The notes beneath the pieces are model-generated. The model worked only from the letters and a program-made list of their open reading frames with translations. It was not told the DNA's origin and did no database searches. A stretch of 64,000 nucleotides of DNA, taken from Desulfomonilia bacterium (GTDB lineage: Bacteria > Desulfobacterota > Desulfomonilia > UBA1062). The position numbers and the translations under genes were made by a program. Location of the stretch: contig DATCTV010000043.1 in the NCBI GenBank assembly GCA_036567785.1, positions 1 through 64,000 of the forward strand. Direction: 5' to 3'. Below are positions 1-64,000 of the stretch, piece after piece (the first letter of the stretch is position 1; each line of letters starts with the position of its first letter).

Positions 1-66
1 AACCCCGGCTTCTCTCTCCTTCAGTATCCGGATTATCTGCTCCTCTCCAAATCTCCCTCTCCTCAT
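1..66 (-). CDS. IS3-family transposase OrfA, 5' end only
   Basis: The minus strand encodes 22 residues beginning MRRGRFGEEQIIRILKE, the characteristic start of the helix-turn-helix OrfA of IS3-family elements, and then runs off the window. A strong AGGAGG Shine-Dalgarno lies about 8 bases before the ATG. OrfA would bind the element's terminal repeats and be joined to OrfB by programmed frameshifting. That is family knowledge; OrfB is not visible here. The matching element end lies at about 117-141. Confidence 0.75.
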   Translation of the reverse strand, partial: MRRGRFGEEQIIRILKEREAGV

Positions 67-116
67 GGTACGATCCTCCTCTTACCTTTTTACCAGATCA
101 TACTCGCTTCAAATAT

Positions 117-141
117 GGCTTATTTTTCGGGGGGAAGGTCA
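117..141 (-). repeat. Probable terminal inverted repeat of the IS3-family element
   Basis: Read on the minus strand, the sequence starts TGACCTTCCCCCCG and lies about 75 bases upstream of the orfA start. TGACCT followed by a C-run is typical of terminal repeats in some IS3 groups. The A-rich bases beyond 141 would be host DNA. The other end is outside the window, so the repeat cannot be paired and no target duplication can be confirmed. Confidence 0.5.
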
Positions 142-304
142 AAAATGTTAAAAATAATCCAAGGATGGACGCAATATTTCCTATACAGCCCAAATAAGGT
201 GACCTTACGAGATCTTCCAACATAATTTTATCAATATACCATATGTTATCATTATGCCAATCATGAACATAATTGCCAACGTCAAAATCACCCCTTGCTA
301 CCAC
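142..304 (-). pseudogene. Small ORF cut off by the IS end
   Basis: A minus-strand reading frame starts at a GTG near 304 (no good ribosome site) and encodes about 54 residues, ending in a hydrophobic stretch (IASILGLFLTFLTF) that looks like a membrane segment. The frame then enters the IS3 terminal repeat and stops inside the element. It may be the N-terminal remnant of a membrane-anchored protein interrupted by the insertion. No family is recognised, and it may be spurious. Confidence 0.3.
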
Positions 305-474
305 CGCGGAGCAACTTATTGAAAAATACCACTAGGGAGAGGACTGGGGTGGCTGATTCTTTAATAACTTAATCAATAATAAGTTATATAGTTATCGGCT
401 TTTAAAAGGGGTCAGCCCCCAACAATTGACAAGAAAAGATGAATGTTGAAACGCGATCCCTTATGATTCCCCGA

Positions 475-1034
475 CTATTGTTTCTGTCGAAATCCATTTA
501 TAACCCATCCCGCAGAATATCCAAGGCCATACACCCCTAAGCTAATACCAAGCCAGACGAGGAAGGAGAATAGGATGGTTTCTAGTTGTTTAGTTCTTAA
601 CCGAGCCATGCCCTTCTCATATGCGGTCTCAACGGAGGCAAAGTCAACTTTCTTTGAATACCTATCATGGAGCCGAGTAAGTATTTCTTTATCGCTCAAA
701 TCGGCGTAGTACTTCACTCTAATTTCATCAGGTGACTCATAGTCAATTGTTCTAAAGTCATAGGGCGTCATGCCTCTCGGAAAATCCCTTTCTATCTCAG
801 TTTTTGAAAAACCAGCATCCAACATTTTTTTAATGTATTCATCGTGTCTAAGAGCCTCAAGTTCTTTAAGGAATGCATCGTTTCCGGATACAAGTCTAAT
901 TGAGTCCAATAGTCTATTGCGATCAAGTTCTGATCCAGAGGGCAGAGTTAAAATCGTCAATGCCGTAGTAGCCAAAAAAAACAGCCCGCAGAAAACTATC
1001 CATAGACGCTGCCAACCGTTAAATTTTTTTTCAT
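475..1034 (-). pseudogene. Small two-TM membrane protein, frameshifted in a poly-A tract after the start codon
   Basis: The long open frame (475-975) lacks a sensible start. Its upstream extension reads FNGWQRLWIVFCGLFFL, the usual N-terminal membrane helix of a family of small hypothetical proteins, but no ATG, GTG or TTG precedes it in frame before a stop. An ATG with an AAGG ribosome site lies at 1034, directly followed by eight A residues. Nine would bring it into frame and give MKKKFNGWQRLWIV. The rest is a soluble charged segment of about 110 residues and a C-terminal helix (LGISLGVYGLGYSAGWV). The cause could be a sequencing or assembly error, a true null mutation, or slippage. Function is unknown. 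Confidence 0.6.
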
Positions 1035-1177
1035 TCCTTATTCGTCCTTACAATTAATATACGTAATACACAATTATGATATTTATCAAACAGCTTCCTT
1101 GATATTATGCTTGAATAACTACACTAATGGTTTATTCAAATCAAATGGTTATATCTCATGATAGCTCTTTCTTTTTG

Positions 1178-1194
1178 CTCACCACTCACCACTT
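1178..1194. repeat. Lone copy of the GTGAGT-type repeat
   Basis: Read on the minus strand this is AGTGGTGAGTGGTGAG. It matches the arms that bracket the S23 four-helix gene at about 4101-4125 and 4542-4571. A short minus-strand ATG follows about 18 bases later, as in the intact copy, but opens only a seven-codon frame. It may be the remnant of a second such insert. Confidence 0.4.
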
Positions 1195-1199
1195 TTATA

Positions 1200-1319
1200 C
1201 AGGGCGGCAGAACAAAGCAGGTCGAGGAGCGACGAAGCGGAAATGCGAGGTGTACTTTTACGTACTCCGCAGCGTTTCCGCTAGGAGCGACAATGAGATG
1301 CAAAGTTCTGGCGCCCTGT
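1200..1319. repeat. 120-bp imperfect palindrome (MITE- or REP-like)
   Basis: The first 14 bases (CAGGGCGGCAGAAC) and the last 14 are reverse complements with one mismatch. Inside, an AGCGGAAA/TTTCCGCT pair, a TGCG/CGCA pair and a GTAC/GTAC pair continue the symmetry around about 1257. The GGAGCGAC octamer occurs in both arms. It lies just 3' of the tssG stop and has no T-run. It could be a dispersed non-autonomous mobile repeat or a structured 3' end that protects the T6SS mRNA. Confidence 0.55.
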
Positions 1320-1322
1320 CGC

Positions 1323-2330
1323 TCAAACCTTCTCGCGGATGATAATGTACTTATCATCCGCCGCCCCGCCTTCAGGCTGTACCAGCCACGTCGTCTCCCC
1401 TATATGATACCCCAACCCTAATCCCAGCGGCGGTACTTCTTCTTTTTTAAGTATGATCTTCAGATCGTATTCATATTCAATGCCTGCTGAAAACCGCACC
1501 ATCGCTTTGACAGGTTCCTCCATATCGCCGCCCGGAAGGAACTTTTGATATTCATCATAGCCCATTGGCCCGATATTAACCCGGAAACCTGTCTGCATGT
1601 CCGTCACTTCGGAACCCACGACCGTATCGACTCCGAGCGCGGCATTCGCCGTACCCAGGCTTGTCATGTCCTCGGTCGTCAATTTAATGCTGCGTTCTCT
1701 GAATTGTTCAAGGCTTACATCGGTACCTGTCATGCTTGATATAACTGCCGTGAGCGAAGAGACTGACGGTGCAGGCCTTGAAAGCTGGCCCGTGTAAAAA
1801 AGGAACCTCTCTGCCGGAAGGCCCGACATTTCGAGAAGCCATCTCGTACCAAGGCCTGAGAGGCTCAAGAGCATGGCGCTCAGTCTGTCGGTATGGTCCT
1901 CGGAATAGTTCTCGGCGAAACGGCTCCTTTTCCAGGCCAGGTAAAACAGAGTAATAAGCCTGTGGTGGAAGATGTCGAGAAAAGACGTAAGGCTGAAATC
2001 CTTTTCACGGTTTCTGTTAAGCGCCAGATCATTGAACCAGTACGGCATCACCCCCGACGGTCCGATCATACCCATGAATGCGACCGACATTACCGGAGGG
2101 CCGCCCTCTTTATCCTCAATCGAATCAATCTCGCAAGGTGGAAAGGCGAAACCCGGCTTCACTGAAAATCTCACGGGCTCTTTTCCGGGTTCAAGTGTAA
2201 CGCCAAGTTTCTCTTTACCGGAACTCAGCTCTTCCAGCAGCCTTACGGCCTTGAAGAATGAAAATGACTGCGGCTCTGCGAAGAGCCTGTCGGTTATAGA
2301 AGTATTCTGCTTCCGTTTCTTGGCGGCCAT
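1323..2330 (-). CDS. tssG: T6SS baseplate protein TssG
   Basis: This 335-residue protein matches TssG (VasB/ImpH), the wedge component that binds TssF, TssE and TssK in the cytoplasmic T6SS baseplate. The family's N-terminal pattern is present (SFFKAVRLLEEL at about residues 23-34, then PVRFSVKPGFAFPP), as is the central segment where the family contacts TssF. Length is normal. Its start overlaps the end of tssF by about 37 bases, implying translational coupling. It is the last T6SS gene before the scarred edge and is followed at once by the 120-bp palindrome. Confidence 0.93.
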   Translation of the reverse strand: MAAKKRKQNTSITDRLFAEPQSFSFFKAVRLLEELSSGKEKLGVTLEPGKEPVRFSVKPGFAFPPCEIDSIEDKEGGPPVMSVAFMGMIGPSGVMPYWFNDLALNRNREKDFSLTSFLDIFHHRLITLFYLAWKRSRFAENYSEDHTDRLSAMLLSLSGLGTRWLLEMSGLPAERFLFYTGQLSRPAPSVSSLTAVISSMTGTDVSLEQFRERSIKLTTEDMTSLGTANAALGVDTVVGSEVTDMQTGFRVNIGPMGYDEYQKFLPGGDMEEPVKAMVRFSAGIEYEYDLKIILKKEEVPPLGLGLGYHIGETTWLVQPEGGAADDKYIIIREKV

Positions 2331-4087
2331 TTCTTCAAGGGCTCCTTTTTCTGGACCGTCCTTGCCTCTAGCTGGACGAATGAGTTTATGGAAACGTATT
2401 GTGCCAGGAAACTCTCGAGGATGGAGGCGAACAAAAACAAACCGGCGCCTACGAATTTGTCCTCATCAAAGGTTATGCTGGTCTCGATCCCGCGGATGAA
2501 AGACACCCCTATCCTCCTTGTGACATGATCGGATGTGACCTTCGTGATGCCCGATATCTGCTGTCCCGTTGAAGGCGAGTTGTCGAAATCATACAGCTTG
2601 AGTATCTCTTTAAGGGCCTCCTCTCCTCCGCTCACAATCGAGAGGTAGTTGAGCGAGAGGTGCGAGATCAGCTTCCACTGAAGGCTTCCGCCCAGTGAAG
2701 GCCTTCTGCAAGGAGTAGGCTTTATGAGGCTAGTTATCCTTGAGAACGGGCCCGCCGTGTCGAGGTCGAAGTCTCCCTGAGAGTCGCCGAAAGAAAGCCT
2801 TGCAGGCAGGTCCCTGTTCGTGCATGTCACGTGTACGGTTACAGTCTCGACACCCGGGTCGGCAGGTTTCAGCGTTGCATCTGTGAACGACAGGTACACC
2901 TCGGTGCCGGAATCGCCCTTCTTGCCTGAATCGAGCCTCTTTATGTTCCAGAAGACCTTGCGGCCCTCTTCCTCGTCTCCAAGGTGCCTCAGCGAGAATA
3001 TGGGCCTGTAATCAACCACCTTGCCGCCAGAAAGGCTTGAAACCACGCTGTCAACGGCAAACACCTCGGTGGCGTTCTGCCGCCTGATGTCAGGTATGAT
3101 CCGGTAGTCGCTCATCCTGTGTTCTATTCTTACAGGCTCGGCTATCCTCTTGAATATGTTCACGGCAGGCGTTGCGTTAAGGCAGAAGGTCTCAGCACTC
3201 ATTACAAGGTTCTGCTTTACCGGCCTATCGAGATATATCCATATATCCAGGGTGTCAGTAAGTTCGTAATCCCTGAGCCTTCCCAGACCCGTGACATCTA
3301 CGAAGAGGAATTTCTCCGGGAAGCAGAAATATTCAAAGAGCAGCAGGTAGCCGGGGAACGAACGTGACGAATACGGCAGCAGGTTTTCTTCCTCTTTGAA
3401 GCCCGCAGGCCTGATTTCATCAGGGGAAAGCTGGATATTGACGGTTTGTCCCTGTATGCTTTTCGCCTCGAGTTCGACATGGCAGACATTGTTCATGAGG
3501 AGTTCATAAAGATTATATACATGCTGATGCTGGGCATTAAGGAAAAACCTTATGCCCTCCCACCCGAGCTGGGAGACCGGGATGCTGTTGAAAGTCTTAA
3601 GTTCAATTTTTATGGCCTGCTGGGCGTTTCTGATGCTGAGTCTGGGTGTCTTGAGCGATGCGGACGCCACCTCGACAGGCCAAGCGGAAACCGGGTATGA
3701 GGTCGAGAACTGGCAGGCTATCCCTCCCACGGGTTTGGAATATAGAGTCGTACCCTTTTCAATAGAAAAGCCCGAGGCAGGGATGTTCTGTCTGATTGGC
3801 TCGAATTTTACAATCGTCATGGACGGGATCGGGTTTATATAATGTGGGTATATGATGCTGAGCAGAGACTCGGTTATCTCCGGGAATTCGTCGTCGATCT
3901 TTTTGTGTACCCTGGCAGAGAGGAACGCAAACGCCTCGATCAGGCGCTCGGTATGCGGGTCTTCGCACTTGTCCGGCTCGAGCTGTAGCCGGCCTGCTAT
4001 TTTCGGGTATTTGCGCGCAAATTCCGCACCTAACTGACGGATAAATGTCAGCTCTTTTTCATAGTAACTTAGAAGTTCATCATCCAT
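2294..4087 (-). CDS. tssF: T6SS baseplate protein TssF
   Basis: This 597-residue protein is TssF (VasA/ImpG), the large wedge protein of the T6SS baseplate. The N-terminus (YYEKELTFIRQLGAEFA, then PHTERLIEAFAFLSARV) is diagnostic. Length is normal for the family. The ATG at 4087 starts directly after a GTGAGT-type repeat left by the S23 insertion, so the original leader of this gene has been changed; no strong Shine-Dalgarno is visible there. TssF and TssG work as a 2:1 complex in characterised systems. Confidence 0.93.
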   Translation of the reverse strand: MDDELLSYYEKELTFIRQLGAEFARKYPKIAGRLQLEPDKCEDPHTERLIEAFAFLSARVHKKIDDEFPEITESLLSIIYPHYINPIPSMTIVKFEPIRQNIPASGFSIEKGTTLYSKPVGGIACQFSTSYPVSAWPVEVASASLKTPRLSIRNAQQAIKIELKTFNSIPVSQLGWEGIRFFLNAQHQHVYNLYELLMNNVCHVELEAKSIQGQTVNIQLSPDEIRPAGFKEEENLLPYSSRSFPGYLLLFEYFCFPEKFLFVDVTGLGRLRDYELTDTLDIWIYLDRPVKQNLVMSAETFCLNATPAVNIFKRIAEPVRIEHRMSDYRIIPDIRRQNATEVFAVDSVVSSLSGGKVVDYRPIFSLRHLGDEEEGRKVFWNIKRLDSGKKGDSGTEVYLSFTDATLKPADPGVETVTVHVTCTNRDLPARLSFGDSQGDFDLDTAGPFSRITSLIKPTPCRRPSLGGSLQWKLISHLSLNYLSIVSGGEEALKEILKLYDFDNSPSTGQQISGITKVTSDHVTRRIGVSFIRGIETSITFDEDKFVGAGLFLFASILESFLAQYVSINSFVQLEARTVQKKEPLKKWPPRNGSRILL

Positions 4088-4100
4088 AGTATTGGGAATC

Positions 4101-4125
4101 AGTGGTGAGTTGTGAGTGGTGAGTT
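4101..4125. repeat. Left arm of GTGAGT inverted repeat around the S23 gene
   Basis: The plus strand reads AGTGGTGAGTTGTGAGTGGT and then GAGTT. Its reverse complement, with a few changes, forms the right arm at 4542-4571. Together they bracket a 470-base insert between tssF and tssE. Confidence 0.6.
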
Positions 4126-4148
4126 AACAAACAAACGTAAATGATCAT

Positions 4149-4529
4149 TTAAATACTCCCCAGTTTTTTTATTAAGTTATAAAACATCCTTTGAAGTTCG
4201 TCTATTTTCACCTGCACGCATTCATAATGTTCATGACATATGTAATTCAACTCTTTTGCAAGAATTATCTGTGTGTCAAGCTCTGCAAGAGAACCTTTCG
4301 CTACCGATAAAAATCTTATAAATTCCTTTGTGCTGTTCCTAGCCTGACCTTCGGCAATGTTAGAAGGAATTGAAATTGCTGACCTGCGTGTTTGATAAAA
4401 AAGCCCGAATTTTTCTATTTCGGGAAACGTATTTGTAAGTTCATATACCTTTTTCACAAGTTCCATACTTTTTTTCCAGACAAGAAGACTCTTATAATTT
4501 TTTACCTCTTTTCCGGTCTTATCCATCAT
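4149..4529 (-). CDS. Four-helix-bundle protein, S23/23S rRNA intervening-sequence family
   Basis: This 126-residue protein matches the S23 (IVS-encoded) four-helix-bundle family, first known from inserts in 23S rRNA genes. Visible hallmarks are YKSLLVWKKSMELVKKVY near the N-terminus, FGLFYQTRRSAISIPSNIAE in the middle, and KEFIRFLSVAKGSLAELDTQ after it. I start it at the ATG at 4529, behind a weak AAGGCA site; a GTG at 4553 would lie inside the repeat. The molecular role of the family is not established. The gene splits tssE from tssF and is bracketed by inverted repeats, so it is a passenger rather than a T6SS part. Confidence 0.85.
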   Translation of the reverse strand: MMDKTGKEVKNYKSLLVWKKSMELVKKVYELTNTFPEIEKFGLFYQTRRSAISIPSNIAEGQARNSTKEFIRFLSVAKGSLAELDTQIILAKELNYICHEHYECVQVKIDELQRMFYNLIKKLGSI

Positions 4530-4541
4530 GAACTGCCTTTT

Positions 4542-4571
4542 CTCACCACTCACTACTCGGAACTCGCCACT
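4542..4571. repeat. Right arm of GTGAGT inverted repeat around the S23 gene
   Basis: Read on the minus strand it gives AGTGGCGAGTTCCGAGTAGT followed by GAGTGGTGAG, an imperfect match to the left arm at 4101-4125. The arm begins within the tssE stop codon (TAG at 4570-4572), so the insertion edge appears to define or replace the original end of tssE. Confidence 0.6.
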
Positions 4572-5043
4572 ATCCCTTGACTGTATATTCGCCTCGGTTC
4601 ACATCAAAAAACGTATCGAACGAGACAGGCTCGGTTTCCGGTTCGACGACAAGCATGGCGTTTATCCTGAACCTGAGAGAATTGATCCTCGAATCGCCCT
4701 CGACAACAACACTTACGTTCTTGAGCCTCGGCTCAAAGCGGGCGATCACCTTTTCCATGTCCTGTTTTATTGCTTTTTTCACAGATATATTTCCGGGGTT
4801 CTGGGATGTAAAGTCTGAAACACCGTATGTAAAGAGTGAACTGTTGACCTCTTTAAAACCATCGGGGGGGTCGAATATGTGCCGTCTTGTGTTGAGAAGG
4901 TTTTCCAGGTCGCGAACTACCTGCTCCTTGATCTGCCTTATATCAAGATACCTTTTCTGCGGAGGCTCCTGTGACAGATCTGGGTCATTGTCTATCAGCC
5001 TGTCCAGTATAGACGGAAGAATATTTTCATCCATAGGCATCAT
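4570..5043 (-). CDS. tssE: T6SS baseplate protein TssE (gp25-like)
   Basis: This 157-residue protein is TssE, the T4 gp25-like part of the T6SS baseplate that starts sheath assembly. The gp25 fold is seen in ENLLNTRRHIFDPP (about residues 46-59) and the C-terminal RINSLRFRINAMLVVEP. Three in-frame ATGs (MMPM) compete; an AAGG just upstream favours the first or second. Its stop codon lies in the edge of the S23 insert. It is separated from tssF by that insert and from hcp by the cupin-GNAT gene and a terminator, an unusual arrangement. Confidence 0.9.
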   Translation of the reverse strand: MMPMDENILPSILDRLIDNDPDLSQEPPQKRYLDIRQIKEQVVRDLENLLNTRRHIFDPPDGFKEVNSSLFTYGVSDFTSQNPGNISVKKAIKQDMEKVIARFEPRLKNVSVVVEGDSRINSLRFRINAMLVVEPETEPVSFDTFFDVNRGEYTVKG

Positions 5044-5103
5044 TTACCTTATTTAGCTTATAAGTTCGAGTGCCCTTTTAAAATCATATCGAAAATATCA
5101 GGA

Positions 5104-6054
5104 TCATGAGCCTTTTGGATGCAGCCTTCCTGCAACCCAGTCATCTCTCAGTATTGCATAAATGACATAATCTTCGTACCTGCCCCACTTCAAAAACGCC
5201 TGCTGCAAATATCCTTCACTCTTCATTCCCAGCTTTTGCATCACTTTGCCTGAAGCAGGATTGCGTGCAAAATGCTTGGCGGTTATACGGTTCAAATCAA
5301 TTTCCTCAAACCCGTATTTTATGATGGCCGATGCCGCCTCGGTGCAATAGCCACGACCCCAGAAATCTTTCCCGATCCAGTAGCCCAGTTCCCCTGAATT
5401 GCAGGCCTTATCGATTGCATGTATTGAAATACAACCCGCAAGGCCTCCGGTTTCCTTTATCGTAACGGCAAGTGCAAGCATTTTGTCGCCGGTGAATTCA
5501 TCCTTATGCGTATTAATCCATGCTTCTGCCGCACCGGCGGGATACGGGTGCGGTATGGCCGCTGTCGTGTCCGCCACTGCAAAGTCACCCGCCAGCCTTT
5601 GAAGTTCCGGCGCATCGGACAGATTAAATGGCCTCAGCACCAGCCTTTTGGTGACAAGCGTGGGAATTTCTTTTTCTCCAAGGAATGAATCCGCATCATC
5701 ATCACAATCACGGAAATTTTCAGGCACGAAACGTGGTGTGCAAACTGCCAGGAATATAAGGTCTTTCTCCCCTGTGTTCGTTATCCTCTGTCTTACTCCG
5801 GGAGGTATTACTGCAACATCGCCTTTTGAAACAGAAACCGCTTTTTCGCCGCCGATCTCGACAAGCCCCTCTCCCTCAATGATTATGTACCGTTCCCATG
5901 TGCCTTCGAGCCAGTGGAATCTTGTCGTGACCCCGGGCTCAACCCTTACCCTGGCAATGGACACTCTATTGTCGGCGGATGAGTTCCACCATTCCGTGAT
6001 AAAACAGTTTTCTCTGAAATGATATTCCTGGGGATTATTTCCATGTACAGACAT
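5104..6054 (-). CDS. Cupin-GNAT fusion protein, T6SS-locus passenger
   Basis: This 316-residue fusion has a single cupin domain (about residues 10-110) joined to a RimJ/RimL-type acetyltransferase (about 130-310). The cupin shows FHWLEGTWERYIIIEGEG and PPGVRQRITNTGE; the histidine normally found in the second motif is a glutamine here. The GNAT part shows TKRLVLRPF, the acetyl-CoA loop region WGRGYCTEA, and NPASGKVMQKLGM. It probably acetylates a small molecule or a protein N-terminus; the substrate is unknown. It lies between hcp and tssE on the same strand, behind the hcp terminator, with no visible secretion signal. It could be an effector-associated gene or an unrelated passenger. Confidence 0.8.
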   Translation of the reverse strand: MSVHGNNPQEYHFRENCFITEWWNSSADNRVSIARVRVEPGVTTRFHWLEGTWERYIIIEGEGLVEIGGEKAVSVSKGDVAVIPPGVRQRITNTGEKDLIFLAVCTPRFVPENFRDCDDDADSFLGEKEIPTLVTKRLVLRPFNLSDAPELQRLAGDFAVADTTAAIPHPYPAGAAEAWINTHKDEFTGDKMLALAVTIKETGGLAGCISIHAIDKACNSGELGYWIGKDFWGRGYCTEAASAIIKYGFEEIDLNRITAKHFARNPASGKVMQKLGMKSEGYLQQAFLKWGRYEDYVIYAILRDDWVAGRLHPKGS

Positions 6055-6160
6055 AAAATCAAGTTATTGAGCTGTTAAAGCTGATGAGTTGCAAAAGGAT
6101 GTCCTCATGTCTTTATTTCTTAATAGTTTGAGAGCGTATCAGCTTCATTATTTTAAAGCC

Positions 6161-6204
6161 GAAAAACCTCTCCTGCTTTTTTGTCTTGCAGGAGAGGCTT
6201 TTTA
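6161..6204 (-). terminator. Intrinsic terminator after hcp (symmetrical)
   Basis: A perfect 10-bp stem (CCTCTCCTGC with GCAGGAGAGG, 6168-6177 and 6188-6197) with a 10-base loop lies 3' of the hcp stop. On the minus strand it is followed by TTTTT; on the plus strand also by a T-run. It would stop most transcripts leaving hcp, giving hcp more mRNA than tssE, tssF and tssG. Confidence 0.85.
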
Positions 6205-6210
6205 TTTATC

Positions 6211-6708
6211 TTACGAACCCTTATTGGTTACAAGGTCCCAGTTGGCGGCAACGTTTCCTTTGGGTTTTCCGGTCTGATGATCTGTCTCTGTGTAAGTCCA
6301 TTCCATCTTGCCGTAGCTGAATGCGACCTCTTCCAGTGGCAGTGTCTCACCGCCCGATGTAGAGCCTCCAGGCCTGACGGAGCTCACGATAACATCGGTC
6401 ATCTTATATTCCATATATTTGACCTTGTCTCCGCCTGCCCTGCAGAGTTCAACCTTGACTTCCTTGATATGACTGCCGTTGCAACAGAAAAGGTTGAGTT
6501 TGGGTGAAGCCTTGTCCAGCGCCTTGACGATTGTAAACGGGCTGTGTTCACATCTTTCCGCAGTTCTGCCGCCCCCGCTGCTTACCGAACCTGAAGCCGG
6601 CTGTGAAACACCATGGCTGTAGGACAGTATTTCAATCCAGTCCTTATGCTTGTCATCCGTGCTTTCACCGGGTATTCCTTCAATTTTTAAAAAAGCATCA
6701 AATGCCAT
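6211..6708 (-). CDS. hcp: T6SS tube protein Hcp (TssD)
   Basis: This 165-residue Hcp1-family protein forms the hexameric rings of the T6SS inner tube, which is secreted. The N-terminus (AFDAFLKIEGIPGEST) and the HSPFTIVKALDKASPKL and WTYTETD segments are typical. Length fits Hcp without an extension domain, so no fused effector. An AGGGAGGG ribosome site precedes the ATG. A 110-base gap separates it from tssC and a strong terminator follows, consistent with separate, higher expression. Confidence 0.93.
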   Translation of the reverse strand: MAFDAFLKIEGIPGESTDDKHKDWIEILSYSHGVSQPASGSVSSGGGRTAERCEHSPFTIVKALDKASPKLNLFCCNGSHIKEVKVELCRAGGDKVKYMEYKMTDVIVSSVRPGGSTSGGETLPLEEVAFSYGKMEWTYTETDHQTGKPKGNVAANWDLVTNKGS

Positions 6709-6818
6709 CGCCTATCCCTCCCTTTCTTTGTTTACTTTGTTTTAGCATAATCATGAACACGATCTTTTTATCTCAGCCTTTAATATGACCTGTAAGCCAT
6801 ATAAGGCCTATCCTGAAT

Positions 6819-8318
6819 TTACCCTTTTGCCGGAGGCGGAAGCTCGGCAACCAGCCTTAAGGACACCGACAGCTCGTCGAGCTGGAAGTGAGGCTTGAGG
6901 AAAGCCACAGCCCTGTACGCGCCGGGCTTGCCCGGAATCTCCGCCACATCTATCCTCGCCTCTCTCAGGGGCATCTTCGCCTTTGCATCCTGTCCTGCAT
7001 TGTCATCAAGAAGCACATAATTGCTTATCCAGCGGTTAAGGAAATCCTCTGCGTCCTTTCTGGTCATGAAGCTTCCGATCTTGTCCCGCATAATGGATTT
7101 CAGGTAGTGCGCAAACCTCGACACCGCCAGAATGTACTGGAGTTGAGATGAAAGTTTCGCATTGGCGTTGGCCGCATCCGTATCATATGCCTTGGCCTTG
7201 TTCACCGTCTGAGTGCTGAAGAATGCGGCATAGTCGGTACCCTTGCAGTGAACAAGCGGAACGAAACCGAGATCGGCAAGCTCTTTCTCCCGCCTGTCAG
7301 TAATCGCCACCTCGGTCGGGCATTTGAGAGCCACATCTCCGTCATCGGTTTTGAAGGTATGCACCGGCAGTCCCTGTACAAGTCCGCCGCCTTCGACACC
7401 TCTTATGGCCGCGGTCCAGTGGTATTTGGCAAAGGCCTCGGTCAGCCTCGAACCAAGGGCATACGCCGCATTGCCCCACAGATATTTGCTGTGGTCGGTT
7501 CCTGTCACATCCTCTTCGAAATCGAACGTCTCGACCGGCACATTGTCTTTTCCGTATGGCAGCCTCATAAGCACATGCGGCAGCGCCAGGGCGACATATC
7601 TGGAATCTTCCGATTCTCTCAGAGATTTCCATTTTGCATACTCCACACTCTGGAACGTCTTCGCAAGGTCTCTCGGAACACCGATCTCGGTGAAGCTGTC
7701 GAGATTGAACATGTTGGGCGAAGCGGCCGAGATAAATGGAGCATGGGCCGCCGCGGCAACCTGCGATACCTTTTCGAGAAGGGCCATATCCTGAGGGTGA
7801 TTGCTGAACTCGTAATCACCGATCAGCGCTCCGTATGAAGCGCCGCCGAACATGCCGAACTCCTCTTCATATATCTTTTTGAAAAGTGTGGACTGGTCGA
7901 ATTCGCTTGCTTTTTCCATATCTTTAAGGAGGTCGCTCTTTGAAACGTTCATAACCCGAAGCTTCAAAGACTCGCCAGTCTCGCTCTTGTTGACGAGATA
8001 GAAAAGCCCTCTCCACGATCCTTCAAGCTTCTGAAAATCCTGATGGTGCATGACCTCGTTGAGCTGGTCGGATATCAGCTTGTCGATCTGGGCGATGCGG
8101 GCGTTTATCATGGCCTCGGTATCTTTCGACACCGTGATCACGCCTTCCATTATCTGGCTTACAAATTCTGAAAGGATGTCCTTCGCCCTTGCCTTCTGCA
8201 CATCGTCGCGGGCCATTCGCCCTTCGTCGATAATCTTGTCGAGAAGACTCAATTCCTCTTTTTCAACTGTTTTGGTCTCTTTCCGGGTCAATTCCTGATT
8301 ATCAGGCATACTCGCCAC
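6819..8318 (-). CDS. tssC: T6SS contractile sheath large subunit TssC
   Basis: This 499-residue protein is TssC (VipB/ImpD), which polymerises with TssB into the contractile sheath around the Hcp tube. The family blocks DFQKLEGSWRGLFYLV (about residues 94-109), EEFGMFGGASYGALIGDYEF, and the C-terminal HFQLDELSVSLRLVAELP are clear. Length is standard. It follows tssB by about 10 bases. Confidence 0.96.
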   Translation of the reverse strand: MASMPDNQELTRKETKTVEKEELSLLDKIIDEGRMARDDVQKARAKDILSEFVSQIMEGVITVSKDTEAMINARIAQIDKLISDQLNEVMHHQDFQKLEGSWRGLFYLVNKSETGESLKLRVMNVSKSDLLKDMEKASEFDQSTLFKKIYEEEFGMFGGASYGALIGDYEFSNHPQDMALLEKVSQVAAAAHAPFISAASPNMFNLDSFTEIGVPRDLAKTFQSVEYAKWKSLRESEDSRYVALALPHVLMRLPYGKDNVPVETFDFEEDVTGTDHSKYLWGNAAYALGSRLTEAFAKYHWTAAIRGVEGGGLVQGLPVHTFKTDDGDVALKCPTEVAITDRREKELADLGFVPLVHCKGTDYAAFFSTQTVNKAKAYDTDAANANAKLSSQLQYILAVSRFAHYLKSIMRDKIGSFMTRKDAEDFLNRWISNYVLLDDNAGQDAKAKMPLREARIDVAEIPGKPGAYRAVAFLKPHFQLDELSVSLRLVAELPPPAKG

Positions 8319-8328
8319 CCCCTCCCTA

Positions 8329-8841
8329 TTATTCCTTCTTCTTCATGCCCGCATCGGCGGAAAGCTTCTGCAGTGCGTCGGTCGACGAAATTACATCCTG
8401 GAGAAGCTCGTTGAGATTGTCATTTCCATCCAGTTTGTTCAATAGCTCAGATAGCTTTTTCCTGGTTTCTATAAGCTTCTTGAGCGGATCGATCTGCTCG
8501 GCAACACGCTCCGGGGAAAAATCGTCAAGAGACTTGAATTTAAGCTCGACCGCTATCTTGGAATCATCGTTCGAAAGCTTGTTGTCCACCTTGTATGCGA
8601 GCCTCGGTTTCATGCCTTCCAGCACCTTGTTGAAATTGTCGCGGTCTATTTCCGTGAATTTTCTGTCCTTCAACTTCGGCAGCGGCTCTTCCGGCTTGCC
8701 TGAAAAATCCCCAAGCACGCCCACAACGAACGGTATCTCCTTCATCTCGATGGAGTCCCCGATCTCGACATCATAGGTAATCTGGACCCTCGGGGCCCTG
8801 ACTCTGTCGAGTGTATGCTGCAGACTCTCCTTTTTCGCCAT
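8329..8841 (-). CDS. tssB: T6SS contractile sheath small subunit TssB
   Basis: This 170-residue protein is TssB (VipA/ImpC-type small subunit). The N-terminal RVRAPRVQITYDVEIGD and PFVVGVLGDFSG blocks are diagnostic. The C-terminal helix is where ClpV normally engages VipA-type proteins in characterised systems. It starts 3 bases after the tssA stop and is followed at once by tssC, the usual sheath pair. TagJ, encoded two genes upstream, is known to bind TssB in other species. Confidence 0.96.
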   Translation of the reverse strand: MAKKESLQHTLDRVRAPRVQITYDVEIGDSIEMKEIPFVVGVLGDFSGKPEEPLPKLKDRKFTEIDRDNFNKVLEGMKPRLAYKVDNKLSNDDSKIAVELKFKSLDDFSPERVAEQIDPLKKLIETRKKLSELLNKLDGNDNLNELLQDVISSTDALQKLSADAGMKKKE

Positions 8842-8844
8842 AGC

Positions 8845-10227
8845 TTAACCTCCTGAGTTTATTTGCTCCTTATAGGAAATAGCCTTTGTTATATCCCTTG
8901 TGCAAAGCCTCGGGAACAGATCGTTCCTGGCCTTTGCAAAATCGTCTTCACTTGCCCCTTCCGAGGTCAGGCACTGGTAATATGCATCGATCACTTCGGC
9001 TATCCAGATCGGAGATTCCCACTTTTCAAGACCCAGTTCGTCGATAAGCGCATAAAGCTGTTCGATTACGGGCCTCGCAAGATCCGGCCTCTGCGCCGTG
9101 AGGCTGAGTTTTGCCATGAAGAGTTTGTACCGGTTTTTCTGTCTGATCGACGGAGCCGCCGAGGATGCGTCAAGAAGCTTCTGCAGGGCTTCCTTGATTC
9201 CGCCTGAATTAAGCGTATCGAGCGCATCCTGCCATACAGCCTCTTCCACTCCCGAATTCTCGCCTAAACTTGCCGGTTGAATTATCACCGATACACCTCC
9301 GGCAGGCTGAACAGGAGAAACTGCAGCAGGAGATTTCTTCGCCTTTCCCGGTGAATTCTCTTCCCGGGTCGCATCATAATCCGCTGCTGCCTGTTCAGTC
9401 TCTTTTTTCTGGGCAGGCTCGACACCGCCCTTTTCTTTAAGGATACGTTCAACAAGCCTTAGATTATCGTCTATGGCGCTTCCCAGCTCAGTCAGCCTCG
9501 GAGCGTCTCTGCCGAACTTTTCCTCGACAATGGCGTCAAATTTATCAAATCCGGCTTTACATCTGGCTATTTCCCCGGCAAGAGAGGCATAAAACTGCTT
9601 TGATGACCTTGAAGCCGCCGCGTCGAACTGTTCTCCGGTTATCTTGCCCTCAGAGATTTTTTCTTCACGGGCCTTTTTCTTGTTCTCGTCGATATCTCCA
9701 TACTGGTTCTTGAGGTCCTTTTCAAAACCGACCTGCCTGGATTCCTGCCAGCGGATATAGGAGTAACCTTCCGTAGAAGACGGGTCAGTCAACGGAATTT
9801 CATTTATTGAAGGAGATATCTTGTCGTTTAAAAACGACAGGGGACCCGCCCTGAATTCAAGGTCTCCATCATCGATTGCAGGATATACAGTATCCCAGAA
9901 ATCCGTCAGGAATGATGTCAGTATATCAAATCCTGCGGCAAGTCCCGAAAAGCCTGTCTTCTTTATCAGGGCCTCTATCAGCCAGACCGCAATCTGTATG
10001 TCTTTTGTTCTGTTGGCCAGGGCATCGATTGCTATCCTGATGACCTTTTCCCAGTCAGAGGTTTTCAGGTCGCGCTGCCACTCCCCCTGGTCGAGCGTAT
10101 CATCAGCACGCCTTGCCTCCTTGATCTCCTCGTAAACACCTGAATACCTGAGGTCTTCACCGCTGGGATTCTCTCCTGCAATGGGGGCGATGATCCTGTC
10201 AATGTCCTGCTGTTCAATTTTTTTCAT
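8845..10227 (-). CDS. tssA: T6SS cap/priming protein TssA
   Basis: This 460-residue protein carries the ImpA N-terminal domain (IAGENPSGEDLRYSGVYEE at about residues 16-34, then DWEKVIRIAIDALANRTKDI). A charged, low-complexity linker (about 270-310) follows, then a C-terminal helical domain of the VasJ type (SLTAQRPDLARPVIEQL). TssA proteins coordinate baseplate docking and tube/sheath growth. The long C-terminal extension resembles the longer TssA classes; which class cannot be fixed from sequence alone. Confidence 0.9.
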   Translation of the reverse strand: MKKIEQQDIDRIIAPIAGENPSGEDLRYSGVYEEIKEARRADDTLDQGEWQRDLKTSDWEKVIRIAIDALANRTKDIQIAVWLIEALIKKTGFSGLAAGFDILTSFLTDFWDTVYPAIDDGDLEFRAGPLSFLNDKISPSINEIPLTDPSSTEGYSYIRWQESRQVGFEKDLKNQYGDIDENKKKAREEKISEGKITGEQFDAAASRSSKQFYASLAGEIARCKAGFDKFDAIVEEKFGRDAPRLTELGSAIDDNLRLVERILKEKGGVEPAQKKETEQAAADYDATREENSPGKAKKSPAAVSPVQPAGGVSVIIQPASLGENSGVEEAVWQDALDTLNSGGIKEALQKLLDASSAAPSIRQKNRYKLFMAKLSLTAQRPDLARPVIEQLYALIDELGLEKWESPIWIAEVIDAYYQCLTSEGASEDDFAKARNDLFPRLCTRDITKAISYKEQINSGG

Positions 10228-10237
10228 AACTTTTCAA

Positions 10238-11041
10238 TCATTCCTTATGAGGAAAATTAAAGACGATTTCCGCTAGTTCAAGAAGCGGTACGTCATTTTG
10301 TCCGATTTGAATCACATGCTGTCCCAGACCTTTGGAGAAATTCCCGCCGAGATCTTCCCATTCAGTCATCCGCCCCAGCCTTATTTCCGGAGATTTACTG
10401 AATTCAGAACCCGGATATAAAACAGGGAGATTGCAGTTTGCAGTAAGACCTTCCCATGTAGTGATGCTTGCAGGAATCCAGATAAGGTCCAGAAGGCTCT
10501 TCGGTTTTGCAACAACAAGCTCTCTTATTGCTTCGAAAGGAATCCACACATATCTGTCATGCACGAATGCCTCTAGGAAGAATTCCAGCACCGAGTCCGT
10601 GTCCTTGATGCCCAGGAATTCTTTATCTCCAATCTTCCCTGAAAGCCCCGGCCTCATGCCTGCCGCATCGTCGAACAGTTTTCGTGCCTTTTTCAGTTCA
10701 CCTTCCGCCAGGTTTTTACATGCTTCCCAGTATGCTTCAAAATATGTCGGCGCATCAGTCAGGAATGACGGGAGCCTGCTGAAAAGGCATACCTTCAGCC
10801 TTTCATCCTGCGCCCTCAGAATATCCTTATAAGCGGATACCGCAACAGCTTTTCCTGCATCAATGGTGCTTATCATGTCGAGGTGTTTGAATGCCCTGTC
10901 CCATTCACCGCATAATGCAAGCACCTGAAACATAAGTGTCCGTCTGGCGGTATCGGCAGGCTTTGCTTTGATTTCATCGGTGAGAATTCCACGGGCCTCT
11001 TCAAGCCTGCCGGCTTTTATAAGTTCTGCCGGGCCCATCAT
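10238..11041 (-). CDS. tagJ: T6SS accessory protein TagJ (ImpE/SciE)
   Basis: This 267-residue protein matches ImpE/TagJ. The N-terminal TPR-like half contains LIKAGRLEEARGILTDEI and the signature RRTLMFQVLALCGEWDRA (about residues 34-51). The second half contains YVWIPFEAIRELVV and the closing blocks of the family. TagJ binds the TssB N-terminus and modulates sheath handling in Pseudomonas; that role is inferred here. It precedes tssA by 10 bases. Confidence 0.9.
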   Translation of the reverse strand: MMGPAELIKAGRLEEARGILTDEIKAKPADTARRTLMFQVLALCGEWDRAFKHLDMISTIDAGKAVAVSAYKDILRAQDERLKVCLFSRLPSFLTDAPTYFEAYWEACKNLAEGELKKARKLFDDAAGMRPGLSGKIGDKEFLGIKDTDSVLEFFLEAFVHDRYVWIPFEAIRELVVAKPKSLLDLIWIPASITTWEGLTANCNLPVLYPGSEFSKSPEIRLGRMTEWEDLGGNFSKGLGQHVIQIGQNDVPLLELAEIVFNFPHKE

Positions 11042-11128
11042 AAAAGGATTCCCTCCATGGAGTCATTAAGACCACAACATCCTTTAAAATACAATACAAA
11101 CATCGAAATCCGACACCATTTTCCGGTC

Positions 11129-11815
11129 TTATTCATATGTCAGCAGATTCGATATATCGTTCGGGTCAAGCGGCTTCCTGAAAACGCACAGGCATGACCT
11201 TCCCTGAGTCCCACCTATGAAAACAGCCTCGGGGGAACTGGAATCAGTCTTCTTCAATCCTGCCATATAAACTGAAATCTGTTCGGCCATCCCGTCCTCA
11301 TCTCCCGGGACAAGCGGTATGAAACCGCTGCGGGGAACGTCCGCGCAGCAGCCTGATTTTTCCGGAAAAACGCCCTTGCCTGCAGCAGAAGGCGCACCAA
11401 GTCTTGACAGTCTTGCCTTGAACTCATCAAGGGAGGCGAGTTTCCTTGAAATGATGTATTCGGCCTCGGAGCATACGCCGGCCATTGCTTCAGGAATCGT
11501 TTCCCACTTTTCTTCCCATCCGGTTAGCATTCCGTATCCTGCAACAACCAGGGGATATTCCCTCCCCACGGCATCCCGGCTGTCTTTGAAAATACCGCAC
11601 GAGATCATGTCCTTTCCCCCGCATTTTAAAAAATACCTGTAGGATACATATCTTCTTCCTGCTGACCCTGTTTTCATGAATCCCTTCTCGACAAGGCCGG
11701 AAAATACCTTGAGGCATCCGCTCTGAAAACCTATGGAGATGTAATCTCTAGCAACAGGATGCTTGCCCGTCGCCCCCCACAGCCACACATCAGGTTTTCT
11801 CAGGGAACCCAGCAT
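11129..11815 (-). CDS. tagF: T6SS regulator TagF (ImpM)
   Basis: This 228-residue protein matches the TagF/ImpM family, which represses T6SS assembly after translation, often opposing threonine phosphorylation of an Fha protein. The N-terminal block GATGKHPVARDYI corresponds to the usual GKLPxxGDF pattern, followed by the FLKCGGKDMISCGIF and REYPLVVAGYG blocks. Its start overlaps the tssM end by 16 bases. It has no fused PppA phosphatase domain. Its presence beside FHA-like features elsewhere in the operon hints at post-translational control. Confidence 0.85.
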   Translation of the reverse strand: MLGSLRKPDVWLWGATGKHPVARDYISIGFQSGCLKVFSGLVEKGFMKTGSAGRRYVSYRYFLKCGGKDMISCGIFKDSRDAVGREYPLVVAGYGMLTGWEEKWETIPEAMAGVCSEAEYIISRKLASLDEFKARLSRLGAPSAAGKGVFPEKSGCCADVPRSGFIPLVPGDEDGMAEQISVYMAGLKKTDSSSPEAVFIGGTQGRSCLCVFRKPLDPNDISNLLTYE

Positions 11816-14800
11816 GATGCAATTCTTGCGGGCAGCGCTCCCGGGGCCGTAGCCTCAGCCTGGGCCTGGGCTTCCTTCGCTTTTGCCTTAAGCACGGCTT
11901 CATGCCCGCTGAATCTGTAATGCACCTTGATAAACCTTATCCCCATAGCCCTAAGAGAGGCACTTTTGCCCGGAAATTCAGAGGCGCTGAATGTGCGGCT
12001 TCCTCCTGGAAAGTCCTTGAGGAAAGAAACGAATGCATCGGGGCCTGAATAATTTTTCGTAAGCGTAATACCCCCGACATCGATTGCGAATGTAACTCCG
12101 GTGCACCTCTGCGAGGACCATGTGAACGCCTTCCTGACCGGGTAGTTCATATTGACCAGGGTCTGCAGCTGATCGCACTGGAGTTCCAGATGAGTTGCAT
12201 TCGGCTGTGTCGTAGCACCTTCGTTCGTCTCAGTCGGAAGCCCCTCGACAATGACGGTTGAATCAGGCGGAGGTCCTGAAGGTGCAGCTGAAACGGCCTG
12301 ACCTACACGCGCCCTTGAGAAAAAGCCCTTGAATGCCGCCTCGAACGGTATGGTCCTGCCGATGACCTGTCTGGCTGAATAGCCTCCGCTCACGCTCCTT
12401 GAAACGAACGGGGCGGCCGGTCCTTTTATGAATTTCGTTCCATAGCCCTCGGGCGAAAACATAAGCTGGTTAAGCTGCATGGGATCGCTTATGCCCTGCA
12501 CCTCGACCAGGACTTCCTTCTCCCATATTTCCTGAAGCCTGCAGGCGGTCTCCTGGCATGTATAGGCCCAGATGAAGTTTACCGGACCGCTCACGAGCGA
12601 CCAGAACGGTTCCGTTGAAGGTATCTGGCTTGCGCCCATGAGCATTTTAAATGCATTGACGGCAGGAAGCACCGGAGACTTCGACGGGTCTTCGTTGAAT
12701 GTCTGGCTTGCAGCCTGGAATGCGGCCTGCCTTGACGTGGTTACGATCTGAGCCGCTTTTGCAAGTGATTTTACATATTCATTCAGCGCCTTCGCCTCAT
12801 TGAATTTCGAAGGCATCTTTATCTGTTCGGTCGCACTCGTTACCTCTGACTTGTTCTTGAATTTTTCCTTAAGCTTCTCTACGGTCTCAGCCGCCTTGGA
12901 TACTGCCCCCGTATCCGCAACTGCCGCAACTGCACCGAGGGAGTCTATTTCCATGACAAGCTTCATCCATGCAGGATCATTGCCGGTGCTGTAAGGTTTC
13001 AATTCTCCGGCCATCTTTTTGATAAGGGCGATATACGGACCAGACCCTCCCATTTTCCGGGCTGCCAGTTTCCACTCCTCCTGGCCTTTCAGCCTCTGTT
13101 CCCCCTGTGGAAATACAAGTCCGAAATTATGCCAGGCTTCAAGATAAGCCGTTTTGTACCATGAAACAAACTCCTGTTTTCTGGAAGTGATAAGGACCGG
13201 GTCGGATACAGCCGTTTCCATATCAGCCAGGAAAAGATCCAGTTGCTTTTTACCGTTCGCGGTAAACGCAGGGGCCACCTGCACATCATCAAGCACCGGA
13301 TTGCTGCCCCCCCAGAATGACTTCAGGGTTACCGCATATCCAGGGTACATTTCATTTACCCACCCGGTGACCCAGTGCAGGTCCTGCCTGTTTTTAAGGA
13401 TTACCTCCAGCAGGGATTTGAGGTTTTTCATCTCGCCTTCAAGCCTGGTCTTGTCTTCTTCCCAGACAAGACGCCAGAAATAAAGCCCCATCATCTGTCC
13501 GGATACGTCGCGGTTGTCAATCCCTGGCGCAGTCAAGGCATATTTTTGCGCATCATCAGGGCCAAGGTCATCATTGATCCTGTTCCTGACCATTATCATC
13601 CGGCTTACAATATGTATGGCATAGAGCCCTGTTTCGGATTCCGACCCGGAAACGGAAATATTTGCGACCTCGGCTGAAAGCCGCCTGTCATATGGATTTA
13701 AAAGCATGGAGTCATATGTCCTGCAATACTGCTTCTTTAAAAGCTTCTCGACTTCCCTGCTCTGGGTAAGCCCGAAAGAAGGCATCCACCATGACCTGTT
13801 CTTTTTTTCAATCCTGAATATCGAATCCCTGAACTTCTCCATGTATGATGCATCAGCAGTCATTTCACCCGTTATTGCCGGTTTGTTGAAGAACTCTGCG
13901 GGAACGCCCCTTATAATTCCCAGGTTCCTCACAAATGAGAAACTCAGCAGCCCGCATATGGCTATGCCTATGGCAAGCCACGCCATAAGTCCGAGATTCT
14001 TCGTGAGCCTGTTCCATGCAAGGGCCTGCCTGGTCGGGGTGAAAAGCCCGCGTTCGGATGGCAGGATCGACGCAAAAAAGTCATGCAGGAAAAGTCCTTT
14101 GCTGGTATTGGGCAGCATGTCCCTTTCTTCGATAAGCCCGAGGCTATTCAGGAAATGCGAATATGGGCTGCCCTGCTGCTGTCCGCTCGAGAAGTACAGC
14201 CCTCTGAACATGGGCGTTTCCTGATAGGGATTGACCTCAAACACGCCTTTCAGAAACAAGGCAAGACCCGATTTCATCTTCCTGAATTCTTCAGGGAAAA
14301 GAAGAAGCGCAGGATCAAGTGACTGCGGCTTGTGGAATATAACGAGCCTGAGCGCGGCAAGGCGTTCGGACAACGTGTTCATGGCGCTGTCGATAAATGT
14401 ATTGTATTCCTGTGAAGTATTGTTGTTTATCGCGCCGAATGCCTGATTAAGGCTTTCTTCAGGAAGCTGTCCGGAAAACTGCGTCATACCCTGGATCAGG
14501 TCGCACTTGGTTACAAGAACATAAACCGGGAACTTGCTTCCGAGCACCCTCATAAGTTCGCTGATGCGCTTCTTTATTTCCCTGCCTTCCTCTTCGAGTT
14601 TTTCCGGAGCACTTTCCACAAGGCTGTCTGCGGATACGGTCACTACAAGCCCGCTTAATGGTTCCTTTTTCCTGTATTTCGCGAGCAGGTTGAGGAACTT
14701 CTGCCACTCGTCCCTGTCGCGGCCATCATCAACCGGAATCGCATACCTGCCGGCCGTATCGATTATTATGGCCTGCTCGAAGAACCACCAGTCACAGTTT

Positions 14801-15264
14801 TTTGTACCCGAAAAACCCGATACCCTGTTCATCTCGGCGAATGGCGAGGAAAGCCTTGCGCTTTTTATTGCCGTTGTCTTGCCCGAACCGCTTTCGCCGA
14901 GCACCATATACCAGGGCAGTACATAAAGAGGATTGCCCAGTTTTTTAAGGTGAGAGCCCTTAAGTGCATTTATCGCTTCCCTGAACCTGTCCTGAAGTTC
15001 GGTGAAGTTTTTCTTCTCGTCATCCTTGAGCGTTTTTATGTAGGCCTCATCCTGCTCTATTATGCGGCTTACAAACTCCTGCTCCTTCTTTTTCTTCAAT
15101 ATCTGCCTTACGATGAAGGCGGCCATAGCAAGCCCGGCGAACCCGATCAGGAGGAAGAAACCCACCCACCAGGGCCAGCCGAGAATGAGCACTATCCCGA
15201 ATGAAATAAGACAAACCAGAACTGCAGCCAGAAGGATTATCACATATTTTATCAGGCTTTTCAT
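11800..15264 (-). CDS. tssM: T6SS membrane-complex protein TssM (IcmF)
   Basis: This 1154-residue protein is TssM. Two N-terminal membrane helices (about residues 5-50) precede a cytoplasmic NTPase domain with Walker A GESGSGKTT (123-131) and a DTAGRY motif (169-174). A third helix follows (about 430-455, LMAWLAIGIAICGLLSF), then a large periplasmic part that contacts TssJ. It spans the inner membrane as part of the TssJLM envelope complex. The intact P-loop suggests NTP binding is kept. It lies directly after tssL (1-base gap). Confidence 0.97.
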   Translation of the reverse strand: MKSLIKYVIILLAAVLVCLISFGIVLILGWPWWVGFFLLIGFAGLAMAAFIVRQILKKKKEQEFVSRIIEQDEAYIKTLKDDEKKNFTELQDRFREAINALKGSHLKKLGNPLYVLPWYMVLGESGSGKTTAIKSARLSSPFAEMNRVSGFSGTKNCDWWFFEQAIIIDTAGRYAIPVDDGRDRDEWQKFLNLLAKYRKKEPLSGLVVTVSADSLVESAPEKLEEEGREIKKRISELMRVLGSKFPVYVLVTKCDLIQGMTQFSGQLPEESLNQAFGAINNNTSQEYNTFIDSAMNTLSERLAALRLVIFHKPQSLDPALLLFPEEFRKMKSGLALFLKGVFEVNPYQETPMFRGLYFSSGQQQGSPYSHFLNSLGLIEERDMLPNTSKGLFLHDFFASILPSERGLFTPTRQALAWNRLTKNLGLMAWLAIGIAICGLLSFSFVRNLGIIRGVPAEFFNKPAITGEMTADASYMEKFRDSIFRIEKKNRSWWMPSFGLTQSREVEKLLKKQYCRTYDSMLLNPYDRRLSAEVANISVSGSESETGLYAIHIVSRMIMVRNRINDDLGPDDAQKYALTAPGIDNRDVSGQMMGLYFWRLVWEEDKTRLEGEMKNLKSLLEVILKNRQDLHWVTGWVNEMYPGYAVTLKSFWGGSNPVLDDVQVAPAFTANGKKQLDLFLADMETAVSDPVLITSRKQEFVSWYKTAYLEAWHNFGLVFPQGEQRLKGQEEWKLAARKMGGSGPYIALIKKMAGELKPYSTGNDPAWMKLVMEIDSLGAVAAVADTGAVSKAAETVEKLKEKFKNKSEVTSATEQIKMPSKFNEAKALNEYVKSLAKAAQIVTTSRQAAFQAASQTFNEDPSKSPVLPAVNAFKMLMGASQIPSTEPFWSLVSGPVNFIWAYTCQETACRLQEIWEKEVLVEVQGISDPMQLNQLMFSPEGYGTKFIKGPAAPFVSRSVSGGYSARQVIGRTIPFEAAFKGFFSRARVGQAVSAAPSGPPPDSTVIVEGLPTETNEGATTQPNATHLELQCDQLQTLVNMNYPVRKAFTWSSQRCTGVTFAIDVGGITLTKNYSGPDAFVSFLKDFPGGSRTFSASEFPGKSASLRAMGIRFIKVHYRFSGHEAVLKAKAKEAQAQAEATAPGALPARIASCWVP

Positions 15265-15265
15265 A

Positions 15266-15931
15266 TTAAGGTACCAGTGTATTCGCTATATTGTTAAGGA
15301 CGAAATAGTAAATCCCGTACAAAAACCCGAAGAGAGCGACCGGGATTGAAACGATTATTATGTTCATGAGGCCGTAACCGGGGCCTGAGGAAGCCCTGAC
15401 ACGGGCATTTTCAGCCGGAGGATACGCCTCGGGGAAAAGCTGAGTCTTTTTGAGCGCAGGAACTCCGACGGAACTTCCCATGAGCACTTTAAGGTTGGAA
15501 GTCTTCAGCTGATCGAGCAGAAATCTGTCTCCCTCCTTGCAGTATCTGCCCATGAACCCCATGGCAAGACACAGGTAGTAAACCTCTCTAGCATCGTTAT
15601 TCTGCGGCCCGAGTGCATTGAGCTTTTCAAAAAATATCTCTCCTGCGGCAAGCGTCTGGTAATATTTAAGCTGAAGCGGCTCCTTCTGCCATTTCCCCTT
15701 TTCATTCCAGCCCGAACTCAGAATGGCCTCGTCAATCCAGGCGCACACGGCAAAACGGGCCAGATCGGCATCCTCCGCTCCGAAAGGCTCCAGGGCTTCA
15801 TTGTAGGCGGCTGAAAGCATGCCTTCCACCCGGGACCTTACCTGTTCGAACGGCGGCTGTTTTTTCCCGGCCGATTTCAAAAAATATGCGACATATGCAA
15901 CAAGTTCCATATAGCAGTCGGACAGTCTCAT
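15266..15931 (-). CDS. tssL: T6SS membrane-complex protein TssL (DotU)
   Basis: This 221-residue protein is TssL/DotU, a tail-anchored inner-membrane protein with a cytoplasmic helical bundle and one C-terminal membrane helix (about residues 190-212). DotU hallmarks are AVCAWIDEAILSS and YYLCLAMGFMGRYC. It has no C-terminal OmpA/peptidoglycan-binding domain, so wall anchoring must come from another protein, possibly not in this window. It follows tssK by 2 bases. Confidence 0.94.
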   Translation of the reverse strand: MRLSDCYMELVAYVAYFLKSAGKKQPPFEQVRSRVEGMLSAAYNEALEPFGAEDADLARFAVCAWIDEAILSSGWNEKGKWQKEPLQLKYYQTLAAGEIFFEKLNALGPQNNDAREVYYLCLAMGFMGRYCKEGDRFLLDQLKTSNLKVLMGSSVGVPALKKTQLFPEAYPPAENARVRASSGPGYGLMNIIIVSIPVALFGFLYGIYYFVLNNIANTLVP

Positions 15932-15933
15932 CT

Positions 15934-17313
15934 CTAGCCTCTTCCCGTGACCATGAGTTCGACCTTGAGGTCAGCCGGGGCGGAATCCCAGAATAGCGCA
16001 ATATTCTTTCCCTTGAATACATTGGACCATTGATCGGTGTTATGATCGAGCTGATAATATATGGCCCCTGCCCTTCGCGGAAGTTCCTGCGGCGGCCTGT
16101 CCAGTTTCTTAAGAGCAACCCCCGGCAGTGCCCTTACGATAAGTATGGGCAGCGATTCCCTCGATGATATTTTGGCGCCTGCCTGAATCGAGGTTGCCAT
16201 CGTCTTTGCATCCGACGAGGATTGAACCACCAGGTAGAACCTGTTCTTTCCCTCGAATATCGGCGCCGGAAGATCCGCGGAATAGTATGTTCCGTCATAT
16301 ATGAGCCCGTAGACATATTCAGGCCCTGCCGTTATCTCATCTAGGAGTGAAGTAATAACACCCTGGGCTTTCATAAAGCATGACCCAAGGTTTGTGTGCT
16401 GATACTTAGGGAAAACCTCATCAGTGGAATCACCGGCCCAGTTGTATTTTTCAGAAAAACCCGAAAGCTCCCCGATAATCTGCTTGAGAAGCCCGAAAGC
16501 GTTGAGCGGGTGACTCTGGGACGTCTCAGTCATCAGATAAAGGAGCGGCAGATAGCGGTTCAACGTCATAAGCGCCAGCAGATAGACCATATCACGTGAG
16601 CCGAAATCAGATGTCTGTATGCCGCGGTCCCTCTTGTATCCTTCAAGCTGGAAGGCTTTTGCTGCTATCTGGTCGCGAATCTCTCTTATAAGCTTCTCAA
16701 GCTGTTTTGATGATGAGAGAGTAAGGCTGGGTGGGATAAACGTCCCGGAAAGCACAATTTCTTCACCTCTTCTCTCAAGTTGGGCGACAGGAATTATCTC
16801 ATAATCACCGAGCCTGTCTTTCTCGGTCTCCCAGAAAACCCTTATCGCGTATCTTATGGACCTCACTTCGGAAGAAGGCCCGTCAAGGTGAAGATCGGAA
16901 ACCTGCTCGGGTTCGAGGAATGAAACGTATCTTGTGTTTATGCCGGTTACGGTGTCTTTTGCTGATATATTCGTTACATTCCTGCCCCCATTTTCCAGCT
17001 TTTTTATACCGATATAAACCGTAAGCGGTTTGCCGCCCTCGATCTGGTCTGCATCGAATTTTCTTGTCTCGCACACGGCATTTTCATGAATCCTGGCATA
17101 GCTCATATCGGGAAAAATGAAATCTCCTTCCGCTATCTGGAAACTGCCCGTTCCAAGGGAGGCTTCCATTATTTCGAGCCTGCCGACACCCCACATCTCG
17201 CTGGTCATGTAGCGTATAAGGGGTTCGGTCTGTGACTGCGAATAAAGCTGAAGGAGCTGCAAATGCTGAGGCTGAAGGAAAAGCCCCTGGTGCCATAATA
17301 GCGGTTTTTCCAT
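15934..17313 (-). CDS. tssK: T6SS baseplate-membrane adaptor TssK
   Basis: This 459-residue protein is TssK (ImpJ/VasE), which links the baseplate to TssL/TssM. The start PLLWHQGLFLQPQHLQ (about residues 4-19) is the family signature. The C-terminal domain (from about 330) contains the NRFYLVVQSS and RALPGVALKKLDRPP blocks. Length is normal. It follows tssJ by 14 bases. Confidence 0.96.
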   Translation of the reverse strand: MEKPLLWHQGLFLQPQHLQLLQLYSQSQTEPLIRYMTSEMWGVGRLEIMEASLGTGSFQIAEGDFIFPDMSYARIHENAVCETRKFDADQIEGGKPLTVYIGIKKLENGGRNVTNISAKDTVTGINTRYVSFLEPEQVSDLHLDGPSSEVRSIRYAIRVFWETEKDRLGDYEIIPVAQLERRGEEIVLSGTFIPPSLTLSSSKQLEKLIREIRDQIAAKAFQLEGYKRDRGIQTSDFGSRDMVYLLALMTLNRYLPLLYLMTETSQSHPLNAFGLLKQIIGELSGFSEKYNWAGDSTDEVFPKYQHTNLGSCFMKAQGVITSLLDEITAGPEYVYGLIYDGTYYSADLPAPIFEGKNRFYLVVQSSSDAKTMATSIQAGAKISSRESLPILIVRALPGVALKKLDRPPQELPRRAGAIYYQLDHNTDQWSNVFKGKNIALFWDSAPADLKVELMVTGRG

Positions 17314-17327
17314 AATTTGTTTTCCTC

Positions 17328-17849
17328 TTATTTGGAAATTATTTCTTTCGGTCCGAGGTCCAGGGTCAATTCAAGTTTTCCCGGCACCTTCTTCTTTTTC
17401 ATCTTGAGGAAACCATATTTTTCATACACTTCCGGTATCTGATAAAGCCTTATGATGTTGTTCTTTTCCAGTTTGTAATACCCGGCAACAATCGCCACAT
17501 ACTTTGCGCCTTCAGCCCTGTCGACAAGCGTTTTCTGGTCCTTGCCGGGATCGACGAAAATCCTTGTGCATGCAATCGCACTGAAATCGAAATTGCTGCA
17601 CTCCAGAAGCTTGTAAAGCCCCTGTTCATTTCCGGCAAGCTGGTTGAACATCGACGGATCCTTCAGCTGATACAGGCATATTGCAAGCTTATGCCCTTTG
17701 TTTCCCTTCAGGTTGAGTTTGGCATCGGACTTTATGTCAAGGACTATGGCATCCTTCTGATAGACCCACTGCACCACATCCGGTGAAGATGCGCATGAAC
17801 TCATTATAAAAACGGCGAGCAGCACGACAGCATATCTTAGAGTTCTCAT
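17328..17849 (-). CDS. tssJ: T6SS outer-membrane lipoprotein TssJ
   Basis: This 173-residue lipoprotein has a signal peptide and lipobox (VFIMSSC, Cys near residue 20) with Ala at +2, as expected for outer-membrane sorting. The transthyretin-like domain shows LAICLYQLKDPSMFNQL and the closing LELTLDLGP. I start it at 17849, behind an AGGGGGT site, rather than at the upstream in-frame codon at 17897, which would bury the signal peptide. TssJ anchors TssM to the outer membrane. Confidence 0.92.
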   Translation of the reverse strand: MRTLRYAVVLLAVFIMSSCASSPDVVQWVYQKDAIVLDIKSDAKLNLKGNKGHKLAICLYQLKDPSMFNQLAGNEQGLYKLLECSNFDFSAIACTRIFVDPGKDQKTLVDRAEGAKYVAIVAGYYKLEKNNIIRLYQIPEVYEKYGFLKMKKKKVPGKLELTLDLGPKEIISK

Positions 17850-17853
17850 AATA

Positions 17854-18594
17854 TTACCCCCTGTTTTCCATGAATAGTTTCTGGCAGTTCTTTTCAAACT
17901 GCCTCAATAAATCTTCCATGAAACGGCCGGAATCATACCATTTCCTGCACTTCATATATTTTTCCTCGAATATTTCAAAGGACTCGGCCTTTTTAAGCGG
18001 CCCTATTTTAAGGCCTGTCTGTACAGGCTCCATCTGTTTCGGATCGAGCACGGCGAGTACATTTCCGAGAACGGTTTTCGCAGCATCCTTGAATGCCTGC
18101 TGAGTTATAAGAAAGGCCTTCTTGACCTGTGAAAGATATTCTTCCAGCGATTTTTCCGAAGGCCCGTCTCCGAGGTTCGTACCTATTATGTGGCGGATCG
18201 TTTCATCGCCTTCTCCCGGCGTTCCAAGCGTCGAATTGATAAGGCCTACAAGCTGATTGAGTGAATCGAATATTATGTTAAGAGACTGCGCCAGCTTTTC
18301 AGGAAGAATCTCGGCCGGCATATCCGATGCGCTTCTGCCCAGTATCAGCGGAATAAGCCTCTGCATCAACAATGCGTCGGCATTGATGCTCTCTTCCGGT
18401 ACGGGTTCTTCCTGCCCGCCTGCAAGGATATTTTTAATTCCTTCTATAACAGAAAGCTTATCCCTCAGGTCCTGACCTTCAAGCTCCCCCTGCAGAAGGG
18501 CCTCTATGGAAAATTCGGCGACAGCAGGATTAAGGCTGTATATCTTTTTTATCTCTTCTGTCAGTTTTTTCAAATCAGAAGGCAATGTCCCCAT
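17854..18594 (-). CDS. T6SS accessory protein like the C-terminal domain of Fha/TagH, without FHA domain
   Basis: This 246-residue protein resembles the conserved C-terminal region of T6SS FHA-domain proteins (Fha1/TagH). The relevant segments are LEEYLSQVKKAFLITQQAF, KTVLGNVLAVLDPKQMEP, and the closing EKYMKCRKWYDSGRFMEDLL with LLRQFEKNCQKLF. There is no FHA domain; the N-terminal 80 residues are helical and unassigned. It is cytoplasmic, with no signal peptide. It starts 21 bases after the preceding gene and ends 4 bases before tssJ, so it is part of the operon. Its link to Fha is from memory of the family and needs profile comparison. Confidence 0.6.
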   Translation of the reverse strand: MGTLPSDLKKLTEEIKKIYSLNPAVAEFSIEALLQGELEGQDLRDKLSVIEGIKNILAGGQEEPVPEESINADALLMQRLIPLILGRSASDMPAEILPEKLAQSLNIIFDSLNQLVGLINSTLGTPGEGDETIRHIIGTNLGDGPSEKSLEEYLSQVKKAFLITQQAFKDAAKTVLGNVLAVLDPKQMEPVQTGLKIGPLKKAESFEIFEEKYMKCRKWYDSGRFMEDLLRQFEKNCQKLFMENRG

Positions 18595-18615
18595 CCTTTA
18601 CCTGAATCAATCGTC

Positions 18616-20631
18616 TTATTTTTTTATTATCACAGTCTCACTGAGTTCATCATCCTTATTTTCGGGTTTCTTTGTCCTGGCCCCATCCGGTTTTGCAGTT
18701 TCGGCAAGGGGTTCTGGGACCTTTTCCATATTCTGCGTCATTATGATTGTCGCCTCAAGAAGGTCTTCCCGGCTTACGGGCGGTTCAGGGTTCTGTCCGG
18801 AAGGCTCTGCCGTTCTCTTTATTTGGCCCCTAAGCGTAGATGAATTAAGTATTACCGTTTCATGAAAATCTTCCGGCTCTTCTATAATTTTTGTTTCCTG
18901 TACCGGTTTGTCTGCAGTTATAATAATGGTCTTTTCAAACGATTCCTCCCGGACAGATTCTTCTCCGGGAAGCGAAGTTTTATCATAATCCATCCATTTC
19001 TCTTTGATGCTGTCGAGGATACCGGCAATCCTTGCATTTGATTCGTCATCAACCGCAGCTTCCTTTTTTTCCACGATACCGGCCGGAATTTCATGATGGG
19101 CCCCGGACGGTTCGAAGAGCATCTTCATTATCCTATCCTTAAGCGCATTTAATGAAGAGACAAATTCATCTTCTGGAAAACCGCCATCGCCCGCATAGCC
19201 ATGAAGCATAAGAGATATGCATGTTTGAACCGCCTCGTTCCAGATATCCGCATACTCTTCCCTTATGATTACACCTTCCGGTTTATAAAAGATATTTTCA
19301 GGACGGAATAAGCCATCGACTGTCAAATCCAGGCCCAAAGGTTCACCCCTGACAAAGGCATTGAGCATTTCCAGGAGACGGGCATCAATAGTGTCCCTTC
19401 CGGCGGATGGATTTGATATGAGAATGTATATCAGCATTCTTCCGAAGAAGTAGGCGAAAAAGGATTTCGGGGCACCGGGAAGCATCTGAAATGATTCGTC
19501 CGCTTCAGGGCCTTTGAGCAGGATGGTCCTGAAATTCCAGAAAGCTGGCAGGAGACCGCTTCCTTCTGGCAGTGTCACCCAAATCGATTCCGGACTCAAT
19601 CCAAGGTCAGGATATATGAGGCCATCTGAACCTTTTACAATCCGGAACAGCAAATCAGCGGCAAATGAAAGCTTCAAATAAAGTATCTCCAGAAACACCC
19701 TGTCGTCGCCATCAAACAACAGTATTGACGAATACCCCTTACCCTTGTTAAAGGCCCTGAGGGCATTCAGACGGCCCGTAAGCCCCCTGGATTCAAGACT
19801 GTCCTCGATTTCCTCATATGGCGCGCCTGAAAGCAGCAGAAGAAAATCCAGGGCATTGATTGTACCGGCTTCGCTCAGAACCGCATGAAACGGATAAAAG
19901 GAGAGGCTCACTATATTCTTGAGGGCAGACCATCCTTCCCCGTAGCACTCAGTTCTATGTTCACACGAGGGGCAGGGTATATTCTGATCGGCCTTTACCA
20001 GCAGATTTACATACCCCTGCACAAGAGCGCTTTTGTCCCTTACATTTGCAGGTTCTTCACCGGAGATTTCAGCTGCATAAAAAACCGGGGTTCGGCCCTG
20101 AGAATGACATTCCGGACAGTAAAGATACCGTTTCAATGAGCTTGCGTATGAAGCGAGACTATTTTCCTTCAGCAAATATTCATCCCTGCAGATATCGAAA
20201 CCTGACGAACAGACCGGACATACCGGAGTAAAATACACCTGCTGTTTAATACAGTAGAAAACTGGGTCAAACGGCAGATACACCCCATGAGGGTCCGTCC
20301 TTGCATTAAGAAGCATGCCGTTTTCATCTTCGAGCGCTTTTGTGATTATCCTTTGCCAGCTTTCATCGAGTGTTTTATTCGTAATGTCACCGAGTGTGCT
20401 GCCGTATTGCCGGTAATCATCCCGTGAAATTGTCAGGAAAGCCTCTTTGATGACAGCTCCCGCAGATGTTGCAACATTTGCCCTGATAACACTGGTAAAC
20501 GGAAGAGATGAGTCTGCCGTAACAAACGGATATGATAGGCCTTCCGGTTGGGCAGCCTTAGCCGCAAGATCAAGCTTAAGGTGGATGCCGTTTCCGGTAT
20601 CACCCAAAAAGACTGTGAATGGATTATTCAT
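18616..20631 (-). CDS. Unrecognised T6SS-operon protein with cysteine pairs and a phospho-threonine-like tail
   Basis: This 671-residue protein opens the T6SS operon. I do not recognise its family. It has zinc-ribbon-like cysteine groups: C127; C138/C141/C148; C172/C175; and C220/C223/C229. The middle (about 240-500) is a globular domain without known motifs. The last 110 residues are acidic and disordered-looking and carry five T-x-x-[ILM] motifs at T568, T580, T592, T628 and T666 (for example EKTIII, HETVIL, SETVII). T-x-x-I/L is the preferred site for FHA domains when phosphorylated. No signal peptide or membrane helix is seen. It may be a regulatory or scaffold protein controlled by a Thr kinase encoded elsewhere. 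Confidence 0.75.
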   Translation of the reverse strand: MNNPFTVFLGDTGNGIHLKLDLAAKAAQPEGLSYPFVTADSSLPFTSVIRANVATSAGAVIKEAFLTISRDDYRQYGSTLGDITNKTLDESWQRIITKALEDENGMLLNARTDPHGVYLPFDPVFYCIKQQVYFTPVCPVCSSGFDICRDEYLLKENSLASYASSLKRYLYCPECHSQGRTPVFYAAEISGEEPANVRDKSALVQGYVNLLVKADQNIPCPSCEHRTECYGEGWSALKNIVSLSFYPFHAVLSEAGTINALDFLLLLSGAPYEEIEDSLESRGLTGRLNALRAFNKGKGYSSILLFDGDDRVFLEILYLKLSFAADLLFRIVKGSDGLIYPDLGLSPESIWVTLPEGSGLLPAFWNFRTILLKGPEADESFQMLPGAPKSFFAYFFGRMLIYILISNPSAGRDTIDARLLEMLNAFVRGEPLGLDLTVDGLFRPENIFYKPEGVIIREEYADIWNEAVQTCISLMLHGYAGDGGFPEDEFVSSLNALKDRIMKMLFEPSGAHHEIPAGIVEKKEAAVDDESNARIAGILDSIKEKWMDYDKTSLPGEESVREESFEKTIIITADKPVQETKIIEEPEDFHETVILNSSTLRGQIKRTAEPSGQNPEPPVSREDLLEATIIMTQNMEKVPEPLAETAKPDGARTKKPENKDDELSETVIIKK

Positions 20632-20857
20632 AATATCCTTTAATTATCGTTCTAATTTTCAAAACCATGCTGCCGGTGATGAATTTTCATGCAAGTTGCC
20701 CAGAGTTTCCAGAGATGCCTTTCAGACGGCATTTATTGAATCCAACTGTTTGCAAATATTAATTTTTATGGCTCAAAAGTCAAGCTTGCAACGGATGATT
20801 TCTCTTGTTCATGATTAGCAATAACGTTCTGAAAAAACCATTATCAGCCTTATGCCT
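20632..20857. promoter_or_regulatory. Leader region of the T6SS operon
   Basis: These 226 bases separate the first T6SS gene from the end of the M24-like gene and must carry the operon's promoter if it is a single transcript. I looked for a sigma-54 site (GG-N10-GC) reading toward 20631 and found none with correct spacing. No clear hairpin is visible. Confidence 0.35.
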
Positions 20858-22027
20858 TTAAATAGATTTCAGTACCAGGTCCTCAAGCCTGTCCGGCCAG
20901 TTCGTCAGGGAAACACAGCCTTCTTCAGTAACAAGAACGGTATCTGAATGCCTGAATCCGCCCATCCCCGGGATGTATATCCCCGGTTCGATACTTATAA
21001 TCATATTTTTTTTGAGAATGGTCTCGCTTCCCAGCGCCACCCAGGGCGGTTCATGTCCGGTAATCCCGAAACCGTGACCTGTTCTGTGAAGGATATTGTC
21101 TTTATATCCGCGGTCCTCGATTACCTTAAGGACCTCCCGGTCCACTTCGGCGGCTGAAATCCCCTGTCTGACCATTTTGAAAGCCTTTGCCCTGGCCTCC
21201 ATCATGGCGTCATATGGATCGCGGGCCTCGTCCGGTACCGATCCCATGAAAAAGGTCCTTTCGAGTTCGGCCGAGTATCCGTCGGCCTGGACTGCAATTA
21301 TAACTACATTCGGTCCGCCCTCTGCGAACTGGTCAAACAGGCCCGGCATGGAATGAGGCTGTGCAGAAAGCTTTCCGGGCCAGACCGCGCAGACCGCTTT
21401 GCTTACCAGAATATTCGGATTGGGGATTTCGAACAGTATGCGGGCCAGCATTTGTCTGGTTCCCTCAGAGTAGACCGCAAGCTGCTGAGCTCCCGGACGG
21501 CTGAGCTCCAGTGCCGTCTTCATGCCTGTTTCTGTAATACTGCACGCATGGGATATTCGGCCTACTTCATAGTCGCTCTTGATCATGCGGGCTTCATCAA
21601 CTATATCGACTGCTTTGAGCTTTCCGGGCATGACGCCTTTCAATGCAATTGAAATGGAAGATTCGATGCCGACCTCGGCGTCATCAGGAATGATCTCCTT
21701 CAGTGTTTCCACATATGTCCGGCCATGAGGTGCGGGAAACTCATAATAAGTGTGATATTCAACATCAAGAAGGACCCTGTCCTGCGCATGGCTGACCTCC
21801 AGCCCGGGCGTAACCATTGAAGGCTTGCCGGAGGCAGGTATCACAAGAAAGAAAGGCCTCTCAAACGGTATGTATGCAAAATTTGTCAGGTAATAGACAT
21901 TCTCGGTATTCGCGCAGACATAGTAATCAAGTTTTTTCCTCTGCATGTACTCGCGCAAAGCATCTATGCGGGACTGCAGTTCCTGTTTTTCAGGTCTTGA
22001 GGTAACTGGCGTTATTTTGACCGGCAT
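20858..22027 (-). CDS. M24 (creatinase/aminopeptidase P) family protein with degenerate metal ligands
   Basis: This 389-residue protein has the creatinase N-terminal domain (residues 1-130) and the M24 pita-bread domain. The HRTGHGFGITGHEPP and ISIEPGIYIPGMGG blocks are clear. By alignment in mind, the first Asp ligand of dinuclear M24 peptidases is absent (hydrophobic there), the second is Glu (SAELERT instead of xSDxTRT), and the last Glu is Ser (FRHSDTVLV). So it may act as a metal-independent or altered hydrolase, as creatinase does, rather than as a proline peptidase. I start at 22027, behind a GGGAGGG site. It diverges from the amidohydrolase gene. Confidence 0.8.
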   Translation of the reverse strand: MPVKITPVTSRPEKQELQSRIDALREYMQRKKLDYYVCANTENVYYLTNFAYIPFERPFFLVIPASGKPSMVTPGLEVSHAQDRVLLDVEYHTYYEFPAPHGRTYVETLKEIIPDDAEVGIESSISIALKGVMPGKLKAVDIVDEARMIKSDYEVGRISHACSITETGMKTALELSRPGAQQLAVYSEGTRQMLARILFEIPNPNILVSKAVCAVWPGKLSAQPHSMPGLFDQFAEGGPNVVIIAVQADGYSAELERTFFMGSVPDEARDPYDAMMEARAKAFKMVRQGISAAEVDREVLKVIEDRGYKDNILHRTGHGFGITGHEPPWVALGSETILKKNMIISIEPGIYIPGMGGFRHSDTVLVTEEGCVSLTNWPDRLEDLVLKSI

Positions 22028-22284
22028 CTTTCCCTCCCCTGTTTTTCTTATCATTTACTATAGCGTGTTTCCTGCGGCAAAGCTTCTGTTTATATGTTAC
22101 CCCAAAAGTCATCGGCATTGGCAAACAAGTTGCTTTTTTACCTGTTGTCAAATGATTACATATACTAACTCTAGCCAATATTGAAATTGTTGTTTATCTT
22201 TATTGAAGATTTTTCACGAAAAACATCTAGAGAATTTCCGGAACAACAACTCAGTCAGAAAACAAATTGAACAAGGGGGATGAT

Positions 22285-23865
22285 ATGAACAGTGATCTGA
22301 AACAGGTGAATTTTTCCATGCAACCCGGAGAAGAGGTAATGGAGCTTTGCAGGATTTTCGGCATTTCACAGCCTGATCAGGCCCCGCCCCGCAAGGAGGG
22401 CCAGGGACCGTTCAACAGACTCGTGCTCAAAAATGCGATGATGATCGACGGTACAGGTGCACCCGTTCAGGGGCCATTCAACATCGTAGTCATTCGCGAC
22501 CGGATAGCGGAGATCCGCCATGCAATGTTCCTTCTGCCCCCTGAGCAGGGAGACCTCGAGATAGACTGCACCGGCAAATATGTTCTTCCCGGATTCGTCG
22601 ATTCCCATGTCCACATTGGAAACCCTTCGGAAGGACTTTGCGGAAAGGTCACCCCTCCGGAATATATATTCAAGCTATGGATGGCTCACGGCGTAACGAC
22701 CGTTAGGGAATGCGGAGCGCTTATGGGTCTCGACTGGACCCTAGCGCTCGAAAAAAAGAGCGAGGCAAATGAGATCACCGCACCAAGGATCGTCTCCTAC
22801 CCGACACCCTATACGCCATATATAGTAACACAGGTGAGATCAGGAGAAGCGGCACGCGCATGGGTAGATGAAGTGGCGAAAAAAGGTATCAAGGGCATCA
22901 AGCTGTTCGGTCACTATCCGGAGGTAATGAGTGTCATTTACGACGAGTGCAGGAACCGCGGGCTTAGAAGTTCATGCCATCATACGATAGTCTGGGCCAG
23001 CCGTGTGAATGCGCTCGACTCCTGCCGCATGGGATTGACCAGCATGGAACATTTCCTGGGGCTGGCGGAGGCGCTGGATCCCACCTCCACGATCCAGAAT
23101 TTCCTTCCTGACTATAACTATGAAAACGAGCTTATGCGCGCCCTGCAGGATGCGCGCATGTGGAGGCCGATTATACCGGGTGACCAGCGGTGGAGAGACG
23201 TGCTCGACGAAATGCTGGAGCACGACCTTACCATAGTGCCAACCCTTTCAAGCTGGGAACCGGGCATGGACGTCATGCGATATACGTATGCAGAGTGGCA
23301 CAAGGATTATACGCTTCCTGCACTCTGGCGCTTTTTTCAGCCGAGTCTGATGTCCCACTGGTCTTTCTATTACGACTGGACCACGGCTTATGAGATCGAG
23401 TTCAAACGTGCGTATCCCAAGTGGATGGCCTTTATAAACGATTACAAGAACATGGGCGGCCGGGTAACGGCCGGCAGCGATTCAGGCTTCGGAATGAAGC
23501 TCTTCGGTTTCGACTTCATCCGCGAGCTGGAACTGCTTCAGGAAGCGGGTTTCCATCCTCTGGAGGTGGTAAGGTCGGCAACGCTCGACGGAGCGAAACT
23601 TCTGGGTATGGCTGATGAAATAGGCAGCATCGAACCGGGGAAGAAGGCAGATCTTCTGGTAATAGATGAAAATCCCCTCATGAACTTCAAGGTGCTCTAT
23701 GGAACCGGACATATGCGTATGGATACGACTACAGGAGAAGTAAAGAAAATAAAGGCCCTGCGTTACACCATAAAAGACGGCATCGTCTATGACTCCCAGC
23801 AGCTTCTGGCCGATGTGGCCGAAATGGTTACAAGGGAAAGAGAGGCTGAATCAGTGGCCGGTTAA
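22285..23865 (+). CDS. Amidohydrolase (imidazolonepropionase/prolidase-like)
   Basis: This 526-residue metal-dependent hydrolase of the amidohydrolase superfamily has the N-terminal beta-sandwich (MMIDGTGAPVQGP), the first metal motif LPGFVDSHVHIG, a probable carbamylated or ligand Lys in GIKGIKLFGHY, His in SSCHHTIVW and SMEHFLG, and the catalytic Asp in GGRVTAGSDSGFG. It ends with the usual EPGKKADLLVID. It would hydrolyse a cyclic amide or an aminoacyl substrate; the exact one is unknown. I start at the ATG at 22285 behind AGGGGG. Its divergent neighbour is a creatinase-like protein, so both might serve one amide/peptide catabolic route. Confidence 0.88.
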   Translation: MNSDLKQVNFSMQPGEEVMELCRIFGISQPDQAPPRKEGQGPFNRLVLKNAMMIDGTGAPVQGPFNIVVIRDRIAEIRHAMFLLPPEQGDLEIDCTGKYVLPGFVDSHVHIGNPSEGLCGKVTPPEYIFKLWMAHGVTTVRECGALMGLDWTLALEKKSEANEITAPRIVSYPTPYTPYIVTQVRSGEAARAWVDEVAKKGIKGIKLFGHYPEVMSVIYDECRNRGLRSSCHHTIVWASRVNALDSCRMGLTSMEHFLGLAEALDPTSTIQNFLPDYNYENELMRALQDARMWRPIIPGDQRWRDVLDEMLEHDLTIVPTLSSWEPGMDVMRYTYAEWHKDYTLPALWRFFQPSLMSHWSFYYDWTTAYEIEFKRAYPKWMAFINDYKNMGGRVTAGSDSGFGMKLFGFDFIRELELLQEAGFHPLEVVRSATLDGAKLLGMADEIGSIEPGKKADLLVIDENPLMNFKVLYGTGHMRMDTTTGEVKKIKALRYTIKDGIVYDSQQLLADVAEMVTREREAESVAG

Positions 23866-23880
23866 ACAAGGGATTCTAAC

Positions 23881-23918
23881 AAGGCATCGGGCATTATGAG
23901 CCCGATGCCTTGTTTTTT
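23881..23918. terminator. Bidirectional terminator between amidohydrolase and kinase
   Basis: A 12-bp stem (AAGGCATCGGGC with GCCCGATGCCTT) with a short loop, followed by GTTTTTT, lies between two convergent genes. The A-rich 5' side makes it usable from both strands. Confidence 0.9.
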
Positions 23919-25483
23919 CAGTCTTTTGGCGGATAACCCGTTATCTGTCCTATCCTTTTATTCAGAGGGGCGATTATTTCAAAATTCTTTTTATAAACAT
24001 CATTGAACAGATCGGTATAAATATTGTGAGTCTGAGCATTTGGTTCGAACTTTCTGCCTGTCCGCACCATGGCCTTTACCGCATCCTCGAATGAACCGTG
24101 CATGCCTACGCCTACAGCCGCATCTATTGCTGCGCCAAGGGCCGATATCTCGGTTGTGGCCATACGGTATGTCGGCAGGTTGAACATGTCGGCTGCTATC
24201 TGAACGGCAACATCACTCCTTGAACCCCCTCCTCCAACCCTTATCTCTTTGATTTCCACACCGGTTTTGCTTGTGACAACCTCGTTCATGCGCCTGAGTT
24301 CAAATGCTATGCCCTCGAGTATCGCCCTGTAAATATGAGCCCTTGTATGGACATCGCCGAAACCTATGATCGAACCTTTTGCATACTTGTCATTTACCAG
24401 CGGCGACCAGTAAGGCTGAACCATAAGACCCATACAGCCCGGTGGAATATTCTTTATCACCTCGTCGAATATGACTTCGGGCGCCACACCGCGTTTCTCC
24501 GCCTCCAATGCCTCCCTGTGTCCGAATTCCTGCTTGAACCATGTGACCATCCAGAAACCGCGGAAGATGAACATTTCAATGTCCCATGTCTTCGGGATGG
24601 CCGCGGGCCATGTGAAAAACCTCATTTTGCCGTCTTCGATATATTTTCTTGTAATAACTTCCATTGCCGTTGCGGTACCGAAACTGATCACCGCTATCTT
24701 CGGGTCGATAGCACCTGCTCCAAGGAGTTCACACTGCTTGTCGCCAGCACCTACAACAACGGGAATGCCTTCAGGAATACCTGTTTCAGCTGATGCCTTT
24801 TTGGTAATGTGCCCGATAATTTCATTCGGTTCGCAAAGTTCGACACAATGGTCCTGCCTCATTCCGAAAGTTTCATAAACAAATCCAAGGGCGCTTCCAT
24901 ACCAGGAAAGTTTCTTGTAATCGAAAGGCCATATGCCGGTTATCATGCCTTTCGAATCCTTGAATTCGTCGGTAAGCTTCTTTACGAAAAACCCTGTAAC
25001 CTGAACGAACTTGTGGGTTCTGGCATAGATTTCCGGTTCGTTCTCTTTTATCCAAAGAAATTTGGAATTCTTCTGTGCATAACGTATTGTTTCGGTCTTG
25101 CCCATCAATCCGAAAGCTATCTTGCCGATGGCGGGAAGCGGCGGGGGGTTGTTGACTATTCTATTGTCAAGCCAGATTATACCCGGACGCAGCGCATTCC
25201 CGTCTTTATCCATGGGTATTACCGTGTTTCTCTGACTTGTTATCCCGACAGCGCCTATTTCTGCCTTGTCAATTTTGACCCTGTCCAGAAGGGTGCTGCA
25301 CACGAGACAGAGCTTGCTCCAGTAGTCTTCAGTCCTCTGTTCGGCCCATCCGGGCTTCAGGGAAAAATATGGTTCATACTGTGCCTGTTCGATTCCGAGT
25401 TCATTGCCTTCCTTGTCGAACAGGACCGCCCTTATACTCTGTGTTCCGGAATCAATTGCCAGGATATATTTTTTTTCTGCCAC
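23918..25483 (-). CDS. FGGY-family carbohydrate kinase
   Basis: This 521-residue protein has the FGGY kinase fold: the phosphate-1 motif ILAIDSGTQSIRAV at the N-terminus, GAVGITSQRNTVIP and IIWLDNR in the first domain, GAGDKQCELLGAGA at about 260, and the FGGY C-terminal signature region EIRVGGGGSRSDVAVQIAAD. It phosphorylates a sugar or polyol with ATP. The blocks look closer to xylulokinase-like members than to glycerol kinase, but substrate cannot be set. The start is GTG with an AGGAG-type site. It stands alone, divergent from tatA. Confidence 0.88.
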   Translation of the reverse strand: MAEKKYILAIDSGTQSIRAVLFDKEGNELGIEQAQYEPYFSLKPGWAEQRTEDYWSKLCLVCSTLLDRVKIDKAEIGAVGITSQRNTVIPMDKDGNALRPGIIWLDNRIVNNPPPLPAIGKIAFGLMGKTETIRYAQKNSKFLWIKENEPEIYARTHKFVQVTGFFVKKLTDEFKDSKGMITGIWPFDYKKLSWYGSALGFVYETFGMRQDHCVELCEPNEIIGHITKKASAETGIPEGIPVVVGAGDKQCELLGAGAIDPKIAVISFGTATAMEVITRKYIEDGKMRFFTWPAAIPKTWDIEMFIFRGFWMVTWFKQEFGHREALEAEKRGVAPEVIFDEVIKNIPPGCMGLMVQPYWSPLVNDKYAKGSIIGFGDVHTRAHIYRAILEGIAFELRRMNEVVTSKTGVEIKEIRVGGGGSRSDVAVQIAADMFNLPTYRMATTEISALGAAIDAAVGVGMHGSFEDAVKAMVRTGRKFEPNAQTHNIYTDLFNDVYKKNFEIIAPLNKRIGQITGYPPKD

Positions 25484-25637
25484 TTTAACCTCCAGGAGAA
25501 ATATTTAACTCCAATAATAATCAGCAACAGCATGAAAAAAAGCGGTTGGCAAGATAAAATAAGTATTCAAATTTTTCTTTACTTGAGAAGCCCTTTTGTG
25601 GTTTATCTCCAATTTACGCATAAAGGAGGTAAGAGCA

Positions 25638-25826
25638 ATGGGTACATTCAGCGTATGGCACTTGATAATCCTTCTGGTGGTGGTTCTTATAATCTTCGGC
25701 GCAGGAAAATTGCCTGAGGTTGGACAGGCGCTCGGCAAAGGCATAAAGAACTTCAAAAGCGCAATGAATGAGGAAGAAAAAAACCTCAAAGGCAACCTGG
25801 AAGACAAGAACAAACCTTCAAATTGA
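25638..25826 (+). CDS. tatA: Sec-independent translocase subunit TatA
   Basis: This 62-residue protein has a short N-terminal membrane helix ([15 protein letters not shown]), the hinge motif [10 protein letters not shown], and an amphipathic helix ([12 protein letters not shown]) with a charged tail, the TatA/TatE layout. It forms the pore-like part of the twin-arginine system in the inner membrane. The start at 25638 follows an AGGAGGT site; the longer frame from 25596 is not needed. TatB and TatC are not adjacent, as in many Desulfobacterota. Confidence 0.92.
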
Positions 25827-25834
25827 ATTAAAGA

Positions 25835-25866
25835 GGACAGGCCGGACTTTTTCGCCTGTCCCTGAT
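25835..25866 (+). terminator. Probable terminator after tatA
   Basis: An 8-bp stem (GGACAGGC with GCCTGTCC) with a T-rich loop lies just after the tatA stop, followed after a few bases by TTTTT. It is a moderate, not perfect, intrinsic terminator. Confidence 0.55.
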
Positions 25867-25992
25867 CCTATTTTTAATCTTTTCTCTAATAAACGCTTAG
25901 ACTTCAAATCGCTGATAATCGGCCTATATTCATTAAAGATTTTAAATAAATTCTTTATGCAATATCATGAAATTTTCTGATAATATTACCTA

Positions 25993-28074
25993 ATGCGACC
26001 CTTGATTTCATTTGTGACACGTCACCCGTGGATCGTCCTTATCGTAGGGATAATTCTGGCGGTTCCGCTTGCTTACATGAAGCAGATGACACCTCTCAAC
26101 TATGACATCTTCACCTATATGCCGGAGGACGTCGAATCGGTCAAAGGTCAGCAAATTCTTCACGAGCATTTTCAGACGGCTAATACCGCATACATACTTC
26201 TGAATACTACAAATGTACCCTTTGTACTTAGAATACAGAAAGATGTAAGTTTGATAGATGGAGTCCAGCGCGTCTCATGGATAAACGAAGTTGTCGATCC
26301 TAGCGTACCTGACAGTTTTGTACCCCAGCAACTCCTTGGCATTTATAAAAAAGGCAGCTATTCCCTGCTTCACCTTTCATTTGCCGAACCGAGTTCATCC
26401 GCAAAGACTCTTGAAGCCATAAAACAGATCAAATCCTATCTCGGGAAAAAAGCCACAGCATTCACAGGCCTGCCGATATTCCTGTATGAACTGAGAGAAC
26501 TCATGGAAAGCGAGAAGCTCATAACATTCATGGCTGCGGCATGCTTTTCCTCGCTGGTAATCGGCATTTCTCTTGGATCATGGGCGATTCCAATTATATT
26601 CATGCTCTCCATCGGAATAGGGGTAATCTACAACCTGGGCACGAACTACTTCATGGGTGAGGTTTCATACATAACAAGCGCTATTGCATCAGCCATTCAA
26701 CTCGGGGTAATCCAGGATTTTTCCATCTTCCTCATACATCGCTACCATGAGGAAAAAAAGCTCTTTCCCGACCCGCAAAAGGCAATGGAATCCGCCATAG
26801 CAAATACCCTTCCAGCCATTCTGCCCTCTGCCCTCACATGCATGGCAGGATTTCTTGCACTCATTCTCATGAAAATGAGGCTGGGACTAGATATGGGATT
26901 TGTTATGGCAAAGGGCGTTTTCATGGGTCTTGCAGTAACAATGACGCTTCTGCCTGCAATGCTGCTGGTGGCCAACCGCTTTGTCAAAACAAGAGGGGAA
27001 AAGACTACTAGCGCCATCGGTACAAAAATATCCACATTCCTAGTGAATAATTCCGGCAGGATTACGGTTTTGTTCATCCTGCTTTTTATTCCAATGATCT
27101 GGGGGAAAACCCATGTGAAAATATCCTATGATCTTGATGAAATGCTTCCCAGAAATCTGGAATCCATCAAGTGTCTCGAGACAATAAAAAATGTGCTTGG
27201 TTCAATGGAAATATCCTATATCGTATTCCCTGATACGATCCCCCGCTTCAGACAGGAAAATGCCATAAAAGAAATCAGGAATATAAAAGGCATAGTCAGT
27301 GTGATTGCGCTTACATCTCTCGCGGATTCCGCCGTGCCCGAAAGTTTTATACCTGATAAGGCCAAAGCCCTTTTTTCCAAAGGCGGTTATTCAATGATCA
27401 TGGTCAAATTCTCGGATGAACCCGGCAGCACCATCAGCAACCAAGCTGTCGATTCGATAAGGTCAGCAGTAGAGAAAGCCGGCATCAAACCTTCCTGGCT
27501 GGCCGGCACCACACCCATCAACAAGGACATGATGGACATCTCCAAGAGGGACATTCCGGTTGTCGATATGGCGTCCCTTATAAGCATTATAGTAATAATA
27601 GCCCTGTTCATGCGTTCCGTTTCCATACCTTTTGTTCTGGTGGCAGCAATCGAGCTTGCCATTTACACGAACCTAAGCATTCCGTACGCCATGGGCCGTT
27701 CAATACCTTTTCTGACAATAACCAGCATCTCATCCATACAGCTTGCGACAACGGTGGATTTCTCTATTCTGCTTATGACCAGGTACAGCCAGTGGAGAAA
27801 GAAGTTACCGAAGAAAGAGGCCATGATTAAGGCTCTCTCAGGCGGAATGGGCGCAATAACGATTTCGGGATTGAGTCTGGCTGCCGCAACAAGCGGCATA
27901 GCCCTTACGTCGCATGTAAGCGCGGTATCATCGCTTACACTCATGATCGCCCGCGGAGCGCTCATATCGACGGCCGTTATAGTATTCCTGCTGCCTTCGT
28001 TCATCCTCACCTGTGATAAGATAATTACTCATACGAGTATCGGATTTTTAAGAAAGAAAGGAGAAGAGGCATGA
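25993..28074 (+). CDS. MMPL/RND-family transporter (HAE3-like)
   Basis: This 693-residue inner-membrane protein has the RND superfamily duplicated layout. Helix 1 is at residues 13-29, followed by a periplasmic domain, then a block of membrane helices (about 175-335), a second helix (about 355-370), a second periplasmic domain, and a last helical block (about 520-690). The segment SAIQLGVIQDFSIFLIHRYHEE and its repeat SIQLATTVDFSILLMTRYS are the paired D-containing helices used for proton coupling. Substrate is probably a lipid or hydrophobic compound. It overlaps the next gene by 4 bases (ATGA), so the two probably work together. Confidence 0.88.
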   Translation: MRPLISFVTRHPWIVLIVGIILAVPLAYMKQMTPLNYDIFTYMPEDVESVKGQQILHEHFQTANTAYILLNTTNVPFVLRIQKDVSLIDGVQRVSWINEVVDPSVPDSFVPQQLLGIYKKGSYSLLHLSFAEPSSSAKTLEAIKQIKSYLGKKATAFTGLPIFLYELRELMESEKLITFMAAACFSSLVIGISLGSWAIPIIFMLSIGIGVIYNLGTNYFMGEVSYITSAIASAIQLGVIQDFSIFLIHRYHEEKKLFPDPQKAMESAIANTLPAILPSALTCMAGFLALILMKMRLGLDMGFVMAKGVFMGLAVTMTLLPAMLLVANRFVKTRGEKTTSAIGTKISTFLVNNSGRITVLFILLFIPMIWGKTHVKISYDLDEMLPRNLESIKCLETIKNVLGSMEISYIVFPDTIPRFRQENAIKEIRNIKGIVSVIALTSLADSAVPESFIPDKAKALFSKGGYSMIMVKFSDEPGSTISNQAVDSIRSAVEKAGIKPSWLAGTTPINKDMMDISKRDIPVVDMASLISIIVIIALFMRSVSIPFVLVAAIELAIYTNLSIPYAMGRSIPFLTITSISSIQLATTVDFSILLMTRYSQWRKKLPKKEAMIKALSGGMGAITISGLSLAAATSGIALTSHVSAVSSLTLMIARGALISTAVIVFLLPSFILTCDKIITHTSIGFLRKKGEEA

Positions 28075-29480
28075 AAAAGGCTATCTTCATAACAATGCTG
28101 ATCATGTTTGCGGCGCTACCGGTTTCAGCCAGAAGCCTCAGCCGTAATGAAACGGTATATGTCAATCTTGACGCTTCAGGTAAACCCCGGAGGCTGGAAG
28201 TGGTGACCTGGCTCAGAACTGACGGTAAAAAACCTTCATCAGATGCCACAATTCTTACGGGCATAAAGAACATCAAAAGCGAGACACTGCCTGTGCAGAA
28301 AGACGGGTCATACTTGTTCGACACAAATGATAGAGATATATTTTACAGCGGCATGACAGACAAGCCGCTTCCTTTATCAATTGATATAACATATTTCCTG
28401 AACGGCCGTCAGACGGACCCCTACAGGATTAAAGGCATGAGCGGAAAACTTGAAATCAGGATGACAATAACCAACAGAACATCAATCAACAGAACGGTAA
28501 AATACCGTGAAATAGGAACCGGTATAACAAAAACATCACAGGCATCAGTTTCCGTTCCCTTTACCGTTATGGTCTCCACTGACCTTCCCATCGAGAATTA
28601 CGGCAATGTTGACGCGCCTCAGGGTGCATTTGCAGTAGTGGGAAACCAGATTAAGATGAACTGGCTGGTTTTTCCCTTTACCACGGAGACAATCCATCTG
28701 AAAGCGGATGTTACCGGCTTTAAAATACCATCAATAATGTTTACGGTGATTCCGAAGATGCCCCCCCTCCCCAAGTTTGAAGTCGAGGGCAGGATGAATA
28801 AGATATACAGTGGGGTTGACCAGGTTGGAGCGTTTCTCATGAAAGCTCAGGCCGGAGCGGTGGAAATGAATGACGGCCATAAAAAACTTAAAAACGCTCT
28901 TGTCCAGATGGAAGACGGCACCGCCAAACTCATTCAGGCAAGCGAAGCTCAGGCTGAAATGACAAAAGGTGCAATCACTATCAACAGGGGGCTGGCTGAA
29001 AATCTTGTCAGACTCAAAAAGGTGCCGTTTATGTCTGGTAAGGCAGACCAGGCGATTGGTTATCTGGATATCCAGGCGAAGTTTCTTGAGCTGCTTGTTT
29101 CAGGAGGGCCCTTTCCTGAAGACGTACTTTCATTTCTGAGAGAGCACGGAAAGCCGGCGCCGCCTGTCAAGGAATTCCCGGGAATAATAATTACCGAAGG
29201 GGGGCTAAGGCAGCTTGATAATGGTATAAAACAGATGTCTGCCGGCGCCGTGCTTCTTGAAAAAGGGTCAGGACAACTTCAGGACGGTCTAACCCAGATA
29301 CGCTTGCAGGGTACGGAGAAAATCAAGAAAGGCATTCAGGAAGGGGCTGAACCTCTGATGAAACAGCTGGCAACCATTGACATCGGATACATTATGGCAC
29401 AAAAGTATGACAGGTTCTCAGGCAGGCAATCTGACATCAAGAGTTCAGTACAATTTATCATGAAAACACCTGGGGAATAA
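28071..29480 (+). CDS. Periplasmic partner of MMPL transporter, YhgE/Pip-like repeats
   Basis: This 469-residue protein has a signal peptide (cleavage near PVSARS, about residue 22) and a beta-rich N-terminal half. Its C-terminal half has helical repeats of the form L-x-x-G-x-x-x-L (for example MNDGHKKLKNALVQMEDGT and LEKGSGQLQDGLTQI). Such repeats occur in YhgE/Pip-type proteins and in periplasmic partners of MMPL exporters. It is probably exported and shapes a long hydrophobic path or tether for the upstream transporter. The assignment of role rests on gene coupling and repeat pattern. Confidence 0.6.
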   Translation: MKKAIFITMLIMFAALPVSARSLSRNETVYVNLDASGKPRRLEVVTWLRTDGKKPSSDATILTGIKNIKSETLPVQKDGSYLFDTNDRDIFYSGMTDKPLPLSIDITYFLNGRQTDPYRIKGMSGKLEIRMTITNRTSINRTVKYREIGTGITKTSQASVSVPFTVMVSTDLPIENYGNVDAPQGAFAVVGNQIKMNWLVFPFTTETIHLKADVTGFKIPSIMFTVIPKMPPLPKFEVEGRMNKIYSGVDQVGAFLMKAQAGAVEMNDGHKKLKNALVQMEDGTAKLIQASEAQAEMTKGAITINRGLAENLVRLKKVPFMSGKADQAIGYLDIQAKFLELLVSGGPFPEDVLSFLREHGKPAPPVKEFPGIIITEGGLRQLDNGIKQMSAGAVLLEKGSGQLQDGLTQIRLQGTEKIKKGIQEGAEPLMKQLATIDIGYIMAQKYDRFSGRQSDIKSSVQFIMKTPGE

Positions 29481-29503
29481 TTTTATAAACGGAGGAAATT
29501 CAT

Positions 29504-30574
29504 ATGAGCATGAAAATCAATTTCATAAGGCATGACAAACCAAAGGAAAAACCTCATCACAGCATCCTTGGCTTTGGCAAGCATTTTACGGATCATATGT
29601 TTATAATGGACTATAACACCGAGAACTCCTGGCATGATCCGAGGATTGTTCCTTACGGACCCATAACCATGGACCCGTCAACAGCTGTTCTGCATTATGG
29701 ACAGGCTATATTCGAAGGGATGAAGGCCTATATCTCGGAGGATAAGAGAACTCTGCTTTTCAGGCCCGAAAAAAACATCCAGAGGATGAATGCAACCTGC
29801 GAGAGGATGTGCATTCCCCTGCTTGATGAAAACTTTGTCCTTGAAGCCATAAAGACATTCGTGAAATACGAAGAGCACTGGATTCCCACCGCTCCCGAGA
29901 CATCCCTGTATATCAGACCGTTCATTTTCGCAACGGATCCGTACCTGGGCGTCAGACCTTCGTCGACGTACAAGTTCATGATTATTCATTCGCCTGTTGG
30001 GGCATACTACCCGCAAGGCATCAATCCGGTAAACATCTATGTTGAAACGAAATATGTAAGGGCAGTGCCCGGCGGAACCGGCAGCATCAAGACCAGCGGC
30101 AACTATGCGGCAAGCCTGAAAGCGCAGGCCGAAGCCGCGGAAAAGGGCTATATCCAGGTTCTCTGGCTTGACGGCGTCAACAGGAAATATGTCGAGGAAG
30201 TCGGTTCCATGAATGTATTTTTCAAGATTAGAGGAGAGGTCATCACACCTTCTCTGGAAGGCAGTATCCTTCCGGGCATAACAAGGGACTCGGTAATCCA
30301 GCTTCTCAAGCACGAAGGCATACCTGTTCAGGAAAGAAAGATATCAATCGAGGAGATATACAGCGCCCATGAAAAAGGTGAACTTGAAGAAGCCTTCGGG
30401 ACAGGCACGGCTGCCGTCATATCTCCGATCGGCGTCCTTGACTGGGCAGGCAGGGATATCCTTGTAAACAACGGCAAGATAGGACAGATTTCACAGCATC
30501 TTTACACCACGCTTACGGGTATTCAGTTCGGCCGGATTCCGGATAAATTCGGCTGGACGGTCGAGGTGAAGTAA
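29504..30574 (+). CDS. ilvE: Branched-chain amino acid aminotransferase
   Basis: This 356-residue protein is a class IV PLP aminotransferase of the longer BCAT type. Marks are AVLHYGQAIFEGMKAY (about residues 61-76), the PLP lysine in GSIKTSGNYAASLKAQ (K196), QVLWLDGVNRKYVEEVG, and the FGTGTAAVISPIG phosphate-binding loop near 300. It makes or degrades Val, Leu and Ile using 2-oxoglutarate. An ACGGAGG site precedes the ATG. It may be read through from the upstream transporter pair (23-base gap), though no functional link is evident. Confidence 0.95.
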   Translation: MSMKINFIRHDKPKEKPHHSILGFGKHFTDHMFIMDYNTENSWHDPRIVPYGPITMDPSTAVLHYGQAIFEGMKAYISEDKRTLLFRPEKNIQRMNATCERMCIPLLDENFVLEAIKTFVKYEEHWIPTAPETSLYIRPFIFATDPYLGVRPSSTYKFMIIHSPVGAYYPQGINPVNIYVETKYVRAVPGGTGSIKTSGNYAASLKAQAEAAEKGYIQVLWLDGVNRKYVEEVGSMNVFFKIRGEVITPSLEGSILPGITRDSVIQLLKHEGIPVQERKISIEEIYSAHEKGELEEAFGTGTAAVISPIGVLDWAGRDILVNNGKIGQISQHLYTTLTGIQFGRIPDKFGWTVEVK

Positions 30575-30584
30575 TAAGAAGTAA

Positions 30585-32207
30585 TCAGAGTCTGACTATA
30601 AGGCATGTAATATATCTGGGATTTATTTCATTGACTGACTTAAATCCCGATAGTTCCGACTCAAGGCGCATGCAGAGCTGATCAACAGTAGCGCTTACAG
30701 CCTGGCGTTTCGATTCCGGAACCATGCCATAAACAAGATCTTTCAGCTCACCGGCAAAAGCAGTTCTTACACATCTCTTCCCTTCTTTCAATGAAGTTGC
30801 AGTCTCGACAAATACTGCAAACTCGCTTTTAGAAAGAGGCCTGAACCTGTTTTCTCCTGAAACAACGTTAGCCGCAATCGCTGTAAGTATTATATTTTCC
30901 AGATCAAGACCCTCGGAATCGACATTGGATCCCTTCAGAGAAGCCCCCTTGAAATCGAAATACTCAAGCATCAAGCGCAGCAGGTCAAGCCTTCTTATAA
31001 CATCATTTGAATAATCGACATCATCTATTGTTATGAACCTGTCTCCTGTCATCACTGGATATTTTTTGAGAAGATCATCGGTAATTTCTCTGCAGGATGC
31101 AGGAACAATGCCCCTGTTCAGGCCCTTCAGGCTTTTCCTGAGACTGTCCTGCAGTTCCATGAGGGTATTGAAACCAAGAGAAAACAGTGTTTCAGCCGTC
31201 ATTGTCTTCAATATGGCAGGGGCATCCTGAGCTTTTGTGCGCATTGCAATGGATAATCCAAGCGATGTCAAAGCCGCTGCTTTTTCCACCGATAATTTCA
31301 AAGAGACGATATCATTGAGAGGCTTGTAGTCGGCCATTATGATCTTATTTGCAAGATACATCATTTCAAACGAGAAATTCTCCACTGTCAACGGGTCTGC
31401 TTCTGCCATCGCCGAAACCAAGAGGCTGTTCGCTGATATCTTCTCGTTGTACAATGCAGGCAAAAAGAATTTCTCCTCTTCCCTGATAACAGGAATCTGA
31501 TCTGTTCTCAGATCTGAAGAAATGATTTTATCCGTGGGTCTTCTTGCATAAATTCCCGATGCTTCCTCAGGCGGTGTGAAACCGAGTTCCGTGAGCCTGA
31601 TTGAACGGTGATGAAATGCCGTTTCCTCCATGTTTGCAGGAAGTTCCCAACGAACACCTTCCAGTATTCTGAAATACATTTCCTGGTTATACAGAAAGGC
31701 GCTGTCCAGTATAAATCTCAGAAGCTTCGTTTCTTCCGTATCCCCGGAAAATATGAAAAAGTAGTTATTATCAAACGTTTCAAATCCCGCCTCTATTATC
31801 TGGGGTATGTTGTCATCGGTAGGACTGGTGACAATTACTTTCAGGTATGGATAAAACAGGAGGACCAGAAGTTCCAGGTCCAGTATGTTAAGAACATCCA
31901 TAAGGGTATCGTCAGCCGCATTGACAAGCTCGTTCAGCCATTCAAAAATACCTTCGATCGACGGACTGTCACCTTTCCAGCAGTCAATGTCAATGAAGGA
32001 AGCCACCCTTTCAGGCTTGACATAAGGAAGCAGGAACCGGCTGTCTCCGCCAAAGCTTTCCTTGATTATCATGTAGGCGTCCTGAACCGGTATATGCTGG
32101 AGTATTTCTTCGCAGTAAGGGGAATCGATTATCGCTTTTGCCCTGTCTTCCAGAGAACCGGCAAGGACCTTTGTTATCTCTGTCGCAAGCTCTTTACTGT
32201 TTTCCAT
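30585..32207 (-). CDS. DUF6178-like protein of unknown function
   Basis: This 540-residue soluble, helical protein resembles the DUF6178 family found mainly in Desulfobacterota. The N-terminal pattern (IIDSPYCEEILQHIPVQDAY, then FIDIDCWKGD and LEWLNEL-like FEWLNELVN) fits what I recall of that family. No catalytic motif or membrane segment is seen. It lies convergent to ilvE and 51 bases downstream of the RND efflux gene on the same strand, with no obvious shared role. Confidence 0.6.
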   Translation of the reverse strand: MENSKELATEITKVLAGSLEDRAKAIIDSPYCEEILQHIPVQDAYMIIKESFGGDSRFLLPYVKPERVASFIDIDCWKGDSPSIEGIFEWLNELVNAADDTLMDVLNILDLELLVLLFYPYLKVIVTSPTDDNIPQIIEAGFETFDNNYFFIFSGDTEETKLLRFILDSAFLYNQEMYFRILEGVRWELPANMEETAFHHRSIRLTELGFTPPEEASGIYARRPTDKIISSDLRTDQIPVIREEEKFFLPALYNEKISANSLLVSAMAEADPLTVENFSFEMMYLANKIIMADYKPLNDIVSLKLSVEKAAALTSLGLSIAMRTKAQDAPAILKTMTAETLFSLGFNTLMELQDSLRKSLKGLNRGIVPASCREITDDLLKKYPVMTGDRFITIDDVDYSNDVIRRLDLLRLMLEYFDFKGASLKGSNVDSEGLDLENIILTAIAANVVSGENRFRPLSKSEFAVFVETATSLKEGKRCVRTAFAGELKDLVYGMVPESKRQAVSATVDQLCMRLESELSGFKSVNEINPRYITCLIVRL

Positions 32208-32258
32208 CCCCTAGGGATAGCACAGGCTCAGCATGTCATCAAGCCTGCAATAGGTTTA

Positions 32259-35200
32259 TCACTTAAGCCTGTCCTCGTGGCCCATGAAATCATCTTCGCC
32301 GAAGAGTTTGCGGCTGAACCAGTGCCTGATCCTCGGGGTATAATCTTCTACTACATAATAAATCGAGGGGATTACGAACAATGTAAGTGCCGTACTGACC
32401 AGAAGACCGAAGCTTACCGCAAGGGCCATGGGAGAACTGGTCTCAGAACCTTCACCACGGGAGAATGCCATGGGAAGCATGCCCACAATGGCCGTCAAGG
32501 ACGTCATCAGTACCGGCCTCAGTCTTATGCTCGCTCCCTGTATGATCGCCTGCGTCTTATCAACCCCCCTTAATCTGAGCTGATTGATATAGTCAATCAT
32601 GACTATTCCGTTCTTAACGACTATACCCATAAGAATTATAAGGCCCATTATCGAAGATACCGACAGAGTGTTGCCTGTGATGAGAAGGCCAAGAACAACA
32701 CCAATATATGCGAGCGGCATTGTGAACATTACGACAAAAGGCTGCGACAGCGATTCAAACTGAGCGGCCATGATCATATAGATAAGCAAAACAGCAACGA
32801 GGAAAGCAAGGCTCAGTTCCTTGAATGACTTCTGCATCTGCTCATACTGTCCGCCTATTTCATATGAATATCCCTGTTTCATTTTAATTTTGTTGAGAAC
32901 TGCCTGTATGTCCTTGGTTATACTCGCAATATCCCGCTTGAAGTTGGCTGCACCGATTGTCACAACACGTTCCTGATCTTTTCTGAAAATGGAAATCGGG
33001 CCATATGATCTGACTGATTTCGTAACCTGTGAAAGGGGAATCATCGTGCTTATTCCTGCTCCGGGATATGAAGCGGCCGCCTGCGCTGCAACAGGAGACT
33101 GTATGTATATATTCTCCAGCGCCTTGAATGAGCCACTCCCGGCATCATTGAATTTTACCTTTATGTCGTATTCCTTGCCGCCTTCGCGGAAGAAGCTTAC
33201 TGTTGTACCCTGCATTGCGGTTTGAACGGCATCGGCAATCTGATATACATACAGGCCCAGTCTTGCCGCCTCCTCCCTGTCAACTTCAATATGCAGTTCC
33301 GGTTTTCTCTTTTGAAGCGATTTCTTAAGGTCCTTCAGTCCCGGGACAGGTATAAGCTTCTGCATTACTTCATCGCTCAGCTTGTCCAAGACCTCAAGAT
33401 CCGGGCCTGTAATATCTATTGTGATAGGGCTGCTGTCACCACCCATAAGATTTCCTACGACGTCCTCGAATCTGTAATCAACACCTTTCAATTTCGGGAA
33501 GAGGTTCCTTACCTCATTAACAATGACATCCATGTCTTTTTTACGGTCATCTTTTTCCTTGAATCTGATCCATACAGTTGATTTATTCGTACCGCTGCCC
33601 TGGTCAAATTTTGATCCCTGAGTCTGGCCGACAATACTTACGACACCAAGCACCTCGGGCCTTGCAAGAAACAGTCTTTCGATCTGTTCGGTGACATGAT
33701 TGGTTTCGGACAGCAAGGAACCTTCCGGTAGCGTAATGTGCATTGACGAGATCGAATAATCCTGCTTGGGCATAAACTCGGCACCCAATAAAAACGTGAG
33801 ACCGATGCTTAAAAGGAGGATGCCGAATGCGCCGCCTACAACCTTTTTCTTATTATTTAGTGCTTTCGCAAGGAGTACTGAATATTTATCATTCATTTTC
33901 TTGATCCAGCCTTTTTCTTCAATGTTCTCATAGACCTCTTTTTCTTTCTTGAAGAGTGAGGCTGCAATAGCCGGAATAACGGTGAAAGCCACAATCAAAG
34001 AGGCTCCCAGAGCAATACAGACAGTGAATGACAGAGGCCGTGCAAGTTTTCCTGCGACATTCTTTGCAAGGCTCAAAGGGATGAAAACCGCCATGGTAGT
34101 AAACGTGCTGGCGGTAACCGCAAGGATCACCTCTCTTGCGCCATCTATTGCAGCTATGTTCCTTGGTTTGCCCTGTTCCAGATGTCTGAATGTGTTCTCT
34201 ATTACAACGATTGCATCGTCAACAACCAGTCCGACGGCAAGAGTTAGGCCCCCCAGGGTCATGATGTTGAAGGTGTAGCCCAACCAGTTCATGCCTATAA
34301 AAGTAGTGACTATCGATAGCGGTATGGCCAAGGCTATCGCAAATGTGGCCCTGAAAGACTTCAGGAAGATAAAAACTACGAATATGGCGATAAGTCCACC
34401 CAACAGGGCGTCTTTCCCGGTGTTAGAAATGGAATTCTTAATTATCTTTCCTTGGTTGTAGATCATAAAGAATTTGACGCCTGCCGGTACAGTCTTTTCG
34501 ATTTCCTTCATCTTTGCAAGAACGCCTTCGGCCGTCTTGACCGTATTTGATCCGCTCTGCTTCATTACTCCGACAATGACTGTCGGCTCACGGTTGGTCC
34601 TTTCCTGACCTCGAACCTCCTTGAAACCGTCTTTCACTTCGGCGACATCGCTCAGATGTATGATCTGGCCCTGTTTTGTCGCATTGATGACTATGCCGCG
34701 TATGTCATTCAAATTATTAAAATAACCGCTGGTTCTGATCAGATACTCTTTCTGGTCAATGTTGACATGCCCGCCTGACATACTCAGGTTTGACACAAGA
34801 ATGGCTCTCTTTATCTGCTCGAGCGAACAATCCGTGGCCTTCAGTTTGACCGGATCAATCAGGATTTGAATCTCACGTTCCTTGCCTCCGTAAAGCCATA
34901 CCTGTGAAACACCATCAACCCGCTCCAGCTTCGTCTTTACGGAAGTCCTGAGATATTCTCTGAGCTGCATGGTATTACCCAATCCGGTAACTCCATACTG
35001 GATTACAGGCATGTTTGAAATATTATATTTCATAACCATCGGGTTATCCGCATCCTTGGGAAGATATTCAGATACCCAGCTCAGTTTTTCTCTTACATCC
35101 TGCGCAGCCGCATCGATATTTACACCCCACTCCAATTCAATCCTGATTGTGGATATACCTTCAGCCGACGTCGAATTTATCTGCCTTACCCCTGCTACGC

Positions 35201-35417
35201 TTCCGACAAATTCTTCTATGGGACGTGTTATACCTGTTTCGATCTCTTCTGAGCCTACCCCGGGATAAGTCGTTATTATTGTAACAACCGGAAATTCAAG
35301 TTCAGGAAAAAGATCAATGCCAAGATCCCTGAATGCCAGCAGGCCAAAAAGGGCAACAATGAGAGTAAACATTGTAATGGCGATGCGTCTCTTGACTGAA
35401 AATTCAACAATACTCAT
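32259..35417 (-). CDS. RND efflux pump inner-membrane transporter (HAE1, AcrB-like)
   Basis: This 1052-residue protein has the full RND layout: an N-terminal helix (RRIAITMFTLIVALFGLLAF), two large periplasmic loops and two six-helix blocks. The paired proton-relay aspartates are in LAVGLVVDDAIVVIENTFRH. Further family blocks are PTVIVGVMKQSGSNTV, and AAQFESLSQPFVVMFTMPLA. It exports hydrophobic or amphiphilic compounds by proton antiport with the adaptor and TolC partner encoded just upstream. It is the last gene of the TetR-controlled operon. Confidence 0.95.
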   Translation of the reverse strand: MSIVEFSVKRRIAITMFTLIVALFGLLAFRDLGIDLFPELEFPVVTIITTYPGVGSEEIETGITRPIEEFVGSVAGVRQINSTSAEGISTIRIELEWGVNIDAAAQDVREKLSWVSEYLPKDADNPMVMKYNISNMPVIQYGVTGLGNTMQLREYLRTSVKTKLERVDGVSQVWLYGGKEREIQILIDPVKLKATDCSLEQIKRAILVSNLSMSGGHVNIDQKEYLIRTSGYFNNLNDIRGIVINATKQGQIIHLSDVAEVKDGFKEVRGQERTNREPTVIVGVMKQSGSNTVKTAEGVLAKMKEIEKTVPAGVKFFMIYNQGKIIKNSISNTGKDALLGGLIAIFVVFIFLKSFRATFAIALAIPLSIVTTFIGMNWLGYTFNIMTLGGLTLAVGLVVDDAIVVIENTFRHLEQGKPRNIAAIDGAREVILAVTASTFTTMAVFIPLSLAKNVAGKLARPLSFTVCIALGASLIVAFTVIPAIAASLFKKEKEVYENIEEKGWIKKMNDKYSVLLAKALNNKKKVVGGAFGILLLSIGLTFLLGAEFMPKQDYSISSMHITLPEGSLLSETNHVTEQIERLFLARPEVLGVVSIVGQTQGSKFDQGSGTNKSTVWIRFKEKDDRKKDMDVIVNEVRNLFPKLKGVDYRFEDVVGNLMGGDSSPITIDITGPDLEVLDKLSDEVMQKLIPVPGLKDLKKSLQKRKPELHIEVDREEAARLGLYVYQIADAVQTAMQGTTVSFFREGGKEYDIKVKFNDAGSGSFKALENIYIQSPVAAQAAASYPGAGISTMIPLSQVTKSVRSYGPISIFRKDQERVVTIGAANFKRDIASITKDIQAVLNKIKMKQGYSYEIGGQYEQMQKSFKELSLAFLVAVLLIYMIMAAQFESLSQPFVVMFTMPLAYIGVVLGLLITGNTLSVSSIMGLIILMGIVVKNGIVMIDYINQLRLRGVDKTQAIIQGASIRLRPVLMTSLTAIVGMLPMAFSRGEGSETSSPMALAVSFGLLVSTALTLFVIPSIYYVVEDYTPRIRHWFSRKLFGEDDFMGHEDRLK

Positions 35418-35453
35418 TGTATCCCCTCCCGTTTAAGTCAATACAGAACAGGT

Positions 35454-36653
35454 TTATTTATTGACAGACGGCGCAACCGGACTCTTCTGCTGCTGAACGG
35501 CTGCCGTTCCGGCTGCGACAGGTGCAGGCGCGATAGCAGATTTGTAATTAACGGATGGTGCAAGAGTAGCTTTCACCATGAGGCCATCACTCAGACCTAC
35601 CTGACCTTCGACCACCACATAATCTCCGGGAACAAGACCATTAAGTACTTCATATGAATCATTTCCCTCTATTCCAATTTTAACGGGTGTTTTTATTACT
35701 TTTCCGCCTGAAATCTTGAAAACATAGAAACCTTCTTCTCCTGGCAGAAAAGCCACCTTTGGAGCATTTACGGCATCATTCCTGGCTTTCTGTACAATCT
35801 GAGCCCTGGCTGTCATTCCACTCCTTAGTTTCAAGTCCGGATTCTCAATGGTTATCGTCACCTTGAAAGTTTTGCTGACTGAATTTATTGATGGGAATAT
35901 CTTTGAAATTGTACCCTCGAAGGATTTATCAGGTATCGCGTCAACAGTGACAATACATTTATTGCCTACTTCAAGATAACCGAATGCATCTTCAGAAAGG
36001 TCAATCTCGAGTTTCACCCTGTTCATATTTTCAACCACAAATGCAGGCGTTGGGGACTGGGGGGCCGTGAGTTCTCCTTCATTTACAAACTTGCTCGTGA
36101 CTATACCTGAAATAGGGGAAACAACCCTGCATTCGCTGACGTTCTTTTTCGCGTTTGCAAGTTCAGCGTTTGCCTTATCCATAACAAACTGATCACCTTC
36201 AAGTCCGCTTTTTGCATCCTGATACAACTGCTCTGCAATTGCATCTTCCTTATGAAGGCTTTCCGCACGCAAGAAATCCCTTTTGCTCTTTTCAACTTTA
36301 ACCTGCTGACCTTTTGCCATTGCGGCAACACCCTGGACCATTATACGATAATCGGAATCATTTATCTGCATAAGGATCTGCCCGGCTCCAACAGGTGAAC
36401 CCTCCGTTACATAAATTTTGAGCACCCTTCCGGCAACCTTTGGAAATATTCTGGCTACATCTTCAGCAGCTATAGTCCCCATCGCCGAATATTCCTTAAG
36501 GATGGTCCCTCTTTCGACTTTGGCAACAACAACTTCAGCCTTTCCAGAATTGGCGTCCTTCCGGTTTGACTCATCTTTTGAACCGCAGCCGCTAAAAGCC
36601 AGAACCATTGCTCCGATTGTTAAGGATAATATAACCCTGTAGTAATATTTCAT
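35454..36653 (-). CDS. RND efflux periplasmic adaptor lipoprotein (MFP/HlyD)
   Basis: This 399-residue adaptor has a lipoprotein signal (VLAFSGC, Cys about 23). The barrel-sandwich/lipoyl halves are KVAGRVLKIYVTEGSPVGAG and RVVSPISGIVTSKFVNEGE, joined by a coiled-coil hairpin (about 110-170). A beta-barrel and a membrane-proximal domain (GLVPGDYVVVEGQVGL) follow. It bridges the AcrB-like pump and TolC-like channel. The tail is Ala/Pro/Gln-rich. Confidence 0.94.
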   Translation of the reverse strand: MKYYYRVILSLTIGAMVLAFSGCGSKDESNRKDANSGKAEVVVAKVERGTILKEYSAMGTIAAEDVARIFPKVAGRVLKIYVTEGSPVGAGQILMQINDSDYRIMVQGVAAMAKGQQVKVEKSKRDFLRAESLHKEDAIAEQLYQDAKSGLEGDQFVMDKANAELANAKKNVSECRVVSPISGIVTSKFVNEGELTAPQSPTPAFVVENMNRVKLEIDLSEDAFGYLEVGNKCIVTVDAIPDKSFEGTISKIFPSINSVSKTFKVTITIENPDLKLRSGMTARAQIVQKARNDAVNAPKVAFLPGEEGFYVFKISGGKVIKTPVKIGIEGNDSYEVLNGLVPGDYVVVEGQVGLSDGLMVKATLAPSVNYKSAIAPAPVAAGTAAVQQQKSPVAPSVNK

Positions 36654-36664
36654 AGCTGCCTCTC

Positions 36665-38065
36665 CTAAAGTATCCCCATAGCTGCTTTAAGTTTTGCCAC
36701 CGATATGGCATAGTCAACCTTGGCCTTAATATAGTCTATTTTGGATTTATCAAGCATGGTCTGTGCATCGAGAACATCCGTTGAAGTACATGCCTGAAGA
36801 TTGTACTTGTGTTTCTGAATTCTAAGATTTTCCTCGGCAAGCTCAATTGATTTGCTCCCAACATTCATTTTCGCAATTGCAGCATTTGCAGTCAGATATG
36901 CGTCTTTAACCTGAAGTGCGATTTCATCGGCTGTCCTTTGCCTTTCCAGCAGAACCTGAGACTGCATTGCTTTTGCCTTTCCTACATTTGTATAGGCAGT
37001 TCCACCTTCCGCAAGTTTGCCGAAGAGAGTCCATTCCAATCCCACACCGATTTTCCACTGATCATTGACAATATCTATATCGGCACCATACCTCTGATAA
37101 GTATATGATGCGGCTATGCGTGGGGCATATCCGCCTTTGGCCGCCTTTACACCTTTTTTTGCAGAATCCATATAAATATCGAGTTCTTTAAGTTCCTGTC
37201 TGTTTTCCATTGAATATTCGATCGCCTCTTCAAGAGTATATTCAATCTTTGATATTTCAATGTCATTTTCTATTACTACTGGTTCAGTCAATGGTCTTGC
37301 CATCGAAACATTAAGTCCGGCTTCTGCTGTGTTGACCATATTCTCAGCAGCTATCAGGTTCTGCTCCTGCTCGGCGAGTTTGACCTTTGCCTGAAGGACG
37401 TCATTCTTTGCAATGACACCGGCTTTATAGAATGCCATGGCCTGATTTACATGTGCCTGCAGGGATGCTATGGCAGCTTTGGCAACATCCACTCCCTGTC
37501 TGCTGGCAACTACTCCATAGTATGCCTCAATGACCTTGACTTTCAAATCCCGGATTTTTTTCTGGGTTTCAATATCTGTCGATTTCTTGCTGTTTTCCTT
37601 GATCAGATAGTTATTATATAGTGAACCGCCGGCAAAGAGAACCTGGGTAACTTCAAGTGAAAGCGAATGGTTATCCTGTGTACCCACGGTTATCCCTTCG
37701 GCAGGAATATAAGCATACATCGGCCTTCTAGTATCCCAGTCAAGAGCGATATTTCCATTGCTGTCAAAACGGGGTGGGCTTGCTTCGTTCAGTATTGGAA
37801 GATACAGGTCCTGTCCGATATCCAGCACCTGAGGTTCATCAAGACGATAATAGCCATAGTTAACCTTAACCTTCGGAAGCATCATTATCAGGGCTTCCTT
37901 TTTTTCCATATCCTTTATTGTTGACTCTTCCTTGAAAGCTTTGATGCCCGGATAATTATTGACAGCTATTTCAAGCACCTGTTCGACGGACATAACTTCC
38001 TGTGAAAATGCCTGCCCTGTAATCATCACCATAAAAACCACAATACATATTGCCAGTCTAAACAT
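36665..38065 (-). CDS. TolC-family outer-membrane efflux protein
   Basis: This 466-residue outer-membrane factor has a signal peptide (MFRLAICIVVFMVMITGQAFS) and two long coiled-coil repeats rich in Lys, Glu and Ala. The family marks are VEAYYGVVASRQGVDVAKA in the first half and VKDAYLTANAAIAKMNVG in the second. It forms the trimeric exit duct of the efflux pump. I start at 38065, behind a perfect AGGAGGTGAAG site that lies in the end of the tetR gene; the two genes overlap by about 8 bases. Confidence 0.93.
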   Translation of the reverse strand: MFRLAICIVVFMVMITGQAFSQEVMSVEQVLEIAVNNYPGIKAFKEESTIKDMEKKEALIMMLPKVKVNYGYYRLDEPQVLDIGQDLYLPILNEASPPRFDSNGNIALDWDTRRPMYAYIPAEGITVGTQDNHSLSLEVTQVLFAGGSLYNNYLIKENSKKSTDIETQKKIRDLKVKVIEAYYGVVASRQGVDVAKAAIASLQAHVNQAMAFYKAGVIAKNDVLQAKVKLAEQEQNLIAAENMVNTAEAGLNVSMARPLTEPVVIENDIEISKIEYTLEEAIEYSMENRQELKELDIYMDSAKKGVKAAKGGYAPRIAASYTYQRYGADIDIVNDQWKIGVGLEWTLFGKLAEGGTAYTNVGKAKAMQSQVLLERQRTADEIALQVKDAYLTANAAIAKMNVGSKSIELAEENLRIQKHKYNLQACTSTDVLDAQTMLDKSKIDYIKAKVDYAISVAKLKAAMGIL

Positions 38066-38654
38066 CTTCACCTCCTGCAACAACCTGCATGATTCCGGAA
38101 ATATACTCAGTAGGAATCTTTTTTAGAACACCCATAAGCCAGTCATTGGCAATAGAATTAATTGTCCCAGTGACTACAAGTGCCATCAGATCAATATCAA
38201 TGTTCTTATTAGTTTCAAGCGATTGTGAAAGGATTTCCTTCAGCATTCCAGTATTTTCTTCATAAATTTCTCTCAGGCGCATTACAATCTGAGATTTGAT
38301 ATCAGGAACGGGGAAATAGATTATTTCCATAATAAGACGCTGAAGATCCGGCTGCTTTTCCACCCAGTTGAGCCTGTATTCAATAAATGTCTTAAGCTTA
38401 TCCTGCCAGGTATCTTTCCCGGCCAGAGACTCCTTCAATCCGGTGCTATATGCCTCTACTCCTTCAATGATTACCTCAGAGAAAAGGGCCTGTTTATTTG
38501 GGAAACACTGATAGATAGTACCCATTCCGAATTCTGCAACACCGGCTATCTGGGACATGGTGGCATTGAAGTAACCATCCCGGGCAAATACCTTTCCTGC
38601 TGCCTCCAGGATAGCATTTCTTCTAAGTTGTCTTTCCCGTTCTTTCCTCGTCAT
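38058..38654 (-). CDS. TetR/AcrR-family repressor of the efflux operon
   Basis: This 198-residue regulator has the TetR DNA-binding domain (AILEAAGKVFARDGYFNATM, then IAGVAEFGMGTIYQCFPNKQAL at about residues 36-57) and a C-terminal ligand domain without clear family. It is the first gene of the tolC-MFP-RND operon and overlaps tolC. Two GAAT-N4-ATTC palindromes lie just ahead of its start, fitting autoregulation relieved by an efflux substrate (inferred). Confidence 0.92.
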   Translation of the reverse strand: MTRKERERQLRRNAILEAAGKVFARDGYFNATMSQIAGVAEFGMGTIYQCFPNKQALFSEVIIEGVEAYSTGLKESLAGKDTWQDKLKTFIEYRLNWVEKQPDLQRLIMEIIYFPVPDIKSQIVMRLREIYEENTGMLKEILSQSLETNKNIDIDLMALVVTGTINSIANDWLMGVLKKIPTEYISGIMQVVAGGEDV

Positions 38655-38660
38655 ATATTA

Positions 38661-38691
38661 GAATCCATATTCGAACGTAGAATCAGTATTC
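38661..38691. promoter_or_regulatory. Two tandem GAAT-N4-ATTC palindromes, likely TetR operator
   Basis: GAATCCATATTC (38661-38672) and GAATCAGTATTC (38680-38691) are inverted repeats with the same half-sites, 19 bases apart centre to centre, a little under two helical turns. They lie 6 to 37 bases ahead of the tetR start codon. A further ATTC half-site occurs near 38706. The spacing suits two dimers on one face of DNA. Confidence 0.55.
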
Positions 38692-38813
38692 AAATCTAAT
38701 GTAAATATTCAATTAAGTCAATAAGAAACATTGGTAACCTTTTCTATTAAAGGAATTTATCTGTTTCGCCGAAAGTTTTTTATATTTCCAAAGTTCCTCC
38801 ACGGGAGGCATGC

Positions 38814-40685
38814 ATGAACGGAAAGCAGGCCGGCGAATACGGCAAAAAAATTGTAACAGCAGAGAAAGCTGTTAAATGCATATCTCAGGGAAAGAGGGTT
38901 TTTGTCGGCTCTTTCTGCGGAGAACCTCAGCATCTTGTTTCAGCGCTTATCAACAACACATCCAATTTCTTTGATATTGAACTGATAAGATTTTTAAACC
39001 TTGAAGGCTCTCTTATGGGCCTGGTTGCCGAAGAAACAAAAGGAAGAAGCTACCATGTCAGGTCAATATATCAGGGTTCCGGGATGCTCACAGGTCTTTC
39101 TGCGGCAAAGCGTTTTTTGACACCTGTGAATCTCTACATGGTGCCTCAACTTTTTCTCAAAAGGCATATCCCTATTCATTATGCCCTGGTCCAGGTCAGT
39201 CCGCCTGATGAATTCGGCTGGATGAACCTGGGAATATCGGTGGACATTACCCTGGCGGCAGTACAGGCAGCCGATGTTGTTATTGCACAGATCAACTCAA
39301 AAATGCCAAAAATCCCGGGATACGGCATGCTTCATATTGACGATGTGGATTATATAATCGAGCATGATGAGGAACTCCTGACCACCTATCCCGTACCTGA
39401 TTTGCCTGGTATGGAAAATATTGCAGGATATCTTTCCAATCTGGTCGATGACGGCTCAACAATCCAGCTAGGCCCAGGCATTCCAGGTGAACTTGTCGAG
39501 AAGGCCCTTGGGAATAAAAACGACCTTGGCGTACACAGCCAGTTCATACTTGATTCAATGCTCGCACTATGCAGAAAAGGCGTTATAACAAACCGTAAAA
39601 AGGGATTTAATGACGGCAAGATGGTTGCTTTCGGAGCCATAGGCTCCGAGCAACTTTATAGTTTCCTTGACATGAATCCAGCGGTCGAATTCAGACCGAG
39701 TGATTTTGTCAGCAACCCGCGCATCATATCCAGACACAATAAAATGGTTGCCATCAACCTGGCTTCCGCCATAGACCTCAAGGGACAGGTTTCCGCCGAC
39801 GGAATGCCTCAAAACCATTTTGCAGATGTCGCAGGAATGGTCGATTTTACAAGAGGAGCCTCAATGTCTGAAAGGGGCAAGACCATTATAGTAATATCTT
39901 CGGCATCGCATGATGAGCAAACCAGCAACATTATTCCTGAGATCTCAACCGGCGCTGTTGCCATTCCCGCTCCCGATGTAACATACATCGTCAGTGATTA
40001 TGGCGTTGTGAACCTTTTCGGAAAAAATATCCAGGAAAGGGCCATGGCAATTATCAGTATTTCCCACCCAAAATTCAGGGATGAACTTTTCAATAAAGCC
40101 AAGGAACTAGGGCTAATAAGCCAGGAAAGAAGCATCAACGAATCCATTAACGGCATCTATCCTGCATGGATGGAAGAGACCATAGAATCAGGCGGTGAAA
40201 AGATCACCTTCAGACCCGCCAAGACTACCGACAGCAGGCTTATTCAGGAACACTTCTATTCCATGGATAAAAAGGATATCTCAAAGAGGTTCTTCGGCTT
40301 GAGATTGCATTTCTTCTGGGATGAACTCAAAAACATGTTCATGGTAGATTATAAGAACAAATTCTCCGTAATTGCCTATGTGGGAGAAGAGGGACTCGGT
40401 AAAGTTGTTGGAGTGGGTATGTATTGTATTGACGAAGGCAAAGACATAGCGGAAGTTGCATATTCTCTTGATCAGGACTGGCAGGGCAAGGGAATTGCAG
40501 CGAAGCTGCAGCAGAAAATAGTTGATGCGGCGAGGCATAACGGACTTGCAGGCCTTTATGCAATGACATTCCCTGACAACAACTCCATGATCAAACTTTT
40601 TAAGAAACTGCCGTATAAAATATCAAATCACTTTGAAGATGGTGCATTGATAATGGAAGCATTTTTTTCAGAGCCAAAAGAATAA
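38814..40685 (+). CDS. Bifunctional acetyl-CoA hydrolase/CoA-transferase with C-terminal GNAT domain
   Basis: This 623-residue fusion starts with an acetyl-CoA hydrolase/4-hydroxybutyrate CoA-transferase domain (about residues 10-440). Its blocks are CISQGKRVFVGSFCGEPQHL, VSPPDEFGWMNLGISVD, IPGIPGELVE-like GPGIPGELVEKAL and YIVSDYGVVNLFG. A GNAT acetyltransferase domain follows (about 460-615) with the acetyl-CoA loop QGKGIAAKLQQKIVD. It probably transfers CoA between short acids, and the GNAT part may acetylate a protein. The same fusion is known as a named family. It precedes a STAS gene by 20 bases. Confidence 0.88.
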   Translation: MNGKQAGEYGKKIVTAEKAVKCISQGKRVFVGSFCGEPQHLVSALINNTSNFFDIELIRFLNLEGSLMGLVAEETKGRSYHVRSIYQGSGMLTGLSAAKRFLTPVNLYMVPQLFLKRHIPIHYALVQVSPPDEFGWMNLGISVDITLAAVQAADVVIAQINSKMPKIPGYGMLHIDDVDYIIEHDEELLTTYPVPDLPGMENIAGYLSNLVDDGSTIQLGPGIPGELVEKALGNKNDLGVHSQFILDSMLALCRKGVITNRKKGFNDGKMVAFGAIGSEQLYSFLDMNPAVEFRPSDFVSNPRIISRHNKMVAINLASAIDLKGQVSADGMPQNHFADVAGMVDFTRGASMSERGKTIIVISSASHDEQTSNIIPEISTGAVAIPAPDVTYIVSDYGVVNLFGKNIQERAMAIISISHPKFRDELFNKAKELGLISQERSINESINGIYPAWMEETIESGGEKITFRPAKTTDSRLIQEHFYSMDKKDISKRFFGLRLHFFWDELKNMFMVDYKNKFSVIAYVGEEGLGKVVGVGMYCIDEGKDIAEVAYSLDQDWQGKGIAAKLQQKIVDAARHNGLAGLYAMTFPDNNSMIKLFKKLPYKISNHFEDGALIMEAFFSEPKE

Positions 40686-40704
40686 AACTCTAGGAGGAAT
40701 ATAA

Positions 40705-41055
40705 ATGGAGATTTCAATAGAGAATTTATCACCCAGGATCAGGGTTTTATCAGTCAAAGGCAGGGTTGATGCATTGAGCGCTCCCGAAATGGAAAAGGCT
40801 GTTACAAATTCCTTTGCAGAACCCGGATCAGGATGCATTCTCAATCTTTCCGGTGTCGATTATATGAGCAGTGCGGGAATCAGGGTTTTAGTGCTGGGCT
40901 CAAAATCAGCCGCATCCACCGGAGGGCTGTTCTATGTATCAGAACTCCAGGAAAGTGTGCGTAAGGTTCTTGAAATTGTCGGATTTCTCCCATTAATCGA
41001 TGTCTTCGCCGAAGTATCTCAGGCAAAAGACGCCGCCGTCAAAAAGCTTTCGTAA
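40705..41055 (+). CDS. STAS-domain anti-sigma factor antagonist
   Basis: This 116-residue protein is a lone STAS domain of the RsbV/SpoIIAA type. The conserved phosphorylation-site region is VDYMSSAGIRVLVLGSK (about residues 51-67), with Ser in the usual place. In partner switching, a kinase phosphorylates this Ser and a PP2C phosphatase removes it, and only the unphosphorylated form sequesters the kinase. Both activities appear in the next gene. An AGGAGGAA site precedes the ATG. Confidence 0.9.
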   Translation: MEISIENLSPRIRVLSVKGRVDALSAPEMEKAVTNSFAEPGSGCILNLSGVDYMSSAGIRVLVLGSKSAASTGGLFYVSELQESVRKVLEIVGFLPLIDVFAEVSQAKDAAVKKLS

Positions 41056-41096
41056 CTTTGATATCAGGGGGGGGAAATAAATACCGGTAAAGAGAG

Positions 41097-43445
41097 ATGT
41101 TGAATAATATTACAAAAAGCCTTACCACCAAGCTGGTAATACAGATCTCCAGTACGGTTCTTATTATTTATTCAATCGTGTTCGCATATAATTATTTTGA
41201 ATCCAGGAAACAGATTTCCGCTTACGCTGAAATGCATTGCAGGGAGGTCGCAGACAGTACGGCAAACCTCATCATATCGACCATGCATGATGCAGAAAAG
41301 GCCGGTATGGATTCGATACCGGTTTTGCTGCAGAAAATAAACGATAAGGCGCTCATAACAACTCTGATTGAAATGATCGTCAGGCAGAATCAGCAGCTTG
41401 AAGGCGCACTTCTTATTACTGGTGATCCAGACAGAGCCGATACGCTTTCAGAAATACACTTTCACAGAACTCCACGTGGCATTAAAATGGCATCCGTTGA
41501 TGCGCTTGAAAAAGACTCCATTTATTTAAAACTGTATGAGACCTCAAAAAAATCACTAAATCCTTTCTGGAGCAGGCCCGTTATAGAGCCCGAACTCAGT
41601 TATCCCATGGTGGTTTTTACGATACCGATATTGGATATACATGATGAAAATAATGAGTTCAAAGGCGCATTTCTTATCAAGGTTTCACTCCTGAACATTG
41701 CCGAAACCATATCAACAGTCAAAGTGTTCAACACAGGGTACTGTTTCATCATATCAGGCGACGGCACATTAATAGCCCATCCGTTTGTCGACAAAATCGG
41801 ACGCGAAACCATTTTCCAGCTTGCAAAGGAATATAACAACCCGTCGGTTGCAAATATAGGGACACAAATGATCAGTGGTGAAACAGGATTTTCAGTATTC
41901 AAAAGCATCATTTTGAAAGAAAGCAGTTTTATATATTATATCCCAATCACAGAATATAACTGGTCACTGGCCGTTCTCTGCGCCGAATCCGACATGTTCA
42001 GCGGCATGGATGAGCTTTCGAGACGTCTTATCGCGCTTTCTCTGGGAGGGCTGCTGATACTTCTCATATTTGTTGCATTTATATCAGGCAGGATAACCAG
42101 GCCGCTCAGAAGCCTGGCAGTTGCGGCCAGGGCGATAGGCAAGGGAAATCTGGACTATGACATTCCCAGGACAAACATAAAGGATGAGGTGGGCGTCCTT
42201 ACGAACGTATTTTCGGATATGTTGGAATCATTAAAAAAATACATAGTAAAACTTACTGAAACAACTTCTGCGAAAGAACGCATTGAAAACGAGTTGCAGA
42301 TTGCACATGATGTTCAGATGAGCATCCTCCCAATGCTCGATTCCATACCGAAATCAAGTGAATTCGATCTGTTCGCCCTTATGTCTCCAGCCAGGGAAGT
42401 CGGCGGTGACATGTATGATTTTTTCATGAGTGATGAAAATTCATTGTGGCTTATTATTGGTGACGTCTCCGGGAAAGGAATACCTGCGGCATTTTATATG
42501 GCGCTTACGAAAACCATGCTTCACATGTCATCACTTTCGAATTCAACCCCCGGTGAAGTTCTGACAACGGTAAATAATGAAATCTGCAGGAACAACCCCT
42601 ATTCAATGTTCATAACGATTTTCATAGCCCGCCTGAATCTAAGGACCGGGGTACTTCTATACTCGAATGCAGGTCATAATCCGCCCGTTATCATACATAA
42701 AAATGGCGGTCTCTCATTTATGGACGAAAGAATCGGCCCTGCCTGCGGAATGTCGCCAGGGATAAAATACGGAACCAGAAGGACCAGATTTTCAAAGGAG
42801 GCAACACTTTTCATGTTTACAGACGGCGTAACGGAAAGCATTAACGGTTCCGGATGCCTGTTTACTGATGAAAAACTTAACGAAGTTTTATTGAGTGCTG
42901 CCGACATGAGCCCGCGTGAGATTATTTCACGGACAATGCAAACGATAGAGGCTTTTGCTAAAGATATGCCGCAAAATGATGATATTACATTGCTGGCTCT
43001 TAAGTATCACGGGATGAGATCCGAAACTTCACATATAAAAAACGCCCATATCTATGTTGAAAATAAACCGGACAACATCGACAGGATCCATGCATTCATA
43101 ACCGATTTCAGCAACTCATGCGGCATAAAGGAATCTATCATAAATGACCTTAATCTTATTTTCGAAGAGCTTTTCATAAACATTTGCAATTATGCATATT
43201 CAGACGGCAGAACTCACCATGTTTACCTTTCTCTGAGTTTTGACGGTGCGGAGATCACGTTTTCGATAGAGGATGACGGCATCCGGTTTGATCCTCTGGC
43301 ATATATTCCGCAGCCGTATTCGGCATCCATTGAAGACATCAAGATCGGCGGCCAGGGAATCAGGCTTGTTGTAAGCCTCTCTGATTCGATCAGCTATGAG
43401 TATAAAGATGGAAAAAACATAATTACCGGGAAAAAAATTATTTGA
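41097..43445 (+). CDS. Membrane sensor with Cache, HAMP, SpoIIE phosphatase and RsbW-like kinase domains
   Basis: This 782-residue protein has a membrane helix (13-31), a double-Cache-like extracytoplasmic sensor (about 35-300), a second helix (about 308-330), HAMP (about 331-385), a PP2C/SpoIIE phosphatase and a C-terminal histidine-kinase-type ATPase. The PP2C domain has acidic metal motifs in REVGGDMYDFF, GDVSGKGIPAAF and FTDGVTES. The ATPase has an N-box EELFINICNYAY, a G1 box IEDDGIRFDP and a G2 box GGQGIRLV. So one sensor carries both the phosphatase and the anti-sigma-type kinase acting on the STAS protein upstream. The 41-base gap and same strand support an operon. Confidence 0.9.
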   Translation: MLNNITKSLTTKLVIQISSTVLIIYSIVFAYNYFESRKQISAYAEMHCREVADSTANLIISTMHDAEKAGMDSIPVLLQKINDKALITTLIEMIVRQNQQLEGALLITGDPDRADTLSEIHFHRTPRGIKMASVDALEKDSIYLKLYETSKKSLNPFWSRPVIEPELSYPMVVFTIPILDIHDENNEFKGAFLIKVSLLNIAETISTVKVFNTGYCFIISGDGTLIAHPFVDKIGRETIFQLAKEYNNPSVANIGTQMISGETGFSVFKSIILKESSFIYYIPITEYNWSLAVLCAESDMFSGMDELSRRLIALSLGGLLILLIFVAFISGRITRPLRSLAVAARAIGKGNLDYDIPRTNIKDEVGVLTNVFSDMLESLKKYIVKLTETTSAKERIENELQIAHDVQMSILPMLDSIPKSSEFDLFALMSPAREVGGDMYDFFMSDENSLWLIIGDVSGKGIPAAFYMALTKTMLHMSSLSNSTPGEVLTTVNNEICRNNPYSMFITIFIARLNLRTGVLLYSNAGHNPPVIIHKNGGLSFMDERIGPACGMSPGIKYGTRRTRFSKEATLFMFTDGVTESINGSGCLFTDEKLNEVLLSAADMSPREIISRTMQTIEAFAKDMPQNDDITLLALKYHGMRSETSHIKNAHIYVENKPDNIDRIHAFITDFSNSCGIKESIINDLNLIFEELFINICNYAYSDGRTHHVYLSLSFDGAEITFSIEDDGIRFDPLAYIPQPYSASIEDIKIGGQGIRLVVSLSDSISYEYKDGKNIITGKKII

Positions 43446-43510
43446 TCGGCAAAATTTTATTCCAGCTATATCAGGTATGACCGAAGAAAAAAGCAGGTGG
43501 AAACAGTAAA

Positions 43511-43535
43511 CGGGACGGCCTGAAGGCCGTCCCGG
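43511..43535 (-). terminator. Hairpin terminator after cspA
   Basis: A 10-bp GC-rich stem (GGGACGGCCT with AGGCCGTCCC, short loop) lies directly 3' of the cspA stop on the minus strand. The downstream T-run is weak (CGTTTACTG), so it may work partly by stabilising the cspA mRNA end. Confidence 0.65.
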
Positions 43536-43541
43536 TCTTCA

Positions 43542-43742
43542 TCAGACTTTGACGACGTTCGAAGCCTGGGGGCCTTTCTGCCCCTGGACCACATCATACT
43601 TGACCTTGTCACCTTCCTGGAGCGTTTTGAAACCATCCTGTTTGAGTGATGAGAAATGAACAAATACATCCGTTCCATCATCCTGTGTTATAAACCCAAA
43701 ACCCTTTTTCTCATTAAACCATTTCACTGTTCCCTGCGCCAT
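43542..43742 (-). CDS. cspA: Cold-shock protein CspA family
   Basis: This 66-residue single OB-fold protein has both RNA-binding motifs, KGFGFI and DVFVHFS, and the usual start [13 protein letters not shown]. It binds single-stranded RNA/DNA and melts mRNA structure. A GGAGGTG ribosome site precedes the ATG. It is a single-gene unit, divergent from uvrB. Confidence 0.96.
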
Positions 43743-43983
43743 TAATACACCTCCGTTTAACGACCCCTAAGCCTGGCAAAGCATCAAGGCCTTTTGTTTT
43801 GTTTCTGGAACACGATTAGCTAACGAAACCTCGGAAAAAACTTCTTATTGGTTTTACCATGTTTCATGCCGATAATCCTTCCAGTTGAAGAATAATAAAA
43901 AGCAACTGCATTTTAAAGTCAAGCTAAATGAAGAAGGACAAATAAATTTTACAGTGTACACTTTTTATGCAAGAATATACCGG

Positions 43984-45978
43984 ATGAATTTCAAGCTTGT
44001 ATCAGACTATAAACCCAGCGGTGATCAGCCCGGGGCAATCGATTCCTTATGCGAAGGCATAGAAAAAGGAGTACGTGACCAGGTGCTTCTCGGCGTGACG
44101 GGTTCAGGCAAAACATTCACCATGGCCTGCGTAATAGAGCGCATGAAGAGACCTGCACTTGTTATCGCACCCAACAAGATACTGGTGGCGCAGCTATACG
44201 GTGAATTCAGGGAGCTGTTTCCAGATAACGCGGTCGAATATTTTGTAAGTTACTATGATTATTATCAGCCCGAGGCATATGTACCGTCCCGGGATCTTTA
44301 TATAGAAAAGGATTCGGACGTTAACGAGGATATAGACAAGTTAAGGCACAGGGCCACACGCGCGCTTTTCGAACGCGAGGATTGCATCATCGTGGCGTCC
44401 GTTTCATGCATCTACGGCCTGGGCTCTCCGGAGGCTTATTCCGGGATGTTGCTCTTTCTTGAACAGGGCCGGGAGGAAGGCCGCGACAATATCTTGAAAA
44501 AGCTTGTCGAAATTCAATACGAAAGGGGTGATTTCGATTTTCACCGCGGTTCATTCAGAGTACGCGGCGATACGATAGACATATATCCGGTTCATGAAGA
44601 GGAAAAAGCCGTCAGGGTGGAGCTCTTCGGCGATGTCATAGAAACCATATGGGAGATCGATGCGCTCAAAGGTTCTAAAATCAGGAAGCTTTCACATTTC
44701 CCGATATATCCTGCCTCTCACTATGTCACACCGGAAAGCCAGATGAAGAATGCGATAGCCACGATCAAGGAAGAGCTTGCCGACAGGCTCGATTTCTTCA
44801 GGTCAGAAAACAGGCTGGTGGAAGCACAGAGACTTGAAGAACGCACGCGCTATGACCTCGAACTGCTTATGGAGACGGGCATATGCAAGGGAATTGAAAA
44901 TTATTCCCGCCATCTTACAGGAAGGAAAGAGGGTGAACCGCCACCTACTCTCATGGATTATCTACCCAGGCACAGCCTTGTATTTCTTGATGAATCTCAT
45001 GTCGGCGTCCCTCAACTGATAGGCATGTACAGAGGCGACCACAGGAGAAAAGCCACACTCGTTGACTATGGTTTCAGGCTCCCCTCCGCTCTGGACAACA
45101 GGCCGCTCAGGTTCGACGAGTTCAACGCCCTTGTTAATAAGATCATTTATGTCTCGGCAACACCCGGCGAATATGAACTCAAGCAGACAAAAGGGCAGTT
45201 TACCGAACAGGTGGTAAGGCCAACCGGGCTTGTCGATCCCGAAATAGAAGTCAGGAAGGCCTCCACTCAGATTGACGACCTTCGTGCCGAGATAGAAAAG
45301 GTAACTGCCCGCGGAGGCAGAGTCCTTGTTACAACTCTCACCAAGCGGATGTCCGAGGAGCTGACCGATTATCTCGTCAATCTCGACGTGAAAGCGAAAT
45401 ACATGCACTCGGACATTGACACCCTTGAAAGGATCGAACTGGTGAACGGCCTGCGCGAAGGAAAATTCGACGTGCTTGTAGGCATCAACCTCCTTCGTGA
45501 AGGGTTGGATCTTCCCGAGGTCGAGCTTGTGGCAATCCTTGATGCGGACAAGGAAGGCTTCCTGCGTTCGGAACGTTCACTGGTGCAGACTTCCGGCAGG
45601 GCCTCCAGAAACATAAACGGCCGAGTCATATTCTATGCCGACAGGATCACCGGTTCCATGGAAAGGGCCATGAACGAGACAAAGCGCCGCCGCGATAAGC
45701 AGCTTCTTTATAATAAAGAGCACGGCATAACTCCGAAGAGCATTCAGAAAAACATACGCGATATCCTTTCTTCAATTTATGAGCGCGACTATGCCGACAT
45801 GAGCGCCGAGGTCAAAACATCACAGGGCACAATCAACATAAGACAGATCGAGAAGACCATAAAACAGCTGGAAAAGAATATGACCGAAGCGGCCAGAGCT
45901 CTCAGATTCGAAGAGGCGGCTGAATTCCGCGATGAAATAAAAAGATTAAAGCGCATCAGGCTTGCGGTCGAAGATTAA
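43984..45978 (+). CDS. uvrB: Excinuclease ABC subunit B
   Basis: This 664-residue protein is UvrB. It has Walker [10 protein letters not shown] near residue 40, the beta-hairpin region [20 protein letters not shown], helicase motifs including [22 protein letters not shown] and QTSGRASRN, and a C-terminal UVR domain that binds UvrC ([16 protein letters not shown]). It recognises and verifies DNA damage with UvrA in nucleotide excision repair. I start at the conserved [16 protein letters not shown] at 43984; the frame is open 99 bases further upstream but that part is not conserved. Confidence 0.97.
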
Positions 45979-45981
45979 TCT

Positions 45982-46725
45982 ATGATGACATGTCCTCTTT
46001 CCGGTTACCGGATAATAAAAACAGGCGATACAACAATCATTGTAAAAGAATATCTTCCTGAAAATATCATCCCGGCATCAGGCCCCATAGGCAGGCCGTC
46101 GTCCATGACAGGCCGGGGCAACATGCGGTTGCTGGGCGATGACATGATCGTCAGGGAGCTGGTGCACGGAGGTTTGTTCGGAAAGGTCACTGGAAGACTA
46201 TTTCTCAGCAAATCAAGGAGCGTGAGAGAACTCAGGATCAGCAATTATCTGATAGGAAACGGCATACGCACACCCGAGATACCTGCCGTCAGATTTATCA
46301 GAAGCGGGATATTCTATTCAATCGATGTCATTTCCCGGCTTGTGCCTAATTCCATCGACCTCCTCACATGGCTTGAGAAATTCAGGGCCGAGCAGAAAGG
46401 AGAAGTCTTGAGGTTTGCGCAAAATAACTGGCAGGACAATCTTTTCACAACGATTTTTCATGAAACAGGCTCCCTTGTCCGCAGGATGCACGATCTGGGC
46501 GTCTGGCATGCGGACCTGCACCTTAAGAACATACTGCTGGACGAACATATGAATCCGTGGATTATCGACCTGGACAAAGCCTTGCATCTGCCCGTACTCC
46601 CGGGTTTCATGCGGCGGATGAACCTCAATCGCTTTTTCCGCTCATGCAAAAAATGGACTGGCAAGGGAATGATAAACCTGCTGCCGGATTATAGAACAAT
46701 TTTCCTTGACGGATATAACAGCTGA
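45982..46725 (+). CDS. Kdo kinase-like (KdkA/WaaP family) lipopolysaccharide kinase
   Basis: This 247-residue protein has the small-kinase fold of KdkA/InaA/WaaP enzymes that phosphorylate sugars of the lipopolysaccharide core. The catalytic loop is VWHADLHLKNILLD (about residues 173-186), and the metal-binding Asp is in WIIDLDKA. The N-terminal ATP-binding half shows VRELVHGGLFGK and SVRELRISNYL. Three bases separate it from uvrB, so it is likely cotranscribed. The role in 3-deoxy-manno-octulosonate phosphorylation is inferred. Confidence 0.8.
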   Translation: MMTCPLSGYRIIKTGDTTIIVKEYLPENIIPASGPIGRPSSMTGRGNMRLLGDDMIVRELVHGGLFGKVTGRLFLSKSRSVRELRISNYLIGNGIRTPEIPAVRFIRSGIFYSIDVISRLVPNSIDLLTWLEKFRAEQKGEVLRFAQNNWQDNLFTTIFHETGSLVRRMHDLGVWHADLHLKNILLDEHMNPWIIDLDKALHLPVLPGFMRRMNLNRFFRSCKKWTGKGMINLLPDYRTIFLDGYNS

Positions 46726-46767
46726 ACTACAGCTATATGATATTTTATTTCCCAGACAGTGTAATTT

Positions 46768-47526
46768 TCAGTCTGCCAAACCCTTCTGAATCCTCTTCTT
46801 TATCGTCTGCCAGCTGTGGGTGAAGAGGAAGCTGTCACGGTAGCAGGCCATAAGCCTTTTGAACACGGAATATGGAATTGAAAACGTAAGTTCATCGGGC
46901 GCCATGAAGGGCCTCGCCGACGGGTCAAAACCTGCTATGACCGCGCGTTCTCTACCTTCCTCGAGATTGCGTTTCACCCATGTATACACGCCCGCACAAC
47001 CTGCCCCGAACGGCGCGATAATGCTGTTGCTTTCGCCTGTCTCAAACTGCACCAGCGTGAAAAGTCCTGAAAGGACATCCGGCGTTTCAAAGAAGACCAC
47101 AACCTCGGGTGAATCGCTTTCATCGAGCATGTCAAGGGGCTTGAATACCCTATAAGGCAGGGGATCGGCTTTTAGCGCAACCAGTTCGAGATATTGCCTC
47201 ACAATATCCGGGGACTTGCAGTAGCGTTCTCCCTCGAATACGCCTTCCATGCCGGTTGAAACAAATGCGGGTATGAAATCGCTGACAGCGCCTTCGAGGT
47301 TCATATAAACCCTGCCGCCAGGGCACAGACTGTCATGATTCATGGATACCGCGGGTAATCTCTTTTTTCTTGCAAGTCTGAGTACTCCTATAACGCACCT
47401 TGAGTTTTTCGGGGTAAGCGCCCCTTCGGGAACAACATCCGAACTGAACACTGCAAACGGCATTTCCCTAAGAGACAGGGCCTCGGCGAATTCCTTTAAT
47501 TCCCCTGGATTTATAAGGTTTGCCAT
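46768..47526 (-). CDS. DUF169 family protein
   Basis: This 252-residue protein matches DUF169, a family common in methanogens and sulfate reducers. Recognisable blocks are NHDSLCPGGRVYMNLEG (with the family's Cys-Pro-Gly-Gly turn), VFFETPDVLSGLFTLVQFE and IAPFGAGCAGVYTW. No biochemical role is established for it. The presence of conserved cysteines suggests a cofactor or metal site. Its start overlaps the plsC end by 16 bases. Confidence 0.82.
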   Translation of the reverse strand: MANLINPGELKEFAEALSLREMPFAVFSSDVVPEGALTPKNSRCVIGVLRLARKKRLPAVSMNHDSLCPGGRVYMNLEGAVSDFIPAFVSTGMEGVFEGERYCKSPDIVRQYLELVALKADPLPYRVFKPLDMLDESDSPEVVVFFETPDVLSGLFTLVQFETGESNSIIAPFGAGCAGVYTWVKRNLEEGRERAVIAGFDPSARPFMAPDELTFSIPYSVFKRLMACYRDSFLFTHSWQTIKKRIQKGLAD

Positions 47527-48272
47527 AAGATGTTTTCTTTAAGCTTTGACTTGCTGCAAAGTTCTATAATGGAAGCCCTTAAAACATCAAGCAGTTCTTC
47601 CTTGTTTTCCAGAGAATATAAAGAAGCATCGATCGGTTTGCCTACATTGACCTTGACTTCTTTGCCGAGATAAAAATCCCATGTCTTTGGCTGAAGTATT
47701 TCGGCCGCTCCGACGATTCCTACCGGAATTATTGTTGCGCCTGATTCTATGGCCATTATCACGCCGCCTTTCTTGAATTCTCCCAGCTCTCCGGTTCTTG
47801 AACGCGTTCCTTCAGGCGCAATCCACAGCACGATCCCGCTTTCCATCTTTTCGCGTGCCGCCTTAAGGTCTCTTTTCGCCTGTTCGAAATCATGCCTGTC
47901 TATGGCTATGAATTCGCCCGCCTTCATGCCCTTGCCCCACAGGGGCACCTTGAACAGCTCTTTTTTGGTCAGCATTCTGATACTGCCCGGCATGGTCTTT
48001 ATTATTATCGGTATATCGTAAAGACTTGAATGATTGGACATGATTATATAGCGCTTGCCCGGTTCGATCCTTACATTGTACGGGTCATTGAACAGGCATT
48101 TCACATCTACGGCATCAAGCAGGTGGGATGACCACCACCTGAGCATCTTATCGCCGTATAAACGGTCATATGTATTGGTAAGCTGCTGCCACAGCACCAG
48201 GATTGTTATGTAAAGAGTAACATACAGGCTTACCGCCATTATCTTGATTTTTCTTAATATACTGGCTTTCAT
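47511..48272 (-). CDS. plsC: 1-acyl-sn-glycerol-3-phosphate acyltransferase (PlsC family)
   Basis: This 253-residue membrane enzyme has an N-terminal membrane segment (VSLYVTLYITILVLW) and the acyltransferase blocks: HX4D motif NHSSLYD, and IAPEGTRSRTGELGEFKKGG. It acylates lysophosphatidate to phosphatidate in phospholipid synthesis. Other members of the family acylate different lipids, so the substrate is probable rather than certain. It overlaps the DUF169 gene, suggesting coexpression. Confidence 0.88.
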   Translation of the reverse strand: MKASILRKIKIMAVSLYVTLYITILVLWQQLTNTYDRLYGDKMLRWWSSHLLDAVDVKCLFNDPYNVRIEPGKRYIIMSNHSSLYDIPIIIKTMPGSIRMLTKKELFKVPLWGKGMKAGEFIAIDRHDFEQAKRDLKAAREKMESGIVLWIAPEGTRSRTGELGEFKKGGVIMAIESGATIIPVGIVGAAEILQPKTWDFYLGKEVKVNVGKPIDASLYSLENKEELLDVLRASIIELCSKSKLKENILWQTL

Positions 48273-48411
48273 TATATACTCATCCCTCCCTGTTCCTGAT
48301 ATATAAAATGGTAAAGCATCGAATCCGCTATAAAAAAGCTTTTGTCAAGTTTTTAAGGAACCTTTCACAAAGAAATCCGGATGAAAACAAACCTGACATC
48401 GTCATCAAATT

Positions 48412-48438
48412 AAAGTCCCTGCCTGGCAGGGACTTTTG
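48412..48438. terminator. Terminator after the GPI-PLD homologue
   Basis: A tight stem (AGTCCCTGC with GCAGGGACT, 3-base loop) with TTTT on the plus side and TTTAATTT on the minus side lies 24 bases past the stop of the minus-strand gene that ends at 48458. It separates that gene from plsC. Confidence 0.75.
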
Positions 48439-48457
48439 TCATAGGTTCAATCTGTTT

Positions 48458-50983
48458 CTAAAGGCCTGCGGTCATTATAAAACAGATGCTGCTGCCATTA
48501 CTTTCTGACGACGGATTACCAATTTCGGTTGCGCCCTCTCCTTCCACAGGATTATCCGGATCATCCGGATCATCGGGCCGAACTGTGCCGTCAGGAGACA
48601 GCATCACATAAACCGCACCCTCAAGCCTGCCGTTTTCGCCGGTTGCCCTTGGTGCCGATATAACCGTATCCGTTGCATTATCGGCATTGAAGTCAAGAAA
48701 TGTATAGCACGAACCGAACTGCGATTTTTTTCCGCCTTCCCTGAGGGTCATTTCCGGCCTGGCCATTGAGGAGAGTATCGTTCCGGCAGGCATTGTACTG
48801 CCGCCTTTGAAATAATATACGACACCTGATTCGAGCTTTGCATTGACCGCTCTCATGGTCTCACTGACCCACAGGTCATCAATTCCGTCGGCATTGAAGT
48901 CGGAAAAGGCCACCTGCGCCCCGAATCTGGAAAAGGCCCTGACGCCGTTTATAACTGCAATCGGCTTGACATCGGATATTTTAAGGTCGCCGCTGAGGGT
49001 GGAAAGGCTTGCAAGCATAACAGAGCCCGGCTGATCGATAAGCTGAAAGAGTCCCAGCATCATCAGGTCTTTTGCGGGCGATGACACCGCAAGAACCGTT
49101 TTGCCCGTTCCATAAGGATCTCCGGTTGAAAATGAAGAACCCAAACCTTCAAACTCGCTTTCGCCGGTAAGCGTGAACTGTGGCGTCGTACCGGCCTTTG
49201 TTATGCGAAGGCCGGCAAGGTTAAAACCGTAAACCCTGCCGGTATTCTGCTTGCCGGAATTGTAGGCGGGAGCACCCACAATAAGCATTCCATCCGATTT
49301 ATTTACAACTTCAACGTGACAGCCGAACCAGGAATACGCCTGTTCCCCGTTCAATACGCACCATGCGTTATCGAGGGTCATGCTTCCCCGTGGAATGTTT
49401 TTTGATGAGTTGAATATCGCAATGCTGCCGCACTGCTGCATTTTTCCTTTGCCCGAAACAGCAACTTCTCTGAAAGGAGCGCCGACGATCAAGTCGGGAT
49501 TCCCGTCATTGTTCAGGTCTCCTGCTGAAAGTGAAAATCCCAGAGCGGATGTCTTTGCCGTATCGATAATGATAACGGACGGCTCCACTGCAATGCCTTT
49601 TTCCGAGCCGGGGAAAACATAAACCTTGCCGTTATAGAGCCTTTTACCGGCACCCTCCGAAGGCGCCGAGACGACAAGGTCTTCATATCCATCGAGGTTG
49701 AAGTCCAATACCGTTACCGCCCAGCCGAACCTGCCTCCGTCCTCATTCCCTGTCAAAACTGCATCGGCGTTACCGAAATCAATCCCCGAAGCGAAATATG
49801 TTTTTGCATCCTTTCTGCCGTAAACGACATATACGGCCCCGAGATCGGGATGTCCGGGCGTTTCGAAGCCGGGTGCACCGATTATAAGATCATCGATACC
49901 GTCATTGTTCAAATCACCTCTGGCAAGGCTTTTCCCCGTATAGGAATATGCCTTTGCGCCTATTGTCATGAAATCGGCCTGTTCAGGCTTCTTGGCAACA
50001 TATGCTTCCGGGGTTTCTGCTGTGCTTTTTTCAAGGCTCAACATGACGCCGCCTGCAACAACGGCCTCTCTTACATTAATCCCTTTTGTATCAAGTTTAT
50101 TTCGGGCTTCCGTAACAAAACTCTCTTCGGCTCCGGCATTTGCCAGGAAAAAACCGGCATTATCAGTTTCAACACCGTTTTCCATCCAGTCTATCGCTTC
50201 TTCCCATCTTAAAAGAGTCCAGAAGGACATATCGTCCAGACCACCCATGAAGAAGCCCTGGAGTTCATCAATAAGGAAAGTCGACTTTCCAGCCGGTATC
50301 GAAAAGAGAAGATAACCTGCATTCGTCTCGGCTTCTGTCGCTGCAAACATGAGTTTGTTGGCATTTGCGATGAATCTGGAAGTCACATCGGGAAATCCCA
50401 TTTCATGATAAACCTCGGCCATGTCATCGGCAGGCACCCACATTTTATCCTCTATCCAGGACATATCGAACTCGTGCGCGCATGCAATGTCCCCTCCAAA
50501 ATCAGCTATCTGATGTGCGTCATCGAAACTGCCATTGAAATTCTGTTGCCCCATGATACCCACAAAGCCGTCACCTGCATGCCAGGCCACGTCAGCTGCG
50601 TGGTGGCACATGAGCCCCAGAACAAAGGCTGCATAGCGCCCTGCTTTTTCGGCTTTTGCAGGGTCAGAGGAATTTATGTCAGCCTTGTATTTCTGGTGAA
50701 AACGATTTGCAGCGGCCTTGATGAAAGGGTACCAGTGGGCAAGCTCCGATTCGTCCTGATAACCCGTCCAGTAACCCCAGTCAGGGAATCTGCATCCGGC
50801 CTGGATTGCATCCCTGTATTTTTCGACAAATCCATTGTATTCGGGATAAGCGCTTGAATGAAACGCCACGGATGCGCGTTCGCTTACCTCGGTATGAGTG
50901 GCCATTCCTGCTGCCAAGAGGCTTTTGCAGGTCAACAGGACAAGGGCGATAACAAACCAGACGCTAAAACTTGTTTTCCTCAT
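48458..50983 (-). CDS. Bacterial homologue of GPI-specific phospholipase D (zinc phospholipase domain plus FG-GAP propeller)
   Basis: This 841-residue secreted protein has a signal peptide (about residues 1-25), a zinc-dependent phospholipase C-type domain (about 26-330), and an FG-GAP beta-propeller (about 340-810) with calcium loops such as GDLNNDGIDDLIIGAP. The N-terminal domain follows vertebrate GPLD1 block by block: MATHTEVSERA, QAGCRFPDWG, LMCHHAADVAWHAGDG, AHQIADFGGDI, FFMGGLDDMSFWT. Candidate zinc ligands H30, D68, H83, H127/H128, D131, H135, H157 and D161 are all present. Total length is close to GPLD1. It would cleave a phosphoinositol- or phospholipid-type bond outside the cell. 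The C-terminus has an Asp/Pro linker and ends SSICFIMTAGL. Confidence 0.88.
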   Translation of the reverse strand: MRKTSFSVWFVIALVLLTCKSLLAAGMATHTEVSERASVAFHSSAYPEYNGFVEKYRDAIQAGCRFPDWGYWTGYQDESELAHWYPFIKAAANRFHQKYKADINSSDPAKAEKAGRYAAFVLGLMCHHAADVAWHAGDGFVGIMGQQNFNGSFDDAHQIADFGGDIACAHEFDMSWIEDKMWVPADDMAEVYHEMGFPDVTSRFIANANKLMFAATEAETNAGYLLFSIPAGKSTFLIDELQGFFMGGLDDMSFWTLLRWEEAIDWMENGVETDNAGFFLANAGAEESFVTEARNKLDTKGINVREAVVAGGVMLSLEKSTAETPEAYVAKKPEQADFMTIGAKAYSYTGKSLARGDLNNDGIDDLIIGAPGFETPGHPDLGAVYVVYGRKDAKTYFASGIDFGNADAVLTGNEDGGRFGWAVTVLDFNLDGYEDLVVSAPSEGAGKRLYNGKVYVFPGSEKGIAVEPSVIIIDTAKTSALGFSLSAGDLNNDGNPDLIVGAPFREVAVSGKGKMQQCGSIAIFNSSKNIPRGSMTLDNAWCVLNGEQAYSWFGCHVEVVNKSDGMLIVGAPAYNSGKQNTGRVYGFNLAGLRITKAGTTPQFTLTGESEFEGLGSSFSTGDPYGTGKTVLAVSSPAKDLMMLGLFQLIDQPGSVMLASLSTLSGDLKISDVKPIAVINGVRAFSRFGAQVAFSDFNADGIDDLWVSETMRAVNAKLESGVVYYFKGGSTMPAGTILSSMARPEMTLREGGKKSQFGSCYTFLDFNADNATDTVISAPRATGENGRLEGAVYVMLSPDGTVRPDDPDDPDNPVEGEGATEIGNPSSESNGSSICFIMTAGL

Positions 50984-51163
50984 ATATACCCCCGTGGGAA
51001 AATATCAGCGGACATCAGCTTTAAATAACTTTTAAATAAATATAAGGCCGCTGTTAACCAGAAGCAATCCCGTATCCTAATTTGTTTCCCGTTACCGGTC
51101 AAGCACCGTATGCCGGTCTTTACAGTAAGGGCATTCCGTGTCTGAGAGAACGGACTATTTTAT

Positions 51164-51781
51164 TTACTGATCCTGACCCTTATCAGTATTCTCATCGAGT
51201 TCTTCAAATGATTTATCAGCCCTTTCACTTACAGCCTTGCGGACGGAATCTGAAAGGTTGCCCATCTTGCTGACTGAATCCTTGAATTTATCGACATCCA
51301 TGGCTACAAGGGCATAAAAAGTTCCGTTCAAGCTTACCCAGGTATCCTGGAGCTCTGTTCCTGTAAGGGTCATATCGGTGATCTGCTTTGATACATCCGT
51401 TATATTCTGCTCATCGGCCGCTGCCGTGCCGAAATCCTGTCCGCCGGTCGTAGTGGCCTGATAGTCCTTCAGCATGGCCTTGACCTTGACCTGAAGAGAT
51501 CTTGCAAGCGCCGTCCTTGCACGAGCCTCGGCTGTTTCGCGCATCAGCGATACGTTCCTGCTGCCGCCCGCAGAACCCACACCGCACACCATGGGCGTAC
51601 CCTTGGCCTTGTAGTATGTCCCGCAGCTCTTGGTCACCCAGTCGGGAGCGCCCTTCAGTTCTCCGCCTATAACCTTCTCTATTGGTTGCGGTTCAGGCGT
51701 TTTGCCGGAACATGCGCCGAATTCAAGCGCTACAGCAAACATTAACAAGCCCATAAGCAGTCCATACATGATTTTTTTCAT
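51164..51781 (-). CDS. LPP20-family lipoprotein
   Basis: This 205-residue lipoprotein has a lipobox ending in GAC near residue 24 and an LPP20-type domain: GAPDWVTKSCG, FVCGVGSAGG-like PMVCGVGSAGGSRN, and AEARARTALARSLQVKVKA (residues about 85-103). The family is surface-exposed or envelope-associated with unknown function. The tail KSFEELDENTDKG closely resembles the end of the protease encoded upstream, which suggests a shared binding partner. It lies between the protease and GPI-PLD-like genes, all on the minus strand. Confidence 0.82.
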   Translation of the reverse strand: MKKIMYGLLMGLLMFAVALEFGACSGKTPEPQPIEKVIGGELKGAPDWVTKSCGTYYKAKGTPMVCGVGSAGGSRNVSLMRETAEARARTALARSLQVKVKAMLKDYQATTTGGQDFGTAAADEQNITDVSKQITDMTLTGTELQDTWVSLNGTFYALVAMDVDKFKDSVSKMGNLSDSVRKAVSERADKSFEELDENTDKGQDQ

Positions 51782-51880
51782 AAAGAATTGCCTCCCTGTT
51801 TTATTTGTAACCTGAAAACATAAGTTCTTATAATTTTGCGAAAACCATGCACGGAAAATGTTCCCGGTTCAGCTGGAAAG

Positions 51881-53011
51881 CTAGTCAGCCTCGTCCAGTT
51901 CTTCAAAGGCCTTCTGAGCTTTCTTTTTAGTCCGGTCATACAGCATTCCGGTCGTATCGTTCAGGTTGAATTTCCCTTCGGGAATTCCATACATGATCTC
52001 ACCGCCAGGGCCTTTGAATTCCCTGAGTTCTTCTTCCGCGCCAGTCATGTTTTTGTCGTCAATGACCCCTGTTTCTTTCTTTGTAGCGGTTTTTTTCTTT
52101 TTTGTTTTTTCCGGGGGTGTGCCTGGCTGTTTTTCAGCCTCGGATTCAGGCTTTAATTCCTCTGCAGTCAGGGCCTTTTTCTCTTCAAATTGGGGAGGCT
52201 CCGGTTCTTCAGGCATTCCGGCCTTTTCCTTCCGGACAGGGGCAAGGGCTGTGTTCTCTTTTGCATCCGCTGCCTGTGCGGACCGGACAGCGATATTGAT
52301 CCCCTGCGAATCAAGCCATTTTTTAACCTGAGTGCTCTTTACTGCAAAATTTACGCCCACAATGGGAATGTTGTCGGCCGACATGCGGGACATGCTCGTG
52401 TTTATGCCTATCATGTTTCCAGATGCATCGATAAGGGGCCCTCCCGAATTGCCACGGTTTATGCTGGTCTCTGTCTGGAAGACATCCTGCGGACCGATCT
52501 TCTTAACGCCTGATATGGCACCCGTGGTGAGAATCCAAAGCCCGCCTCCTTCAGGATGCCCGATCGCCGCGACAGGATCGCCTATCGATACGGTCCCGGC
52601 ATCGCCGAGAGGTATTGCCGTCAGAACACCCTGAACATTTTCAAGCTTGAGCACGGCCAGATCGATCTCAGTGTCCCTCGAAATCACACGGGCCGAAAGG
52701 CACTGCTTGAGATCGTCATTTGAATCTCCCGAAAGCCTTGCAGGCTTGAGGCAGACCACTATGGTGCCGTAAGGATTTTTCGTTTTTGCATTTGTTATGA
52801 CATGACTGTTTGTGAGCACAAGCCCTTCAGGCGTTATGATGGAGCCCGTACCCGCACTGCCTGTCCGTGCCCCCTGGTCAAATGCCGAGATGAAAACAAC
52901 CGCCGGTGCATCCCTTGAATATATCTCTTTTGGTGTGAAATTAACCGCGCCTGAGGAAACAGCGCTTAATAATATGATTATCAGCGATAGCAGCCCTGTT
53001 GATGTTTTCAT
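51881..53011 (-). CDS. Trypsin-like serine protease (S1C/DegP-like, no PDZ)
   Basis: This 376-residue exported protease has a signal peptide (residues 1-22) and a chymotrypsin-fold domain with the triad in VLTNSHVI (His), DTEIDLAVLKLE (Asp) and NRGNSGGPLID (Ser). No PDZ domain follows; instead there is a Lys/Pro/Glu-rich linker (about 250-330) and a tail ending KAFEELDEAD. It probably trims or processes periplasmic or surface proteins. Start at the ATG at 53011; it precedes the LPP20 gene by 99 bases. Confidence 0.9.
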   Translation of the reverse strand: MKTSTGLLSLIIILLSAVSSGAVNFTPKEIYSRDAPAVVFISAFDQGARTGSAGTGSIITPEGLVLTNSHVITNAKTKNPYGTIVVCLKPARLSGDSNDDLKQCLSARVISRDTEIDLAVLKLENVQGVLTAIPLGDAGTVSIGDPVAAIGHPEGGGLWILTTGAISGVKKIGPQDVFQTETSINRGNSGGPLIDASGNMIGINTSMSRMSADNIPIVGVNFAVKSTQVKKWLDSQGINIAVRSAQAADAKENTALAPVRKEKAGMPEEPEPPQFEEKKALTAEELKPESEAEKQPGTPPEKTKKKKTATKKETGVIDDKNMTGAEEELREFKGPGGEIMYGIPEGKFNLNDTTGMLYDRTKKKAQKAFEELDEAD

Positions 53012-53112
53012 TTTCGGCCCCCGGTTTTTTATAGATAATCATTTTACGGGATCATTCATCCTGCCTTAAAAAAATAATATCTGAAGATGATTCTTCCCGT
53101 CACGCCTTATTC

Positions 53113-54408
53113 TCAATTGTCCCTGAACCTGTATAAAATCTCGCCCGCATTCCTGACAACCAGCATATCCTCATTCTGTTCCCCAATCGGATTTCTGGGA
53201 TTTATCTCAAGTGGATTATAATAGTTCAGATTAATCTTTTTGCAGACAAGGGGGTGAATCCCTGTTGCAAGAGTAGCGTTTATACGGGGATGCTCCTTCC
53301 CTTCTTGATATGTCCCGTCAGGCTTTAAAAGTGTCGAATGTGCAAGAACCATCAAAGGATAGCCCTTATAATAATCCCACTTCTTCAGGAAAAAATCCCT
53401 CACATGATACCCTATTTTTTCCATGAGCATGCCGTGGGCAAAAGAAAGCCCCCTCACATGCGGGGCATAGATAATCAATTCCCCATCATCCTTTACGATC
53501 TGTTCAACCTTCTGCAGTCCCTTCACTCCGACCCAGAGATCGGGATAGCTTTTGGGCAGTACTGCAATCACTTTCGAATATCTCTTATCCGAATATACGA
53601 TATGCACCCGTAAGGACAGCTCAACCGCTTTTGTCCATGCCTCATCATGTTCACCGATAAAAAGACCGCTCACACCGTATTCCCTGACAACAGGGCAGAT
53701 ATACAGCTTGGATGCGGGAATGAATGAAGCCGCCCTGTCGATTATCCTCCTGACCGATGTGTCCCTAACCCCTAGAATATCCCGCCTCATATGCAACGCT
53801 CCAAGCCAGCTTATATAATTCATCACTTCCGGACTGCCGGTTCCTGAAAAGAAATATTTGTTGCCTCCTGAAAACCCGGCAAGTTCATGGGGCGAGACGG
53901 GACTTAGGACGATGATCATGTCATAATTGAGCACCTTTCGGTTCAGCCGCACAGGAAGTTCCGCCTTGAGCATACCCGATGTAAGACTGTCTGTTTCATC
54001 CTCGCTGATTGTCCCGAGAGTTGCATAATTTTCAGGAAGGTTCCACTGGTGAGTGAATATGTTCACATCCCTGTAGATGCCTTCTGCAAGCTGCCTTGGC
54101 GTAATGCCGAAGTGTTTGTTTATATCTTCACTGGACATGGGTGCATAAGTACCGGATGAAATCAGATAATCTATGGATTTGGCCTTTCCTGCAAGCCCTT
54201 CATGTATAAGCCTGAAGAAAAGAGGCATTGGCAGTATCCGGGTTGAGTCAGGGACGATAACAAGCACCTTTTGTCCCGTCATGTCCCACTTGGTGAAGGC
54301 CTGCTGAAGAAAATCCTCAATATCTTCGTTTGTCAGAAAAGCATCCATCAATCCTTTTCCGATAACCATGATTTCCTTTTGAAGAGATATTTTTCCTGTG
54401 TCAAGCAT
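53113..54408 (-). CDS. LarA-family (nickel-pincer lactate racemase-like) protein
   Basis: This 431-residue protein belongs to the LarA/DUF2088 family. Blocks are VLVIVPDSTRILPMP at the N-terminus, and SPHELAGFSGGNKYFF (about residues 174-189), with the His and Lys that bind the nickel-pincer cofactor in LarA. The GTHxPM block is GTYAPM here, so the position of one of two proposed catalytic histidines is Tyr. It would racemise or epimerise a 2-hydroxy acid if active. No larB, larC or larE is nearby. It is divergent from the next gene. Confidence 0.85.
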   Translation of the reverse strand: MLDTGKISLQKEIMVIGKGLMDAFLTNEDIEDFLQQAFTKWDMTGQKVLVIVPDSTRILPMPLFFRLIHEGLAGKAKSIDYLISSGTYAPMSSEDINKHFGITPRQLAEGIYRDVNIFTHQWNLPENYATLGTISEDETDSLTSGMLKAELPVRLNRKVLNYDMIIVLSPVSPHELAGFSGGNKYFFSGTGSPEVMNYISWLGALHMRRDILGVRDTSVRRIIDRAASFIPASKLYICPVVREYGVSGLFIGEHDEAWTKAVELSLRVHIVYSDKRYSKVIAVLPKSYPDLWVGVKGLQKVEQIVKDDGELIIYAPHVRGLSFAHGMLMEKIGYHVRDFFLKKWDYYKGYPLMVLAHSTLLKPDGTYQEGKEHPRINATLATGIHPLVCKKINLNYYNPLEINPRNPIGEQNEDMLVVRNAGEILYRFRDN

Positions 54409-54427
54409 TCTTTGGAAAAGTTGAACA

Positions 54428-55234
54428 TTGTTTTATTATGGACAAGATGACCATCCCGTGATAAATCGCTATCTCATGATTGATAAAAAAGTGATGAATC
54501 TTGACGGCCTTCCTCTTGATGCCCTGCCCGTTATCAGAGATTTTTCAGATGACGTGATTGCATCTGCAGGCCATGACCTCGAATCAATTGTCCTTTCAGG
54601 CAGCATCATTACACAGGACTATATACCGGGAATATCCGACATCAATCCTGTAATCGTGATGAAGAAGCTCGGCCAGGATTTTCTTGATTCGCTTGCCGGG
54701 TTCGGGAAAAAATACGGCAGAAAAAAAGTGCGTGCCCCTCTTGTTATCACAAACGAATATCTTGAACGCTCCATTGATGTCTTCCCGATCGAATTCCTGG
54801 AATTAAAACTCATCCACAAGACGATTTACGGCTCTGAAATCTTTTCCGGAATCAGTATAGAAAAACCCATGATAAGGATTCAATGCGAAAGGGAATTGAA
54901 GGCAAGACTTATCCAGCTGAGCAGGGGTTATATATCCGCTTCCGGCGATAAAGAGCTGCTGCTTGGCCTTATAATACAGTCATCATTGGGTTTTTATCCG
55001 CTCTTGAGGGCTATCCTTTTCATGGGAGGATATATAGTGCCGGTTGACAGGTCATCTGTCCTGAGTGCAATAGAATCACATTGCAGGGTCAGCCTCGATT
55101 GTATGAAACAGATTCAAACAATACGCTCACAGAAAAAACCATCCCTGAAAAGCGAAGAGATTCGCCTGCTTTTTAAAAAACTTTATGACCTGACACATGA
55201 GCTGTCGCTTATTGTTGATGAAACCTCGTGCTAA
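54428..55234 (+). CDS. Nucleotidyltransferase-fold protein of unknown function
   Basis: This 268-residue protein has a pol-beta-type NTase motif: LSGSIITQDYIPGISDIN (about residues 57-74), with the second metal Asp of the D-x-D replaced by Asn, and a later RSIDVFPIEF with the third acidic site. The C-terminal half is helical. The motif loss suggests reduced or altered activity. The start codon is unsure: TTG at 54428, or ATG at 54476 or 54494; none has a good ribosome site. It overlaps the next gene's start by 17 bases. Confidence 0.6.
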   Translation: MFYYGQDDHPVINRYLMIDKKVMNLDGLPLDALPVIRDFSDDVIASAGHDLESIVLSGSIITQDYIPGISDINPVIVMKKLGQDFLDSLAGFGKKYGRKKVRAPLVITNEYLERSIDVFPIEFLELKLIHKTIYGSEIFSGISIEKPMIRIQCERELKARLIQLSRGYISASGDKELLLGLIIQSSLGFYPLLRAILFMGGYIVPVDRSSVLSAIESHCRVSLDCMKQIQTIRSQKKPSLKSEEIRLLFKKLYDLTHELSLIVDETSC

Positions 55235-55988
55235 AAAGTTTTCATTCCTGGCTGTTCTTTCCATGCTGTTCATCCTTTCAGCAGCGGTTAAAGTTCCGGC
55301 TGTCGAAGGCCCGCCGGCGGATTATATCGAGGACAGGGCCGGTATAATAGACGCCTCTACAAAGGCCGGCCTTTCTTCCAGGCTTAAAGCGCTTGATCAG
55401 AAAACCGGGATACAGATGGTCGTGCTTACCGTTCCTTCTACAGAAGGGATACCCATTGAAGAATACTCGATAGAGCGTGCGCAGAAATGGGGTATCGGAC
55501 AGAAGGGAAAGGATAACGGCATACTCTTTGTTGTTGCCGTAAATGACAGAAAATACCGCATCGAAGTCGGATACGGTCTTGAATCAGTGATGCCCGACAG
55601 CCTTGCCGGGACAATAGGAAGACAGTACATGGTGCCTAAATTCAGGCAAGGCGACTTCTCGGGCGGGATCAACGATGCGGCAAACGCCGTAATCGGCACC
55701 GTAGCAAAGGCCTACGGCACCGAGGTCGAAGGGACCGCACCTGCTGAGCCTGTCCGTCAATCAAAAGGCAAAGTCAAATCCATTCCTTCTGCATTCCTTC
55801 TTATATTTGTAACCTTCATCGTTCTGAGCAGGATTTTTTCTCCATTCGGACGGCGTTCATTCGGAAGGCGCCACGGGGGAATCTGGATAGGAGGCGGTGG
55901 TTTCGGCGGTGGCGGCAGCTTCGGAGGCGGAGGTTTCAGCGGAGGCGGAGGCGGTTTCGGCGGAGGCGGCTCATCGGGCGGATGGTGA
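55218..55988 (+). CDS. TPM-domain (YgcG-family) membrane protein
   Basis: This 256-residue protein has a signal-like N-terminal helix, a TPM domain (about residues 35-165; IEDRAGIIDASTKAGL, KDNGILFVVAVNDRKYRIEV, GYGLESVMPDSLAG), a membrane helix (FLLIFVTFIVLSRIF) and a Gly-rich C-terminus. TPM proteins are linked to membrane protein quality control; the family's biochemical role is unsettled. A LemA gene follows, the usual partner. The start at 55218 lies within the end of the preceding gene. Confidence 0.87.
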   Translation: MKPRAKKFSFLAVLSMLFILSAAVKVPAVEGPPADYIEDRAGIIDASTKAGLSSRLKALDQKTGIQMVVLTVPSTEGIPIEEYSIERAQKWGIGQKGKDNGILFVVAVNDRKYRIEVGYGLESVMPDSLAGTIGRQYMVPKFRQGDFSGGINDAANAVIGTVAKAYGTEVEGTAPAEPVRQSKGKVKSIPSAFLLIFVTFIVLSRIFSPFGRRSFGRRHGGIWIGGGGFGGGGSFGGGGFSGGGGGFGGGGSSGGW

Positions 55989-56070
55989 ACAATAATTTGA
56001 GATTTGAAATTTGAGATTGAAGAACTTATTTAAAACAGATGATTTTTCAAATATTCAATATGGAGGAAGG

Positions 56071-56637
56071 ATGAAAAAGACACCAATCGTTGTCGGAATA
56101 ATCATCGGAATTGTTGTTATAATCGCCGGCTACTGCATCTCTCAGTACAACAAGGCCATCAGCCTTAATGAAGCCGTAAAAGCCCAGTGGGCGCAGGTTG
56201 AAACACAGCTCAAACGCCGGTTCGATCTTATTCCGAACCTGGTAGAGACTGTAAAAGGCTATGCCGCATATGAAAAAGGCGTGTTCGAATCACTGGCAAA
56301 TGCCCGCAAATCATATTTTTCGGCACAGACCATAAACGACAAAGCAAAGGCGGCAGGCGACTTCGAAGGTGCGATCTCCAGGCTCCTTATGCTGCAGGAG
56401 CGCTACCCTGAGCTGAAAGCGAACGAATCGTTCCTGAAGCTTCAGGACAGTCTCGAAGGCACTGAAAACCGCATTTCAGTCGAAAGAAAGCGTTACAACG
56501 ATGCAGTGAGAGCCCTCAATTCATATGTGAAATCTTTCCTGGGACGCTTTTTCGCCAATTGGGCAAACGTAAAAGAGGCCGAATATTTCGACATTCCTGA
56601 AGCCGAGAAGGCAGTACCGCAGGTAAAATTCAATTAA
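56071..56637 (+). CDS. lemA: LemA family protein
   Basis: This 188-residue protein has one N-terminal membrane helix (IVVGIIIGIVVIIAGYCI) and the LemA helical domain: QVETQLKRRFDLIPNLVETV, EKGVFESLANARKSYFSA, and RKRYNDAVRALNSYVKSF. It is membrane-anchored with an exposed helical bundle; function is unknown but coupled to TPM proteins. I start at 56071 behind GGAGGAAGG; the frame is open upstream without a ribosome site. Confidence 0.93.
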   Translation: MKKTPIVVGIIIGIVVIIAGYCISQYNKAISLNEAVKAQWAQVETQLKRRFDLIPNLVETVKGYAAYEKGVFESLANARKSYFSAQTINDKAKAAGDFEGAISRLLMLQERYPELKANESFLKLQDSLEGTENRISVERKRYNDAVRALNSYVKSFLGRFFANWANVKEAEYFDIPEAEKAVPQVKFN

Positions 56638-56645
56638 GAGAGGAA

Positions 56646-58151
56646 ATGCCTGAAAGTTTTTTAAGTTTCAATGACGTAAGCTTTACATATGACGCGCTTG
56701 CAGACATGCTCATATCGGGCATGTCCGCAAGTTTTCCCAACGGATGGACCGGCATCGTTGGCGCAAACGGTGTAGGGAAAAGCACCATTTTAAAACTCGC
56801 ATCAAATGAGCTTACACCCTTAAAAGGAAAAATAATCTCTCCGGGCACTGCGGTTTATTGCGCACAGAGGACCGATAAAGCACCTCCTGACCTTCCCGAC
56901 CTTATTATGTCGGCAGACAGTGCTTCCTGCAATTTAAGGCGCATCCTAGAGATAGGCGATGACTGGCCTGAACGCTGGGAAACTCTGAGCCATGGCGAGC
57001 GAAAACGCGCTCAGATTGCTGAAGCGCTGTGGCGTAAACCCGGCGTCCTTGCCCTTGACGAACCTACAAACCATATAGATATGGCGACTAGAGCCATGCT
57101 CATATCGTCTCTGTCCGGGTTTGGCGGCATAGGTTTGATCGTTAGCCATGACAGGGAGTTGCTCGATAAATTGTGTTCCAGGTGCCTCTTCGTCGATACG
57201 CCCAAATGTACAATGAGGCCGGGGAATTATTCTCTTGCCAGCGCACAGGAGAAAAAGGAGACCGAAGCAGCCTTAAGAAAAAAGGTGGCCGCAAAAGAAG
57301 CATATGCAAAGCTCAAGCGTGAGGCCTCATCGCGTATGAATGAGGCCAGAGCAGCGGACAGGAAACGCTCAAAACGAGGAATCGATAAAAAAGACCATGA
57401 CGCAAAATCGAAAATCAACCTTGCAAGGGTGACTGGCAAGGACGCCGTTGCGGGGAAGCTCCTGCGGCAGCTCGAAGGACGCCTCGATCAGGCAAAAAAA
57501 CTGGAACAATCAGTCAAGGTCAATAAAACCTATGACCTGGGCATATGGATCGAAGGCCTCAGATGCGAACGAGATTTCCTTTTCAGGATCAACTCTGGTG
57601 AAATACCCCTTGGAGCAGGAAGAAAGTTGTTTTTTCCGGACCTCGCCATGAGACCTGATGACAGGATTGCGGTATCAGGCATCAATGGCGCTGGCAAAAG
57701 TACTTTGATAAGACATGTCATCTCATGCTCATGTCTTCCTGAAGACAAGATCACCTACATTCCACAGGAGATCGACCTGAAAGATACAGGCAGGATAATG
57801 GATGAGGTGAAAAGGCTTCCTAGGGAAAGGCTCGGCCATGTAATGACCGTTGTGAGCTGTCTCGGGTCAAGGCCCGGAAGGCTTCTTGAAAGCACCGAAC
57901 CGAGCCCGGGAGAAACCAGAAAAATATTACTTTCTCTCGGCATATCCCGAAACCCCTGGCTCATAATTATGGACGAGCCCACAAACCACATGGACCTTCC
58001 TTCCATAACATGCCTTGAGGAGGCCCTCGCCGGATGTCCATGCGGATTGCTGCTCATTAGCCATGACAGGAGATTTCTTGACAGCCTGACTGAAAAAGAC
58101 TGGCGCATAATAAAAAATGCTTCGGGAGATTCCCGGCTGTTTATTGATTAG
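56646..58151 (+). CDS. ABC-F family ATPase
   Basis: This 501-residue soluble protein has two ABC domains. The first has Walker A VGANGVGKST (about residues 38-47), signature SHGERKRAQ and Walker B LALDEPTNHID. The second has SGINGAGKST, a divergent signature SPGETRKI and LIIMDEPTNHMD. A Lys-rich linker separates them. No membrane domain exists. ABC-F proteins act at the ribosome, some giving antibiotic resistance by target protection, others in translation control. Which role applies is unknown. It starts 8 bases after lemA. Confidence 0.9.
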   Translation: MPESFLSFNDVSFTYDALADMLISGMSASFPNGWTGIVGANGVGKSTILKLASNELTPLKGKIISPGTAVYCAQRTDKAPPDLPDLIMSADSASCNLRRILEIGDDWPERWETLSHGERKRAQIAEALWRKPGVLALDEPTNHIDMATRAMLISSLSGFGGIGLIVSHDRELLDKLCSRCLFVDTPKCTMRPGNYSLASAQEKKETEAALRKKVAAKEAYAKLKREASSRMNEARAADRKRSKRGIDKKDHDAKSKINLARVTGKDAVAGKLLRQLEGRLDQAKKLEQSVKVNKTYDLGIWIEGLRCERDFLFRINSGEIPLGAGRKLFFPDLAMRPDDRIAVSGINGAGKSTLIRHVISCSCLPEDKITYIPQEIDLKDTGRIMDEVKRLPRERLGHVMTVVSCLGSRPGRLLESTEPSPGETRKILLSLGISRNPWLIIMDEPTNHMDLPSITCLEEALAGCPCGLLLISHDRRFLDSLTEKDWRIIKNASGDSRLFID

Positions 58152-58189
58152 ATTGAGCACTTTTTTTTAAAGTGGAAGGAATGCCTGCC

Positions 58190-58510
58190 TCAGTAACCGT
58201 CCCACTGGGGGCACAGAGGTGAAGAACCTGGAGAATAAGAAGCGCAGACACCAGGCCTTGTCTCGTATATCATGCAGGTGCAGCCGTCTTCAGTCCTTTT
58301 GAGGAACTGGCATTCCCTGAAATACTCGCCGGTTGAGGTCATTATCCTGTCTCCGGCCCATATGGTTTCACCGTTTTCGGCAATATCAATGAGATCTTGC
58401 CTGTGCTCTCTTCTCCATCTGTTCAGATCATCTTCATTAACATATGCGAACATGCTCGTCCCGCAGCACTTGCCGCATCTTTTGCATTCCTTTTCCTGAA
58501 CCTGATGCAT
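58190..58510 (-). CDS. YkgJ-family cysteine-cluster protein
   Basis: This 106-residue protein has a CKRCGKCC motif near the N-terminus (about residues 9-16), and later Cys in RECQFLK, GCTCMIYETRPGVCASY and LCPQW. The pattern matches the YkgJ/UPF0153 family that likely binds a metal or iron-sulfur cluster. It may be read from the same promoter as the downstream gene set, or alone. Role unknown. Confidence 0.85.
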   Translation of the reverse strand: MHQVQEKECKRCGKCCGTSMFAYVNEDDLNRWRREHRQDLIDIAENGETIWAGDRIMTSTGEYFRECQFLKRTEDGCTCMIYETRPGVCASYSPGSSPLCPQWDGY

Positions 58511-58534
58511 CTTCCACCTTGACGATAATCTTCT

Positions 58535-59596
58535 TCAATCCTTCTTTCCGGCCATGAGTTTGAGGACCTTGCTTAAATCCTGCGACATCGTCTTTTTTGA
58601 GACAAGTATTGCGTCGCTGCCTTCAACTACGGCCATATCGTCGATTCCTATCAGGACAATCTTCTTACCGGAAGACCAGATCACATTGTTCGATGACTCG
58701 TAAGTAAAGGCATCGCCGTGGACTGCGTTGGCATGGGCATCCTTATCCAGAAGGCCAGTCACTGCACTCCATGAGCCCACATCGTTCCAGCCGAACGAGG
58801 CGGGAATAACACCTACGTTTTCCGCCTTTTCCATTATTGCAAAGTCTATGGAAATCGACTCACATGACGAGTAGAATTTCAAGATGTCTTCTTCCCTGAA
58901 ATCCGAATCAATAAGTTCCATTGTCTTCTCGTACAGCCCCGGAGCATTCTTTTCAATTTCACTTAGAATCGTGCCGACCTTCCATATAAACATGCCGGCG
59001 TTCCATAAAAAACCCCTTTTGATATACTCTCCGGCTGTTGATGCCTCCGGTTTTTCATGAAAATTCCCGACTTTCAGAAGCCTGAGCCCGCCATCCTCTT
59101 TCAGAGTGTTTTGTGGAGAGATATAGCCATATCCCGTTTCAGGCCGTGTCGGCATGATGCCTATGGTCAAAAGAATTCCCGGTTCATCATCAAGGCATTT
59201 GACGCCGAATGAAACGACCCTTCTGAACATATCGCTGTCCGAGATATCGTGATCAGACGGAAAAATGGCCATCACGGCATCCGGGGCCTGCTTCTCTATC
59301 CATGCTGCCGCAAAGGCCACGCACGGTGCGGTGTTTCTGCCAAAAGGCTCGACCAGAATATTCCCGGCCGGAATTTCATTAAGGTCTGAAGCAACCGCCG
59401 CAGAAACATCCCTGCCCGTGACACAGCAGATTTTTTCCGGGCTTGTCAGTGGCAGGATCCTGTCTACAGTAGTCCTTAAAAGGCTTTTCTCGCCATTGAA
59501 GGCAATTAGCTGCTTGGGCATCAAGGACGTTGAAACAGGCCACAGCCTTTCGCCCTTTCCTCCGGCCATGATTACTGCAAAGAGTTCCATTTTCAC
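58535..59596 (-). CDS. manC: Mannose-1-phosphate guanylyltransferase
   Basis: This 353-residue enzyme has the nucleotidyltransferase signature MAGGKGERLWPVS at the N-terminus, PFGRNTAPCVAFAAAW (about residues 83-98), the FPSDHDI loop, and ETGYGYI and FHEKP. It makes GDP-mannose from mannose-1-phosphate and GTP. Length fits the single-domain form without a fused phosphomannose isomerase. GDP-mannose feeds surface polysaccharide synthesis. It lies between the cysteine-cluster gene and carB without obvious coupling. Confidence 0.9.
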   Translation of the reverse strand: MKMELFAVIMAGGKGERLWPVSTSLMPKQLIAFNGEKSLLRTTVDRILPLTSPEKICCVTGRDVSAAVASDLNEIPAGNILVEPFGRNTAPCVAFAAAWIEKQAPDAVMAIFPSDHDISDSDMFRRVVSFGVKCLDDEPGILLTIGIMPTRPETGYGYISPQNTLKEDGGLRLLKVGNFHEKPEASTAGEYIKRGFLWNAGMFIWKVGTILSEIEKNAPGLYEKTMELIDSDFREEDILKFYSSCESISIDFAIMEKAENVGVIPASFGWNDVGSWSAVTGLLDKDAHANAVHGDAFTYESSNNVIWSSGKKIVLIGIDDMAVVEGSDAILVSKKTMSQDLSKVLKLMAGKKD

Positions 59597-59621
59597 CTCT
59601 GATAAGCCAATACCTTAACAG

Positions 59622-62600
59622 CTATTTTATTTCCCTATGATACTCCTGTATCGACTTCACTGCACCCCTTGATTTTCTGCAGGCCTCAATTCCCCTGGCG
59701 GCCGCTGTTGCCGCCGCCAGTGTCGTGATATAAGGTATCTTATATTTTATGGCGGCCTTCCTTATATAGGAATCGTCATATGTGCTCAATTTCCCTATCG
59801 GGGTGTTTATGATCAGGTTTATCTCTTTATTCATGATGGCATCGAGTATATTTGGTCTTCCCTCGTGCAGTTTCAGGATCGGAACGGATTTTATGCCGTT
59901 CTCGTTCAGCAGCCTGCTGGTGCCGTCAGTAGCAAGTATTTTAAATCCGAGCTTGTCAAACATTCCTGCGACATCGACCAAATACGGTCTGTCAAGAGTG
60001 GATACCGTTATAAGAACGGTACCTGACATCGGCAGCGTCTGACCGGCTGCTTCAAACGCCTTGTAGTAAGCTTCTCCGAAAGAGCCTGCCATGCCAAGCA
60101 CCTCTCCGGTGGAACGCATTTCGGGCCCCAGGACAGGGTCAACCTCGGGAAACATGTTGAACGGAAATACCGCCTCCTTCACCCCGAAATGCGGGAATTT
60201 TCTGTCATGCAGGTCAAAATCCTTCAGGGTCTTCCCCAGCATGATCTGGGTCGCCACTCTTGCCATCGGGATATTGCAAACCTTCGACACAAGCGGCACG
60301 GTCCGTGATGCCCTCGGGTTCGCCTCGAGCACATAAACCTTGTCATTGGCTATCGCATACTGCATGTTCATGAGCCCGACCACGCCAAGTTCGACCGCTA
60401 TTTTTCTAGTATATTCATAAATGGTATCAAGGTGTTTTTGCGGGATGCTTATCGGAGGAATAACGCATGCGGAATCACCCGAATGGACGCCTGCGAACTC
60501 TATATGCTCCATTACCGCCGGCACGAATGCACTTGTGCCGTCGGCTATTGCATCGGCCTCGGCCTCTATTGCGTTTTCCAGAAACTTGTCTATAAGTATC
60601 GGCCTTTCAGGGGTTACACCGCGGGCGGCAGAGACATAGGATTTAAGCATTTCCTCGTCATGGACTACTTCCATTCCGCGTCCGCCCAGTACATAGGAAG
60701 GCCTGACCATAAGCGGATAACCTATGCGGTCTGCAATTTGGAGGGCCTCGTCCATCGTGCTTGCCATACCGGACTCGGGCATGGGTATGCCCAGCCTTTC
60801 CATTACCTTCCTGAACCTGTCCCTGTCCTCGGCAAGATCGATGGCATCCGGAGTGGTGCCTAGTATCTTCACGCCCGCAGCAGCAAGCTCACTGGCAATG
60901 TTGAGCGGCGTCTGTCCGCCGAACTGCACGATGACGCCCTCGGGCTTCTCCTTCTCATAGATGGCCAGCACGTCTTCAACGGTTAATGGTTCGAAATAGA
61001 GCTTGTCCGATGTGTCATAGTCGGTGGATACCGTCTCGGGATTGCAGTTGACCATGATGGATTCAAGGCCCTCATCCCTGATGGCGAATGCCGCATGCAC
61101 ACAGCAGTAATCAAATTCAATGCCCTGCCCTATCCTGTTAGGACCGCCTCCCAGCACCATTATCTTCTTGCGGGTGCTGACGGGTACCGAGTCCGGGGCG
61201 TTATAAGTCGAATAGTAGTAGGCTGCATTCTCCACCCCGCTGACATTTACCCCTTCCCAGGCATGTACTATACCTAAAGTCTTTCTTTTATCCCTGATTT
61301 CAGGCTCGGGAACATCCAGCAGTTTTGAAAGATATTTATCTGCAAAGCCGTCTTTCTTGGCCCTGGCAAGGAGCTCATCAGGAATCATTCCGCCTCTGTA
61401 TTTCAGTATCTCCTCTTCGAGCTCCACCAGTTCCTTCATCTGAGAGATGAACCAGGGTTTGATATGAGTTCTCCTGTAAAGCTCTTCAACATCCGCGCCT
61501 TTTCTGAGCGCCTCATACATTATGAACTGCCGTTCGCTCGTTGCATAGCCGAGCATGCCCATCAGTTCATTAAGGCTTTTTGAATTGAAGTCTTTTGCAA
61601 AGCCCAGACCGTAACGGCCGATTTCCAGCGATCTTATTGATTTCAGGAAGGCCTCTTTATAATTCTTTCCCAGGCTCATAACCTCGCCCACGGCCCTCAT
61701 CTGTGTGCCCAGCTTATCCTCGACGCCTTTGAATTTTTCAAAAGCCCAGCGTGAGAACTTGACGACCACATAATCGCCCCACGGGATGTACTTGTCTAGC
61801 GTTCCTGCCCGCCAGTACGGAATCTCGTCAAGATTGAGGCCGCCAGCCAGTTTTGATGAAACAAGGGCGATCGGAAACCCGGTCGCCTTTGAGGCAAGGG
61901 CTGATGAGCGTGATGTCCTGGGGTTTATCTCGATGACCACCACCCTGCCCGTTTTTGGATCGTGTGCAAATTGTATGTTCGTGCCGCCGATTACCTCTAT
62001 AGCCTCAACGATATCGTATGAATATTTCTGAAGCCGTTTTTGCAGTTCTTCGGAAATCGTAAGCATGGGCGCCGTGCAGTAGGAATCGCCGGTATGGACA
62101 CCCATGGCATCGACGTTTTCAATAAAGCATACCGTGATCATGTTGTTCCTTGCATCGCGAACCACTTCAAGCTCAAGCTCTTCCCAGCCGAGAACCGACT
62201 CCTCGATAAGTATCTGCCCCACCATGCTCGCGGAAATTCCCCTTGCCGCCACGACCCTCAACTCTTCAACATTATAGACGAGGCCTCCGCCTGTACCTCC
62301 CATTGTATATGCAGGTCTGATCACCACAGGATAGCCAAGTCTTGCTGCTATCGACTCGGCTTCTTCAACAGAGTACGCAGGTTCGCTTGCCGGCATTTCA
62401 ATGCCCAGTCTGTTCATTGTTTCCTTGAAGGCTATCCTGTCCTCTCCGCGCTCGATTGCATCAAGCTCGACACCGATGACTCTGACCCCGTGCTTTTCAA
62501 GCACTCCGGCTTTTGCAAGTTCGGATGTCAGGTTCAAACCGGTCTGTCCGCCAAGATTAGGCAGAATCGCATCGGGTTTTTCCTTTTCAATGATCTCGGT

Positions 62601-62822
62601 CATCGTCTTAACGTTCAAGGGCTCGATATAAGTTATATCAGCCATTCCCGGGTCGGTCATGATAGTCGCCGGATTTGAATTCACCAGCATTATCTGATAC
62701 CCCAGACCTCTAAGGGCTTTGCACGCCTGTGTGCCCGAGTAATCGAATTCGCATGCCTGACCTATTATGATTGGACCTGAACCGATGATCATAACCTTGT
62801 TGATATCCGCCTTTTTGGGCAT
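59622..62822 (-). CDS. carB: Carbamoyl-phosphate synthase large subunit
   Basis: This 1066-residue enzyme has two homologous ATP-grasp halves (about residues 1-400 and 550-940), each with the carB repeat (MIIGSGPIIIGQACEFDYSG and VLGGGPNRIGQGIEFDYC). An oligomerisation domain lies between, and a C-terminal allosteric/MGS domain (KILATDGTSRLLNENG) follows. It uses ammonia from the small subunit, bicarbonate and 2 ATP to make carbamoyl phosphate for pyrimidine and arginine synthesis. carA is not adjacent. Confidence 0.98.
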   Translation of the reverse strand: MPKKADINKVMIIGSGPIIIGQACEFDYSGTQACKALRGLGYQIMLVNSNPATIMTDPGMADITYIEPLNVKTMTEIIEKEKPDAILPNLGGQTGLNLTSELAKAGVLEKHGVRVIGVELDAIERGEDRIAFKETMNRLGIEMPASEPAYSVEEAESIAARLGYPVVIRPAYTMGGTGGGLVYNVEELRVVAARGISASMVGQILIEESVLGWEELELEVVRDARNNMITVCFIENVDAMGVHTGDSYCTAPMLTISEELQKRLQKYSYDIVEAIEVIGGTNIQFAHDPKTGRVVVIEINPRTSRSSALASKATGFPIALVSSKLAGGLNLDEIPYWRAGTLDKYIPWGDYVVVKFSRWAFEKFKGVEDKLGTQMRAVGEVMSLGKNYKEAFLKSIRSLEIGRYGLGFAKDFNSKSLNELMGMLGYATSERQFIMYEALRKGADVEELYRRTHIKPWFISQMKELVELEEEILKYRGGMIPDELLARAKKDGFADKYLSKLLDVPEPEIRDKRKTLGIVHAWEGVNVSGVENAAYYYSTYNAPDSVPVSTRKKIMVLGGGPNRIGQGIEFDYCCVHAAFAIRDEGLESIMVNCNPETVSTDYDTSDKLYFEPLTVEDVLAIYEKEKPEGVIVQFGGQTPLNIASELAAAGVKILGTTPDAIDLAEDRDRFRKVMERLGIPMPESGMASTMDEALQIADRIGYPLMVRPSYVLGGRGMEVVHDEEMLKSYVSAARGVTPERPILIDKFLENAIEAEADAIADGTSAFVPAVMEHIEFAGVHSGDSACVIPPISIPQKHLDTIYEYTRKIAVELGVVGLMNMQYAIANDKVYVLEANPRASRTVPLVSKVCNIPMARVATQIMLGKTLKDFDLHDRKFPHFGVKEAVFPFNMFPEVDPVLGPEMRSTGEVLGMAGSFGEAYYKAFEAAGQTLPMSGTVLITVSTLDRPYLVDVAGMFDKLGFKILATDGTSRLLNENGIKSVPILKLHEGRPNILDAIMNKEINLIINTPIGKLSTYDDSYIRKAAIKYKIPYITTLAAATAAARGIEACRKSRGAVKSIQEYHREIK

Positions 62823-62916
62823 CTTGTTTCCTCCATGTGTCTTGAATTAAATTAAATGCATGTGAGATTACAGATAAGCCGGTAACCCAGTCAAGATAAA
62901 AGGAGTTTAATACGAC

Positions 62917-63477
62917 CTATTGCAGACAGAGCCCGCCTATGAGATCTTTTATCGCGCTAAAATATTTTTCAGGAACTTTTCCCGGGTATATGTAACGAAT
63001 GATGCCATTTTTGTCGATCAGGATGAAAACCGACTCGTTGCCGGGCATGCCGTAAGCCTCTTTCATGGACCCGTCCCAGTCACCATATACAGTAACTCTA
63101 TTCTGCTCCGAGTTTCTGATAAAGCCCTTTTTCCATAAGGGTCTTGTAATAAAATTTGCAGGGGTTGCGTCTATTACCGAGAGCATGAATACATTTTTTG
63201 AACTGATTGCAATATTGTCATAATAATATTTCTGGAGGAAGATTTTGAGCTGTTTGTTCTTTTCAATTGTATCCCTGCCTTCATAAAATCCGACTATTAC
63301 CTTTCCTTTGAGGGTATCAGAGTCAAGCATCGCATCATTACCGTCTGATACAGTGAATCCCGGCGCATACTTTCCGGGTTCAGCCAAGGCCCAGATAAAT
63401 GATGAGAAGAGCAGACTTATCATTACAGCCGCAAGTGCTGATAATTTTATTTTTTTCATAAAAAGATTTATCGGCAT
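62917..63477 (-). CDS. Exported thioredoxin-fold protein
   Basis: This 186-residue protein has a signal peptide (about residues 8-30) and a redoxin-like fold: KYAPGFTVSDGNDAML, KGKVIVGFYEGRD, VFILIDKNGIIRYIYPG. The position where thioredoxins and peroxiredoxins have a CxxC or Cys (GFYEGRD) has no Cys, so it is probably not a redox enzyme of the usual kind. The only cysteine is near the C-terminus. I start at 63477 behind AAGGGGG. It is divergent from hemB. Confidence 0.7.
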   Translation of the reverse strand: MPINLFMKKIKLSALAAVMISLLFSSFIWALAEPGKYAPGFTVSDGNDAMLDSDTLKGKVIVGFYEGRDTIEKNKQLKIFLQKYYYDNIAISSKNVFMLSVIDATPANFITRPLWKKGFIRNSEQNRVTVYGDWDGSMKEAYGMPGNESVFILIDKNGIIRYIYPGKVPEKYFSAIKDLIGGLCLQ

Positions 63478-63512
63478 AATATTACGCCCCCTTGAAGTCC
63501 AAGCCTAAGGGC

Positions 63513-63541
63513 TTGCACTAATGAAGCACAAATTATATAGG
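63513..63541 (+). promoter_or_regulatory. Candidate promoter of hemB
   Basis: TTGCAC at 63513-63518 and an A/T-rich -10-like TATATA region at about 63534-63539 lie 27 to 55 bases ahead of the hemB start. The spacer is a little short (15 bases). A small CAAGCC/GGCTTG inverted repeat covers the -35 side and could be an operator. Confidence 0.35.
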
Positions 63542-63567
63542 CTTAAACAAAAAAACCGGAGGCGCAT

Positions 63568-64000
63568 ATGTTCCCGGAAAACAGACCGCGCAGATTAAGG
63601 GCGAATGAGACAATCAGAAGGCTTGTCAGAGAAACAAGGATAAGCCCGGACAACCTGATTTATCCGATATTCGTCAAAGAAGGCAGGACGATCAAGGAAC
63701 CCATAAAATCAATGCCCGGTCAATTCAGATATTCACCAGATACTGCTGCCCAGGTTGCCAGAGATTTATTCGGCAGAAAAATCCCGGCGGTTCTCCTTTT
63801 CGGCATCCCGTCAAGAAAAGACCGGTTCGGGACAGAGGCGCATAAAAGGGACGGCATAGTTCAAAAGACAATCACAGAGATAAAAAATAAAGTGCCGGAA
63901 ATGCTTGTCATAACCGACGTATGCATGTGTGAGTATACCGATCACGGCCATTGCGGCATTCTTGATGAAAATGGGTGCGTCTCCAATGACGAGACCCTTG
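63568..64000 (+). CDS. hemB: Delta-aminolevulinic acid dehydratase (porphobilinogen synthase), 5' part
   Basis: The first 144 codons of hemB run to the window edge. The protein begins MFPENRPRRLRANETIRRLV and contains LIYPIFVKEG and the zinc-binding stretch VCMCEYTDHGHCG (about residues 115-127), with three cysteines, which marks the zinc-dependent class. It condenses two 5-aminolevulinate molecules to porphobilinogen in tetrapyrrole synthesis. A CCGGAGG ribosome site precedes the ATG at 63568. The C-terminal half lies outside the window. Confidence 0.95.
   Translation, partial: MFPENRPRRLRANETIRRLVRETRISPDNLIYPIFVKEGRTIKEPIKSMPGQFRYSPDTAAQVARDLFGRKIPAVLLFGIPSRKDRFGTEAHKRDGIVQKTITEIKNKVPEMLVITDVCMCEYTDHGHCGILDENGCVSNDETL

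What the first reader, a model, noticed from the sequence alone, without database searches (positions are those of the whole stretch)
48458..50983. Full-length bacterial homologue of vertebrate GPI-specific phospholipase D
Both the zinc phospholipase domain and the FG-GAP propeller are present in the same order and about the same total length as GPLD1, with the His/Asp positions that are expected to bind zinc all kept. Bacteria do not make GPI anchors, so the substrate must differ: host or protist GPI-proteins, or bacterial phosphoinositol or phospholipid. A secreted protein of this kind beside a T6SS-bearing genome could serve interaction with eukaryotes.
Basis: partly seen in the sequence, partly recalled or inferred. 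Interest (0 to 1): 0.75.

Follow-up and report, generated by a model that had tools for sequence, protein, structure and literature searches.

The report
Bacterial full-length relative of human GPLD1
A bacterium of the Desulfobacterota type carries an apparently intact, exported enzyme that matches the human GPI-anchor-cutting enzyme GPLD1 from end to end, with every histidine known to be needed for activity kept, although bacteria make no GPI anchors, so its real target is open.

Summary
The gene at 48458-50983 (-) is an intact 841-aa ORF with a Pfam zinc phospholipase C domain (residues 29-171) followed by FG-GAP repeats. It aligns colinearly with human GPLD1: 30% identity over 811 of 817 residues, 297 bits, against at most 26.9 bits for 200 shuffles. 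The four histidines whose mutation kills GPLD1 (His29/125/133/158) are H30/H127/H135/H157 here. A sister-genus gene (L004) is 46% identical to human in the catalytic domain. The gene is rare: only these 2 of 42 genomes in its class, and no other two-domain protein in 395 genomes of its phylum or about 700 genomes of two other phyla. The T6SS idea is not supported: a T6SS lies about 28 kb away, but this protein has a Sec-type signal sequence and a C-terminal CFIxTA tag shared with exported-type phosphoesterases and a nucleotidase of the same genome. Most likely it is an exported zinc/calcium phospholipase of the GPI-PLD family. Its substrate is unknown: eukaryotic GPI or inositol lipid, or scavenged phospholipid. 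A new bacterial member of a known family; the catalytic-domain model was too weak to test the zinc site in 3D.

The parts
48458..50983 (-). GPLD1-like gene, 841 aa
   Evidence: intact ORF; PF00882 + FG-GAP; 30% identity to human GPLD1 over 811 aa
50912..50983 (-). probable Sec signal peptide, residues 1-24 (MRKTSFSVWFVIALVLLTCKSLLA|A)
   Evidence: read by eye: basic start, hydrophobic core, small residues; the alignment puts residue 25 at the mature N-terminal Cys of GPLD1. No signal-peptide predictor was available
50174..50911 (-). zinc phospholipase C-like catalytic domain, residues 25-270
   Evidence: Pfam PF00882 residues 29-171; 33% identity to human GPLD1, 49% to the sister gene L004
50894..50896 (-). 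H30 = human His29 (essential)
   Evidence: mutagenesis title cited in PMC13241479
50780..50782 (-). D68, predicted zinc ligand
   Evidence: invariant in 3 of 3
50735..50737 (-). H83 = human His88, predicted zinc ligand
   Evidence: invariant in 3 of 3
50603..50605 (-). H127 = human His125 (essential)
50591..50593 (-). D131, predicted zinc ligand
   Evidence: invariant in 3 of 3
50579..50581 (-). H135 = human His133 (essential)
50513..50515 (-). H157 = human His158 (essential)
50501..50503 (-). D161, predicted zinc ligand, in the GPLD1-type motif DFGGD
   Evidence: invariant in 3 of 3
48596..49948 (-). FG-GAP beta-propeller, residues 346-796
   Evidence: Pfam; well-predicted beta blades in the model; Foldseek best hits are integrin alpha propellers, E 1.1e-13
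49889..49915 (-). Dx[DN]xDG calcium motif 1 (D357)
   Evidence: DLNNDGIDD
49679..49705 (-). calcium motif 2 (D427)
   Evidence: DFNLDGYED
49493..49519 (-). calcium motif 3 (D489)
   Evidence: DLNNDGNPD
48875..48901 (-). calcium motif 4 (D695)
   Evidence: DFNADGIDD
48461..48484 (-). C-terminal tag CFIMTAGL, last 8 residues (C834-L841)
   Evidence: same CFIxTA tail, 8-11 residues long, on 7 other long ORFs of this genome; pattern 14 hits against 0 for the reversed control
48412..48436 (.). palindrome after the stop codon, likely terminator
   Evidence: read by eye (AAAGTCCCTGCC/GGCAGGGACTTT); not called by the scanner, which needs a loop of 3 or more

Best explanation
The gene encodes an exported, zinc-dependent phosphodiesterase of the GPI-phospholipase D (GPLD1) family. 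Shown by sequence: the same two domains in the same order and register as GPLD1, all mutationally essential histidines, and at least four calcium-binding propeller motifs. Inferred: the Sec system carries it out of the cytoplasm, the C-terminal CFIxTA tag retains it at or sorts it to the cell surface, three zinc ions held by the His/Asp set (plus the new N-terminus, as in Bacillus cereus PLC) activate water, and the enzyme hydrolyses a phospholipid head-group phosphodiester, by kinship the inositol-phosphate bond. The calcium-loaded propeller stabilises the protein and positions it on membrane or glycan. Because the host makes no GPI anchors, the likely substrates are outside the cell: GPI or inositol lipids of protists and eukaryotic debris, or other phospholipids scavenged together with the co-tagged phosphoesterases.
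For: Domains above curated cut-offs; end-to-end alignment to human GPLD1; essential His kept; the sister gene in a second MAG keeps the same residues and has 46% catalytic identity to human, so the active site is under selection in two genomes; propeller model matches integrin; same tag on two metallophosphoesterases, a 5'-nucleotidase and a PepX-type hydrolase.
Against: No activity data. The AF2 catalytic-domain model is weak (mean pLDDT 59, pTM 0.66). Its PDB search gave no significant hit, only non-significant ones to zinc-PLC/S1-nuclease folds among the best TM-scores (8cqm, 2wxu, 5fb9). The N-terminal Cys of GPLD1 is Ala here. The linker (271-345) is only 15% identical to human. PLD rather than PLC bond choice cannot be read from sequence.
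Confidence: 0.65

Rival explanations
1. General phospholipase C/D for nutrient scavenging: it cleaves bulk phospholipids of lysed cells to feed phosphate and lipid to the cell, and GPI specificity arose only in animals.
For: Shares its C-terminal tag with metallophosphoesterases and a 5'-nucleotidase, a set that would release phosphate from organic phosphodiesters and monoesters; zinc-PLC superfamily members are often broad phospholipases (general knowledge).
Against: The GPLD1-type parts beyond the zinc ligands are also conserved (DFGGD, FLxEQFQxYFxGGLDDM), with 46% identity between L004 and human, which suggests a shared substrate geometry. The gene is not in an operon with phosphatases.
Confidence: 0.35
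2. Eukaryote-directed enzyme that strips GPI-anchored proteins from protists or hosts, recently acquired from a eukaryote.
For: High similarity to an animal enzyme and an extremely patchy bacterial distribution.
Against: The window and L004 proteins differ from each other (49% in the catalytic domain) almost as much as L004 differs from human, and their genomic contexts differ; the small tree cannot order human and the two bacterial rows (support 45/0; AU p 0.22). Eukaryotic sequences other than human were not available.
Confidence: 0.2
3. T6SS effector delivered into neighbouring cells.
For: The window holds T6SS core genes tssF, tssB, tssC, tssA, tssM and impE.
Against: Visible Sec-type signal sequence, C-terminal CFIxTA tag, about 28 kb from the cluster with unrelated genes between.
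Confidence: 0.03
4. Non-enzymatic surface protein (integrin-like adhesin or scavenger) in which the phospholipase domain is a relic.
For: A large propeller; mammalian GPLD1 has catalysis-independent carrier roles (PMC13241479).
Against: All essential His and predicted ligands kept in two divergent genes.
Confidence: 0.08

Closest known systems
Mammalian GPI-specific phospholipase D, GPLD1
   Same: Same domain order, length, essential His29/125/133/158 and propeller calcium motifs; 30% identity end to end
   Different: Bacterial host without GPI; Ala instead of Cys at the mature N-terminus; Asp/Pro/Ser-rich C-terminal extension ending in CFIMTAGL; few other Cys in common; linker diverged
Zinc-dependent phospholipase C family (PF00882; B. 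cereus PLC type)
   Same: Profile match above cut-off and the full expected ligand pattern
   Different: Extra propeller; GPLD1-type insert and motifs; no significant PDB sequence match even with a profile
FG-GAP/integrin-alpha propellers in bacteria
   Same: Propeller with Dx[DN]xDG calcium blades (PMC3123361)
   Different: Fused here to a phospholipase domain; most bacterial hits found have the propeller alone

Membership tests
GPI-phospholipase D (GPLD1) family | N-terminal zinc phospholipase domain followed by FG-GAP propeller, colinear over full length | tested here: met
GPI-phospholipase D (GPLD1) family | Catalytic histidines 29, 125, 133, 158 | tested here: met
   with the mutagenesis title cited
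GPI-phospholipase D (GPLD1) family | Calcium-binding propeller motifs | tested here: met
   four Dx[DN]xDG motifs at residues 357, 427, 489, 695
GPI-phospholipase D (GPLD1) family | Secreted with N-terminal signal peptide | tested here: inconclusive
   visible by eye and in register with GPLD1; no predictor run
[quoted passage not shown]
   needs biochemistry
Zinc-dependent phospholipase C superfamily | Profile match and three-zinc ligand set | tested here: met
   47.3 bits against 26.8; ligands invariant
Zinc-dependent phospholipase C superfamily | All-helical zinc-PLC fold in 3D | tested here: inconclusive
   all-helical model; Foldseek hits to 8cqm, 2wxu, 5fb9 not significant
T6SS effector | No Sec signal; linked to VgrG/Hcp/PAAR or carries an effector marker | tested here: not met
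   signal sequence seen; no such domain in Pfam scan; not adjacent to the T6SS genes
CFI-box-CTERM (NF041770) | Full 69-position C-terminal domain beginning CFIATAAYG | tested here: not met
   no NF041770 match in the window protein; only the first residues of the box are present. Full-length boxes occur on related phosphoesterases in G001 and G004

The most novel reading that the evidence does not exclude
A bacterial lineage uses a true GPI-phospholipase D, orthologous to the animal enzyme and passed between bacteria and eukaryotes, to attack GPI or inositol glycolipids of eukaryotic cells around it, held at the cell surface by a previously undescribed short C-terminal CFIxTAxx tag.
Probability: 0.15. 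Interest if true: 0.8.

Novelty: new member of a known kind. Interest (0 to 1): 0.5.

Why it matters
No solved structure of the GPLD1 catalytic domain was found: a profile that includes the human sequence finds no chain in the PDB copy. A non-glycosylated bacterial relative that keeps all essential residues could therefore give a tractable model for an enzyme of medical interest. It also raises a testable question about what a GPI-PLD does in an organism without GPI, and in which direction the gene moved between bacteria and animals.

Tried and rejected
Viral contigs, phages and plasmids: no full-length relative, only propeller hits. Genome-contig scan with the single sequence found only FG-GAP proteins. 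Full-length AF2 with 3 rows gave a good propeller but an unusable catalytic domain; a domain-only run with 6 rows was better but still weak. A rooted 5-row tree was too small and long-branched to place human GPLD1. Literature searches found no paper on bacterial GPI-PLD in the held library; this is not proof that none exists. The first CFI-tag pattern search across the class was off by one base and void; it was repeated correctly.

Full report
Observation. The ORF at 48458-50983 (-) is intact, 841 aa, ATG start, TAG stop. Pfam finds Zn_dep_PLPC (residues 29-171, 47.3 bits, cut-off 26.8) and FG-GAP repeats (130.5 bits). PDB sequence search gives integrin alpha chains for the propeller only. The N-terminal part has no match in the PDB, even with a profile that contains the human sequence, so no GPLD1 catalytic structure seems to be deposited.

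Comparison with GPLD1. Each half matches its counterpart on its own (142 and 169 bits), while 200 shuffled versions reach at most 26.9 bits. They align to H30, H127, H135 and H157. The further invariant residues D68, H83, D131 and D161 complete a pattern that, from general knowledge of B. cereus PLC, corresponds to its three-zinc site. Four Dx[DN]xDG calcium motifs lie in the propeller; PMC3123361 describes such motifs in integrin-like propellers and notes GPI-PLD among them.

A second bacterial copy. A sister-genus genome (G002) carries a 999-aa relative (L004:1474-4473): 49% identical to the window protein and 46% to human in the catalytic domain, 42% and 37% in the propeller. It keeps the Cys at the mature N-terminus found in human GPLD1. 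It ends in thrombospondin-3-like repeats, MCFISSA, a hydrophobic stretch and lysines. Its neighbours differ from those of the window gene, so synteny is not conserved.

Distribution. With the catalytic-domain profile, only these two of 42 genomes of the class match. Among 395 genomes spread over the phylum, the other hits are single-domain PF00882 proteins (L021, L025, L026). 398 and 299 genomes of two other phyla give none; the tool warns that an empty result without a positive control is weak, though the same profile does ring in G000 and G002. Plasmids, phages and IMG/VR give none with both domains. The genome also has one short PF00882 paralogue without signal or propeller (L018). The pattern is patchy and fits transfer or repeated loss; a five-row tree cannot say which, nor order human against the two bacterial rows.

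Structure. The AF2 propeller is confident and matches integrin alpha (E 1.1e-13). The catalytic domain alone gives an all-helical model of pTM 0.66. Its Foldseek hits are not significant; the zinc-PLC relatives 8cqm and 2wxu and the S1 nuclease 5fb9 appear among them with TM-scores (0.21-0.30 by query length) at the top of the list, which is only suggestive.

Localisation and neighbourhood. The N-terminus looks like a Sec signal by eye. The last eight residues, CFIMTAGL, belong to a short tag. The pattern CFIxTA occurs 14 times in this genome against 0 for the reversed pattern, and eight long ORFs, this one included, end with it 8-11 residues before the stop. Co-tagged proteins include two metallophosphoesterases, a 5'-nucleotidase and a PepX_C hydrolase. 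With a stop codon fixed after two residues, the pattern occurs 24 times in 13 of the 24 genomes of the family (control 0) and 6 times in the other 95 genomes (a few of these hits are not real C-termini). Related phosphoesterases in G001 and G004 carry the full NCBIfam CFI_box_CTERM domain (NF041770) at the same place, so the short tag looks like a cut-down form of that box. The flanking genes are an LPP20-type lipoprotein and an HtrA-like protease upstream, and an acyltransferase and DUF169 protein downstream; nothing points to a dedicated pathway. The T6SS genes lie at about 1.3-20.6 kb.

Conclusion. The protein is a bona fide bacterial member of the GPLD1 family by sequence and very probably an exported zinc enzyme. 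Whether it cuts GPI, other inositol lipids or bulk phospholipid is not decidable here.

Noticed in passing
window 48461-48484 (-); L028, L030-L032, L034-L036, L049, L051-L053, L055-L061, L066-L071: A short C-terminal tag, (G/S-rich linker)-CFI-x-TA-x-x-stop, on secreted-type proteins. 24 hits with stop in 13 of 24 genomes of the family against 0 for the reversed control. It resembles the first residues of NF041770 CFI_box_CTERM, and homologous phosphoesterases carry either the full box (L043, L044) or only the 8-residue tail (L032, L035). Possibly an undescribed minimal sorting or anchoring signal.
   Followed up: partly
L004:1474-4473: The sister-genus GPLD1-like protein has MCFISSA followed by a transmembrane-like stretch and lysines, a third form of the CFI tail; L045 (CFISTATYGS plus TM) is similar.
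   Followed up: partly
window 1323-20631 (-): T6SS cluster (TssF, TssC, TssB, TssA, ImpE, TssM found by Pfam).
   Followed up: partly
L018:1486-2400: A short PF00882 paralogue (304 aa, no signal, no propeller) elsewhere in the same genome.
   Followed up: partly
window 45982-46725 (+): Kdo/WaaP-type lipopolysaccharide kinase directly after a UvrB-like gene (43885-45978).
   Followed up: no
window 53113-54408 (-): Stand-alone lactate racemase N-terminal-domain (Lar_N) protein.
   Followed up: no
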